DNA from: Branchiostoma floridae
Lineage: Eukaryota; Chordata; Leptocardii; Amphioxiformes; Branchiostomatidae
Reading direction: 5' to 3'
DNA: 64,000 nt
NCBI RefSeq assembly: GCF_000003815.2
Contig: NC_049979.1
Span: 26,793,810 to 26,857,809 of the forward strand
The first letter of the stretch is position 1. Each line of letters starts with the position of its first letter. Shown here one piece after another: positions 1 to 64,000 of this stretch. A model generated the notes under the pieces. That model was not told the DNA's origin. It searched no databases and saw nothing but the letters and a program-made list of their open reading frames with translations. The position numbers and the translations under genes are program-made.

Positions 1-2076
1 AGAATATGCTAATTAATTGACCACAAGCAATAAGTTACACATGGTTTTAGTACCCACTGATCTTTATTCACATAATACAGTACTGTACATGTACTGCAAT
101 GATTTTTACACTATATGTATTAAGAAAATAAAAGCTATAAAAAGTTTTAAATGTTCTACAGTTTATATTGTCTGAAGAGACCGGTATCGTCATATTTCTT
201 TGATCTTTAGTCTTGTATCCTTTGATACTTCGCCGTCCGTGTGTTCCCTCCCGCGTTCACACGTCAGGTTCGCCCATTATGCTAATGTGGTACTCACAAG
301 AAAAGTCTCGTCATTTTAGACTTATCTCTTAATAAATGTAAGAAAAATCCACCATAGCCTGAAGTTCATATTATTTTGTCTTTGTAACAATTCATTCAGA
401 AAGTTTTTGTGATGAAAATTAACCTAAGCGGTAGTGTATTAGAACGTATCTTTAACGCAATTTACCTCCGTAATATTGGTGTCGTCTATTTACCTTATAT
501 GACCTCGTTTGTCGGCGGGTATGGGTAGCGCCAGTTTACGAAGTTTTGTTTTGAAAATAAATCAAAGAGGTTTTAAATCCGGCGTAGGGTGACCATACGG
601 CAGCTGTATATAGCCGATCGCGTGCCGAAACATAGATCAGCGGTCCGCGTGGCCGTTATCGGCAGTGTTTTTGTACCTGCGGGACCGGAAATCGTGTGGC
701 CGTGGCCGCGTTGGACAGGTGGCCGCTAAGCCTATTTCTTAATCATTACGAATCCAAGGGACCGACAAAAAGTGGCCACTATGGGCAGGTGGCCGTTATG
801 CAAAGGTGGCCGCTAATACAGGTTTGACTGTATATCAAACAATAAATCCTTTCATATCTACTTTGACTTTGGAAATGAATTAGGTATCATATTTTTTATA
901 ATCTGTTCTCCTATAATTTTTTGTATACTATTTAGGAAAACTCCAGGCAATTCTTGAGAGATGATTTCTTTGCAAAGAAATGGTAGGAAAAGCTTCTATG
1001 CTATGTTGCCCTAAGTAATGCATAACGACAATAAAAAAGTAACTGTAACCTAAATGAATGACAGGCAAGCTTTCATGCTAAATGTACCGTAAGGTCTCTT
1101 TATTATGAACTCGAACAATATTCTGCTATCATCAGTTTAACCACTTTGACATATGATTAATTCATTTGACAATATACATCCCTGATATAAACTTTGTCAC
1201 TTAATGATGTGGCTACCTGAACTTACAATATCATGACTAGTAATCTATTTGCTTTGAATTACCTGTAATAACTTACACAATAAGATACAAATGGTCCAAC
1301 TTACTACATGTAGTAGTATAGGCCTGAGCAACTACATCTCTGATTAATAATATGGGGATGACCCATACCAGTTATCCAACATGAGGATTGTACACAAAAT
1401 ACCATACGGTAGTAATAAAAATTAAACTGCTTACATCACAAAATTTCAGTAGTATTCAATGGACTTAGACGTTTACACAAAATAATTTATACTGTCTTTC
1501 ACAGCGGTTTCAAAACTTATTACTTTAAAGTCATTATGCTACCGCACCTAGAGTGCCTGGTATTGTCTTGTGTAATGATAAAAGTCAAACATGTACATGT
1601 GACCACATCTACATAAGGACAACATGGCCTTAGTGACAACTTTTTAGTGGTCCCATACAAGTTAGACTTCTCGGGCAGTTTTGACTGTACATGTAGATTT
1701 GTAATTGTAAAATTACATTTAATCTGAGTCAAAGCAACTAGCTTTCACTAAAACTTTTTATTATACTGATGTCACATATGATGAACACCTAAATCAAAAT
1801 TAAATTCTTATTCATCTATTACATGTAATTGCTATATATATTCTATACATGCATCTATGAAACACTTAATTATACCCAAGTGCTCTGTTTGCATAGTCTG
1901 TATTTTATAAAATCTGAGTAGAGATAAAATATTCTGATTATTTGACATAATTTTTTACACATCTTTTAAGAATAATCTGCTTACTGATGACTTCTCTTAA
2001 ATTATCAAATATACAAATAACCCTGTTTTCTGTAGAATACACTTATTTCATACTTGTAACCCCAAAACATTGACAT
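1..2076. other. Intergenic/3' flank of FBXL4, no gene seen
   Basis: No convincing coding exon is seen. The stretch is AT-rich. Its last few hundred bases should hold the 3' UTR of the minus-strand F-box gene. Around 600-832 lies a decayed repeat with many GTGGCCG-type motifs that ends in CAGGTTTGACTGTA at 819-832. The same right end occurs on the elements at 8450-8656 and 16475-16954. Confidence 0.5.
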
Positions 2077-3819
2077 CTAGGTATTTTGGAAGCTTTTTCT
2101 GAGAGCAACATCCGGGAATGCCATCTTCCATTTATAAACCATAGCAAAGTCCAACTGAGAACAGAAAGATATGTCAAAGAAGGACAGCTTCTTGCAGGAG
2201 TTTAGAACAGCGAGAGCACCGTCCGGAGATACCATCCGTGTCCCCAGGATGTCCAGCTGTTCTAAGTCCCTGCAGTGTTTAGCCAGGGCGAATAGGTCAT
2301 TGTCGCTGACCGTTCGATTAGCGGTGACAAACAGCTTTTTCAACAGGTGGCAGCTTTGTGCGAGGGACACGAAACAGCCCGTGTTGGAGCGTAACTCGGG
2401 ACACCAACCGAGGTCAAGTTCCAACAGCAGGCTGCAGCCGCTAGCCAGCGCCCTCAGCCCAATGTTGGTCAGCGACCTGCATCGCCAGAAATCTACAGCT
2501 TTCAGCTGGGGGCAGTGTTGAGCAAGGTCAATCGCAACGTCATCCATGCCGTCGCAACTCTTACAACCTCCCAGGTTCAAGTACTCTAACCCTGGGTTGT
2601 TTCTGATGATGGATCTGACAGTGCTTCCAACAACGCTGGTGCGATACAGATTCAACCTTCTCAGGGACGTGAAGTTTGCCACCTGTTGAAAGGCTGTGTC
2701 ATGCAGATAAGTGCACGATGACAGGTCAAGCTCCTGTAACAGTGGACAGCTAACCCCTACGGCTCTTAGACAATCTGCGTAGAGAAACCGAGAACAGGCG
2801 AGCCTAAGGCACGTCAGCTCGCTGCCACAGTGCTCTAGAAACTCGTTAAACGTACGACCCTTTATCATATCGTATCTACCGCACCAGGAAAGGCTTAACT
2901 GCTGCAGGTGTGAGCAGCGGATTTGAAGGCACTTGAGTACGTAGTCATCTACCTGGGACCAGTAAGGCTGCAAGTCTAAGTCAGTGTACTGGAGCGGGTC
3001 GTAACAGTGGTGCATCAAAAAGCTACAAGACAACGCTGCACTACAAAGGCTTGGCATATCCAGATAACTAAGTATCAACTGGATAACCTCGCTGGGGAGG
3101 ATGTCAAAGTAACCGTTATTCCCGGGCGCACTCTTCTTGTCGACGAGCATCAAGTCTCTGAGCATCTTCTCTGTAGCGGAGATCCCTGGGTCGGGGTAGA
3201 GATGTCTGCTGGGATGGTCAGACGAGTTCTGGAGCTCTTTACACTCGAGGATACCGTAGAGCTTCACCGCGTCCAGTTCAGTGTAGTATTCCAAGAGCTT
3301 CTGGTTGACCTCTAAGCGGATCAGATTGGTGGCGAACGGACATGGGTTGAGAGGTGGCGAGAACTCCCTGGGCCTGGCGGGTAAGCTCTCTGGCTGCCCC
3401 GCCCACAGTGTCGCCCATTCCACGTCCTCGGGAGGGTCCAGTTCCTCGAAGTCTTTCGGAGAGGTGTTGCACGCAAGGATCTTCACCACGGAACCGGGAT
3501 TGTAGGTTTCGAAGATGTCGATCCGACTCGGATACACCCTCTCTTCAAACAGGAGCTCAATGTAGTCCTGGCTGCGGAATGTTATCGGGGCGCGGTTGAT
3601 AGGCTTCCGTGCGGACGGACAACTCTTCCACCAGGGTCCGTAGGTGCGGAATACGCAAGCCTGCGTGAAGTCGCCGTACCCGGGAAAGACGTTGGGCGGT
3701 CCCGCCAGGTTTGAGGCCACATAGGACATGCTGCCGTCGTAGCCATATTGGGAGCTAAAGTCCACCACCTCGATTGCATGCTGGTGAACATACCCAGCCT
3801 TCACATCCTCTTCATTCAT
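2077..3819 (-). CDS. FBXL4: F-box/LRR-repeat protein 4 (FBXL4)
   Basis: A 580-residue ORF without introns encodes a clear FBXL4. Residues about 16-190 form the family's N-terminal discoidin-like region (EVVDFSSQYG, NVFPGYGDFTQACVFRTYG, FATNLIRLEVN, LLEYYTELDAV). Residues about 237-276 are the F-box (GYFDILPSEVIQLILSYL). The rest is a run of leucine-rich repeats ending near KSFQNT. In animals FBXL4 is a mitochondrial outer-membrane SCF ubiquitin-ligase adaptor that restrains mitophagy receptors (established knowledge). The vertebrate protein is about 621 residues and starts with a longer mitochondrial-targeting leader. Here only about 16 residues precede the conserved EVVDF block. Either a short upstream exon exists or the leader is reduced. 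The chosen ATG is the first in frame; an in-frame stop lies a short way upstream. Its promoter is shared with RTF1. Confidence 0.95.
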   Translation of the reverse strand: MNEEDVKAGYVHQHAIEVVDFSSQYGYDGSMSYVASNLAGPPNVFPGYGDFTQACVFRTYGPWWKSCPSARKPINRAPITFRSQDYIELLFEERVYPSRIDIFETYNPGSVVKILACNTSPKDFEELDPPEDVEWATLWAGQPESLPARPREFSPPLNPCPFATNLIRLEVNQKLLEYYTELDAVKLYGILECKELQNSSDHPSRHLYPDPGISATEKMLRDLMLVDKKSAPGNNGYFDILPSEVIQLILSYLDMPSLCSAALSCSFLMHHCYDPLQYTDLDLQPYWSQVDDYVLKCLQIRCSHLQQLSLSWCGRYDMIKGRTFNEFLEHCGSELTCLRLACSRFLYADCLRAVGVSCPLLQELDLSSCTYLHDTAFQQVANFTSLRRLNLYRTSVVGSTVRSIIRNNPGLEYLNLGGCKSCDGMDDVAIDLAQHCPQLKAVDFWRCRSLTNIGLRALASGCSLLLELDLGWCPELRSNTGCFVSLAQSCHLLKKLFVTANRTVSDNDLFALAKHCRDLEQLDILGTRMVSPDGALAVLNSCKKLSFFDISFCSQLDFAMVYKWKMAFPDVALRKSFQNT

Positions 3820-4384
3820 TATTATAGGTGTCTTCCAAACACACTTTCAGGTCTTCCCTTGGGAGTTGTAGTTGTGGTACTTTCAGAACTGCTGACTTTG
3901 GAGCTATAAGGGCATAGGTCACCATACACACCTAGATGACTCCAAAATCACCCAGCAACTCTCTTGATGAGCCAGCGAGATTAATTTGCTTAAGACAGCC
4001 CTTTAGCTTGTCATCTCGTGACATCTCTGTGTACAGTGACCATGTCAACAAACCACTAAATGAGTCATCAGATGAAGACTGCACACATGTACAGTCAGAT
4101 CGCTCCTCTCTTCTGGCTTGGACGTTACCAAAGATATCTCAGACATGAAACTCAAGAGTTCTAGATTACATGACGTCCATTTTTCGTACTGTACTTGGCT
4201 AGAAACGTTTATTTTCCATGAATAGAGATTTCATTCCCCCTCTCACCTGCCCAAGTGGTTGTTCCTGGAAAATGTTGCATGACGGGAAGTTTAACCTTTG
4301 ACCTACCATATTGCGCATGCGTCATTAAAATTCACCCAAAGCATTGTGGGAAGGAAGTGGCAAACATTTTGGGACGATATGAAG
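3820..4384. promoter_or_regulatory. Bidirectional FBXL4/RTF1 promoter
   Basis: The gap between the two divergent start codons is about 565 bp. At 3860-3872 the minus strand reads ACTACAACTCCCA, a fit to the ACTAYRNNNCCCR promoter motif linked to ZNF143. At 4312-4322 is TGCGCATGCGT, close to the NRF1 palindrome. At 4337-4352 the minus strand reads TTCCCACAATGCTTTG, close to the Staf/ZNF143 binding site, 33 bases before the RTF1 start. A GGAAGT (ETS-like) core follows at about 4352. No TATA box is evident. This motif mix is typical of divergent housekeeping promoters. Motif identity is by eye; binding is inferred. Confidence 0.6.
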
Positions 4385-7300
4385 ATGGTGAAACGCAAGA
4401 AGTCGCAAGTCTTGCTCGATTCTGACAGCGATGACAGCGGTAGCGATGAAGATTTAGACAAGGTGGGCCTCCCACCTTCTGTAGAGACTACTTTAGCACA
4501 AATCCTGTGAGGAAATTGTGTTCTAAGGGGCCGTGATGTCGTGTAAAGCAGTGCCTTAGCAGTGCGTGCTTTGTTGAACATGGCCGCCTGTCTCTGTGCA
4601 GAGATTTTTGAAAGTGCAAATCTTGGTTGGTGTGAAAAAACGCACTGTCCTCCACACGTCTGACTTGATACTGGTGCTTGCGTTACCTTTGTGACATCAC
4701 TGGAGAGCTAAAGGGAACGGAAACTTACTCAAGTGTTGTTGTAGACTAAAATCCGCACCCTGATCATAATTGATTTCAAGAAGTCTTCACACTATGAACT
4801 ATATGATGCATAGCATAGCTGTACATGTAAGGTTACATATGATTTACACGACTTGTTCGCCCTTAGTTTTACCGAGAATGTACATGTTCCACCCTGCCTA
4901 TCTTTCCATGATTTAATCATCAGGTCTCATAAATTTGCCACTCAAAGAAACATGCGCTCCCACTACTGAAAGAAGAACAAATTTCATGAAAAGAACTTTA
5001 GTTTGCTGTAAATTTGCATTTTATCATTTATGATCATGTATAAGTCCTTAAAAACCGTAAAACACAATGAATACGTGATGTTAATAATTTTTCCACATGA
5101 ATAATTCAGTATTTGATATAATTTTCATGGGATTCAAATACTGATTTTATGTCACCAACTTTAGTCAAATTAGTAAACAATATGTCATTCCAGTGTTTTG
5201 AGTGAAACAGTATATTCCGGACTGTATGAATCTGATACATGGGCTTCCATACAATGAATAGTGGAAAATTGTCCGTGGTGGTTTTAAGTTTGCGGTGAAG
5301 TGGTAACCGCGAAAACCGTGAACATAAATTAAAACCACTGCGGACATTTCTGCATTTACTGTAATATATTAGCCAATTTGCAAATCAATCATTGAATGTG
5401 TGACTCAGTCTTTGTTCCTTGTAATAATTTTCAATGTAGGAGTGGTCCAAGCTGGCCAAGAGGAAGAGGAGTAGTCCTGAACCAGAGGAGAAACCAGCAG
5501 ACCCTGCTCCTGTGTCTTCCGAGTCAGAGACATCGGATGATGATGATGACGTAAGCTTTTTTATTATTGTATTTCTGTCCTACATAATGCAGTGCTGCAT
5601 AGCTTTACATCGGAACTGGACTTGTTTAAAAGTAAAGGTTCAGTTCCAAAGGAAAGCCAAATGCCAGGAATAAGTTCTTAACTATCCAAACATTTCCATG
5701 GATTGTGAAATTACCGCTGAAAAAAGATCAAATTGTGGCATGCTGTTTTTGTGTCAACTGCTGACTGTGTATGATTTGCAGGTATATTTTTTGAATTGCA
5801 TGGAAAGTATACTGTAAATTAATTTGAGTTTGCGGAGATTTGATTTCGCGGTAGCGGGAAAATGGACATTTCGCGGTGGTTTTAATTTCTCGGTAACACC
5901 ATGCACTGTAGTCTCCTGCCATGGAAAAATGTTCGCGGTAGTTTTAAATTCGCAGTGAAGCGGCCGCTGCAAAAACCGCAAACATTAAGCCACCTCAAAA
6001 GTTTTGCATTTACAGTATGCCAACATGCAATTTTACATGTAAACACTAATGGATATCTGTCACCATGTACTTCCAGTGGACCCTGGATGGTAGTAAAAGT
6101 AAGAAGAAGGGCAAAGGCAAAGCAGGGAAAAAGCAGCAAAGACGAGCCCTGTCAGACAGCTCTGACTCAGAAAAGGACTCTGAACCTGAAGAAGGTATGC
6201 TTAATTTTGAAGTTATCACGCAAATATTTTTCTAGTTTTAGAATTTCAAACTAGTGTTATAGTACACTATGATGTTGTCTGTTGTTATGAGGGATAAAGC
6301 AGTTGTTAGCAAAGTCAAGTCCAAGATTTGGCAACACTACATGGGCGAGGGAAACTTTTTGTGTTGAGCTTTGTTTAAAAATGTTTTAAAACTTCCATCA
6401 TGCAGTAGTAAACTAATGCATCTCTAGGGACTTCATTTTTGGCTATGCCTCATGGGGGTAGGCCAGATACACACAGTAGACAAGAACTTCACAGCTTTGT
6501 GCACAAAAAAGGGCTATTTTTGCACCATTATGTATTTTACAGTATATATATTATAGTACATTAAAGATTTTATAGATTTTACCGTATATCTTCAATGACT
6601 TGCCATGTTAATTCTTGCTCATATCTTCTTCCAGGAGAGGTTTCGGACTCTGACAGTAGCAGCTCGTACAGTGGGTCAGACTCTGGAAGTGGATCCGACA
6701 ACGAACAGTTCAACGACGGTTATGACGATGACCTAATGGGAGACGATGAAGACAGGGCCAGGCTGGAGCAGATGACAGAAAAGGAGAGAGAACAGGAACT
6801 TTTCAACAGAATTGAAAAGAGAGAAGTCCTGAAGACAAGGTAAGAAACTTACATGTACCACGGCTTATGTCATATTTTCTCTCATAAAGTACACTCTTTT
6901 TAAACTAAATTTAAAAGGTGTTGCAAGGTACTAGGGCACATACTGTAAGTGCATTTAAGTCTGCAGGGATTTAATTTCACGGTAGCAGAAAAAAAACGAC
7001 TTTTCGCTGTGGTTTTAATTTCGCGGTAACACCATAGACTGCAGTCTAATACCATCATAGAAAAATGTTCGATATGGTTTTAAGTTCGCTGTTAAGTGGT
7101 CGCTGCGAAAACCGCGAACATGAATCCACCGCGAACATTTCTGCCTTTACAGTACTTGATTTGAGGTTATTGCACAGATGAATGAGAAAAATAGGTCGAA
7201 TTAGGCAAATGATGTTACACTTCTAGGAATAATATACACATTTTTCATATACAATATTTCTTCTATTCAGATTGATTTTGTAACTTGTGGTGGTAGGCAG

Positions 7301-10300
7301 TTCACAAGTTTGTAGAGACAATGCCAGTGGGGAAGCCAATGATCAAGGACATTATGTAGACTCGAGGGCAAAGAGAAAAAAATCATCAATTTTAGTTTAT
7401 CTGGTTCAAAAGGGGTACCGGTGCTTTTGAGTTTTCCATTTTACATTTCAGTCTTAACAGATATGTCTAAGACTTTCCCCAAATGGGGGATGCATATTTT
7501 GATTTGGTTGCATAGTTTAATCAAGAAAATACAGAAGTACTTTGCATGTATGAGGCTTATGTAAAGACATTGATGCAATGTTTATTATTATATGTTCAAG
7601 TTAACACATTTTTGCGGATTCAAACGGTACTTACTAGAGTAAAACACGTTTTTAGCTAACTATGCCTATGGCATATGTTTGTTCATCTATTATATGCACG
7701 TTTTTCTCCTAAACATGGTGCTCCCTCCCTTTCAGATTTGAAATCGAGAAGAAACTCCGAAAGGCAAAGAAAGAGCAGAAGAAAAAGAGGAGAGAGAAGG
7801 AGAAAAAACAGCGTGAAGAAGAGGAAGCTTCAGTCACGGCCACCCGGAGTAAGGAACGCAGGCGGACTGTCGACTCCAAGAAGGACAAGAAGTCTTTAGC
7901 CATTGAAGAACTCAAGGCTCAGCGAGAGCAGAAACAGAAGAAAAGTACGTTGTTGGTGTATTTTTGTGGAAGAGTTAACATACATTCGCATAATTCCACC
8001 AGGTGTCATTATACCGCCACCTCCGAAAACGTTGTTATAGAGGCCTTCTCAAGATTGTCTTCAACACCTAAATATCTGAATTGTATTACATTTAGGATAT
8101 TTAACATTCGGTGTTCAAGACAATCTTGACAAGATCTCTATACTAACGATTTTTGGGGTGGCGGTATTATGCCACCTGGTGGAATTATGATAGTCGATGT
8201 TATTTCTTGTCAATTTTTTTTTCTTGAAAATCAGACTTACCAAAGCTGTGTGCCATCTTTTGTCCCTGATTTCACAAGTCTCTTTGTTTCAGTGGTCAAC
8301 TTTACTTTACTCTTCTATTTGTTTCTCTATTTGCTCGGCATCGATTATGTTGTCTACTGAAGGCCTGGTTCCTCCAGGAGAGTGGACTGGTCAGTATATG
8401 GATGTAGGGCCTGCTAGCTGTGACCATGTTTGACGTAGTCTTGGACAGATACAGTCAAAACTGCCCCAAAAGACCACCCAATGAACCAATAAGATGTTGT
8501 CTGTGTAGCCACTGGACAGGTGGTCACCTAGACAGGATTCTTCTTAATGCTTGTATAAATGGGAAAACTTATTTAACGTAAGGGACTGCAAAAAAGTGGT
8601 CACTTTGGCCAGGGGGTTCTCATGTAGAGGTGGTCACATGTACAGGTTTGACTGTAGTAGTAGATTTTGTTCTGTAACTATGTTAGGGGCAACAAAATGA
8701 AATGCTAACATCTCAGAAACTGCATGATTGGTTCAAAGACAGAAATGTTTTTGCTAACTTCAAGAATGTGGTTGTCACTGTGTCCTGGAAAGGGACTTTT
8801 AGAAATCCAGACAGCACTGAGATTTTTTTATTATTATTACCTTTGCCAGAATGGCTAAGGTTATGTTTTAGGCTTGTGAGTCTGTGTGTCTGTCTGTCTG
8901 TCTGTGTGTTAACAGTATAACTCAAGAAGCCTTTGATGGATCCCAATAATATTTGGTAGGTGGGTAGGGGTCGGGAAAACAAAGGTCAAGTTTGATAATG
9001 GGCCCCCTAGCGGCTTGCAAAGGTACTGCAGCAAAACCTCAATTTTTTTATCTTGTGTTCTGGACCTGCTGTGGTTATGATTTTTGAGTGGTAGATAGCC
9101 CTTGGTGCAGAGAGTAAGTGCTTTAAGTTTGGACCCGCTAGCGGCTTGTTTGGAACTGCAGTCGCCAATTTCCTTTCAAACTTTGGACGAGAATAACTCG
9201 AGAATGTGTTGATGGATCGTCATGGTTTTTGGTATGTAGATAGCCCAAGTAACAATGTACACAATGGAATACCAATTATGCAAATCAGCAACTAATTTGC
9301 ATAATTAATGAGGAAAGTTTATAAATCCACTGCATTTCATGATAGGACTTTCAAACTTGTCACATATATAGATGAGGAAGAGAGAAATATCAATGCATAT
9401 TAATTATGCAAATGATGGCCTCATTTGCATAATTAATGAGAAAATATAAACGTGTTGACGGATCGTCATGGTTTTTGGTATGTAGATAGCCAAAGGGAAG
9501 ACTTACATGATGGAATTATAATTATGCAAATCGACTGCTAATTTGCATAATTACTGAGAAAAGTTTGTAAATCCACTGCTTTCCTTATAGGACTTTCAAA
9601 CTTGTCACATTTTTAGCTAAGAAAGAAGGAAATATCAATACACATTTATTATGCAAATGATGCTTGATACAATTTAATATTATTATGTAAGTCTAATCTG
9701 CATAGGGATCTAATTTGCATAAGCAATGGCGAAATGTTATGAACCAACTCCAGGCATATAAAATAAAATGTAATGAGTAACACATTTATGTCTACAGACA
9801 TCATTCTACATAACAAACCTGGTTTATTTGGCAAAGGTATGTGTTCGTTGAACTCTAGTTAACATCATATTAATATAGGACCAAACACTACTAAAATGAC
9901 AGTTAAATTGCGAAACAGTATAGTATTCTGTTAAGGAGGTAAGCAGCTACTATACTGAAGTATAAAATGGTGATACAAAAGTTGGTTCGGGCCAGTTTGT
10001 TTCTAAGTAGATATTTCAAAACATGTCCAACCCATGAGACTAATCTAAGGTTCCTTTGCCCTTAAGATGAAGCTCTGCAGGCGAAGAAGCCACCCCTGAA
10101 GGCCAGTGATGTGTACAGTGATGATGATGACAGTGACAGTAGCTCTGATGAGTCTGAGGTCTCCAAGAGCGATGCTTCCTATGCTGTATCTGATCAGGAA
10201 GAGGAAGAGTAAGAGGAAGCTTTTTTGTCTTTATTTTCAAAGATCTTTTGAAGTGCCAGTATGTTTGTTTACTGCTGCATACCTATACTGTATCTATGTT

Positions 10301-13300
10301 CTGGTTGTGAGCTATATTCAGGTCCTGATTTTCAGGTTTACAAATGTGTGTCATAAATACTTTTTAAAAATTCTATTATATGAAAATTGAATATTGGCAT
10401 AAATCCTACAAGCAATTTTAAAATGTACATCATTCTGAAATTTTCATATAAACAGTAGTAAACAAAAACTTAAGGCTCAGCAATAGACACAAAAACAATT
10501 GTGCAATTTTATGACCAGAAATTCTGAGCAAAAAGGAGAATGTAGGTTAAGAAGTACGCTTTTGCAAATCTGGAACTTTTTCCCAACATTAAATGTTTGT
10601 AATTGTCAGAAGCTATACATTTTTACTAGTCTTGTTCCTGTCTGGTGTATATTTACACAGCACTAATACTTGCAGGGCAAGCTAAGTTAAAAAGAATTTG
10701 GTACACTGTGCCGATGACAAGCCTTTCCCATATACAGAGTTAAAAGTAAATAATTTGTCTTGTGTTTGTCTCGTAGGACAGAGAAGCGACCCCAGATGAT
10801 TGGTAGCAAAGACGACATCAACCGAATCCGACTTTCCAGACACAAGCTAGAGAGGTGGGTGGATAGGTTTTTGCTAGGGTCGGTCAGGTAACCAGACACA
10901 GCATTCTCTCCTTGTCGCAAGGACATGTAAAAATTTGAGTCATCATGACATTCTCAAACAATCATTTTTACATGTCTACAGCTCAAGGAAGAGACTAGCT
11001 TAAGAATAAGTTTCAAACAAAATAAACTATATGAAACACAATGCTGTGCAAGCTTCAGCTACGCAGTGTAAAAGGAAATATAAAGCTCAAATCATGTAGA
11101 TGATTTCCAACTTAGCAGCTTGTACTTTGTAGCATTATTTATAATCCACTGTTTTGCCACTTTTTTCCAGATGGTGCCATATGCCATTCTTCAAGAAAGC
11201 AGTTGCCGGCTGCTACGTAAGGATCGGCATTGGGAATCACAACGGAAAACCTGTCTACAGAGTAAGTTTTCTCCCTGTATACAACTATTGTCATTCCATT
11301 GTTTTTTTTTTACCAGTGCCAGTTACGAATGTGAACCACATAATATGTTTTAGTGATTGCAGGGATTTTACTCATGTACTGTCATCGCACATATCCGTAG
11401 ATAACAGAAGTTACAGAACGCAATTGAAAGACTTTCCCCTAACCTAGAAAAACAGATATTCAGCTATTGCCCTGACTGTTCACGACAGGGTTGTAAGCAC
11501 AATAAGTCCTCTTTTGTATTTCTGGTAAAAGAGAAAGAGAAATAGAAACCCACATTGTACCGCGATATCCGGAGATGTTTGTGGGCGCTGTGCCATTTGA
11601 AAGCATTGTATTACTGTAAATGCAGACTTTTGCGGTGGTTTAATGTTTGCAAATTAAAATAAACTTACAACCACCGCAAACATTTTCCATGGCAGTAAGA
11701 AACTACAGAGCATGGTGCTATCGTGAACTCAAAACCACCGCGGAAAGTCCTTTTTCCTGCTACCGCGAAATTAAATCCTTGCGAACTTAGATGCTTTTTA
11801 CAGTATGTGCGCGATAGCAAAATCCCCTCATGTGCATGAAGCAAAATCCCCATCCCCAAATTTGTCTATTGAAGAGAAGAGACTGAGAGAGATATTTTCT
11901 CTAGATTGCAGAGATCATTGATGTTGTGGAGACGGCCAAAGTATACCAGCTGGGCAGCACTCGCACCAATAAGGGGCTCAGACTCAGGTAGGCATTGAAA
12001 ATAACCCTGTCCACTCTTTTCAGCAGGGTGCCAACTTATTCCTCAGTAGTCTACCAGAAATTAGCCAGTCTCAGAACGTAAAAGATTTCAGAATTGACCA
12101 TTGCAGTCAGAGATCTTCAAAGCTTAGTGTGGGATCAAAGTCACCACAAATGGACTGTGAACAAACTTCAGTAAGAATTTTAGTGAACACATTTGATCCC
12201 TTTTGAACATGTTCCTTGGATCATCAGAAAGTTAAATGAAGTTGGATGAAAAGTTGGACATGAAGTTATGAGGGGAAGTAGCGTTCACTTTGTGAATATT
12301 GCTGAGTGTATTAAACTTAAAGATTGAAATATTAAAAATTATATGGCAGATTCAACTTGTAATGATTTTATATGTGATATTGTAGAAAAATTTAAAAAAA
12401 AAACAGTGACTTTGTTTTTATGTTTTGATTGCACAGATACTACAATACATGCCTTTAGTTTAAAAACAAACTTGAAAATGTACCTGTGTGTAGTTCAGGG
12501 ACAAGTCTATTCTTCTTTGATGAAGCATCTGTAAGTCTGTGTTCAGAAGTGCAATGTTCCTGTTTCAGGCATGCAACAGATGAGAGAGTTTTCCGCCTGG
12601 AGTTTGTCTCCAACCAGGACTTCACTGAGTCAGAGTTCCTCAGGTGGCGAGAAGAGGTAATTCAAACTTGAACGTTCAACCAGCTAAGGCAGCCATTTTA
12701 GCCAAATGTATACTGGTTAAGGGGTTAGGGAGCAATGAAAAGGTTAATTGTTGGGCAACACAAAAAAATAATTTTTTTTCTTTTTCATCTTCCTTTGACA
12801 CGCTTGGATAGACTTGTTCAAAGCTACTAACTTAAAGTTAAACCCAAATTGTGTTTAGGTCAACCTACCCTCGAATGTTTTCTTTATGTAAAGCCATTTC
12901 TCTTCTTTTTTTATCATCCCCTGTGGACATACTTAGATAGACTTGCTTAAAGCTGTTGACCCAAATTGTTTTTAGTTTAACCTACCCCTGATTGTTTTCT
13001 TTATGTAAAGCCAATTCTTTCTTTTTTATCTTCTTTTGGGAACATGCTAGAAAATGCTAAATGTTCAAAGCTGTTTACCCTAATTGTTTTTAGTTCAACC
13101 TACCCCGGAATGTTTTTTTTAGGTAAACCTGTTTCTCTCATTGGCTGATGAATTGATTAGAGGCCATGCCCACAAATTCAAGTGAAAACCCCAGCCTGGT
13201 TTAATAGAGTCTCCCCAATGTATATCTCATAGGCCATGGACGAGGCTTTGCATTGGATAATGAAAAAAAGTTGACTAATTTTTGCTCTGTTTTTTTTTCC

Positions 13301-16300
13301 CTCTCTCAACCACAGATGATGACTAAAGGCTTCCAACTGCCTTTCATGGATGAAGTTGACTCCAAATACAATGATATACAGCGAGCACTCAAGTATGATT
13401 TCAAGGAGGATGACATAGAGGCCGTAAGTTCATTTCTTTCTTTGTTTTCAAGAGAACTTAGCATAATTATTTTTATTATCATGCACTCATGATCATCAGG
13501 TGTGTCAAAATTCACTATTAATTTAGTTTCTGTATCATTTTGTATCTATATAGCCGGTATAACTGCCTATATGGTGTAACACACCAGCTTCGCAGGCACA
13601 TGGCGCGGCAGCAGCTGGTTATATTACACCGAACGGCCCGTCACACCTAGCTTTTGCACATCTATCTGCAAGCGTTCTTTAAAACTACCCAGAGAAGATG
13701 CCCCTGCTGTACTTTGTGATAACAAATTCCACTCTACGATCATAGTTCTTGGAAAGTACGAATTTTTGAACACATCAATCCTAGGTTGGTAACCCTGGTA
13801 TTTGAATTAGAAATACAATTGAAGCAATTAGGTTATGTAATGTAAATGAAGCTGGTGACAAAAATCACTTTCTTAATAATCATAAGTTCATTTACATACT
13901 TCATCACATCATTTACATGCTGCGGTGAGCCATACAATTGCAAAAAATTGTTGAATGAAAGTAGTGATTGTCAAACAGTCTTACAAACCAACTCTTTCTG
14001 CCCTAGATTGTTAAAGAGAAGGAGAGATTCCAGAAGTCACCATACAACTTTGCCATGAAGAAAACAGCCCTGATGAAAGAAAAGGAGATGGCAGAGGCAA
14101 CAGGAGACACAGATAAAGCCAAGGTGGGCACATATTGTATTTCTTTACCTGCTAACATGCTATCGTTCAAATGACAGTTGCTAGCTGCTTATTCATGGTC
14201 GACACTAGAGGTGGGTACTGGTAAAGCATACCAATACAAAACCGTTTTTTTTCTTTTGGACCGGTCCAAAAAATTGGAACCTGAAAAAAATTAGTGGACC
14301 GGATGTTGGACCAATTAGAAAATGAACAGATTTTACTGGCAGTACGGACGCAGGCGTTCACTAGTTTAGAGGCTTATTGGTCCAAGAAAATAACAAAAGT
14401 GAAGTAAAGGAGAGTTGACAGTCATTTTTACCAAGTTTTTACAGTTAGACTTGGTCTAACTAACAGAGGCAGTTAGCACTGTTTATATAAAGATAGGATA
14501 CTCCACCAAATAGATTCCTTTGTAGCAAAATGGACCATTGTTCTGAGTACTGCCCATTCACAGATAATTAGGTCCAGGTTCAGGTCCAGCTGGACATGAA
14601 CTGTCCCTGGACCTGAATTTTCTGTACCGGTACCCGCCCCCTAGCTGATACATCATCACACTGTTTCTGTATGAAACAACTGATTGAATGACAACTCCAA
14701 GCAGATGTTCTCACATGACTGTTGTTATACAGGTGCTGACAGACAAGCTGGAGGAGCTAGAGGAGAGGGCTGAGGAGTTGAACCGTCTCCGCCAGAAAAA
14801 CATCTCAGCCATCAGGTACGTACATGTAGTTGAACTGTGTTGTATGTACAAGTTGCCACACATTGTATCCTTTACAATTGTCGTACAATATCCTTTACAA
14901 TTGTCGTACAATATCCTTTACAATTGTCGATAATAATAATAAAGTTCTAAGATATTTTGATTGTCCGTCAGTGTTAACACAAGTTGTATCCTGCCTCGGC
15001 CATGGTGACACTGGCTTATCACATGGGCTTCTAGTAGAAGCAATGTGAACACAGAAGAAGCTCTACTGTGTTCACATTGCTTCCATTGGATAATTCCAAA
15101 GCACTTTGTGTGCACTGCTGACGAAAATTCAAATACTGGAATCAGACATTTATAGGAATTGCTCATATTGTCTTCGTTTGTCGGGCTTTCCTACCTGCAG
15201 TTGGGCTGGTACCTCAGGTGATACAGAAAATGTGAAACTGTGTTGGACTTGACGTGTATGAAACACTTATTGTGCTGCAGCGTGTACTATGCTCAGATGC
15301 ACTTAGCCTGTAACTGTGTTGATGTAACTGTCCTCTTTTAAACTTCTGTATTGTAGAGTATTGTGCCCATGCAAACCTTTGAATGCTTTTGTTGTTTGCA
15401 GGTTTAGACAGGCATTGTTGGGCATGGGGGGGGACCAGTTTGATATACATGTATGATAGACTAATTTCATGTTCTTGCCTAGCTACATCAACCAGCGTAA
15501 CCGAGAACGCAACCTGGTCCAAGCAGAGGAGGCATTTAAGACAGAGATGCAAGAACTCAGAACCCAGAAGATGGACTGTTTCCGCCGGAGAAACTGCACC
15601 CCAACCATCATCAGCAAGGCATGTGTATATACATTTATTTGTATTGCATACCCCGTAAACTGCCTTATGACATAACACACCAAGTGTGTTGAATATCTAG
15701 GAAGAAACTTGTGAAAAGTTGTTGGCTGACATAAGTTTAAGAACTCCTTGTGTTCTGATGAAATTTACCTGTTACTGGCCCTGGTTTTGTTCTTTAGATT
15801 ACCTTTTGAACTTACATTCAGGGTTGGACAAGTCTACTAGCCCGATTTTCCTGGGCAAGTGAAAGTGCTGATAGGTAAAACACATGTCCTACTCCACTTG
15901 CCCAATTGGGCAAGTAAGATTTTTCCATGAGTGAGACTTTCATATGTCATGTACATGTACACAGTCATGGCATCAAGCTTTGGTCAACACAGAAAAAATA
16001 GAGCCAATAGCATTCCACTACTGGAAATGAAAATACATAGAAAAATGTTACTTAAATTTCGGGCAAACAAAAAGTTGGTTCAGGCAAGAATATTTTTCAT
16101 GTACTTGTCTCATGGACAAGTGAATTTTAAGAAATATGTTAAACTCTCATATTGCAGATGAAAAATCATCTTGAGCTATCATTAATTGAAACTAGTTAAT
16201 GTGATTTATTATGTTGACATCTACATTGTATGTCTTCAGACTGCTATTCAGTGGATCTTCTAACATTACATTTTGTCTGCAGGGAAGGGATCCAGCTATG

Positions 16301-18066
16301 TCTGCAAAAATTGTTCAGAGATTGAACGAGATCTACGGTGGTGACCAAGGCCTGCAAGGACCTAACGTGAGTTGTCGGTGCTCTTCAGTATTATACAGAT
16401 ATCAGAGAAGATTTAGATAGTTTTTACAAGTCCAGTTCTCATCCAGTGTTCAGGTATGCAGCACTGTATATAACTACAGTCAAACCTGCCGAAGACGACC
16501 ACCCGGGGGACCGGGCAAAAGCGGTTGATTTAGTCAGGTTGTCGGTTAGAAGAGCATGGACTCACAACATGCCAGATGCATACTTTAAATGGTTTCCATT
16601 GTGTTTAATGGCAAATAGCAAGCACATGCAAATGCATCTGCCATCATCTTTATTTTGAGCATAACATCGTAATGGTAGTCAAAATCCGACTCAAACTGGC
16701 TGACTTCGGCACAAAATCGCGCTAGTTATTATTGAAAATCGATGACACCTCAAGATTTGAAAAAGACGCGGTTGTTATGGGCAGGGATTTGGTCCAAAAT
16801 TTTGGCAGTTGCGGTCATGTTGGCCAGGTGGTCATTGTGAAGAGGTTGCTTAATGCTTAAGTCAATGAGGAAAATTTTCGGGACAGAGAAAAATTTGTCG
16901 TAATGGCCAGGTGGTCGCTAAGAAGAGGTGGTCGCTTGAGCAGGTTTGACTGTATACACAAGTGGTTAATGGACCAATGTTCTCACCAGGCCATTTCAGC
17001 ATGTGAGGCCCCTATGCTGTTACTGGGATCCCCTCAAAATGCAGGAAACAGTCACACAGTGTTTCTGAGGGTTATGAATGTAAAAGATTTTAGGGGGAGG
17101 ATTCCTCCAGGCCCCCTTTAATACTCGCACCTACATCATTTATCATACAGCTTTGCTGTATTAAGATTCCCCTATGCTGTTAAAACATGCCTGGTGAGAA
17201 CACTGGACCAAGGTGTCGAAATTAGCATCCTATAGTTCCTGTGATCCATGGAAGAAGTAGGACCAAATCAGAAGCAGAAGAGGGGTTTCAATGGTGAAGG
17301 AGGTGCGTGTTTTAGGGGGGGGGGGGATGTGTGAAGTTATTGACAGTTATTTGACAGCAGCGGCCTGCTGTCCACCCTTCCACCTCACAGGAACAGCTCC
17401 AGGAGATGCCACAGCTGGCCAAGTCGGAGGTCGACGGGCCAGCGGGCACGGAGAACAAACCAGGGGAGGGCGACCACTCCGAGGACCTGTTTTCTGCTCA
17501 CGACTTTGACATCAAGATTGACCTCGACCTACCAGAGAAGGGTAGGCTAGTTTGACTATCTTCCAAGTTTTTGATGTGTGTTTTTTCTCATTTCATTTGT
17601 TGCTTTTCCTAAAAACTTTAAAAGCCATACAAACTATTGAATGTATTTTCTCTTAGTTGAAGATATTAGTTACTACTTAGTATATACTACTACTAAAACC
17701 TTTGTTGTGCAACAGTTGCTGTTTGAAATATTTTTGTAATGTTTGCTACATGTATAGAATTTTGATAATCTCTAATTTAGAGTCTAAATTGTGTTGGTTT
17801 TGTGCATGCTGGTACATTTGCATCGTACCGACTTGAAGACCATTGACACCTGCAATTCTGGACAAGGTTGCTGACGTTCTATTGTATTCTCATGTTGTGC
17901 ATTTACTTGTTAAGAGATTTGTTGCACAGGTGACAATGCCTCGTCTTTCCCCTGTACAGCTACCCGGCCCATCAACGTGACCAAGGGAGTGGGACCTCCG
18001 AAGGATGGCGCACCCAAACGGTCGCTCAATCTGGAAGAGTACAAGAAAAAACGAGGATTAATTTGA
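4385..18066 (+). CDS. RTF1: RNA polymerase-associated protein RTF1 (17 exons)
   Basis: Coding exons: 4385-4462, 5440-5550, 6077-6194, 6635-6839, 7736-7944, 10067-10208, 10777-10854, 11171-11261, 11905-11987, 12569-12656, 13316-13423, 14007-14123, 14733-14815, 15483-15618, 16283-16366, 17391-17541, 17960-18066. All phases join, giving 662 residues (human about 710). Order: acidic Ser/Asp N-terminus ([20 protein letters not shown]); histone-modification domain about 103-171 ([20 protein letters not shown]); a Lys/Glu-rich charged stretch; Plus3 domain about 300-430 ([58 protein letters not shown]); conserved YINQRNRE; and a C-terminus ending [14 protein letters not shown]. In the nucleus RTF1 recruits the Paf1 complex through SPT5 and promotes H2B ubiquitination and elongation (established). 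The start is set by homology at MVKRKK; an in-frame ATG also lies 6 bases upstream. Intron 14 uses a GC donor (AAG|GCATGT). Confidence 0.95.
5262..5363. mobile_element. Partial copy of the TACTGTAAATGC MITE
   Basis: This lies in RTF1 intron 1. It shares GTGGTTTTAAGTTTGCGGTGAAG, CCGCGAAAACCG and TTTCTGCATTTACTGTA with the fuller copies at 5810-6017 and 6941-7154. The left part is missing. Confidence 0.55.
5810..6017. mobile_element. MITE with TACTGTAAAT terminal inverted repeats
   Basis: A 208-bp element in RTF1 intron 2. It starts TACTGTAAATT and ends GCATTTACAGTA, and has internally repeated TTTCGCGGTGG / CCGCAAAC words in both orientations. Related copies sit at 5262-5363, 6941-7154 and 11612-11805, all inside this gene. 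The 3' end lies only about 60 bases before exon 3. Confidence 0.7.
6941..7154. mobile_element. MITE with TACTGTAAGTGC terminal inverted repeats
   Basis: A 214-bp copy in RTF1 intron 4, same family as 5810-6017. It starts TACTGTAAGTGC and ends CTGCCTTTACAGTA. The internal order matches: TTTAATTTCACGGTAGCAG, then ATTTCGCGGTAACACCAT, then CGCGAACATTTCTGCC. Confidence 0.7.
7989..8189. mobile_element. Foldback MITE with about 33-bp TIRs
   Basis: A 201-bp palindrome in RTF1 intron 5. The left arm CATAATTCCACCAGGTG... CCGCCACC is mirrored by GGTGGCGG... CACCTGGTGGAATTATG. The inner sequence is also largely self-complementary (CAAGATTGTCTTCAACACC with GGTGTTCAAGACAATCTTG). It is non-coding and the superfamily is not assigned. 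Confidence 0.7.
8450..8656. mobile_element. MITE with TACAGTCAAA...TTTGACTGTA ends
   Basis: About 207 bp in RTF1 intron 5. It starts TACAGTCAAAACTG and ends ACAGGTTTGACTGTA, with GTGGTCAC words inside in alternating orientation. A longer relative is at 16475-16954 and a relic right end is at 819-832. Confidence 0.65.
8835..9680. repeat. Dispersed degenerate repeat (CTAGCGGCTTG family)
   Basis: RTF1 intron 5 carries a long non-coding repeat. It contains phrases such as CTCAAGAAGCCTTTGATGGA, CCCCTAGCGGCTTGC, AACTGCAGTC and GGATCGTCATGGTTTTTGG, the last appearing twice (about 9210 and 9460). The same phrases recur at about 22500-22800, 30880-31080, 56800-57900 and, reversed, at 33580-33870, 39680-39970 and 58700-59400. 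Each copy is decayed; no ORF is visible. Confidence 0.5.
11612..11805. mobile_element. MITE with TACTGTAAATGC terminal inverted repeats
   Basis: A 194-bp fourth copy of the family at 5810-6017, in RTF1 intron 8 about 100 bases before exon 9. It starts TACTGTAAATGCAG and ends ATGCTTTTTACAGTA. Confidence 0.7.
12755..13135 (+). repeat. Three imperfect ~120-bp tandem repeats
   Basis: RTF1 intron 10 contains three successive units. Each holds a word like CAACCTACCC, then TGTTTTCTTTATGTAAAGCC, a T-rich run, and AAAGCTGTT...AATTGTTTTTAG. Units differ by substitutions and small indels, so it is an old minisatellite. Confidence 0.6.
14209..14641. mobile_element. MITE with GGGTACYGGTA terminal inverted repeats
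   Basis: About 430 bp in RTF1 intron 12. It starts AGGTGGGTACTGGTA and ends TACCGGTACCCGCCCC, flanked on both sides by CTAG, a possible target duplication. Inside are GGTCCAGGTTCAGGTCCAG words. A second copy in opposite orientation is at about 30371-30746. The terminal sequence resembles hAT-type MITEs; that assignment is inferred. Confidence 0.6.
14866..14930 (+). repeat. Three tandem 23-bp repeats
   Basis: The unit TATCCTTTACAATTGTCG plus TACAA occurs three times in RTF1 intron 13, just after exon 13. A short AT-rich (AATA)n tail follows. Confidence 0.8.
15037..15083. repeat. Perfect 18-bp hairpin in RTF1 intron 13
   Basis: GAAGCAATGTGAACACAG (15037-15054) is followed by an 11-base loop and its exact complement CTGTGTTCACATTGCTTC (15066-15083). 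It could be a small foldback transposon remnant or an intronic RNA hairpin; the sequence alone does not decide. Confidence 0.75.
16475..16954. mobile_element. DNA transposon remnant with TACAGTCAAACCTGC ends
   Basis: About 480 bp in RTF1 intron 15. It starts TACAGTCAAACCTGC and ends GAGCAGGTTTGACTGTA, with repeated GTGGTCGCTTG / GACGACCACC words. It is non-coding and belongs to the family at 8450-8656. Confidence 0.7.
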
Positions 18067-20900
18067 AACAAGCCTTCGGTAGATCAAGGCTTAAAACACT
18101 TTTGAATCTTCCAATAGGCCACATATATTTGTCCCAAGTGCGATTTTGTTAGCTGCAATTGCTATCAAAATAATTGTCCTTACTTGATTCTGAGTGAAAA
18201 CAGTTCAAAACTGGATTTATTAAGGAGTATGACTATCAAAGTTTACGTGTCAATGATAATATGTAAGCAGTGACCTAAATTTTGTGGTTGTAAAACAAAA
18301 ACGATGACCCATACACTTACCCAAGTTTTATGATAGTGTGCTTGGACGATGAGAGCTTAAGACCTTGAAGCCTATATCGTAGTGTGACGTGCTCTTTATT
18401 CTGACTTGTAAAGTGTATTTGTATCTGGAAGGTAAAAGAACGTCTTTTGTACTCACTTAAGCATTTTTTTCTGTATAAATGCAAACGTTATACACAATAG
18501 TTACAGCTATCATCCCAGACAATGTAAATATATATCATTAAGTGAAAACTTGTTATTTTGTCTTGACTCAACAATGTATCTTGAAATGGGTGACCTTTAC
18601 TTAAGGAAAATGTACAGATGACATTGGGGTGTTTTTTTTGTAGTGCTAAAAGCATGCGGTGGTTGTTAATTGTAGCCCAACTACCAGATGTGAGTATGAA
18701 GTAGCAATTGATGTACATTCGCCTCCATATGTCCCTACATGATCCTGGATCTGCACAATGCTTTAAGTTGTATTGGAGTTCAGTAGTTTAAATTAAAGGT
18801 TTGGTAACTGTTAGTATTATTCCTAGTGGTATGTCGATGTAGGTTAGACATCCAGGTAATAAGATACACTAAAAAGTAGTCACTCAAGCAACTGGATATG
18901 GTTTTGGAAATGGTCAGACGTTTCGGATAGAATCCACTATCCTTCGTCAGTGACACTGAAGTGATCTGGAAGAAACAGGTCTTTTATACTCTAACAATGA
19001 ATGCAGACAAATTGTCTTCAGCTTGATTTTGCCTTACCTTTGTTTTCTTTGGAATCAAAATTGTCTTCTGTCTGAATTGTCAAACAATGCTTTCCATTGG
19101 ACCGAAATTGCCTTCATTCATAGTTAGAGTATAAAAGACCTGTTTCTTCCAGATCACTTCAGTGTCACTGACGAAGGATAGTGGATTCTATCCGATACGT
19201 CTGACCGTTTCCAAAACCATATCCAGTTGCTTGAGTAACTACTTTTTGGTGTATTCCTAGTGGTCCATACGAATGTAGGTATTCCAGTGTCCAAACAGAG
19301 CTGATACATTGTTGCAGTTTTCCTTTTCAATATCACATGGCTATTGTTTGAGTGCTGCGTGCACTATCTAACAAATGCTATGCTTTCACCATACTGTCAT
19401 CAGGTCTACCATCTGTTTCAAACACATTCTCACCTTAGACACTCTGGTCTCTGTTTTTGATCGACAACAACGTTTAAGTAAAGTCAGCAATATCAGTGAT
19501 GTGCTCTTTGTATCATCCCTACATGGTATGAAATACATCTTTGATCATGTACACTATACTTGTGTTATAGGTAATATTACAGTGTATGTAAATTCCTGAA
19601 TAGCAAGAGTGCTTTGTGTACAACCAAATGTTTTTATTCAACTGACGTTTCGGTGAAGATCTGTCACTTCCTCAGAGTGATTCTGACTGGTTCACATTGT
19701 ACTGCAGCATACATTTAGTTGTTAGCTGCTTACAACTTATAATTACATGCAGATGCACTCCCAAACGTTAACTGTTCACAGAATATATATTAATGCTGTG
19801 TTAATGTATATGATGCAGTCCTTTGTGTTTGGGACAGCATTATTAACTCAGTATGTACGTAAGGTAAATACGTTTTGGACCACATCTGTAAGCAGTGACA
19901 CCTATGCTGCAGTTCATGTAAACCAGTTAAAATTGCTCTGAGGAAGGTGACAAAAGATATTAAAATGCTCAGAAACCGGCTTACAATGCACACACTTACA
20001 CCCGCTTGGCATGTGGCTTTGCTGTTCTAAAGATGTTACTTGTTCCAATTTAGTTATTAGTTTACATAGTGATTCATTTAAAACGTAGTTCAGTTAGAAA
20101 TTGACAAAACATAACAAAAATGGACAAATACTTTGTTCAGATACCTCATGAATTACTAGTATTGCTAGAAGGAAATCAGATACACGCATATAACAGTTGA
20201 AAGGACAAAATTTCACATTAGGCTAACAGTAAGGGGACAAAGTTGATTTAGACAGAACATCTTTTGCCGGCAAAGATTCACCATTGTATATTTCACCCTT
20301 TCCATGTGTTCATGGTTGTAAATACTAGGTTGAAGTGAAGTTATGGCATTTCAGATTGCATATATTAATAAAACTTGAAAAACGTTTTGGTTTAAAGTTG
20401 AGTGTTAGCATATTTGAAAACATCAGGTTGTTGAAAACATTGAAACTAAATATGGCCTGTCTGAAAAACTTCGTAGCAACTCGTCCAAACGTACATACGT
20501 TGCAAGTATTCAAGTTCGTCTTATTCTAAAGGAAGCTATCTGATGCCATAGCGTTTATGCATGAATTATGCAAATCATGTACAGATTTATATAATGTACA
20601 TCAGATAGTATTCTAATGCATACAACCTACATGAATAAAATCACCACTATGTACCATGAAGACATGATACCATTTTACTAATTGATTATGCAAATCAGGT
20701 CATCATTTGCGTAACTCATATCCATCTTTGTATTTCTCGGCCTTATGAATATAAAGTTTCTGCCTTAAAAAATGCTCGGAACATACCATTTTCGCCCTTT
20801 AATTCGACTACTTCCTCCGTAGAAACTTCTTTGAGTACCGAAAAGCCTATCGAAGTACGCCCTATTTCAAAGAACAATGCCGCAAGTATGAAATTCCAGA
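18067..20900. other. RTF1 3' flank and intergenic region
   Basis: No coding exon is recognised. The RTF1 3' UTR follows directly; AATTAAAG at about 18790 is one possible weak poly(A) signal. A large foldback element occupies about 18863-19255. At 19640-19690 ACTGACGTTTCGGTGAAGATC...CTTCCTCAGAG resembles the GACGTTTCGG words inside that foldback. The rest is AT-rich with no recognised feature. Confidence 0.5.
18863..19255. mobile_element. Foldback element with ~142-bp inverted arms
   Basis: The left arm (about 18863-19004) and right arm (about 19113-19255) are near-perfect reverse complements. Shared words include AGTCACTCAAGCAACTGG, TGGTTTTGGAAA, ATCCACTATCCTTCGTCAG, TGATCTGGAAGAAACAGG and TCTTTTATACTCTAAC. 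The 12-base word ATTCCTAGTGGT flanks it directly at 18819-18830 and 19253-19264, with further similarity beyond (GATGTAGGT / AATGTAGGT). It lacks coding capacity. Confidence 0.75.
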
Positions 20901-20914
20901 AACACAACCATCTA

Positions 20915-21048
20915 AGCCAGGGAAAATCAAAACCACATTACCGCTAACGCGGACTGATACCAAATATCTGCTAACCGGAACCATAAATAATCAACAATGA
21001 CGCAGTAAACGACCTTCAAGTCGGTAGTCAACACAACAGGTCGCAATC
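20915..21048 (+). promoter_or_regulatory. Conserved upstream block of gene A
   Basis: The words AAATCAAAACCACATTACCG, TAACGCGGACTGATACC, CGGAACCATAA, CAACAATGACGCAGTAAA and CAACACAACAGGTCGC lead up to the start codon. Closely similar blocks precede genes B (about 28590-28726), C (about 33925-34033) and D (about 40025-40143). This is 5' UTR and/or core promoter shared by duplication. No TATA box is obvious. Confidence 0.55.
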
Positions 21049-24006
21049 ATGCCGAAAAAGGGTGGCTGTAACCGTTGTTGTTGTGCACTAGCAGTGTTTC
21101 TTAGCCTTGCCATTGCTGCTGTGGCTCTGTTTCTTGGCCTTAAGTTGGGCATGCCGTCTTTCGCCTCTGATTCGGCCCAAGTGACCTTGGTCAACGCTAC
21201 CACTCCGGTGTCGTCTAACACTACCATGTCTACCGTAACACCTGCGGTCACACCTGCTGGGGAAGTGGGTAGGTCACCATCAGATTACTAGCTCTTTGTC
21301 ATATGTAAGGAAGACATTTTACGTTGTGACAACGAAGTAAAAGCCAAGACATCAGCCTGATAGCATTGTCACACGTGAACAGAGTTTTGACTGAACTATT
21401 TATACAACACTGTACAGCCAGGCAATTACTACTGTAAGAATAGGTAGTTCCAGTGCTTGAGGTTATGTATAAATTATGCATGAAAAGGGTAAAGGAGTGC
21501 GCTATGTGTTAACATAAGACATGCACCTAGTATTCATTTTTAACCCTGAGTAAAAACCAAGTTGACTTCTTTTTTGTGCCTTCTTTCGGAAGAACTTCAA
21601 GGCATGGCGCTGTCTCAGATGTCGGTGTCAGATGGCCGATGGTCTTTTGTTTGACGGATGCTTGTTTTTCAGACTGCAGTAGACGCAATTCTTCCTGTGG
21701 TGAATGTATTGGAGACCTGAAGGTGGGTACAGAGGGTTAGCAATGCGGTATACGCGCTTTGTGAATCTTCATGTATAGGGAAATGACAACTGTTCCAGAA
21801 TTTGTTTGTACCTGGACAATTTGGGTGTGTGTGTGACCTATTTTCCTTATGTAGTGGGAGATGAATTGTATATGATTCGTTTAGGAATTCCTCTACCGCG
21901 ACAGCTGTTCTGTACATTAGACAACACATAACCACATATCTGCTTTGAAATAAGCTAATTAGCAAACCCCGAAACCACGTCGCCTGTTCTATAATACCGG
22001 AAATATAGGGGTAATTTCTAAAATCATTACATCGATTATAAAACAGCTACAGCGAAAATATACAACGTGCGTCATCGCACAACTGCGTGCAGACGATATG
22101 CCAAACTACATACAAATGTGGCAAAATGAACGTATAGAGATATGGATGCGAACACTCATCACATCGGAGACAAAAACAACACTCTGTCGTCGGAGGTACC
22201 CTTCGTCACAGAGTAATAAGCGAATAATTTTAGACTAACAGATATAGAGAGAAAGTCTTAGCACTGTTGTTTCCGTTCTCCAGTGTTACTTCTGCTACAA
22301 GGACAACACCTGCCGTCTGTACCCGGCCTCGGCGGTCCTTCCCACATCGGAGTGTCCGCTGGCCCAGGTGCGGTGGGGTACTTGTGACGGTACGTGGGAA
22401 ACTGCACTAATAAACTTTGAGGCAGCTTTCCTCTTCGTGTCGTACTAGCAACGCGTTGGGGCTGGCTATACCTGCGGCAAGAATGATGTGTCTTTGGTAG
22501 CGTTTGTACTATGCCGCTTAGCAGTATTAGATTTCGGACCCTCTAGCGGCTTTCCTAAGTACTGCAGCAAAACATTTGGTTTTAATATCTCATACTCTGG
22601 ACAAGCAATGATCATGATTTTCAAGTAGTAGATTATTCTTGACTTTCTTGTACTCGGAAAGAAATGACATACGTTTGGATTATCTAGCGACTTTCTTCAG
22701 AACTGCAGCAGTGTTTCACTTGCAGACTTTGAAACAGGATAAGTCAAGAAGGAATTAACGAGGTTTCATAATTTTGACTTGTAGGCACCTTTGACGAAGC
22801 CTCATGTAATGGGAGATCTATATCATAAACCGTAGCAGTATAGAAAAATTCATGATAAATTTGAAAAACTTTTCATTGCAAAACATATCTGTTTCTATAA
22901 GAATGTTATCAACCCATACAGCCCTACATTTTCACCATTACCATGCAAGAAGCGAGAAGAAGCCGATCTTGTGTGTTAGACAAGATTGGTGATGTCATTC
23001 ATTCATTATTCCTGTGTCAAGTTAGGTTGACATTATGTAATAACATGTATGTATCCATCCAAGTATTCTTTTGTTGCGATCTTTACTTGGCGTATTGGGT
23101 AAAATAAAGGTCTTCATTCATTAATTGTCTCTTCTCAGGTTTGCCTCAGCGGGTTATACTCGGCTTGTCCGTGAGTGGCGGAGCCATCGTGCTACTGTGT
23201 TGCGGTTGTTTGTTTCGCCGTTTTTTTTCCTGTCGGTAAGTGATGATTTGCGAACCTCGAGCTCTTTTCTCACTAATAATATAGACATTTGCAGACGGTG
23301 GCGCACTAAGTTTATGTACCTTGCACAAAGACAGTACAGTTTATTTGCTGATTCATGTTCTACCCCATCTCACTAGAAAAGAGCTGACATTTTAGATGTT
23401 TGTTAAGGTTAGCGGAATTAACCCCCTAAGGGTGGCAAAGTCGTTTTGTAACTAACCACTTAAGCTGATGTATTCTTTTGTACACAAGTATCAACGCTAG
23501 TTTGCATTTGTCCGATAAACATCCGTTTTTCTTAAAAGTAAGATTTTAATGGATATGAAATCCACAGTAGTTTTTAATTGCAAAACACAATGCGTATCTT
23601 CAAAATATTGCATTTGTATCATCCTATTGAGAAAAACACGGATATAGGTTACGTAGCTTTTAGCATAAGGGTGAACTAGACAGTGTTACAGTTATACCAG
23701 ACAAAAGAATCAACTCCTGAATTCCTCTCTTCCACATATTTTCATCACAAAACTTTATAACCATGTAGAACAGTACAATGAGACATGAGACACTTAGGCC
23801 GTATATCTTTGCATGTAAAACGGTTTTGCCACTGGAAGATCTGCTTGGAATTTGCAACGAATAAGAGGGATAGCAATGGGAAACGTTTTAACATAACAAC
23901 TCTATCTTTAGTATGTCCGGCTAGTCCTAACAATGCGAACATTTGTTTTTTTTTCAGTGATATCAACTTTCAGTTTATTTATCGACCCCTATATCAGCGC
24001 ATCTAG
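21049..24006 (+). CDS. PTTG1IP-like cysteine-rich membrane protein, gene A
   Basis: Exons 21049-21268, 21673-21722, 22284-22389, 23139-23235, 23958-24006; all phases join, giving 173 residues. Exon 1 encodes NRCCCALAVFLSLAIAAV-type hydrophobic sequence, then a Thr/Ser segment with NAT and NTT glycosylation sites. Exons 2-3 encode a PSI-like module (DCSRRNSSCGECIGDLK, then CYFCYKDNTC and SAVLPTSEC, VRWG). Exon 4 encodes a transmembrane helix (GLSVSGGAIVLL) and a short Cys/Arg stretch; exon 5 ends in YQRI, a YxxPhi-type sorting motif. Domain order, Cys spacing and length match PTTG1IP (about 180 residues), a membrane protein that binds securin in mammals; that role is not shown here. Exons 4-5 differ from genes B-D and match gene E, so A looks chimeric. 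Confidence 0.75.
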
Positions 24007-24299
24007 CACCAGCTTCTTTCGTGTGTAGTCCACCACTTACCTGTCCAGTCCATGTAGTACGGAAAACCTCGTGGTTTAAATAAAGATGGCGGCGCCTTCA
24101 ACCACCGCGACTATGATGTCGACATTTCTGGCTTAGTGGGTCCCATAGGAGAACCATTCCCATCATGCATTACACACTTGCCTCAGCATGTGATTGATGT
24201 GGGGGGGGGTGTAAGAACCCCCCAGTTATTCAGTTACTGAATCATAGATTCATTTCCTTGCTAATCTGTGATTAAATTTTACACATTTGGTTGATATTG
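23010..24299 (+). repeat. Plus-strand arm of a 1.3-kb inverted duplication
   Basis: From about 23010 (TAGGTTGACAT, TTCTTTTGTTGCGA) through exons 4-5 of gene A and its 3' flank to about 24299 (AATCTGTGATTAAA, GGTTGATATTGTT), this segment is matched in reverse at 59762-61145. Only this copy has a 33-bp insertion (about 23092-23124) ending AATAAAGGTCTTCATTCATT, a LINE 3' tail, just before the exon-4 splice acceptor. Confidence 0.75.
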
Positions 24300-24359
24300 T
24301 TTTGGTAAAAATGTGGGCTTTAACAAAATACATCTAACAGCAATTGTTGTGGTGGAAGT

Positions 24360-24377
24360 CAAACATTTTGATTGTTG
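24360..24377 (+). repeat. Target-site duplication (left) of the Penelope-like element
   Basis: CAAACATTTTGATTGTTG here is repeated exactly at 27669-27686 on the other side of the element. Confidence 0.85.
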
Positions 24378-24416
24378 TGTGTTCATTGGGTGACGGTCAC
24401 GACGAGATGCTGCTCT

Positions 24417-26633
24417 TCAAACCCTGGTGATCTCTAGGGACTCCTGGTTCAGGCCCTCTGGATGTAGTGTTCTGAGTTGATGAATCCAGTAGGACTCCCG
24501 TTGCAGGCGGCGTTGTCTTGTGGTGTCTTCATGTCCTGTGTAGCGTAGTTTTTTGATTCCAAGAACTTCAAGGTCTGCAATGTTGTGATCTGTGAGGTTG
24601 AAGTGGGCTGATACCGGAGTGTCCTTCTTTGTGTTGATGGATGATCGATGGCCGTTCAGTCTATTGGCCAACGTTTGTTTGGTCTCGCCCACATATTGTA
24701 GCCCGCATTTCTTGCATTGGATGAGATAGACGATGTTTCTGCTTTGGCAATTGATGTGGTTCCTGATGAGATGACGCTCTCCCGTGCGGTGGCTTGTGAA
24801 GTAGTTGATCTTCTTGATGTGGGTACAAGTGGAGCACTTGTTTCTTCCGCACGGGAAGGACCCCGAAGGAGTGAATTTTTTCAGGAAGTTCTTGTCCTCC
24901 TTCGGAATCTGGGCTCTTACTAGGAGATCCTTTATGTTTTTGTTGCGGCGATAGGCAAACAGTGGTGAATCTTTGAATATGTCCTTGGTTCTTGTGGAGA
25001 GTTGCAGAAGGTGCCAGTATTTTCTGATGATGGTTTGTAGTGGCGGAAGGTGTGGACTGTATGTGGTGACCAGGACTGTACGTTCTTGTGGTGGTGTCGG
25101 CCCCTTTTCCTTCAGTGTGTCTTCGCGGGGGCGTTCTTGTGCACGCGTGATGGCGTCGTCCAGTAGGGCTTCTTCATAGCCCCTTTGCTGGAAGTGTTGC
25201 CGGAATTCTGCAGCCTTTTCCTTGAATCTGGGTGTGCTTGAGCAGATGCGTCTTAGACGTAGGAACTGACCGTAGGGAATCCCCTGCTTGCAGTGTTTGG
25301 GATGGGAAGAGTTTCTGAGTAGGTACTGGTGCTTATCTGTCGGTTTTGTGTAGAGATCTGTTGTAATTTCCCCCTCCGAAATGATGACGGTGACGTCTAG
25401 GAAGTTGATCGAGGTTTTGGATGTTTCCACTGTGAACTTAATTGTCCTGTGGGCTTCGTTCAGGTCCTGGATGAAGGCCTTTAATTCTTCCTCTGATCTT
25501 GTCCAGACTGCGAAGATGTCATCGATGTACCTCCACCATATCCATGGTCTTGGGGTTCTTTTGTAAACATGTCGTTCTTCGAAGTTCCCCATGAATATAT
25601 TGGCGTAGGATGGGGCCACTCTTGTACCCATAGCCGTGCCTTGGATCTGGATGTAATGTTCCTCGTTGAAGTCGAAGTTGTTGAGGTTTAGTATGTTGTC
25701 CAGTAGTTGGCATATGGCTTCCGTGGGGACGTCAGCTGGGTTCTTCTGTAGTGCCTCCCTACACGCTTGTATCCCTTCATCTGTGGGTATGTTGGTGTAC
25801 AGGGAGGAGACGTCCAGGGTGACGAGGGTGGCATTTGGTGGTACCTTTCCGAGTTTGTTGAGTCTGCGCAGGAAGTCTGTGGTGTCTCTGATGTAGGAAG
25901 GTAGCCTTGTTACGAGGGGGCGGAGGTGGAAGTCTGCGAACGCCGAAATTCTTTCCGTGGCACAGTCGTTGGCCGAGAGTATCGGTCTTCCAGGGTTGCC
26001 CTCCTTGTGGATTTTTGGAAGGAGGTAGAAGTTGGGTGTTCTGGGGTGCTGAGGAGGTGCCAAGTAGTTGTATGTAGTGTCATCTAAGATCCCCTCTTCT
26101 CTCAGGTGTAGTAGAGTTCTTCTCACCTTGGTTGCATGTTCTTCTGAGAGGCAGTGGTCCACTTTCTTGTAGTGATCCTTGTTGTTTAGCTGTCTGAGGG
26201 CCTCTTGTATGTAGTCCTCGCGGTTCATGATCACTACGGCCGAACCTTTATCTGCAGGTTTGATGATGACGTTTGTCATCTTTTTCAGTTCCACTAGAGC
26301 TTTGCGCTCTAGCTCTGAGATGTTCTTCTTGTGTGGTTCTGACGTGGTTTTTTGGTGTTCCAGAATTTCTTTTTCCACTGCCATGATGAAGGTCTCTAAG
26401 GCTGGGTCTCTGTGTGTGGGCGGGTTCCAGTTGCTTTTTTCTTTGAATCTTGTGGGCTCTGATCTGTCATGGTCGGCGAAGAATTCTCTCAGGCGGAGGC
26501 GTCTGAAGAATGCATGGATGTCTTGTATGAGTTCTTGTCGGTTGTAGTCTGAAGGGGTTGGGCAGAAGTTGAGTCCTTTGGAGAGAACGGATGTCTGGGC
26601 GTCGGTCAGTGGTAGATCTGAGAGATTTACCAC
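24417..26633 (-). CDS. Penelope-like RT + GIY-YIG endonuclease (ORF2)
   Basis: About 738 residues. Near the N-terminus is the family signature LSKGLNFCPTP (about 18-27). Reverse-transcriptase motifs follow: ADKGSAVVIMN (about 127-137), LPKIHK (205-210), LVTLDVSSLYTNIP (270-283, catalytic Asp 274), QGTAMGTRVAPSYAN (331-345) and YIDD (369-372). A Cys/His cluster (CGRNKCSTC, HLIRNHINC) leads into a GIY-YIG endonuclease (IVYLIQC, LQYVGET, R658/H662). The reading starts at GTG, not ATG. The first in-frame ATG is residue 84, after the conserved signature, so ORF2 must be entered another way. The frame stays open upstream to an A-AAA-AAG heptamer in ORF1 (26693-26687). It copies element RNA and cuts target DNA (established for the family). 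Confidence 0.9.
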   Translation of the reverse strand: MVNLSDLPLTDAQTSVLSKGLNFCPTPSDYNRQELIQDIHAFFRRLRLREFFADHDRSEPTRFKEKSNWNPPTHRDPALETFIMAVEKEILEHQKTTSEPHKKNISELERKALVELKKMTNVIIKPADKGSAVVIMNREDYIQEALRQLNNKDHYKKVDHCLSEEHATKVRRTLLHLREEGILDDTTYNYLAPPQHPRTPNFYLLPKIHKEGNPGRPILSANDCATERISAFADFHLRPLVTRLPSYIRDTTDFLRRLNKLGKVPPNATLVTLDVSSLYTNIPTDEGIQACREALQKNPADVPTEAICQLLDNILNLNNFDFNEEHYIQIQGTAMGTRVAPSYANIFMGNFEERHVYKRTPRPWIWWRYIDDIFAVWTRSEEELKAFIQDLNEAHRTIKFTVETSKTSINFLDVTVIISEGEITTDLYTKPTDKHQYLLRNSSHPKHCKQGIPYGQFLRLRRICSSTPRFKEKAAEFRQHFQQRGYEEALLDDAITRAQERPREDTLKEKGPTPPQERTVLVTTYSPHLPPLQTIIRKYWHLLQLSTRTKDIFKDSPLFAYRRNKNIKDLLVRAQIPKEDKNFLKKFTPSGSFPCGRNKCSTCTHIKKINYFTSHRTGERHLIRNHINCQSRNIVYLIQCKKCGLQYVGETKQTLANRLNGHRSSINTKKDTPVSAHFNLTDHNIADLEVLGIKKLRYTGHEDTTRQRRLQRESYWIHQLRTLHPEGLNQESLEITRV

Positions 26634-27631
26634 TGTATCCCTCGCGGTTTCTTGGAGCGCGAGTAGTCTCTCTCTCCGGCGCCTTTCTTTTTTCCTCCTC
26701 CGTTTCTCTCTGATAGCCCTACTGCGAGCAAACCTTCTATGGCGGCGGCGAGCCTTGTGATGGGGTTTTCTCGCCGAGCCTTGGGCTGAGGAGGTTTCCC
26801 ACGGACCTGACGCCGACCCTGCGGCTGTTGGTAGTTCTTGGACGCTTGCTTGGTGGTCTTTGCGTCCTTCTCCGTGGCTTGCCTCTGCTGCTGGCGGGTC
26901 TTGACTGGGGCCCCCCCTCTTCGTGGGGGGTTGTCTCCGTTTTTTGGGCCCATTTTCTTGGGTGCATCCTGAGCTCGAGTGTTGACGAGTTCCTTGTCTC
27001 GCTGTAGTTTCTTGTCTCTCTTCTTGGTGAGCGCAGCTCGTTTGTTGTCCTTGAACGTTTCCACGTTCTTTTCCAGGATGTCTTGTGCATCTTGCGGGAG
27101 TTTTTCAACATCCCTGTTGAGGCTGGCGATGTTGTTGTCCAGGTCGGCTTCTGCAGAGCCGTAGAACTCAATGATGAGTGTCATCAGAGTCTTCGAGGTC
27201 TCATGCAGTGTTTCGTTCCATCGGCGTTGGAACTCAGGGCTGGTGGTGCCAATGACGGCTGTCTTCTCGATCTTCAGCCCCATCGGTACAAGATCTTCCT
27301 CGAGGTATTTGAGAAGTGTTTCTCGGTGCATTTCATACCTCACCATCTTGTCCGTAGTCTTGATCAGCTTTCTCTGGAGCGGGATGTGTTCCTTGGCCAG
27401 CGGACGTCCGTTCTTCTGTTGGACCTGTGGCTTGGCGATGACCCGCTTCTTGTTTGCTGGTTCTTGTTCTCGGACGGAAGTGCTCGATCCGTCCTCTCGC
27501 TGTCTCTTCTTGTCAGCTCTCTCTGTGTAGGAGCTTCTCTCTTCGTCATTTTTTCTAGTCGTAGTCTCCAAGCCGGATCTACCGACATCAGTCGATGATA
27601 CGGCATCCTCCCAAAGTGTGGTAGTAGACAT
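26627..27631 (-). CDS. Penelope-like element ORF1, basic protein
   Basis: 334 residues from an ATG that directly follows the 5' hairpin. It is rich in Lys/Arg/Gln with runs such as ADKKRQRED and KKRVIAKPQ (nuclear-localisation-like), a charged middle (DAQDILEKNVETFKDNKR) and a basic tail (GRRQVRGKPPQPKARRE, then GGGKKKGAGERD). No named domain is recognised. A nucleic-acid-binding or nuclear-entry role is inferred from composition. Its stop overlaps the nominal start of ORF2 by a few bases, and near its end lies an in-phase A-AAA-AAG slippery heptamer. Confidence 0.75.
   Translation of the reverse strand: MSTTTLWEDAVSSTDVGRSGLETTTRKNDEERSSYTERADKKRQREDGSSTSVREQEPANKKRVIAKPQVQQKNGRPLAKEHIPLQRKLIKTTDKMVRYEMHRETLLKYLEEDLVPMGLKIEKTAVIGTTSPEFQRRWNETLHETSKTLMTLIIEFYGSAEADLDNNIASLNRDVEKLPQDAQDILEKNVETFKDNKRAALTKKRDKKLQRDKELVNTRAQDAPKKMGPKNGDNPPRRGGAPVKTRQQQRQATEKDAKTTKQASKNYQQPQGRRQVRGKPPQPKARRENPITRLAAAIEGLLAVGLSERNGGGKKKGAGERDYSRSKKPRGIQW
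26687..26693 (-). promoter_or_regulatory. Candidate -1 ribosomal frameshift site
   Basis: The minus strand reads A AAA AAG with the spacing of ORF1 codons (GGA AAA AAG). A one-base backward slip enters the ORF2 frame, which has no stop from here to the ORF2 body. About 25 bases downstream, CTCGCG and CGCGAG (26664-26641 region) can form a 6-bp stem with an 11-base loop. The site and frame are seen directly; slippage is inferred. Confidence 0.55.
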
Positions 27632-27669
27632 GGTCGATAAGCCGTCATCCTTCTGACGCCTTATCGACC
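27632..27669. repeat. 38-bp terminal hairpin of the Penelope-like element
   Basis: GGTCGATAAG, one mismatch, CGTCA, a six-base loop, TGACG, one mismatch, CTTATCGACC. It fills the whole leader between the target duplication and the ORF1 start codon. Confidence 0.85.
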
Positions 27670-27686
27670 AAACATTTTGATTGTTG
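27669..27686 (+). repeat. Target-site duplication (right) of the Penelope-like element
   Basis: CAAACATTTTGATTGTTG, an exact copy of 24360-24377. Confidence 0.85.
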
Positions 27687-28019
27687 GTTTACCAATTTTC
27701 AAGGAATCGTTCATACATTCGTCATATGATTTAATGGGACAAGATGTACATACCAGTCATTTATACAGATGGTATATGGTATACTATGTGATGAATGATG
27801 GAATTATTATGAAGTATTCCACCGCCAGAAGTGGAAGTCACTTAAGAACAGTCTTACCGCCCCTACGGCTTCCTGAGCTACGGGACTGATGAATGGATGG
27901 ATTCCACAGAAGTGGAAACAAATATTCAAGGTACAACCATGGCCATGTCGCCGACAATAAGTTTGCATGTAATAAGAAATGTTAAGTTCGCCTCCTCAGT
28001 CTGGATAGGGTTATAAAAG

Positions 28020-28270
28020 TTATACAGTATTGAAATATGAAAGAGAATATCATCTTTAATAAGTAAGTAAACTAATGACCTGAAGCAAGGGCCAAAATAG
28101 AAGGCCAGCTCACTGTTGTAAATGAGAACACAGATTTAAATACAGTCATGTTATGACTTATAACATGTATATTTTGCCGTCAGAAAGATTACTTCCTATG
28201 TATACATAGTAACGTCTTCGAATACCGAAAAGCCTCATCACGTTCTATTTCAATAAAAACAAGTGCTTTA
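28020..28270 (+). repeat. Flank duplicated upstream of genes B and D
   Basis: About 230 bp, starting GAAATATGAAAGAGAATATC and ending near CACGTTCTATTTCAATAAAA, is highly similar to 39430-39660 upstream of gene D. A weaker match precedes gene C (about 33400-33480), and the last part resembles 20820-20870 upstream of gene A. This shows the tandem units include flanking DNA. Confidence 0.75.
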
Positions 28271-28726
28271 AAAAAGCTGGCATTTTGCCAAGGTTTGCGT
28301 GTGTACACGGTTTTTTCTAGTTATTGGAATGTGCTGAAATTATTGTTTATATTAAATGGATGTAAAAAGGAAACAAGAACAATTGAAAATCACCCTCCCC
28401 TGGACTCGATCCCGGACCGTAGCTCTGCAAATCAGGCTGACGTCAGAGGTATTTGTGTAGTGACCCCTGAACCCGGAAGTCACTTCCCCGGTGCATCATA
28501 GCGCACTTTTCAGAAAATGATATCTCAGCAATCGTTTACCCCTGCTTTAACACATACAAACATACAAATGCTACCCAAAACACAACCATTAGCGAAGGGA
28601 AATCAAGACCGCATTACCGTTAACGCGGACTGATACAAAATGCCTGTCACTCGGAACCATAAGCAACAATGACGCAGTAAATAAAAGATCCTGATAGTCA
28701 AGTTGTCAACACAACAGGTCGCCATC

Positions 28727-31700
28727 ATGTCGAAAAAGGGTGACTGTAACCGTTGTTGTTGTGCACTAGCAGTGTTTCTTAGCCTTGCCATTGCCTCTGA
28801 TTCGGCCCAAGTGACCTTGGTCAACGCTACCACTCCGGTGTCGTCTAACACTACCATGTCTACTGTAACACCACCGATCACACCTGCTGGGGAAGTGGGT
28901 AGGTCACTATCAGGTTACTAGCTCCTTGTCATGTGTAAGGAATACATTTTACGTTGTGACAACGATGTAAAAGCCAAGACATCAGCCTGATAGCATTGTC
29001 ACACGTGTAGTAGACTTCTGAGTTTTGACTGAACTAGTACTACATGTATTCATACAACGGGTACACTAAACAGCAAGACAACTACTACTGTAAGAATAGG
29101 CAGTTCTAATGCACGAACTTATCATGTATATGTATAGACTATGCATGAAAAAGGTAAAGGGGCCACTATGTTTTAACAAAAGACAGACATTTTCAACACT
29201 AACCCTGGGTAAAAGCCCAGTTTTAGTTGACTTCTATCTTCTTTGTGCCTTCTTGGCTGCGTAACAACTTCAAGGTATGGACACGGTTTACCGACAAACC
29301 CGGGTGTCGGATAACCAATGGTATTTTGTTTGTGTTGTTTTTCAGACTGCAGTAGCCGCAATTCTTCCTGTGGCGAATGTATTGGAGACGTGAAGGTGGG
29401 TGCAGAGGTTTTACATATATGAAATGCATTATACTGGGCTTGGCTAATCTCTACGTATGGATACCATTGCCTTCCTATTAAAACCCTTATCCGACCGATA
29501 CAATTTTACGACGAATCTGACCGTATGGGGTCATTTTTGACCCCATTTTGATTTGCTCATAGATATATCTATGCAGGAGCTGTTTGTCATTACTATGTAT
29601 TTACTGTTTCACCAATCTATGAAAAATATTTTGACAAGTTTTGGTGTCAGTTATTATTACTCTTTATCATAATGTATACAGAAAATAAGGAGAAAAGACC
29701 TTTTGCTCTAAAAATCTACAATATTCCACTTTCTTTAACAATGTTTTGGTTTTATCAATTTCTAAACATTAATGCTGGTGGTATAATACTACCGATAGTA
29801 TAATCATGTTATTTCACAAGAAAAGATACAATATTTGTGAAAAATATCGAATTTATTACCTATATAAGTATGCACCATAGTCTGCCTAATCACATACAGA
29901 CAATAAACTCAAACTTGTCTATTTTCTCTGCAAAGATCTTTGTTGTAGGTTCCTTCTGCACATTCTGTCCATATCTTGTTTTTGTTCTGTTTTACTTTCA
30001 GGTAATTACTGCGTATTATCATAATTCATACAGAATATCGAAAAACTGTGTTTTACACTAAAATACTATTATATGATATATATTTAAAAATATTCGTTGA
30101 TTCACTCATCTAATAAAATGTTGCTGTAATGGCAATGATAAGTAATGCCTGTTATTCTATTGAATTTATGTAGTTAATTTTTCATAACTGGCTGGGGTCA
30201 TTTTTGACCCCAACGAACCAGACACAAACTTTTAACTTTCTGTTTTTGCCGTTATTTCTCCAGTGTTACTACTGCTACAAGGACAACACCTGCCGTCTGT
30301 ACCCGGCCTCGGCGGTTCTTCCCACATCGGAATGTTCGTTGTCACAGGTGCGGTGGGGAGCCACGTGTAACGGTACGTATACGTAGGTCTAGGTACGGTC
30401 CAGGTCCAGAGGATCAGGTCCAGGTCCGGACCTGAACCTGGACCTTGTGAATGGGCAATACTCAAAACAATGGTTCATTTCGCTGCAAAGAAATGTGTTC
30501 GGTGTAGTATCTTATCTTTACGCAAACAATGCTAACTGCCTCTGTTAAGTTTGATCGTAGAAACATGATAAAAATGACTCTCCTCTACTTTGCTCTTGCT
30601 TTTTCTTGGGCCGATATGCCTCAAAACACATGAACCCCTGCCGCCGTAGTGTCGGTATAAACTGTCCATTTTGTAATCGGTCCAACATCCGGTCCACCTA
30701 ATTGTTTTCAGGTCCTGTACACCGTACCGGTACCCATCCCTACTGCGGATGTTCACGAAACTGCACTGATATACTTACCGCTTTTCCTCTTTGTATCGTA
30801 CTAGCAAACGCGTTGGGGCTAGCTATACCTTCACCAAGAAGGTTGTAAGCGTTTGTAATTTGTTGATAAGCAGTATTAGATTTTTGACCCTCGGCTTTAC
30901 TGAATACTGCAGCAAAACTTCTGATTTTTAATATTTCATATTCTGGACAAGCAATGATCATGATTTTCAAGTATTAGATTACTCTTGTGCTCGGAAAAAA
31001 ATGACATACAAGTTTTCTTTGAAACTGCATCGGTGTTTTGCTTGAAGACTTTGGAACAGGATTAGTATGTATTTACAAAATGTAAATCGTGACATGATAA
31101 ATACGGAAACTGTATAGTGCCTTAGTGGTACATAATTAATATTCATAGTAGTGATGTAGCTAAGATAAAGATGCAATGAAACCATATAAATCATGCTGAT
31201 ACACTTATTTGCTTATCTGTATGAATTTATCAATTCATGAATGCTAAGAACTTCATGCGACACATTAAAAAGTCATGTATCTTGAAAAAAAGCGATTTTG
31301 ATTATATTGCTTGGCGAAGGTATATGGGGTCGAGAAAATCTTGGTTTACGTTGCTTTTCTATGTCCTAATAACAGTTGAAATTACATGGTAGGTAAATGT
31401 ATTTAGTAGATTAAAATGTAGAAATAAAATAATCGATTCCTCTCTTTTCAGTGAGTTTTGAGGTGCTTGTGATCGCTGTGTCCGTGGTTGGCGCTGTCCT
31501 CGTGCTGGCCATGTGCTGCTGTTGCTGTCGCTACTGTTGCTGTGGTCGTGGGGACGGGTCAGTGTTAATTCTATTTTGGAAATGTACTGTTTTTGCTTGT
31601 GTATTTTTTTTCTTCTTCTTTTTCTGACATATTTGAAACATCTATTCAATTCATAAGTCATGAAGAACGGAATAAACTGCTGATCATTTTTGGCATGTGG

Positions 31701-32182
31701 GTAGTTTGCTTAGAGATGAGCAATGCACTTTCTCTATATCTCATTAGTCTGATTATAAACCATTTTCACAGAGCACACGCACATTGCTTATTCGTGCTTA
31801 AGTCCATGCATATACGTTATACTTGTGGATATTCACTTTATTACGCATGCCATCCCCTATCGATTAGTTGGACTCTAGGCCTGTTGATTCCTTCATATGG
31901 ATGTTCGTTTGGGAACCCCAAAACTGATGCGAGCCTGCGAAGAACTTGAAAGAAATTGGTACAAAAATGCCTTTATTTTGACATCTAATTTTCAGCAATC
32001 CAAGGGAGAGGCTTTATAAGATAATATGCTTGTTGATTGTCCTTGACATTGCTAACAAGTATATTTTCTACAAATTCTACAGTGGAGGCGGTCGCGATTA
32101 TGCACGAGACAACCGCGCTAACCAGCTGAACCCCAACAACTGGCGCTTCTGGAGGGCCCGTGGTTACAATACATTTCATTAG
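28727..32182 (+). CDS. PTTG1IP-like cysteine-rich membrane protein, gene B
   Basis: Exons 28727-28898, 29346-29395, 30264-30372, 31452-31557, 32083-32182; phases join, 178 residues. Exon 1 lacks about 16 hydrophobic residues present in gene A, leaving ALAVFLSLAIAS as a short signal-peptide-like core before the NAT/NTT glycosylation segment. The PSI-like module is DCSSRNSSCGECIGDVK plus CYYCYKDNTC...SEC...WGATC. Exon 4 gives VSFEVLVIAVSVVGAVLVLA, very like the PTTG1IP transmembrane start, then CCCCCRYCCCG. Exon 5 encodes a tail ending ANQLNPNNWRFWRAR, a block conserved in C and D. A single-pass type I protein of plasma membrane or endosome is inferred. It appears intact. Confidence 0.75.
29527..30211. 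mobile_element. Possible MITE with GGGGTCATTTTTGACCCC ends
   Basis: The 18-base palindrome GGGGTCATTTTTGACCCC occurs at 29527-29544 and again at 30194-30211, bracketing about 650 bp of AT-rich DNA in intron 2 of gene B. The other array genes lack this block at the same place, which supports insertion. No target duplication was identified. Confidence 0.45.
30371..30746. mobile_element. MITE with TACCGGTACCC end (second copy)
   Basis: In gene B intron 3. It has GGTCCAGGTCCGGACCTG words, AACAATGGTTCATTT, GTAGTATCTTATCTTTA and TACCGGTACCCATCCC, matching the element at 14209-14641 in reverse orientation. It sits right beside the exon-3 donor. Confidence 0.55.
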
Positions 32183-32799
32183 AGCAGAATTTAAAAAAAT
32201 GCTATAAACAGGAAAATGCATTTATAAGATTGAAATTCATAATCACAGTTTAAAATAATAATTCAAGTATAGAAACAGGCAGATATCACAATATATATAT
32301 TTTGACCAAGGTTTTGTCCATTTTGTACAAATGAAACTAAGAATGAATTTCGATTTTTCATGGAATTCTCTAGATACGACGCATACATCATAGATGAGTA
32401 ACCTTTCTTTAAGTACCGTAATTTAAGTATCGTAAGACTTGATACCATAGGAGCATATATATCTCAATATATCTTTATAATTGACAGCCCACACAAGGCA
32501 ACGATAAGTAAATACAAAAACATATATTGTTTTGCTTTTAGAAAGATAACGAAACAAACGATTAGACCTAACTGATTGACATGTATATGTTACCCTATAT
32601 TGCTTAGTTTGTAGAATATTTTGCGGTTTTCAATTTTTGCAGTTATGTATACCATTCGAAAGTTTTTGTACGTTTTGTTGTGTCAATAAAGTTTTTCTTC
32701 ATTCAACCGTTGAGCCAAGGCGGGAAAACTTCTGACTCAAAAGGCGGGAAAGATTCCTGACTCAAAAGGCATCGCCTCCGTTATAGCCCCAGTCGGATG

Positions 32800-32818
32800 T
32801 TTTTTTTTTTTTTTTTTT
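32800..32818 (+). repeat. Poly-T tract in a duplicated flank
   Basis: A T homopolymer of about 20 follows GTCGGATG. The flanking words (GTCGGATG, AACCAACTCAAATCTC, GTAGCTATCAG, AAAGTCCGGCG) recur after gene C at 38890-39000, so this is part of the tandem unit's 3' flank. Confidence 0.6.
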
Positions 32819-34033
32819 ACAACAATTATAACAAACCAACTCAAATCTCAGCAAGTCAAAGTCATCAGAAGCCTGTAGCTATCAGTAACCTGCGTGTAAC
32901 AAAAGTCCGGCGGGGCTTTAACGGAAGTTAGGAAGGGGTGAGGGGTGGGGATATCGATGGGGTGTCGGGAAGAGGGAGATTTACTTAACACATTTTGGGT
33001 GACTCTGTAATTGTATTATGATAAAGGTGTTTTTTTGTCAAATTAGCGGTGTGTATACTCAAATTGAAGCTGATAAGAGACAGCAAAAAAGATGGTTACA
33101 CTTTTGAGTTGTAAGACGAAGGCCTGGGTGATTGCTATATATATTAGCTTCCTTCGCAGTCTTCCAACGGAACCGGCTGGCGGGGTATTACTCCCTTCAC
33201 GGCAAACTCCATTTCCCCGGCTTTAAGCCATCGTTGAAAATCGGAAACTATGATGTTATGGTGTACAATATACCTTCAGTATAAGTGTGTATATGTGAAT
33301 ATTTTGCATACCTCCATGTTCGTGTAACAAGCACCAAAATGGTGACCTTATGACTTTACATGCAGACGATGCCCCCGCATTGCTGAAAACTTTGCAGTGT
33401 TCAAATATGAAATAGAATATTATCTATGACAGTTGTAGTAAAGTAATCGAATCAAGGACCAAAAGAAAATGCCAGACCACTAAACAGTTCGGAAGCCAGT
33501 TCAGAATAACAAAATAATGTCAGTTGAACACCATGATATAAACTTCTTTTATTAATGATGCAAATGAACTGACTGTAGAATCGCCTAATTTGCATCTGAT
33601 TATGTAACTCATCACTCATTTCAGGCTGTCTAAATTTCAAAAATCATGACGAGCTGTCAACACCTTGAGTTCTTTGAAACAAAATCTGCAGTTCCAAACA
33701 AGCCGCTTGGGGGCGCAAACAGCACGTACTCTCTGCCCTAATAGGTTACTGGCGACCGCGAGGCATACAAAAAACGTTACAAAATAGTAGAAAGCTAGAT
33801 AGTCACACCAATATCATATGATCCATTCACGGCTTCTCGTGTTATTCTGTTGACAAACAGACAAACGACCGGCGACCACGATAACACAACTTTCTTCGCG
33901 AAGGTAAAAAAAAAGCATAAAAACAATCAAGACCGCATCACCGCGGACTGGTACCAAGATTCCGCCACCCGAAACCATCACCAACAATGAGGCAGTAACA
34001 CAAACCTCGACCTTGGTATTTAACACAATAGGT

Positions 34034-37000
34034 CATGGCTGTTGTTGTTGTGCACTAGTTCTACTTTTTAGTCTTGTCGCAGTCGTGGTAGTGGCAGTGG
34101 TTTTAGGCCTTAAGTTTGGGAGGACACTCTCCGACTCTGATTCTGCCAAAGTGACCTTGACCAACGCTACCACTGCGGTGTCGTCTAACTCTAACTCTAA
34201 CAGTACCACGACATCCTTAATACCAACGATCACACCTACAGAGGAATTGGGTAAGTCACTATCAAACTATCTTTGCTTGCTCTTTACATTTGTCATATGT
34301 CCATTATGTAACATTGGGACATATAGAATTTAGTAGATTTTTCTATCATTTCTTTTTGGTGATAAGTTAGATCAATCGTATAGAAATGAATACAATTAAA
34401 GGGCGTACGAAACCAAAGAACAACATTTTCTGTTTATGTTCCACAACCAAGGTATTATTATTCAATCAACATACACGTTCGCATTTGCACCAAATATACA
34501 CCATCAAAAATCATTCGATTCAGAGTCGAGGTTTTTGTCGCAAGGTAATCTAATTAAGCATATAAGTGATGTCATAGTAAACATGGCAACCAGTTCGGAA
34601 CACAGCACAGTGGCTCAGGAAAAATGTACTTTAAAGAGCCACGACAGAAAATATTGTAGTGTGTTGCAATTACAGAAAGTTACAATAATTTAGAAGTATA
34701 ATAAGCACCGTTTGCTTCTCAAAAGTACGTTTTTCACAAACCGTGGTGCTAGTGTATGCAGAAATGTCCAGCCAATAGAACTATAAACCTGTATCTGTTG
34801 CTTCTACGTAACTAGGGTATCTCTTTTCCCTGTTGTAACACTGGCTGTGTTTCTGGCCCTTATTCGGCTGACCATCACTACAGATTCTACCCAAGTCACC
34901 TTGGTCAGCAGTTCTACGAAGATGTTGACCAAAAGTTCCATGATGTCCACTGCAGAATCATTGACCACACCCAGCAATGATAAGGGTAAGTCAGAGGGTC
35001 ACGATATATCAGACCATTGTCACAAAATCTCGGCTTTTGTCTTAGAGAAGACAAAACGTAATGCATTGCCCACACTTCGACAACCTACACCTCCCATGAC
35101 CATGACCATGACCATGACCATGACCATGACCATGACCATGACCATGACCATGAGAAAATACCCGGTGAGTTCCCTACCAAAACGTCCCCCAAAAGCTTCT
35201 GAGACAATCCATGATCAACCTATTTCCTGTCATGTCTTCTTCTGTTATCAGCGTTACAAGAGGACACTTTGGAATCGTCAAAGTTTCTATGACTTTGCTC
35301 GACTTTACACAATACTTGATGCACAAGTTTAACAAATAGCAGCGTTACTATATGTATTACCGATGCCAGCCCCCAAAGCCAGAAAACTGGAAAAAGCGGG
35401 CTATGTTGTTGTTAGACAAGACAGGTACCTGTACATGCATGTTGCATGAAACAATCAGTTCATAATTTTATCCTGAATAATGCAAGTTCAGTTCAGTTAA
35501 AACCCTGGGCAAAATGATCAGTGTTGGTCTTTTTTGCCCTATTGATCAACTTATTATGGTCTCTTTGTAGCTCTCTTGTGTAACTTGTTATGGTATACCA
35601 GCAGACCCGTTTCAGATGACATTGGGTGCTTTATCTGACAACCGTTGTCACCCGTGTTATATTTCAGACTGCGGCAGCCGCAATTCATCCTGCGTTGAAT
35701 GCATTGGAAATATAAAGGTGGGTACAAACGCGGGACTTTATGGTTTAATGTACCGTCACTAATGTGTGCAATCGTGCGTCCAGACTAAAGGTGCGTTCTC
35801 ACTGCACTTGCGTCACGTTTGCGTCACTGCGGGGTTCGAAAGATACTCATCGAATTTCAGAGATTTGAAAAAGCGAATTTTCTTATTTTTTGTGTATTTG
35901 TCGTCTTGTAAGTCAAACTTTTACGTATTACGCAATATCTAAATTATAAAAATCGGAGAAAATAACAAAACAGTGACGAAGTGCACGAACTTCGCAGTAA
36001 CGCAAGCTTGACGCAAGTGGGCATGAATGTACAATAAAGGCTTTAACATTACTTTATATTGTATTGCAAATAATCATGCAGGATAAGATAATATTATCAT
36101 TTTCATCATCAACCATCAGAAAATAAAAGCAATCTGTTGTTTTCGTCCACCAGTGCTACTACTGCCACAATGACAACACCTGCCGTCTGTACCCGGCCTC
36201 GGCGGTTCTACCCACGGCAGAGTGTCCGCTGTCACAGGTGCGGTGGGGGGCTACTTGTGACGGTACGTAGGGAACAACCGATGTCCACAGAAATGCACTA
36301 CTACTTACGACAGTTTCTCCTTAGTTATAAAGTTTAAACTTTATTCCAACACGCACACAATAAGACTGGCAATAAAAATAAATAATAATAATGGTTTATT
36401 TCACAGAAGCATTTCGCAGCCTTTAGGCTGAATTGCACACTCCTTTCACATGAGAGTCAAAAATCGACTGTAGGAAATACAATTGATAATACAGCTGGGT
36501 AAAATATCATACATAAAGTTTACAGCCTAAAGATTAAAAGTATTTTTAAATTCTATTGATATGATTTACAGCAATAGGATAATCTTAGTGTTTGTAATGC
36601 TTTCTAATCTTGAACATTTTACATTGGTGGTCGATACAATACATGAACATTTAACAATACAATAACAATACAAGAATTAAAACTTGATGGGGTTTTCATT
36701 TACATATCAACTTATGCACCTGTCTACATACTGTTATTTAGCAAAGTAGTTAGATATGGAATTGGGCTGTTTCTGTAGCGCTCTGTGTGTACTGGCAATG
36801 TTACTAGTTGATTGTTTTGTCGCGTTACCCTACCGCTGACGTCTCCTCTACGCTTGGGAAGCCAATGTCGGTACTCGTCTGAGGCGTACAGGCTCTTCGC
36901 GAACTTCAGAACCAAAATGTTATTGCCATGGCGACGATTGATGTGAACATCAACATAACTGAAACGGGGTATCGACTGAAACTTCCCTGTGTATCGCACT

Positions 37001-37842
37001 ATCCCTGGCACAATTCACTAGCTCACCTGTAACCGAAACCTACAGCCAGGAGAAATGTACTAGCCCAGGTAGGTACAATGTAACGAAACAGCCTTCAGGA
37101 ATGGAATACACTGCTATCAGTTATCAGTATCAGCAATGAAAAGTTAATGTACTTCCCCTACTTCTAGTATACGCACACAACAGGGTTATTGTGAGGAGTA
37201 TAGTTGAGAAGAAAAAAAAATGAAGAAAGAACCAACTGCTTCCAACACTTTAGTACTTGAAGATTTCCTTGAATAACTTTCTTGCACCTAATCTACACGA
37301 CTTTCCTACTCAGCAATATTCCAGTCCTTTGGATAACTTGACGGTTGAACACAATGGATGTCTTCGCCACCCACAGCAATGATAGTCGATGCACGAATCT
37401 CCCGCTGGCTATGGATTAAATTACCACAGATGAGCTTCATTCGGATATCTCCAGTTTCTCCTGTTCGTGTCAAAGAGACGCGTTAATTTGGGACGGTCTG
37501 ACTATTGTATGAATATGATACATATGATGATGACGATACATGATGCAGAGGATTATGAAGAATTTGGCCGTGTTTACTTTCTTATATTCTAACAGTTAGA
37601 GAGGCACGCGGGCCATAAACAGTAATCAATGGTAGATTCCCCCTTTTTCAGTGAGTTTTGAGGTGCTCGTGATCGCTGTGTCTGTGGTCGGCGCAGTTAT
37701 CGTGCTGGCCCTGTGCTGTTGTTGCTGCTGCTGCTACTGTCGAAAGTCACAGAAGGGGTAAGCATTAATCTATAAACATTTTACCTTATAAGCTCTTCGG
37801 CTCTTGTCGTCTCGTGAGACGGTCGACAGCATCAGTTATAAG

Positions 37843-37932
<90 letters not shown>

Positions 37933-38694
37933 TAGATTTGCCTGTTTCTGTAAACGAGAGCAGTCCTTTTCCTGTTCAGAAAACAGGTAGGGGCGCTTTT
38001 GAGACCTGCAGAGCCAACTTTGATGTCGTATAACGCCAGAACGGCTTATGATAGAGCCACTAACTTTGATGACTTTTCCCCAAATTTAGTTTGCAATAAT
38101 TTCACAAAGTTTTGTAGAAATTCAATTTTTTTGTTTTTTTGTCTCCGATGTATTTCATATCTTTGAAATGATTGTCATTCTAGATTCGCAGAAGACCAAT
38201 TAATAAAAACAACCCTTTGTTGATTAGAAATTTAGATGTCACCAAGGATATACATATTTATGCAATGCCCTTTTCGTACCAGATGAAGTTACATTTTAGA
38301 AATGTAACCGGGGTAAGGGAATCAACCGTTTTAATTGGAAGAATAGACACAACATTTCTTTCATGACAAGATTAGCCCTAACAGTGCTTACTAATAAATT
38401 CTACAGTGGCTGCGGTGGCCTGCGTTGCTGTTCCTGCCGGAGCTGTTGTCGGAGCAGGTCAGTATCGGTGACTTGTTGTTTTGGTACATTGTGGGTTCAC
38501 CACCGTCGTTTCGCCATATGTACACGACTGTAGAAGTTCTTTCGCGACGGGCACAATTATATAATCCAATGCTTATGTTCTGCAGTGGAAGCGGTCGCCA
38601 TACTTGGAGGGATTTCAAATGGTCACGAGACAACCGCAGTAACCAGATGAACCCCAACAACTGGCGCTTCTGGAAGGCCCGTGAAATTGTTTGA
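34034..38694 (+). CDS. PTTG1IP-like gene C, start codon apparently lost
   Basis: Exon 1-like 34034-34250, then 35668-35717, 36154-36262, 37652-37757, 38407-38457, 38586-38694. Exon 1 keeps the Cys-rich start, a hydrophobic stretch (VAVVVVAVVLGLKF) and a long Ser/Asn/Thr segment. Relative to gene A, a deletion removed the ATG: the only nearby ATG (34035) is out of frame and stops after seven codons, and the correct frame has no ATG back to an upstream stop. Downstream exons look functional: DCGSRNSSCVECIGNIK, CYYCHNDNTC, VSFEVLVIAVSVVG followed by seven Cys, and a tail ending NQMNPNNWRFWKAREIV. A 51-base phase-2 exon (38407-38457, GLRCCSCRSCC) is unique to C. It may be a pseudogene, or use a non-AUG or remote start. 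Confidence 0.55.
34800..34985 (+). pseudogene. Degenerate second exon-1 copy (1b) in unit C
   Basis: In one frame this gives TLAVFLALIRL, then TDSTQVTLV and a Ser/Thr-rich stretch, ending in a donor of the same phase as exon 1 (G|GTAAGT). It parallels exon 1 of genes A-D and matches 40622-40796 of unit D. No in-frame ATG or good acceptor is present, so it is likely a relic exon duplication shared by C and D. Confidence 0.5.
35095..35153 (+). repeat. (CCATGA)n microsatellite
   Basis: About ten tandem copies of ATGACC lie in intron 1 of gene C. Read in one frame they spell Met-Thr repeats; this is not taken as coding. Confidence 0.9.
35790..36020. mobile_element. Putative MITE in gene C intron 2
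   Basis: The left end GTGCGTTCTCACTGCACTTGCGTCA is partly mirrored at the right by GTGACGAAGTGCACGAAC...GACGCAAGTGG. The AT-rich middle is non-coding, and it is absent from the other array units. Immediately after it, GTACAATAAAGGCTTTAAC resembles a LINE tail. Confidence 0.4.
37851..37928. repeat. (AT)n microsatellite
   Basis: A pure AT dinucleotide run of about 78 bases in gene C intron 4. Confidence 0.95.
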
Positions 38695-40155
38695 ATGGAG
38701 ACGTCGTTTGGTTTCGAAATAGTTGAGCTTTTGCTGGTATTTCTGGACGTCATTCCCGCTCTTTTCCACAATAAACCATGTATCAAGAAGGTTGTTATGA
38801 AATGTACAAAAGAATCAAAGCCTTATGAAAGCAACATGTCAATATGTACGACCGTATAAGTGATAAATAGTGAAATATTATCGAAAACAAAGCCGGATGT
38901 TGTTTTTTTTTCAATACAAATCACCTCAACTCAAACCTCGGCAAGTTATCAGAGTTGCGTAGCTATCAGCCACCTACGCGAGGAAAAAAACGTCCGGCGT
39001 TTGTTTGTTTGTTTCTTTATTTAGCTCTCTATTAGACTTTACAATTGCAAACTCTATTCTTCCTGTAAGGAGGCGAGGGAAAAGGGAGAGATGTTGGAGA
39101 GGTTCGGAAACAAATTCGTTGGTGACATTCTAAATATCATATAATGAATTTTGAAAATCTTTAGTTTGATTTTGAGAATACCCTTGCGTGATTGAAATTG
39201 AAATTGAAGATATTAAAGGTATCTAAGAAAATAGGCATTTTGGTTGTCGTAAGGTTGCCACTGTATTAAAGATTGTTTCACGAACCTGTGTATTTTCTGC
39301 ATATGAAGTATGTTACGGTGTACAATGTACCTTTAAGTATGTGAATATTTTGAAAAATACCTCAAGTTCTTGTAAGACGTACCAAATTGATATCTATGCT
39401 GCACATGTACAAGCATTAAAAGCTTTGCAGTTTTGAAATATGAAAGAGAATATCATCTTTGATAAGTAAGTAAACTAATGACCTGAAGCAAGGGCCAAAA
39501 TAAAAGGCCAGATCACTGTTGTAAATGAGAACACAGATATGAATACAATCATGTTATGACTTATAATATAACATGTATATTTTGCCGTCAGAAAGATTAC
39601 TCCCTACATAGTAACGTCTTCGAATACCGAAAAGCCTTATCACGTTCTATTTCAATAAAAAATGATGACGATCCCTCAACTCCTTTCTGTGTTATTCCCT
39701 CGCAAAAGCCTGCAGTTCCTAAATAAGCCGCTAGAAGGCCCAAACCTATACCACTTACTCTCGGACCCAATAGCTATCTACTACTGAAATATTACGACCA
39801 CAGCAAGTCCAGAACTCGAGATACCAAAGTAGGGAGCTCTGTTGCAGAACCGTAGCAAGCCGCTAGGGGCCCCAAAATCTAATCGTTTCCAGTTCTTATA
39901 AAGAACTACCCACATACTGAATATCAATACAATCCATTCAAGCGTTCTAGAGTTATGCTGGTCTTCTACAAACGTACAAACATACATACAAAAACACAAA
40001 CGCTACCCAAAACACAACCATCTCGGCGAAGGAAATTTAAAATCAAGACCGCATTACCGTTAACGCGGACTGATACCAACTTTCTCCCACCCGAAACTGT
40101 CGTCAACAATGACGCATTAAAAGACCCTGGTATTCAACACAACATGGTCGCCATC

Positions 40156-43100
40156 ATGTCGGAAGGGAGAGGCTATAACTGTTGTTGTGGTTTGCTAGTG
40201 GTATTTATTAGTCTTGCCTCTAATTCTGCTCAAGTGACCTTCAAGTTGGTCAACACTACCACCCCAGTGTCTTCTAACAGTACCATGTCTACCGTAACAC
40301 CTGCGATCACACCTACTGGGGAAGTGGGTAGGTCGCTATCAAACTATCATTACTAGCTCTTAGTTTTTACATATATAAAGGGAGGCGTTTAAAGGGTTCT
40401 TTACTACAACTCCTGTATTAGTTAGATAATCCTTAAGTTAAGTTATAGCACTGTAGTTATGTAGATGCCATACTTTGTACCTCGCACAATTTCAAAACAG
40501 AAGGGTCTAGTTTGAAATGGCTTAAGAAACTTAACAGGACACCAGTACATCTTTCCTTGAAGAATGTGCAGAAATGTTATTCTATAAAACTACAGTAACT
40601 GTATATGCTATTTCTATGTAACTGAGGTCTTTTTTTATCCCCGTTGCCACACTGGCTGTGCTTACGGGCCTTCTACGACTAAAAATCGCTACTGATTCCA
40701 CCCAAGTGACCCTGGTCAACAACTCTTCTACGATGTCCAGCAACATTTCCATGCTGTCCAGCACAGAATCACTAACTACACCCGGCATTGAAGGGGGTAA
40801 GTCGGGCGGTCACCAGATCACGGCCTTTGAGAAAACAAAACCAAACCGAATCACAATACAAGTGTGTATTACAGTATCACCGATGTTTACAGCCACTGTG
40901 TCAGTCAGATAGCACTATGAATTAACGTGCGTGTCTATACTAAATAGACAGGGAATGGTGTAAGTCCTTGATACGCTACAACAAGACAATTGATAAGCGA
41001 TGTTCAAAGATCCTTCAAAAGTGTCGTGTGCGTTTCGTGCCTTCTTTGGTTATTAGCGTTTCCTCACCGAACTGTAGAAACTTCAAAGTTTGGATGCCTT
41101 AGACTTATTCTAGTATGACGCGTCACATAGTCTTTCCACAAAATTAAACAAATAGCAGTGTAATTTATCACTATGACATTGTATTGTCTATTGCAGTCTG
41201 TCAGAGCTGCATTAAGTTGATTAGATATAAACTAGCAAAACTAGTTTGTTGTTAGACAGGACAGGTACCTTGATGTTGCATAAAACAGCTGGTACATAAT
41301 GTTAAATGTAATCTCAATAACTCTAACCCTGAGCAAAATGCTCAGCGTTGTTTTTTTTGTGCCATATTGTGGAGCTTGTTATGGTCTTCAATCGAGCTCC
41401 TTTGTGCAGCTTGTTATGGTATACTAGCAAACCATGATCGGATAATAAACGGTCCTATGTTTGACGACTGTTGTGATGTTATTACCTTTCAGACTGCAGC
41501 AGCCATAGTTCATGTGATGAATGCATCAGGGATGTGAAGGTGGGTTCGAAGGGTCAACAAAAGCTGCATGGGGGGGGGGGGCAATTTACCGATCGGTTTG
41601 GACAACAATGACTGCATCCAGTTATATACAGCATGCCTGTGTCTGCTAACACTCAACTTTCAAGTTATACTAATCATGTATGCAAGTCATTGAAACATTC
41701 GGTGCTGCAAATAGTCTACATAGGATCAGTCAATATAAGCTCACATGTTCATTTTCATGATTAGTAACAATTAGAAAATAGAAGCTCATAAAGCCACACC
41801 TCATTGCGGTTACAGCAATTTTCTTCAATCAATGACTGTTTTGTAAAGGTACAGTACATACCTCCCAAATTTTCGATGTCTACCAGCACATCTTCGTCAT
41901 GGGGAATGACTTGTTTTTGATTGAAGAAATCTGTTGTAACTGTATGCATACGTGACTGATGAACCTCTTCAACGACATCTCATTGCGTTGTTGTTTTGGT
42001 TATTTCCCCAGTGCTATTACTGCCTCAAGGACAACTTCTGTCGCATGTATCCAGCCTGTAGAGTTCTACCCACGTCGGAGTGTCCGCTGTCCGAGGTTCG
42101 GTGGGGAGCCACGTGTGACGGTGCGTAGCTACGTAGGAAACTGCGGATATCCACAGAACTGCACTGATCCTGAGGGCAGTTTCTCCTGTTCCTGTCGTAG
42201 CTGAACGCTTTGGTTTGGGGCTGACTATACATTGTATATGACTGACAAGATCGAAGGATAATGAAATTTTCTTTTACGTAATTACACATCAGTAATGTCA
42301 CTCATCTGCTTAGGCTAAGGTCACATTTCCACAAAGAGGCCCGGCCGGGCAGCTTTCAGGAACGATAATTATGACATAAAAGACAACAAAAACACAAAAC
42401 GGACCGAAAATAATTCTACGGCATGCACTGTGCATATCTATTGGCATAAATTTAAATTTTTCTTTTCCGCAAACAGCCCGGCAGGGCCCCGGGTAGGAAA
42501 TGTGATGTAGGCCTTACCGTTACGTTTCAATGCCAATCAAAAGTCAGCCTGGAGCCTCTAACCGCAGTTATATGAAGTCGATGTAGGTGGCGCTTTTGCG
42601 GCGAAAACACTGTCACAAACGAGGCTAACCCTGTAACACCGCCCCCACCCCCCACTAGGGTTCATCACTGGAGCTGACTTCCTTATCCAGACAGCCTCCT
42701 TAAAAAAACGGACACGTTTGAGGCGTTACCGGTTGTTTTTAAGAAAACGCTAATATCCTAAATTTTTATGTTCTACCAACCGGATTTAATTATTTTAGGA
42801 AGATCGAAGGATTCCAGTAAAAAGATGTTTGACCATGTTTAATATGAGCCACAAAAGTCTAGATACCAGCATGTTCATTTTTAGTAAATTTGGGAGGTAT
42901 GTACTGTACCTTTACAAAATAGTCATTGATTGAAGAAAATTGCTGTAACCGCAATGAGGTGTGGCTTTATGAGCTTCTATTTTCTAATTGTTACTAATCA
43001 TGAAAATGAACATGTGAGCTTATATTGACTGATCCTATGTAGACTATTTGCAGCACCGAATGTTTCAATGACTTGCATACATGATTGGTATAACTTGAAA

Positions 43101-45123
43101 GTTGAGTGTTAAACTCGCGTCTATCAAGTGTATTTGCAGACACAGGCATGCTGTATATAACTGGATGCAGTCATGAAAAGCGGCCTGCTGGCCGATTTGA
43201 GCTTCTCATGAATAAACAAAGGTTCAAACAAAGTACGTTCTCAATGTTGACACGGAAGCGACCGAAATAGTGCACTGACGCTAAACTGGCTGCTGTTACG
43301 TATACGCAGTTCTTAGAAAATCAATTCATTCCCCTTTTTTCAGTAAGCTTTAAGGTGCTTGTGGTCGCTGTGTCCGTGGTTGCTGCAGTCCTCGTAATAG
43401 CCATGTGTGTCTGCTGTTGTTGCTGTCTGAAGTGCCGAAGCAGGTTAGTGTTGACATTTATGAAGCCTTCTGCAACAGGATATATTGCTTAATCAATACA
43501 TTTGAAAATGAAATAAATTTTATTAGTCAGTCTACCCACTATGGAGCCAAAAGAAACAGACTATTTCGAACAGTTTCCACAATTTCACCGTTTCACTGCT
43601 TTTAAATTTTACCATTTATAAGATCACCAAAAGACTATATTTCTACTAAAAGCAAAGGCCCAAACCATCATAGAGTACGTGGAACAGTTCATGAACCACT
43701 TTCTTCAAAGAAAAAGTCAAACCCGATAATTGTATACATTGTGGCATACAGTTGATTAGACACTATATATCATACTTTGACGTATCACTCTATTTTCTAT
43801 ATTTTATCCTTCGAGACTGTACGTACATGCAGTTAGCCTTCGGGCATGATTTTACAAATATTGTGTATTTTTATTGTCATGATTCTTCAGTAACCACGTG
43901 TCTTCATCATTGCTTTAACCCTATTCAGATCGGGCTTTTTTGGTCATCCCTGGACGGGGGTGGGGGTGGGGGTGTCTGAGGTTGGGATGCTTTTCAGGCC
44001 CTCCACATCTAAGTCCTATAACTGTTGAACGACGTGCACTGCGGCCACCCAGGAAATGATATAGATATAATATCTGACAAGTATAAGACATTTGACGTTA
44101 CGGTGACGTAATATGAGGTAAATATGACGTCAACAAATTGATTGTATTGGCCGGACCGAAAAAAGTGTATTATCAGAAAGCTTCAAGTTTTGCTCCAAAA
44201 ATGTAATAGAAAGTGCAGATAACAGAGTTATAATGTTTGTTACGACTTGTGTTGCCAATAGCAGCATCAATGACGTAAAAATAACGTCATGAAAGATACC
44301 AGTTGGGATCCGCCATATTATATGTACCACCTTGTATTTTCAAAAATACTTTTTTTTGGCAACAAATAATCACAAAAGGTAATGGAAATGGACTACATAC
44401 ATTCATTTAGATGGTTTTAATGAAAATAACACCAAGTAGTTACAAATTCTAAGGGATAATAAGCTAGTTATTCTTGATCTGGCCATACGGTCCACCATCT
44501 TGGATTTGGGCTGATGGCGTCATCAAATTAGCATAATTTATGCATATATATGATTATGAAAGATATTCTTAATAACATAAGCTTTTATTTATGTAACAAA
44601 ATAGCAGTAATATAGCATATAAACGTAAAAATACTTTTTTTAGAACCGAAATTAGTGATTTTTGGCAAAATTGCCTGTCAACAAACGGTTGCCATGGAAA
44701 ATTTGTCAAACTTCTGGAAACTGTTACCAACAATATTTTAAGAAAACTCACCAAATTTGGTGTTTCTAGCATGATACGACATCAAAGTTGGCGCAAGCCT
44801 CAAAACCCCCTTCCCCCCGTCTGAATAGGGTTTAATAATTTATTTGCTGCAAACATGCGACGCAGTTCTGCCCTGTAGCATCTCCAAGAATATCGTTCGG
44901 TATTCTGAATATGCATACAATGCTTTTATGATTCTTATCTACGTATTGAATATCACTCTAACCTTACTCTGCTTATAGATTCTGCAGAGGAGACAGTCGC
45001 CATACTTGGAGGGATTTCCAATGGTCACGAGACAATCGCGCTAACCAGATGAACCCCAACAACTGGCGCTACTATAGCTCCCGCGCAATGGTACCTCCGT
45101 GGTATGAATATGAAAGCGCATAA
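40156..45123 (+). CDS. PTTG1IP-like cysteine-rich membrane protein, gene D
   Basis: Exons 40156-40327, 41493-41539, 42012-42120, 43344-43443, 44988-45123; phases join, about 187 residues (191 if the in-frame ATG at 40144 is used). Exon 1: NCCCGLLVVFISLAS signal-like core, then VNTTT and NST glycosylation sites. PSI-like module: DCSSHSSCDECIRDVK plus CYYCLKDNFC...CRVLPTSEC...WGATC. Exon 4: VSFKVLVVAVSVVAAVLVIA transmembrane helix and a Cys cluster. Exon 5: RHTWRDFQWSRDNR, then NQMNPNNWRYYSS, and a C-terminus longer than B or C ending WYEYESA. The stop codon directly abuts a LINE. Exon 3 is surrounded by an inverted repeat (41608-41872 and 42886-43174). The annotated chain appears complete; family as for gene A. 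Confidence 0.7.
40622..40796 (+). pseudogene. Degenerate second exon-1 copy (1b) in unit D
   Basis: This encodes SFFIPVATLAVLTGLLRLKI, then TDSTQVTLVNNSS, in one frame and ends at a phase-1 donor. A TAA stop lies immediately upstream and no ATG is in frame. It matches 34800-34985 of unit C. Confidence 0.5.
41608..41872 (+). repeat. Left arm of inverted repeat around exon 3 of gene D
   Basis: Starts ATGACTGCATCCAG and ends CCTCCCAAATTT, in intron 2. It is the near-exact reverse complement of 42886-43174. Confidence 0.85.
42311..42516. mobile_element. MITE with TAAGGTCACATTTCC ends
   Basis: About 206 bp in gene D intron 3. The left end CTAAGGTCACATTTCC is mirrored by GGAAATGTGATGTAGGCCTTA; GC-rich inner words CCCGGCCGGGC and GCAGGGCCCCGG follow the ends. 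Non-coding. Confidence 0.6.
42886..43174 (-). repeat. Right arm of inverted repeat around exon 3 of gene D
   Basis: Starts AAATTTGGGAGG and ends TGGATGCAGTCAT. It carries a 25-base insertion (about 43110-43135, AACTCGCGTCTATC) absent from the left arm. Confidence 0.85.
43914..44833. mobile_element. DNA transposon remnant with AACCCTATTCAGA ends
   Basis: About 0.9 kb in gene D intron 4. The left end TTTAACCCTATTCAGATCGGG is mirrored by CCCCGTCTGAATAGGGTTTAA. A relative in opposite orientation starts at 63107 (AACCCTATCCAGACTGGGG). Shared inner words include GCGCCAACTTTGA, AAAATATTGTTGG and CCATGGCAAC. No ORF is seen. A short relic end lies at about 27997-28012. Confidence 0.65.
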
Positions 45124-47627
45124 AGGAATCTATAAACAATATTAATAGGGAAAGAGCGACTTGTTATATTATTGGTGATTTCAATATTAATCTATTAAAC
45201 AATACTAACCAACCCACTACTGATCATATAAATGAAATGTTCTCATCTGGCTTCTACCCACTTATATGCAGACCTACCAGAATTACACCTTACTCTGCCA
45301 CCTTAATAGACAACATTTATACAAACTCAGGTAGCAACAATATCAAGGTTGGCATCCTCATCACTGACATATCAGATCACTTTCCAATATTCCTTTCATC
45401 CGAATTAAACGAGCCAGTCAGACAGGCAGACAAAATATCTTATCGCCAAGTTAACACAACTAACATTCAGAAATTTACACAATCCCTATCAGAAATAGTA
45501 TGGAGCGACGTATTAAACGAAACAGACACAGAGAAAGCATATAATCAGTTTCTCGAAACATACGTATCGTTATACGAAAAATGTTTCCCAAAGAAAACTA
45601 CAAAAATCTCCCAGCAGTCTCGCAAAAAACCCTGGCTTAGCAGTGGATTGTTAAAGTCAATACGCAGAAAAAACAAGCTCTACACTAAATATGTCAAGAA
45701 CCCCACGCCCTTAAACCACAGTATCTATAAAAAATACCGGAATAAGTTAAATCATCTCCTAAAAACTACAAAGAAGGATTACTACCACAAAAAGTTCAAT
45801 GAAGCTACCAGTAACATAAAACAAACATGGTCCCTGATAAATGAAGTTATAAATCGTAACAAAAGCAACTCAGCTGGTCCAAACAAAATACAAATTGGTA
45901 CCAAAACTACCGAAAATAAAGATGAAATATGTAATGAGTTCAATGATTTTTTCATTAATATTGGACCTACACTTGAAAGTAAAATCCCAAAAGGAACACA
46001 AGATCCTCTTAGCTACATCACTTTACAAGTAAATTCTAACCTATCAACTTTTGTGCCACCAACTGATGCTGAAATTACAGATATTGTCAAAAACTTAAAG
46101 ACTCAGCTGCTGGTCATGACGAAAATAGCCCTAAAGTACTAAAGTTGTCACTACNNNNNNNNNNNNNNNNNNNNNNNNNNNNNNNNNNNNNNNNNNNNNN
46201 NNNNNNNNNNNNNNNNNNNNNNNNNNNNNNNNNNNNNNNNNNNNNNNNNNNNNNCACTAAAAGTCGCAAAAGTGACGCCTATTTTTAAAAGCAGTGACCC
46301 ACTAAATGTTAACAACTATCGACCAATATCTGTCCTTCCCTGCATATCTAAAGTCTTGGAAAAGCTAGTATATAGTCGTCTTTTGAAACATTTAAATCAA
46401 AATAACATCCTATATAAACATCAATATGGTTTCCGAAAGGGCTATTCTACCTCTCTGGCACTCATACACTTAATGGAAAAAATTTCTACCGCCATAGATA
46501 ATTCAGAATACACAATAGGAATCTTTCTCGATCTATCAAAAGCATTTGATACGGTTAATCATTCCATTCTACTCAATAAACTAAAACGATACGGTATATG
46601 TGACTCCGCAATAAAATGGTTCTCGTCTTATCTATCCAATAGACAACAATACGTAGCTCTTAACGATAATAAATCACAACCCAAAATAATAGAATGTGGT
46701 GTCCCACAGGGTTCGATATTAGGACCTCTACTTTTTCTGATTTATATAAATGATCTCGAAAAAGCATCCTCAATTATATTCTTTATCCTATTTGCAGATG
46801 ATTCAAATATTTTTCTTTCAAACTCGAATTTTGATACGCTAGTAAAACTTGCTAACGAAGAAATGAAAAAGGTTATGTCGTGGTTTGAGGCAAATAAATT
46901 ATCAGTAAATGTTAAGAAGACATATTATCTAATTTTCTGTAATAGAAATAAAACCTATAACAAAAGTGCCAAAATCTTTTTAAAAAGTGTGCCCCTGTCT
47001 CAAGAGAGTCAAGCCAAATTCTTAGGTATAATCATTGATGATCGACTGACCTGGAAATCGCATATAACTATGTTAGGTAAAAAGATTTCAAAAACTATCG
47101 GTATCATTGGAAAACTTAAACATATTCTTACTCAAAAAACCATTATTACCATATATAATAGTTTAATATACCCGTATCTAACCTACGGGAATATAGTCTG
47201 GGGATGCGCCTACAAAACCACACTACAGCCCCTGATATTGCTCCAAAAAAGATTTGTTCGTTCAGCCACGGGCGCCAGTTTTCATGCACATTCTGCACCT
47301 TTGTTTACAAAACTTAAGATTTTGAATATTTTTGATATCAACAAACTTCATCTGATGCTATTTACGTTTAAATTCCTAAACTGTTCTCTTCCAGAAACAT
47401 TTAATGGTCTTCTAAATCTTAATTCTCATTTTCATAATTACCAAACTCGTCAAAGTGCTCATTTCCACATTCCCCTAGTTAGAACGTCAGTAGCCCAAAT
47501 GAGTGTAAAATACAAATGTATAATTAATTGGAATAATCTCCCCCTCCATCTAAAATGTTTAACATCAATAATTAGTTTTAAACGCAATCTAAAAAATCAC
47601 CTACTTTCCTTTCCCACTGACATTTGA
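45121..47627 (+). CDS. LINE ORF2 endonuclease/reverse transcriptase (broken by gap)
   Basis: Before the gap: the C-terminal half of an APE-type endonuclease (IIGDFNINLL, RPTRITPYSATLIDNIYTN, DISDHFPIF) and the linker. After the gap: reverse transcriptase motifs TPIFKSSDPLNVNNYRPIS, YGFRKGYSTSLAL, GIFLDLSKAFDTVNH, GVPQGSILGPLLFLIYIND, FADDSNIF (catalytic Asp pair) and FLGIIID, then the usual C-terminal tail, stop at 47625-47627. The frame is open on both sides of the N run. The 5' part of the endonuclease is missing, so this copy cannot be autonomous. CR1/Jockey grouping is by motif style; the exact clade is not assigned. Confidence 0.85.
46155..46254. other. Assembly gap (100 N)
   Basis: A run of N; the true gap length is unknown. 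Confidence 1.
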
Positions 47628-48219
47628 CATATTATCTTAATTTCCCCATTTGATAGCTTAAGTTGTTATTTAGTTGATATATTTCCCTGTTTTTAATAAT
47701 TTAATTGTTGTTTTAAACATTAGGTATTTAGCTGCTACATTTCCTTGTTTTAGTCATTTGATAATAGCTTTATTTGTGTCACTTTAGTTACGATATATCC
47801 TTGTTTTTTTTCTTAATTCGTTAACTTTAGCTTCTCTATTATATTATATAGCTTCATTTGTGTTACGATAGTTTCAATATTTAAATTGTTGCCAATAATT
47901 TTTTCCTTAACTTCTCCATTTGATAGCTTAAGTTGTTATTTAGTTGATATATTTCCCTGCTTTTAATAATTTAATTGTTATTTAGCTTCCCTATTTGATG
48001 GCTTTTTTGTGTTAATTTAGTTGATACATTTCCTTGTTTTATCATCAATTGTTTATCACCTCAATTATTTCATTAGAATTGCATACGTTATAGCAGGAGG
48101 GCTCGCATAAGCCGTTAGGCTTCCTCCCTTCCTCCCGCACAGTATTTGTTTTATCCAATGTACATTTCTCTGTTTTTGTGTTCTACGTGCGAATAAATAA
48201 ACTCAAACTCAAAACTCAA

Positions 48220-50213
48220 TTGAAGAGGTCGACACATTCAACAGCCTAAACGTGCATGCACAATGGGCAAGCTAGGAGGGGAAGGCGCTGTGCTATGCAA
48301 GAGTGGCGACTGATACGTTTGAATAACGACATGGAGAGTATGTCGAAAAATAAATAAGTATGATAAGAACCACAAACATTTGAAATCATCGTCAGAAGCA
48401 GAAAATAAGTCGATATTATTCATTATGGATTAGTGCGCTTCAAAAACATTATTAACATTTTTTTTTCTAAAAGTATTTATGTAAATTTAAGTCAATGCCC
48501 ACCTCATCGATACTCACCAGCGTGATGTATTGTAAAATGTCAGCACAGGCCGCAGGTCAGTTTCTGCGTTGGAGAATGAAAGAAAAAAGTACTGGAAAAT
48601 GTTTTTGATGATAACGTGGTGATTAAAGAAATTAATGAGCACAACAGACACTTGAAATCGTTGCCAGAACCACAAATTTAGCAGTCTAGAAGGCGTCGAC
48701 TTCAATAATGCACCGTTGATACAGATTTGCTGTGTTAGAAAAGGGTGATGTTTCAGTATGTTAATATTATGTGCTAAGCGAAACCAGTTGAATACTTGGG
48801 ACCAACAGTTAAACTTGAAGTGACAGATGGCTTTTATGTTTCACTTTATTTAGTTTACCAGGAAATGACTCAGGTCAAAATAGACCTGCTTTTTGTTGGA
48901 ATTTGGTATTTCATAATGTATTTGGTACTTAGGCCTGTGGTGATTTCTTCGATTTTTTTTAAAAACCAATCTCAAGAGGAGTAAAACAAAGTAACATGAG
49001 TTCTGGTACATATTCAACAGCGGATACCTTCCAATAGACTAACAGTAGCAATGATGTCGGCTTATAATGTATATTAATCGGATTTGCCTCGGATGTTGAC
49101 CATTGCACCATTATTTGACCCTGTTTCACTATGGCACATTGTAAATACTTTGATGCGAAGTTACGGTATTCTAAACAGCATATTGAAAACCTTTCAATGT
49201 TAACCATGAGATCCAGGATCTCATATCTTGGCCGTGTCTTATCCTTTTGGAGTGTTGGAATGTTCTCATTGATTATTCAAAAAAGGTTACTAAGTATCTT
49301 CCCGCTAAGCAAATAACAAAAGCTGTTCAAAGTATGGAGGTATTATATGTTTCTTATCGAAAAAGGCTATTTTCTCATTGATTATGTACATGAGACCGTA
49401 ATCTATCATATTTGCAAATGAAACAAGAATAAAATTATTGTCATCTATGCGAACAAAGGTAAACTAGCAGTAATTCTTAAAACTAGTACAGGATGGGTAA
49501 GTCCTAAGGGGTCTGGGCAAAGGTAAGTGGAACAGCCCAGAAAATACCAGTGCAATGCTGTTACCTTTTTCTGTTTGCTAAAAATCAAGGGACGAAATTA
49601 GAATGGATTTCTTCATTGTTGTTGCTTTTATTCATTCAAAGAGACATACGATAATACAAATGAAAGGACAAATACAAAGTGACAACGGACTCAAGTCATA
49701 CACAAATTATATTATCACCATTACTTAAACATTATAAACAGACACAAAGCACTCAAACACATGAATGGTAAAATTGAGTAGAAATGGTAAAATGTAGAAA
49801 GTTCCTTTGCGGAAGGAAAGAAATCACAAAAATGACATTTATATATTTTGTTGCTGTGAATTAGCTCTTTGGAGCTTACTTGATTCAGACTGTTTAACTT
49901 TTAGAAAGGCTGTTGTGATAAATTGTGCCGAGGAATTTCAGAATGCATTTGTTATTGTATTGTTGCATTTGTTATTATTTGTTATCATGAACCGTTACTG
50001 ACATAATGGTAGATGCTGTTGATACATATATATATATATTTGGCATATGTATATTATCAATTGTAGAACAACACTATTTGTTCTACCGATGTGTTGAAAC
50101 TATTCACGAATTTCGATCCATTTTATAGGTCAAACAGTTACGATTTTGTAACATTTTGTTGAAAATTGCATAGAAGACATCCATTTGATGCACAACGCAG
50201 CATTTGATTACTC
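48220..50213. other. Intergenic region, no gene seen
   Basis: AT-rich DNA between the LINE and the minus-strand receptor-like gene. Several short open frames exist on both strands, but none shows a recognisable domain or splice context. A short (TA)n run lies near 50025-50040. The last few hundred bases should be the 3' UTR of the gene that ends at 50214. Confidence 0.5.
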
Positions 50214-53200
50214 TTATCGCAGCTTGATTTGTAACGAGATTTTCACTTGTCTGTTTGATATGTAAACCCCTGCTGTAAGCTTCTGTTCTGCTCTTTGCCA
50301 TGTTCTGCCAAGTCCCTGAGTACCACCTCCACTTCCAGTGGAAGCATCATATAGTAGAACATTCAGAGTGCTGCGTACTTGACCTTGGAGCGTTTGGACA
50401 GCGTCGCGTACCTGTTGCGCCGCCATGCGGAAAGAGGCCGCCTTACACGTGATGGGCCGCAAGTGGACATAATCCAGTCGTGTCATGTTGACAAACGCCT
50501 TTGTCAGTGCGGGGAGACTGAGAGCCAGCTCATTCTGCTCCATGTAGATCTTCTCCAGTTCCTGCAAGTGTACCAACCTTTTTGCAATGGTTCTTCCGCC
50601 CGCATTGGTGATGGAGTTTTTGGAAATATCGATTCTTCTGAGTTGTTTCAAGTGAGGGAATGCATCAGAAATAGACTCCATCCCGACATTCCCAATCTTG
50701 TTGGCGTTAAGGTTTAAAGTTGTCAGTTTATGCAGTAGAGGAAGCCGTCTGGCTATTGAAGCTGCTGCTTTTGAAGAAAGTCCGCAGTTTGAAAGCAGAA
50801 GCCCGGCTGTTCCCCTCAGGTATGGGAAAAGTTTAGCCAGAGCCTCAACATCATTGTCAGAAAGATCAAGTCCGGACAACGATAGAGATGACAAATACTC
50901 GCTGTTTTGAAGGAGATTTGTCGTGTTTGGCAGCCCCTCCAATGCGCCCAGCATTGACGAGAAGAACTCTGCGTATGTGAAGAAGCCGCGTGACTCCATG
51001 TACTCCTTTGACGTTCCGTCCACAATGCAGTATTCTACAGCAACTGATAAGGTGCGCGGGAGGGCCTTGATATTTTTCCAGTACCGACACACCCAGGGCC
51101 AGAAGAACCGGTCTTCCAGCAGGGCCATCACCACCTCATTGTCAGGATAGCGCTCTTCCAAACCAATGGCGGCATCATTGTCCTGTTGGAAATACTCTCT
51201 GATGTAGAGTCTCCACTCACTCCACCAATCTGCAAAAGCACGATAAACAGTTTTTGTTTTAAATTTCTTATTTCATCTCCAATAACAATTACCCGCGAAC
51301 AGGAAAATGATGACCCGTTCTATCTTCCACTGCTAGGTGGCCCTGCAGTTTTGAGAAAGCGAACGTGCCAAACGTGACTAAGTTTCCCTGCCCGGCCATG
51401 GGATAGACCAATCACAGCTGTCAATCGAATGTAGCTATTTGGCCAATAAGAGAAAAGAAAACGGACGATGGGAGTTGCTAATAAAGGGTGTTGCTTTCAA
51501 AAGGAGCTATTACCTGTTGTCTCGGAAGTAGCTGGTGACGTCATAGGCAGATGTACAGACGGTGTTGTGGACGTCATTGGAATTGTTGTCTGGTCCAGCT
51601 AGTAAAATAAGCACTATCATTATCGCAAATAATTTCAAAGCAATAGAAACAAAATTTGGAAGACTATGAGCAATCAGATGTGCATGTCATGTTGGTTATT
51701 GAATTATAATCAGCGTATCAATTCTATAGTGTACGGATGTTAAACTTTTCAAACGTGATATCTGTGATCATTATTCATGGAATGGGGTTTTACCAATATT
51801 GTAAATAATTAGATACACATGATTGTACAGTAATTGCTATAAATGTTAAAATTGCACGTTTTAACCCTTTATACTGCGCATGATAACTGTACAAATAATG
51901 CGTGCATTTTTACCGTAATTCAGTCTTTTGACTATGTTGCTTGCAATATCAATGTTGATATGTTGTTTGCAATGTCAATGCTGAATAAAAACTTTATACA
52001 TATACATATTTTACATGTTCAAAATAGGCGAATGTTGTCAAGCTTCATAACATTTTTACCAACAGTCAGAAATAGAACTGCTTGAATAAAAAAAAACACA
52101 CACAAACATAAATAAGCTATACGCTTTTAGTGTGTCGTCATCACATCTTGTAAATATATGTTACAATAAAAATATCAAGGTTTATCACAATCATCCAACT
52201 TTTGAGATTTTAGTATTATATAATTTATTGTATTATATAATACTAAATACTTTAGTATTATTGTATTCTCTGGTGTAAAATTAAACAATAAATTGTGAAT
52301 GAGAAAAGAACATACCACCAAGCTTTCGTTGAGGTTGGATCTCAGTCCGCTGTGCTGGTTGAAGATGACGGCCACCACTGTTGCAGCAGTCACGGCAATG
52401 ATGACACCAACACAGACAGCCAACACGCACCCTGGACGGGACCTGCAGAACTCACTGCAGTTCTGACTGCACCTAGGATTGTCGCCATCGTCTGGAAAAC
52501 AAAACATATATAGTCTGCCGTGAGAAATGAAGTGTGTATTTTCATCCCCATATTCATTTTTTTGCACTCATAAAGAATCTTACATACATACAAAGAATCT
52601 TATATAGTTGAAAAGAGTTTTAAAAGTTTATCTTTTGGAATCATCCTGATTAAAGTCTGACGATCCAGAGGCACAATTCTACGCGTGTCCTTCTTTTTCT
52701 CCTGTCGCTTGATATGCTTGTTCAATGGTTAGTGGTTAAGACAGGGGATCAAAAAGTCACGAGTTCTATTAATATATTCCTGCCTGCAGTAGGCCAGACG
52801 AAAGGCACTCCCCTCAGGTGTAAACGGGTGGCTGGCTTCGGCTGGAGAAATTAAAGACGACCGAAGGAGAGGGACAGGTCTGCCTCCTGAAACCATTCCC
52901 AAAACCCAATGCCCATGTTGCCTCTACAAGGCAGTATCACTACATTGATCAAGCAAAAATGTGTAAGCAAACGTGAAGCTATCCTTTAGAGGAAAAAAGG
53001 AAGGGTGTTGACAAACGTTAAAGATATGCATGTTACTCACCCCCGCCTCCTCCCCCGGCTCGGTGTCTCCAACACACCGCATCTTGTGCTGCCACAAACT
53101 CAGCATCCAAATCTGCATAAACGTTATCTGATGTTGGCTGGCCTAGTTTATTGTCGTCCATTCCGTAGAAAGGTTGTTCGTTTTTCCCCTCAGCTGAGGA

Positions 53201-55678
53201 GGATTCCATCTCGTAAAAAGGCTGTTCTTCTCTTTCTTTGCCTTTGGCAGCGGTGACGTCCATCTTGTAAAATGGCTGTTCTTGTTTGTCATCAGCAGGG
53301 GAGATGTCCATCTCATAGAATGGCTGATCTGCGGCATTTTGGCTAGCATCTTGTACTGCCAGGAAGTCCGGGTCTAAATCGGCATAGACGTGCATGGATA
53401 AGTTGGAATGTTCCTCATCGTTCTCGTAATGATTGTGTTCTTCATCGTTCTCGTAATGATTGTGTTCTTCATCGTTCTCGTAATGATTGTGTTCTTCATC
53501 GTTCTCGTAATGTCCGTGATTTTTATCGTACTGGAAATATTTGTGTTCTTCATCGTTCCCGTGATGTCCGTGATTTTTATCGTACTGGAAATATTTGTGT
53601 TTTTCATCGTTCTGGTAGTGTCCGTGATTTTTATCGTACTGGAAATATTTGTGTTCTTCGTCATTCTCGTAATGCCCGTGATTTCTATCGTACAGGAAAT
53701 ATTTGTGTTCTTCATCGTTCCCGTAATGTCCGTGATTTTTATCGTACAGGAAATATTTGTGTTCTTCATCGTTCCCGTAATGTCCGTGATTTTTATCGTA
53801 CTGGAAGTATTTGTGTTCTTCATCGTTGTCGTGATGTCCGTCGTTTTTCTGGTACTGAAAATATTTGTGTTCTTCGTCGTTCTCATGATGTTCGTTTTGT
53901 CCATCGCAATCTCTGTTTTCAGCGGTCTGCAATTTACTCTCCTCGCCATATTCTCTAACAGGTCTCAAAACTGCTTCTGGGTCTTCCCTTGCACGCAGTG
54001 CCTGTCTCTGCCAGTCGAGGATTCGCTTGGTAGACCAGAACCTCTGTCCCACCCGTCTGACGTAGAGCGGGTCCGGCGGCCGGCCGGGCACATCGACCGG
54101 CTGTGGTCGTGACTCCTTCGGTCGAACCGCAGCAGGTGGAGATACTGAATAAAAATAAAGAAGAAAATAAGAATTACGGACATGAACACATTCCCGACAA
54201 ATTCAAATAAAAGCTATCTTTCCAAGGATATTACATAATTCGCACGCCAAATGTTAGAATGGGTATTAAGTAAACTTCTTTGTAACAGGACCAAAATGAT
54301 TATCTGCCATTGTGTTGCCAACATTTCGACAGTCAGTTTCACTACCAGTTATGACAATTAAGTTCTGCTTCCGACTGCTAGGTGGCGCTGGTGTCAAGGC
54401 AGTGACGAAAATTCGGTCCCAAACGTTACTGACCTCGATCAGTGAGAGGGGATACAGAAAACTTGAATATTGCATTAGAACTGAATATAATCACATGTTT
54501 ATTAAGTTGGCTTGCCACAAAACAATTACATTAGGCCATATTGATTTGATTATATGGATGGCATCCTTAGCCGATTCCAATTTTCACCTTTTAAAAATAT
54601 TCAAACATACTGTAAATTGTACAAAGCAGCTGTAAGAATGACCAGGTGTATTTGTATTTGCTCAAACAAATTTCGTAAAACGGATACCAATGTCAAAGTA
54701 AGCCAAAGTCGTCAATATTAAAGAAGATACAAATGAGAAAGACTCTTTTGTTAAGTATACCATTCTCTGTGTGTTAAGTCATTTGTACAACCTTCCTGAC
54801 CACTTGGATTTCATACTCAAATCAACATTTTTGGCCAAACACTTTCTTGCACGCTCGCAACAGTTTTAGGGTTCCCAGACGATGTAATCCATATAATCAA
54901 ATCGGCATGGCCCTAGTATAAGTAAGGTAGCTCTGAAAATTCTGTAAAACACTATCCGTACAAATTATTCAAACGACCTCTCACAAAAATGACCCTCAGA
55001 TAGGACGTTAAACGGAGGTCCCGTGTATGGGGAGAGTCACACCCTATGCACGTCAAAGAACCCCCACATGTGCGATGGCGCGGTGTGAGATGAAGCAAAC
55101 CGTTCTGTCTGGAGTTGGTGATTCACTTCAAATCACCCGGATGGAGGCCTGGCGTACCTCCATACTGTATCAGCCACACGGTGATTTACATCATTCACCG
55201 GACGGGAGACCTGGCGCATCCCCGTCTTGTAATTAGCCAGCGGAAGTGTATATCACCCCGTAAGGGGCGGTATAACCTATCATGTTCTTACAAAACCCTT
55301 TATGCTGTATCCTGTACTGCGGGATATAAAGATTAATGCCCGACAACTGTTGAATATGCAACTGTACGGGATGTATACATTACAATACGTACTGACTAAT
55401 TCTCCGCCTATTAGAGACAACACATTCTTTCAGCAATAATTAATCAAATGTTAAGTCACCGTACCTGCTGTCTTCCTACTCTCATAAAGTCTCTCCAACT
55501 CGTCGTCTCCACAGGACGGACCCGCCTGTACCGTCCTTCTTGTACTCTTTACATTCTCCTTCTGTAGTAATGGCGGTTTCTTCTCCACTTTTGCCGCTGG
55601 ACTTCTGGTTGTTTCTCCGTCTTCAGCTTCAAAATTCGCGATCACTTTCCGAACTTCCATGTTGGCATTTTCGGCCAT
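50214..55678 (-). CDS. Type II membrane protein with repeats, YxxM motifs and LRRs
   Basis: Five exons on the minus strand: 55678-55465, 54144-53041, 52491-52316, 51598-51514, 51229-50214. All four junctions have GT-AG signals and matching phases, giving 864 residues. Order: charged N-terminus; seven 18-residue units (NDEEHKYFQYDKNHGHYE) and three 9-residue units at about 160-318; two VYADLD motifs (Tyr 325 and 414) framing four FYxM motifs (Tyr 348, 364, 382, 398); Cys-rich RCSQNCSEFCRSRPGC; one helix about 461-483 (VLAVCVGVIIAVTAATVVAVIF); a Thr/Pro/Ser stalk with an NES site; then about 637-784 leucine-rich repeats (LTTLNLNANKIG, LRRIDISKNSIT). Positive residues before the helix put the N-terminus inside. 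YxxM is the class that binds PI3-kinase p85 SH2 domains (established), so a signalling receptor is inferred. I recognise no named orthologue. Confidence 0.7.
53408..53881 (-). repeat. Coding minisatellite, 54-bp and 27-bp units
   Basis: Seven in-frame 54-bp units and three 27-bp units plus a remnant lie in exon 2 of the receptor-like gene. All units are multiples of three, so copy changes keep the frame. The opposite strand is also open across the array (53408-54112), encoding a hydrophobic Phe/Val/Ile repeat; that is taken as a shadow. Confidence 0.9.
54990..55290 (+). mobile_element. SINE-like fragment
   Basis: It contains GGACGTTAAACGGAGGTCCCG and AGTCACACCC...CACGTCAAAGAACCCCCACA. The first phrase resembles GGGACGTAAAACGGGGGTCCCG in the 5S-derived element at 56060-56332. 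This suggests a shared SINE body. It lies in intron 1 of the minus-strand receptor-like gene. Confidence 0.4.
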
Positions 55679-56059
55679 ACCTCTCTCGAGGTCCTGAGGA
55701 AGGTGTTTCTGTATTGCCGATCCCTCACGGATTTTCCTCTCTACAAGAACGCTTTGTAACGTCCAGAGCTCGGAAAATCATTACGTCTCAAGGCTAGACG
55801 ATGTTTTGCTGTTGTTTCCATGGAGAGGAAATTCCAAATCTACGTCAATTGATGTTAATCGTCTGTGATTGGATGGATTCGTTCCTTCCGCACCAGATTA
55901 GTCTGCTACAGCTCGATTTGAGCCAGAGAGGAGAGAGAATCTTTATTTTGATCAAACTTCAAGTTGTTAGTAAAATGTTCATGTTCTAAGTGTTTAAAAA
56001 ATCCCTGACTTTGTGCAACTGTTCGGACGAGTTAATTACCTGTTTTTATAATTGAATAT

Positions 56060-56332
56060 GCTACGGCCGCGTGGCGCGTTGGTACACCCGATCCCTCGAT
56101 CTCGGAAGTTAAGCAACGCGCGGTCCGGACAGTGCTTGGATGGGAGACCAACCAAGGACGTCCGGATTGCTGTAGCCTCACGAAGCTTTCCACGAAATCG
56201 TCTTCCGGGAGGGACGTAAAACGGGGGTCCCGTGCTCGAGGAGGTGCCTCGACCACGTTAAACAGCCTCATTACCCTCACTTTGGGTACCTACTGGCTGC
56301 AAAATACACCCGATATTATTATTATTATTAAT
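56060..56332 (+). mobile_element. 5S rRNA-derived SINE
   Basis: The head (56060-56177) is a recognisable 5S rRNA derivative: GCTACGGCC start, CGATCTCGGAAGTTAAGCAA, CTTGGATGGGAGACC (box C intact), and TGCTGTAGCC end. It continues into an unrelated body (GGGACGTAAAACGGGGGTCCCG) and ends in a (TTA)n tail at about 56313-56332. A 5S head, unique body and simple-repeat tail are the marks of a SINE3-type element. It is not a functional 5S gene. Confidence 0.75.
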
Positions 56333-59300
56333 ATTAGCATCAAGGCCTGGTATTTAGAACTTAAATGCTCAGCCGTTTAAAACACTGCATTTCCACCCAG
56401 ATTTAATTTCTATAAGATGTTTTCTGGCTTCTAACTGTCGTGTGCGTTCGCCATCTTGAATTTGTAACAGAAAGGCAACTACCGGCTTATTGCAAAATAT
56501 TGCGTGGACGCTAAGTGCAATTAACAAATACGTTATAAACTAGAGTTCCACGAGCGTATACCTTCGCCAACTGTTATTAACCTTTTCGAGTACTAGTAAG
56601 TTATAATTTCGAGTAAATCATTTATGCAAATAAGGTCCTCGTTTGCTTAAATAGTCTCGTTTTCTCTATCCATAGCACTGCTATTGGAAGACAGCTCTGC
56701 CCCCAGAGCTAAAGCCCGCAAATCCTGACTTTTGTGGATTCTAGTGTATTTTCTAATAACAAAGATAAATGTTTACCTATATGAAATATTCATGAGGGTA
56801 ATATTTTCACTAGCGTTTGTGTGTCTGCGAATAAGATAACTCAAGAACGGCTGGATGGACTGATTTCATACTTGGTGTGTTGGTTGGGAGTGACATAAGC
56901 TAGAAAGTATGAAATTTTTGACTCCCTAACGGCTTCTCTTGGTACTGCAGTGGAACTCCCGGTTTTGATATTTCGCTTTTTGAGCAAGCTATGGTCACGA
57001 TTTTGGGGGTGTTAGATAGGTCTTTCGTGAAAGAAGAGGTGACGTGAGTTTGGACCCTCTAGCAACTAGGTTTGGAATTGCCAGGGAATTTTTATTTTTA
57101 AAAAAATTTCCGAAGGGGACAACGAAGATAGGAATATCGGAATTTCATGATTTTTGGTATCTGGGTAGCTTTGACAGAGATGTACAAAGTGAAATAGAAA
57201 ATGTACAAATTAGGAGTTCATTTGCATAATTAACGAGGGTATTCTATTATAGTCTATCAAGTTTTTCAATTCATTTCCTGTCCCGGACACGATACGGTTT
57301 TGCCGTTTCTGTGGCAGGTAGCTTTCGTAAGGATAAGATGGGACAAGTTCCAGTCCCTTAACATTTAATAGGCCTGCAGAGGCATTTTTTCAAAACATTC
57401 CAAAGAGGCTTACTGAAGAAAGGAACGACGTATTTCCATTATTTTGGGCATACAGTTAGCGTAGGCAAAGATGTACACGATGATTTACAAATGGAAACTT
57501 AATTTGCATAATCAATTAGGCACTCAAACTCAACTCAAACTTATATAATTCGATAGTTTTCCATAATAGGACTTGATTAAATGAAACATTTAATTCATGA
57601 CTGATGGAACATAAACATATACGAAACATGCAAATGAGGTTTGTGTGTGTGTGTTTGTGTGTGTGTTTTTGTTTCCGGATACTTGTTGCCTCATAACTTT
57701 AGAGCATCTGAATGATTTGGATTAATATTTTATATGTGGGTAGGTATTGGGAAGATGAACGTGAACATTGCTTGTGGGTCCCCTTGTGCGTGACCTTGGT
57801 ACTGCAGCAGAATTTCAGTTTTATCTATCTTTTTGTGCTGGACATGCGCAATTTGGTCGAATAAAAAACTAGAGTTCGGCGACCTCATACCTCCATGAAA
57901 ATTTAGAGCTTTCGTAAATTTCATGCAATTGACTAACATATTAACATAATTTATGCATGGTGTTGTTCATCATTGACTAACGTACAGATTAAACAATCAT
58001 AAAATTCCCATTATTAATCATAAAGCGGTTTTGCAATTTTTACATTATTAAAAATTATGTAAATAAGTTCCTCATTACCATAATTCGTATCTGCTTATAT
58101 TCCACCTACCATAATGAACATGTGTTACATTTATTGAAGTCCAGCTATTGAAAACAATGGAATTATACAATTTGTTTCATTAATTATGTAAATTAAGTCC
58201 TCATTTGCATAACATGTATATCATTATGAACATCTTTGTCTAAGGTATCCGCATGCGTAATATGATGCCAATCCGTCAATCCTTTCTGCAGTTATCCTCT
58301 TTGGAATGTCTTGACAACAATGCCCCTGCAGTTTAGAAATTAAATGTTAGGGGGATGAAACTTGTCCCACTTTGTCATGACACTGAAAGCTATCTACCAC
58401 CCAAATGTCAAGACCATATCACGTCCAGGACAAGAGATACATAGAAAAAACTGCTATTGCATAATTAGTATTTCATTTTGTAAAACATTGTCTAAGGTAC
58501 CTACATACCAAAAATCATTAAAATCCGTTTTTCCCTTCTTGAGTTATGAAAAGTCCTTTTTACCAACAAATTTCTACCCATTTTGAACTACATGGTACGG
58601 TCCGCCTGTGACACGTGGAGGTCAAGGAGTCATGACCCATGGGCCTAAGGAACGCGTCAACTGTGCTGTGCAGGCTAGGGGTGGAATCAACCAAACCAGG
58701 CTGGGGGGTTGTAATGCTTCAGAAGTTTATGACAAAAATGCCCCTGCTATCCCTAAACTAGCCGCTAGGGGGCCCAAACTTATGTCACTAATTCCTGACC
58801 ACAAGAGCTATCTAACACCCAAAATTCGTGACCATGGCTTGTTCAAAAGATGAGAAAACACACCCGGAAGTTGCGCTGCAGTACCAAGGGAAGCCGCTAC
58901 GGGGCCCAAAATCTAATCATTTCCAGCTTTCATCACACCCTACCAACACACCAAGTATAAAACCAATCCACCAAGCCGTTCTTGAGTTATCTTGTTTACA
59001 CACACACAGACAAACGCAGGGTAAAATATAACCTCCATTCCATTACATTTCATGGAGGTAATAAAGAAAGCTCAGGGGCTACTTGCAATGGATGTCTTTT
59101 ATTGTATAATGATCAGAATTTTGCCCAAGTCCCATCATTTGGATCATAAATATCGAACCGAGACAGGGCCGATATTTCTTTCTAGGCAATAACGATCCGT
59201 CAACACTTTCTGGAGTTATTCCATTGAAATTTGGAAACAAATTTAAAGTTGGTCTATGCCGTTCCAAAGATGCCGATAGGAGACCCAAACTAAGGGGACC

Positions 59301-59760
59301 CATTATTGAACTTGATCTTCGTTCTCCCGACACCTAGCCATCTACCAAATTTCCATCTACGGCTTCTCGAGTTATACTGTTCACAGACACACCGAAGTAG
59401 AAACGATAGATATCCTTATTTATCTTTTGTCCTTTTAACTACTTACCAATTCTTATTACGGGCCGATTTATTGTCGGCAATATAGCTATCGACGTACCTT
59501 GAATATTTCTTTCCAGTTTTGTGAAATACATAATAGTGAGTGCAACAAAAGTATATTCATTACACAGTATATCATATGTACATATAAATGACTTGTATGT
59601 ACAAAGATTTCCATCTTGTTCTATTAAATCATATATAAATAGGATTTCCTTTTGTATGAATGATTCCCAGACAATTGGTCATTGGATATCAATCAAAATA
59701 TTTGAATTCCACCACAAACAATTGTATTACGTGTATTTTGTATTAGCCAACCTTTTCATT
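56333..59760. repeat. Repeat-rich intergenic block
   Basis: No gene is seen. About 56800-57900 carries plus-orientation pieces of the CTAGCGGCTTG repeat family (CTCAAGAACGGCTGGATGGA, TACTGCAGTGGAACTCC, TTTGCATAATTAACGAGG). About 58700-59400 carries reversed pieces (AACTAGCCGCTAGGGGGCCC, GAAGCCGCTACGGGGCCC, TTCTTGAGTTATCTTGTTTACACACACA). A (GT)n run is near 57640-57670. Confidence 0.5.
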
Positions 59761-59761
59761 A

Positions 59762-61145
59762 ATAATATCAACCGAATGTGTAAAGTTTAATCACAGATTA
59801 ACAAGGAAATGAATCTATAATTCAGTAACTGAACAGTAACCCCCCCTCCACAACACACACGCACACGTGCAGAGGCAAGTGTGTTCCGGTGTGAATTTTG
59901 CTGCTGTATGCAATGCTACCAATTCCATTCCTGGCAATGCAGATATCAGTTTCTATTCAGAAAAAAACGTCTATCTTCCGAACCAGCAAATTCTCCTCTT
60001 GGGCCCACTGAGCCAGTGATGTCGACCATCGTAGTCATGGGGGTTGAAGGTACAGTCATCTTCATTTTCAGTAACCACGAGGTTTTCAGTACTGAATTGA
60101 CTGGACAGGTAGGGAAGTGGTGGACTGCACACGAAAGAAGCTGGTGCTAGATGCGCTGATAGTTCCCAAATGAGGATGGAGCTTGATGAAAGTGAACGCT
60201 GAATTCACTGAAAGAGAAAAAACAATTGTTAGCATTGTTATGACTAGCCTGACTTAGTAAAGATAAAGTTATTAGACTAGAAAAGGTTCGCATTTGTTAC
60301 TCCCTTGTTCCTTTTAAGTTCCAAGCAGATCTTCAAGTGGCAATTTTTTTTGCATGCAAAGATATACGGCCTAAGTGTCACATGTCTCACTGTACTGTTC
60401 TATATTGTCATAAAGTTCTGTGCTGAAAATATGTGGAAGAGAGGAATTCAGGAGTTGACTCTATTGTCGGATATAACACTAGTTCACCTTTATGCGAAAG
60501 CTACGTAACATATATGTGTGTTTAACGGTGGTTTCAAATGCAATATTAAAAAAAAAAAAACATTGTACAATTTTAGAACACCACTGTGGACTTGATATCC
60601 ATAACAACATGTCTTTTAAGAACAACGGATGCCTTTCGGATAAAAGCAAACTTGCGTTAATAATTGTGTACAAGAGAATACATAAAATTTAAATTTGATG
60701 TATTCTCTTAAAAGTAGTTGGCTACAAAACGACTGTGCCACCAGTTGATTTGTTGGGTGCTCAATTCCACTGTCCTTCACATCTTAAACGTCGGCTTTTT
60801 TTATAGTGAGATGGGCTAGATTATTAACCAGCAAATAAACTGTTAGGTACATAAATCAGTGCGCCAACGTCTTCAAATGTCTATAATATTAATAAGAAAA
60901 AATGGATCGCAAATTAAATCACTGACCTGCCCTCACAGTAACAGTAACAACAACGACAGGACAAACAACAGCAACACAGGAGTAGCACGATCACTCCGCC
61001 ACTCACGGACAAGCCGACTACAAGCGGCTGAGGCAAACCTAAGAAGAGATAATTAAGTACAGGTCAAGTACAGGTCGCAACAAAAGAACAGTTGACAGAT
61101 ACTAACATGTTACTGCATGTCAACCTAATTGTATTCATATAAAAT
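59762..61145 (-). repeat. Minus-strand arm of a 1.3-kb inverted duplication
   Basis: The reverse complement matches 23010-24299, covering exons 4-5 of the PTTG1IP-like gene, the intron between them and the 3' flank. It lacks the 33-bp LINE tail present in the other arm. Confidence 0.75.
60147..61038 (-). CDS. PTTG1IP-like gene E, last two exons only
   Basis: Exons 61038-60927 and 60207-60147 join in phase. They encode GLPQPLVVGLSVSGGVIVLLL (transmembrane helix), then a run of Cys/Tyr (CCCCLSCRCCYCYCEG), and a tail ending SSFGNYQRI, where YQRI fits the YxxPhi sorting signal. They match exons 4-5 of gene A but are better preserved, with a longer Cys block. Exons 1-3 (signal region and PSI-like module) were not found between 61039 and the window end; they may lie beyond 64000 or be missing. 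Confidence 0.6.
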
Positions 61146-61719
61146 ATAAAAACAGATATATTTTGTCATGAAAACTTCAATATGTCTTTACCGATTAGGT
61201 TTACGAAATAAAGAAACACAGGTTCTATCAGTAAGTACGAAATATTATCTGTAGAAATCTAATGAAATCTATAAAGAAAATTTTTCCTCAATCACACATG
61301 TAATTCATCTTAAGTTCGGCTGCCAACAGTATTTACATGCATAGTTTCACAAGAACTTGTATTTCTTACAACGTTATGTTAGTTTCGTTAGCTATAGGCT
61401 ATATGATGATAACGTTAATGGCCCGTCCGTTCCTCAGTAAATATGGTGTCATAGGGCCTGTTCCATATGAGATCCGTATAAAATTCCTAGCCTCGAGATC
61501 TACCAGGTTTCACAGGTCACTGAAAAATAGAATTGGACAACTATAGACAGAAAACGTGCCAGAAGAGTTAGCTGGGCCGAACACCATACTGCTCTGGCAT
61601 GCTGTCTGTCTGTATTCATCCAATTTCTACTATTTGTATATAGTATAATTCCATACGGACTTGAATATATACGCACGTGTGACGGCACCCTTACACAATA
61701 CTTTTATAGCCCGTAAGTT

Positions 61720-62178
61720 CCGTATATTCTATTTGCTTTTTAGACAGACTAGGGCAATGTTTGACTGCACTCAGGTATATAGAGTGCTTATATCAACGAA
61801 TATGTAGATACTGCAATCTAGATAAGTTAGAAGACGAACATCATTTTGTAGTAGAATGTAGTTTGAAAGAGAGAGCTGAACTCTATAGACTGATAGAAAC
61901 TGTGTTCCCCCACTTCATACAACTAAGTAATATAGACAAATTTATATTCCTTATGAATTTAGACAAACCTTTTACTAATAAAGCATGTCTGTTCTTACAT
62001 TTTCAATATCACAAAGAAACGAGAAGAAGCCGAATTTACGCCGAATGTACGCAGTAGAATACGATTCATGAGTAGTGTAGATTCATTGTATCATTTTATC
62101 ATGTTGTATCATTTATCATGATGTATCATTTATTGTGACCTGTACTGAACCCAGTGGGCATGTATGTACAATAAAGGT
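61720..62178 (+). mobile_element. LINE 3' fragment
   Basis: The frame around 61761-62057 reads CRYCNLDKLEDEHHFVVEC and KFIFLMNLDKPF, the Cys/His tail typical of CR1/Jockey-group LINE proteins. The 3' end is GTACAATAAAGGTC followed by (TTCA)n at about 62150-62178. The reverse transcriptase part is missing. The same terminal phrase occurs at about 23105-23124 before exon 4 of gene A. Confidence 0.65.
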
Positions 62179-62199
62179 CTTCATTCATTCATTAACAGT

Positions 62200-62420
62200 A
62201 CCACATGCACAGTACAGACAGAAGGTAAAGGACGTCTTTTCTTTTACCTCCCAGACCGAAATCAGGTACCCATTTTACACCTGCCGTGGGTGAAGTGAGG
62301 AAGGTCGTTTATCAAAAGTACCTTTCCCAAGGGCACAAAGTCTGGGGTACGGCGGGTATCGAACTCGGGACGTCAATTCAGACGCGAACGCTCTACCAGT
62401 TACGCTACACACGACGCCAC
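62200..62420 (-). mobile_element. tRNA-derived SINE
   Basis: On the minus strand a tRNA-like head carries an A-box-like TAGCGTAACTGGTAGAGCG and a B-box GAGTTCGATACCCGCC (plus 62352-62367). It is followed by a SINE body with GGTGTAAAATGGGTACCTG. The plus end at about 62200 is the tail side. Confidence 0.65.
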
Positions 62421-63106
62421 GCTGCACACGATTTTACTACAAAATCGACAAAGTCGGGCGTGTTTTCCAGCGAGCGCTGCCCTTGTGGCGGAGGAAGCTT
62501 CTACAAGCTTTGTCGAGCGCGCCACCTAAACTGCGAAAATGAGCAAATTTTGACCAAAATGGGAAAGCTTAGACCCTACCTGTTCCTTTTAACTCAAAAA
62601 GTCTCAAGGTTGGGCCAAAATTTTCAACAAAAAAGGATTTTAAGTGGCACTATAATTCCCATTTTGTGCCTTCTACTGCGCAACTCAACTCAACTGTGAC
62701 GTCTGCCCTATAAAGACTCTACACATACATGTACTTAAGGGTAGCGGGCAACGGATGCCTGCGTATTCAAGGTCATTCAACCATGATCGGCACCAGTTGA
62801 ATGCCGTTTTTTCTAAAGCATTTGGATCAAGACCTTTTATTGTAACTTTGTCCTGTCGTCTAGCCTTGGCTACATCAAATAATGATTCACAGTCGGAGAC
62901 AAAACAGCACCCTTGAACTATCCGCAATTAAAATTCACAGCGCCGTCAGAACTGTGTACTATCAAGGAGGATAAAATAGGCACCTCCTTGGTTCTATTCA
63001 CCCAGGCTATCTTCCAACATAGCGCCCACGGGTGACGTAGTGGTTTTCGAACGTTCCATGAAAACTCAGGGTCATAACCCTTTCTTCTACTACAAAATGT
63101 TGTTCA

Positions 63107-64000
63107 TTTTAACCCTATCCAGACTGGGGGGGGGGGGCTAAAAGTGCCTGCGCCAACTTTGACCTCCTATAGCTCCCAAACGGCTTGTGCTAGAACAACC
63201 AAACTTAGCTAGTTTTCCTAAAATATTGTTGGCAACAATTTTAAAAAAATTGAGTAAGTTTATGATTTTTCGCGTTGCCATGGCAACGGTTTTCTGAAAT
63301 GCAAATTTTACAAAAATCACTAATTTTGGTTTAAACAATGGGATTTAAAGATTTTCTTGCTAAACTTAACTTCTTTTCGTATATCTTTAATATCTAACAC
63401 ATCTTAGTTAAACATTTATAATTAAATATTCATAAATTATGCTAATGAGATGACGTAATTGGTCAAAATCCAAGATGGCCGACAATATCATGATTTAAGG
63501 TATGACAATCTTATTTTCATTCAGATTTCATCACTACGTGGTATTTTCTTACAGAAAACATTCACGTGAACGTTTTTAATCCATTTCCATGGGGTTTTAG
63601 CGTTATATGTTGAAAAAAATGTATTTTGAAAAATTTAAGGTTGACAATCCAAGATGGCGGATAGCTAAACTACAGATGACGTCATTCTATGACGTCATTT
63701 CGACGTCGTTGCGTCGGCTTTTGACAACAGAAGTCTTATAACACTTAAATATTAATAAGAAACCTTTATTGGTAACTTTTTGAGTGAGGTATTTAGGTAT
63801 TATGGAAATTTCCCGTTTTAGCCAAAAAATATCAATTAATGACGTCATAATTACGTCATATTACGTTATAATGATATGAAAATTTCAGGAATTACAAAAC
63901 TCGATGAGCACAACTACCTCTGCAAATTTGGTGATACGAAGGGGGGGGGGCCAATGAGCCCCCCCCCCCCCCCCCGGGCAGGAAGGCCCAAAAAGCCCCA
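63107..64000. mobile_element. DNA transposon remnant, second copy, runs off the window
   Basis: The left end TTTTAACCCTATCCAGACTGGGG matches the ends of 43914-44833. Inner words shared in reverse orientation include GCGCCAACTTTGA, AAAATATTGTTGG, CCATGGCAACGG and repeated TGACGTCA. Poly-C/G runs near 63950-63976 make the right end uncertain. Confidence 0.55.

Follow-up and report, generated by a model that had tools for sequence, protein, structure and literature searches.

Within the analysed window, a stretch of 64,000 nucleotides of the Branchiostoma floridae genome, five segments on the minus strand with AG/GT borders can be connected through their open frames into an in-phase protein of 864 residues followed by a stop codon. 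Exon 1 (55465..55678; all features described here lie on the minus strand unless stated otherwise) begins with an ATG start codon, is defined by its open frame and a GT donor, and encodes a putatively cytoplasmic N-terminal segment of 71 residues. Exon 2 (53041..54144) encodes the predicted cytoplasmic tail, comprising a conserved RPPDPLYVRRVGQRFWSTKRILDWQRQAL segment, a repeat array and a tyrosine-motif block. Exon 3 (52316..52491) contributes a membrane-proximal Cys/Arg segment, the transmembrane helix and, on the presumed outer side, a short segment that contains an N-E-S sequon, and is followed by exon 4 (51514..51598), an 85-nt Thr/Ser/Pro-rich stalk of 28 full codons. The putative ectodomain is encoded by exon 5 (50214..51229) and is whole as far as the stop codon. 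Thus, the in-phase joining of five open segments proposed by the sequence-only reading was confirmed.

The gene model could be compared with relatives in the same genome (513 Mb), the single animal genome searched for the family. The tail exon is present at at least 15 other loci, a lower bound from which exon 2 matches with 20-30% identity were excluded. At 14 of these 15 loci the tail, transmembrane and LRR exons are found in identical order, with homologues of exon 3 and of exon 5, the latter being whole, shortened or interrupted by a stop. Moreover, the stalk exon 4 yielded a tblastn match at 12 of the 15 loci and a phase-matched T/S/P-rich candidate at two further ones, and a homologue of exon 1 with 47-82% identity is located upstream on the correct strand at 10 of the 15. 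This conservation of exon order argues that the fusion did not arise by chance. A break between 52316 and 51598, which would have indicated two separate genes, is contradicted by the co-linear exons 3, 4 and 5 of the paralogs. The best explanation is that the gene is one of about 16 related loci that constitute a lineage-specific family. No relative was found in the viral contigs scanned with the ectodomain.

The predicted transmembrane helix (52361..52432, residues 460-483) forms the sole strong Kyte-Doolittle peak of the protein (2.82, the next reaching 1.04), and three Lys/Arg residues are present among the 15 residues before the helix and one after it. Sequons near residues 101 and 247 of exon 5 are retained in 10 and 11, respectively, of the 11 close rows of the family alignment, and both are missing from the distant twelfth row, L056; two more sequons fall on the presumed inner side of the helix. 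Because the protein contains one hydrophobic helix with positive charge on its N-terminal side, a T/S/P-rich stalk and sequons retained in the LRR exon, the topology is most likely type II with the LRRs outside. The single helix and the conserved sequons C-terminal to it also fit the outward orientation of the LRRs that was previously proposed from the flanking charges.

Exon 5 opens with roughly 70 residues (51018..51227) that resemble the HD1 part of NACHT proteins. They precede a ribonuclease-inhibitor/NLR-type LRR block (50442..50897), which has about six repeats and whose concave strand face is hypervariable, and a C-terminal segment (50217..50441) with the pattern LLYD ... W.R.. ... I.L..KL that is conserved in the paralog alignment. 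The C215 ORF ends in a similar way, as judged by eye. The assignment of the LRRs to the RNI/NLR style was borne out by Pfam, where LRR_6 and LRR_8 scored above the cut-off in exon 5, and by PDB matches of the LRR block that include ribonuclease inhibitor and NLRP chains. The Pfam scan, which covered exons 1, 2, 3 and 5, revealed no LRRNT or LRRCT cysteine caps in exon 5 and no NACHT domain with P-loop in either exon 2 or exon 5; exons 1 and 3 matched no family. Using hhalign, the best match of the HD1-like segment to amphioxus NACHT proteins falls just past the NACHT domain, with a score of 36.3 (probability 60%) versus 20.1 for the highest of 60 column shuffles; when wider relatives were included, the score was 49.3 (91%) versus a shuffle maximum of 21.6. 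The NACHT profile comprised nine of ten hand-picked matches, L076 with its acidic insert being left out. phmmer matches did not extend into the HD1-like segment, and we refer to its relation to HD1 as a resemblance only. The HD1-like start of the LRR exon suggests that the ectodomain probably derived from an intracellular NLR-like protein. Death and TRADD-like domains adjoin one relative of the LRR exon. In addition, a TRADD-N domain suspected in L059 was not confirmed by Pfam.

On the presumed inner side of the membrane, a tandem 27/54-nt repeat (53411..53896) detected by Tandem Repeats Finder encodes the His/Asp/Glu/Tyr-rich residues 155-316. Opposite exon 2, the plus strand contains long open reading frames at 53347-53958 and 53402-54112, probably because the repeat unit is a multiple of three. 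The recurrent SH2-type motif of the tails is YxN, with 8 occurrences in the window tail and 3-23 per paralog tail read whole, suggesting a Grb2-like adaptor. Across 14 tails, YxN is present in 131 of 161 repeat units, a count that omits C5_10920k because of an assembly gap and C10_774k as a duplicate of C10_865k, and for which the arrays of C10_18067k, C7_25843k and C7_25947k were read in part. A recount with whole tails, in which all arrays except those of C10_18067k (N run) and C5_10920k were complete, yielded 135 of 171 units. In the window repeat, the eight YxN motifs compare with a shuffle mean of 3.0 and equal the shuffle maximum of 8. The tyrosine is replaced by Asn in 17 and by His in 5 of the 161 units, and YxN in the array may have been inherited via repeat expansion, not through selection.

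The repeat might instead serve mainly as a metal- or charge-binding spacer in which the YxN motifs are incidental. Its 162 residues include 30 His, 28 Glu and 19 Asp, and the number of units differs widely among paralogs. A weak match to PF05403 (Plasmodium HRP), far below the cut-off, points in the same direction but reflects composition and was rejected as a family assignment. However, the presence of YxN in most units and the synonymous substitutions in the codons for Tyr and Asn, observed in units picked for having Asn, speak against a mere spacer, and we regard this explanation as rather unlikely.

The paralogs differ most on the concave face of the LRRs, which was assigned solely from the repeat consensus, a single-sequence structure prediction of exon 5 having a mean pLDDT of 42.5. 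With 11 of 12 rows kept (L056 was left out), the entropy of the concave face is 1.75 compared with 0.64 for the core and 0.64 for the rest, a value reached in 0 of 10,000 permutations. Codon analysis of exon 5, for which 11 of the 16 loci were kept, yielded an omega of 1.13 for the concave face versus 0.42. The log-likelihood of the concave face is -825.21 versus -825.40 with omega fixed at 1 (kappa at 2); omega = 1 was thus not rejected, and an omega above 1 was tested for but not established. Over five non-overlapping pairs, the pooled Fisher p for the concave face is 0.024 using exon-wide dS. Since 1.13 is indistinguishable from 1, relaxed constraint is a possible alternative to selection. 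Taken together, the family combines a variable putative ligand face with a conserved frame, as seen in diversified recognition receptors, and the diversification of the concave face between paralogs suggests that different members probably bind different ligands. A variable outer LRR face with a near-constant tyrosine-rich inner tail is the pattern expected of immune-type recognition receptors. Any receptor that has to match a ligand is expected to display the same diversity, and the sequence names neither tissue nor ligand; a recognition or adhesion protein of the same build, acting in gamete, allo- or tissue recognition, would thus fit likewise. We nevertheless consider a non-immune role unlikely. 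As context, the LRR-exon relative stands beside Death and TRADD-like domains, and two amphioxus LRR receptors found via Lck or Grb2 in gut material were assigned immune roles (PMC8211107, PMC10199209).

Outside the concave face the family is constrained, the median dN/dS being 0.20-0.30 for the tail and transmembrane regions and the values for the remaining LRRs lying well below 1; the stalk exon 4 has a median pairwise dN/dS of 0.90. These regions other than exon 5 were compared across 13 to 15 loci. The tail plus transmembrane regions have a lower dS than exon 5 in 51 of the 53 pairs used (out of 55), and gene conversion was considered as a candidate cause. Several copies are damaged: C10_774k and C10_3397k carry stops inside the LRR exon, the first codon of C10_3397k is ATA, and C10_3243k and C9_18327k have shortened LRR exons with the rest located several kb away. 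Moreover, the genome search revealed six additional LRR-exon fragments, two of which may be the remainders of the C10_3243k and C9_18327k exons. A decaying family with little present function, of which the window copy is a survivor, is nonetheless very unlikely, given that ten other loci retain a full-length open LRR exon and that dN/dS of the constrained regions is well below 1.

The tyrosine-motif block of the window tail (53108..53386, residues 325-417) reads VYADL, four QPFYxM and VYADL, and a motif scan verified the proposed counts of four FYxM (residues 347, 363, 381 and 397) and two YADL (residues 325 and 414). All 15 paralog tails likewise contain four to five FYx[MI] and two Y[AT]DL. 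Coupling to PI3-kinase through YxxM docking sites has in its favour the proximity of Tyr and Met in the four conserved FYxM, but is contradicted at the motif level and most improbable, as the actual motif is F-Y-x-M with Met at +2, not +3, and YxxM occurs neither in the window tail nor in the 15 paralog tails (two of these read in part). ITIM and ITAM patterns ([ILVS]xYxx[ILV]; paired Yxx[LI] at ITAM spacing) had no match in the window tail, whose YADL motifs carry His or Asn at -2. Judged by its motifs, the tail is better read as a YxN (Grb2-type) array in which YADL occurs twice in addition and the conserved FYx[MI] four to five times. Hence, the fusion, the probable type II layout, the RNI/NLR-style LRRs and the tyrosine-motif tail of the sequence-only reading are supported, whereas the PI3-kinase coupling via YxxM is not.

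Tyrosine motifs in an N-terminal tail also occur in other type II receptors, for instance the C-type lectin receptors, which are comparable to the window receptor in its predicted topology and in the position of the signalling motifs; the window receptor differs in having an LRR instead of a lectin ectodomain and another motif set. Likewise, LAT-type multivalent Grb2 scaffolds have several YxN in one membrane-anchored tail, as does the window receptor. In contrast to these scaffolds, the family comprises up to 23 YxN (in one paralog) within an expandable tandem repeat that is fused to a receptor ectodomain. NLR (NACHT-LRR) proteins and the amphioxus C215 proteins, whose LRR exon is similar, share the RI-type LRR block and the HD1-like start of the LRR exon, whereas the window receptor has no NACHT in the scanned exons, is predicted to span the membrane and would present its LRRs outside.

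Two amphioxus receptors of other architecture provide a precedent. BbLcLRR of Branchiostoma belcheri, an inhibitory LRR receptor associated with Lck, likewise combines LRRs in a membrane protein with tyrosine motifs in the cytoplasmic tail, which is phosphorylated by Lck (PMC8211107). It is built with the N terminus outside, LRRNT, LRR, LRR_TYP, WSC and LRRCT, then a transmembrane segment and a tail with ITIM-like motifs (PMC8211107). The window receptor, in contrast, has an N-terminal tail in which no ITIM was found, and RI/NLR-type LRRs without LRRNT/LRRCT in Pfam. FrLRR, a Grb2-associated amphioxus LRR receptor, resembles the window receptor as an LRR surface protein with a link to Grb2, which is here predicted from motifs; unlike the latter, it is described with a folate-receptor domain, Slit2-type LRRs and a predicted GPI/C-terminal membrane site (PMC10199209). 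The claim that no named protein has this domain order is consistent with the open-licence literature searched, in part among the best-listed matches only.

We thus favour, with some confidence, a diversified, probably immune, type II LRR receptor whose YxN tail would couple to Grb2-like adaptors. What is observed here is the gene structure, as read from the sequence and from its paralogs, along with the order of the domains, the numbers of motifs, the retained sequons and the pattern of diversity. That the gene is expressed, that its product has a type II topology, binds a ligand, is phosphorylated and recruits a Grb2-like adaptor, and that it serves immunity, is what we infer. Outside the cell, a mucin-like stalk would bear the NLR/ribonuclease-inhibitor-type LRR domain, with the paralogs probably differing in their ligands, for which microbial or self-marker proteins are the likeliest candidates. 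Clustering by ligand would lead to phosphorylation of the tail by a Src-family kinase, and the phosphorylated YxN array could then recruit many copies of Grb2-like SH2 adaptors. More tentatively, it is conceivable that, in a chordate lineage, the HD1-LRR exon of an intracellular NLR-like protein was moved to the outside of the cell by means of a type II anchor, its concave face diversifying across about 16 loci, while the inner half remained constant and was turned into an expandable array of Grb2-type docking motifs. Each paralog would thereby present a ligand face of its own together with a docking number of its own (3 to 23 YxN in tails read whole). If true, amphioxus would possess a germline-encoded receptor family with a variable binding face and a constant signalling half, built from parts that vertebrates use differently, with the NLR-type LRR outside and a tandem-repeat phosphotyrosine array inside. 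The family would then show concretely how a sensor domain from inside the cell can become a surface receptor, and its tails with 3 to 23 YxN would provide a natural series for gauging the effect of docking-site number.

Five segments on the minus strand, each with AG/GT borders, join in phase into one reading frame of 864 residues plus stop, which bears out the sequence-only reading of a single protein. They comprise a short N-terminal piece (exon 1, 55678-55465), the predicted cytoplasmic tail (exon 2, 54144-53041), the transmembrane exon (exon 3, 52491-52316), a Thr/Ser/Pro-rich stalk (exon 4, 51598-51514) and the predicted ectodomain with LRRs (exon 5, 51229-50214). The Pfam scan placed LRR_6 and LRR_8 above cut-off in exon 5, gave no credible match for exon 2 and assigned no family to exons 1 and 3. 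Among the best 60 of 66 PDB matches to exon 5, which fall mostly in residues ~100-270, we found ribonuclease inhibitor, NLRP proteins and other LRR proteins, in line with the RNI/NLR style that had been proposed for the repeats. Exon 2 contains a 54/27-nt tandem repeat; the long open frames facing it on the plus strand (53347-53958 and 53402-54112) are probably a by-product of the 27-nt unit only.

A search of the genome (513,431,437 bases, 431 contigs) revealed the tail exon at at least 15 further loci, seven on contig C10, three on C7, two on C2 and one each on C4, C5 and C9. LRR exon partners are present at 14 of these loci, two of them partial, and six extra LRR-exon fragments lack a tail, two lying near partial LRR-exon copies. 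The possibility of two genes split between 52316 and 51598 is contradicted, because the paralogs keep the exons in the same order: tail, transmembrane exon and LRR exon follow each other in 14 of 15 loci, as determined by exon-wise tblastn and counted after overlapping loci were merged. The stalk exon was matched by tblastn in 12 of 15 loci; two more, on C4 and C5, contain a Thr/Ser/Pro-rich candidate exon in the right phase with AG/GT borders, C5 having further candidates as well, and at one C7 locus (C7_25947k) the tail alone was matched. Exon 1 matches lie upstream of the tail on the right strand in 10/15 loci, and none was obtained at E 0.001 for C10_865k, the C5 locus and three C7 loci. 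A further match to exon 1 (G000:C11:8358590-8358805, 57% identity) is located on C11, a contig without a family tail among the hits. Judged from these sequences, the window gene is real and belongs to a multigene family.

The LRR exon is open over its full length in ten loci and in the window. It contains a stop codon in C10_774k and C10_3397k, the first codon of the latter being ATA, and ends early in C10_3243k and C9_18327k. C10_774k (~774-777 kb, plus) and C10_865k (~865-869 kb, minus) are inverted copies ~90 kb apart with identical tail matches and counts, which may have arisen by inverted duplication not long ago or be an artefact of the assembly. In 51 of 53 locus pairs, tail and transmembrane exon together show less synonymous divergence than exon 5 (median 0.44 versus 0.93); gene conversion in the constant half could account for this.

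The motif scan confirmed the four FYxM and two YADL motifs of the window tail, the latter also fitting YxxPhi. The proposed coupling to PI3-kinase is wrong at the motif level, as the methionine stands two residues past the tyrosine, and the p85 motif YxxM, described as a PI3K recruitment motif in the excerpts of PMC9481563 and PMC6937578, is found neither in the window tail nor in the 15 paralog tails, two of which (C10_18067k, N run; C5_10920k, assembly gap) were read in part. Likewise, the scan detected neither ITIM nor ITAM in the window tail. All 15 paralog tails carry four or five FYx[MI] and two Y[AT]DL motifs. The repeat array carries YxN, the type of motif bound by the Grb2 SH2 domain: the window array contains 8 (mean 2.97 and maximum 8 in 2000 shuffles), the paralog tails read whole contain 3 to 23, and YxN occurs in 131 of 161 repeat units from 14 tails, or in 135 of 171 by a looser recount with whole tails. 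Tail block, N-terminal part of exon 2 and transmembrane exon are constrained (median dN/dS 0.23, 0.30 and 0.20, respectively). We infer that Grb2 or a relative may bind the YxN array. The YPNT motif of BCAP warns against equating motif with binding, since a peptide array suggested a Grb2 SH2 site that the whole protein did not use in this way (PMC6937578, in excerpt).

The ectodomain presents a different pattern. Concave positions, i.e. the strand positions predicted to face the concave side, were assigned by the consensus LxxLxLxxN over six repeats in 11 aligned ectodomains. The mean entropy of these 30 positions is 1.75 bits versus 0.64 for both the 18 core strand positions and the 103 other LRR positions, and none of 10,000 permutations matched the observed value. 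When locus pairs are pooled, dN/dS reaches 0.78 on the concave face versus 0.29 elsewhere in the LRRs. A codon model yielded omega values of 1.13 for the face, 0.42 for the other LRR-block positions and 0.55 for the remainder of exon 5, the tree being ~3 times as long on the face. In five non-overlapping pairs, face dN relative to exon-wide dS ranges from 1.00 to 1.99 (pooled Fisher p 0.024). We read this as diversification of the concave face for ligand recognition. Relaxed constraint on the concave face alone could also produce such variability, and the face omega of 1.13 accords with it, as omega = 1 is not rejected by the codon model.

The outward orientation of these LRRs on a type II helix, as originally predicted, fits the window protein. 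Residues 460-483 form the sole strongly hydrophobic segment (mean hydropathy 2.82, next best 1.04), flanked by three basic residues in the 15 before and one in the 15 after. Three N-glycosylation sequons lie C-terminal to it, and those of exon 5 near residues 101 and 247 are kept in 10/11 and 11/11 close family rows, respectively; the distant row L056 lacks both and has three at other positions. The Thr/Ser/Pro-rich stalk evolves under almost no constraint at the amino-acid level (median dN/dS 0.90). Single helix, flanking charges, kept sequons and stalk are together consistent with the type II layout; sequons alone are no proof of topology, because two occur on the presumed cytoplasmic side.

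Exon 5 opens with ~70 residues similar to HD1, the segment next after NACHT. When a profile built from 12 family rows was compared with 9 amphioxus NACHT proteins, it matched HD1 best with a score of 36.3 (probability 60%), whereas 60 column shuffles scored at most 20.1; adding wider relatives raised the score to 49.3 (91%) versus 21.6. An ORF on contig C215 and its C3 relative align across HD1 and into the segments after it (48.1, 87%, versus 30.2). The single-sequence PDB search (best 60 of 66 matches) did not reach the HD1-like part, and the link is a remote resemblance. For the C215 ORF of 1171 residues Pfam gives LRR families only, without NACHT; a Death domain and a TRADD-like N-terminal domain, each exceeding the cut-off, precede this ORF on its strand. 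C215 also harbors many long LRR ORFs (e.g. L069, L070), several of which start with an HD1-like segment. For Branchiostoma, the excerpt of PMC8195603 describes expansions of TRADD-N as well as TRADD-N proteins that combine constant regions with variable ones. The HD1-like start, the C215 relatives and the adjacent Death and TRADD-like domains point to an intracellular NLR-like protein as the most likely source of the ectodomain.

Elsewhere in the window, two similar plus-strand ORFs ~6 kb apart (33908-34333 and 39883-40356) encode a hydrophobic stretch rich in Cys and then a Thr/Ser/Asn-rich stalk with TPT[EG]E[LV]G[KR]SL at its end; Pfam assigned them no family, and they resemble two copies of one exon, coding for membrane anchor and stalk, from another gene. 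An 895-residue minus-strand ORF (24417-27104) combines reverse transcriptase and GIY-YIG domains, as in Penelope-like retroelements. ORFs of a LINE-type element with an internal N run (45114-47627, plus) are endonuclease-like, with a weak Exo_endo_phos match below cut-off, and reverse-transcriptase-like by eye. A 589-residue minus-strand ORF (2077-3846) contains an F-box and LRRs.

Among the open-licence papers listed in literature searches, none describes a lancelet LRR receptor of type II, which fits the initial impression that no named protein has this domain order. Precedents from amphioxus include BbLcLRR, linked to Lck and SHIP1 (PMC8211107, in excerpt), and FrLRR with Grb2 (PMC10199209, in excerpt), although the architecture of each, as described there, differs from that of the window protein. 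A stronger point than the PI3-kinase reading is that the tail stays constant while the LRR face of the NLR-like ectodomain varies. Building on the gene order, family, motif conservation and diversity pattern observed here, the concave face would bind ligand, the receptors would then cluster, and a Src-family kinase would phosphorylate the tail. Grb2-like adaptors might be drawn to the YxN units in a number set by the repeat, and other SH2 proteins or sorting adaptors to YADL and FYx[MI]; immune or gut cells would respond with uptake or activation.
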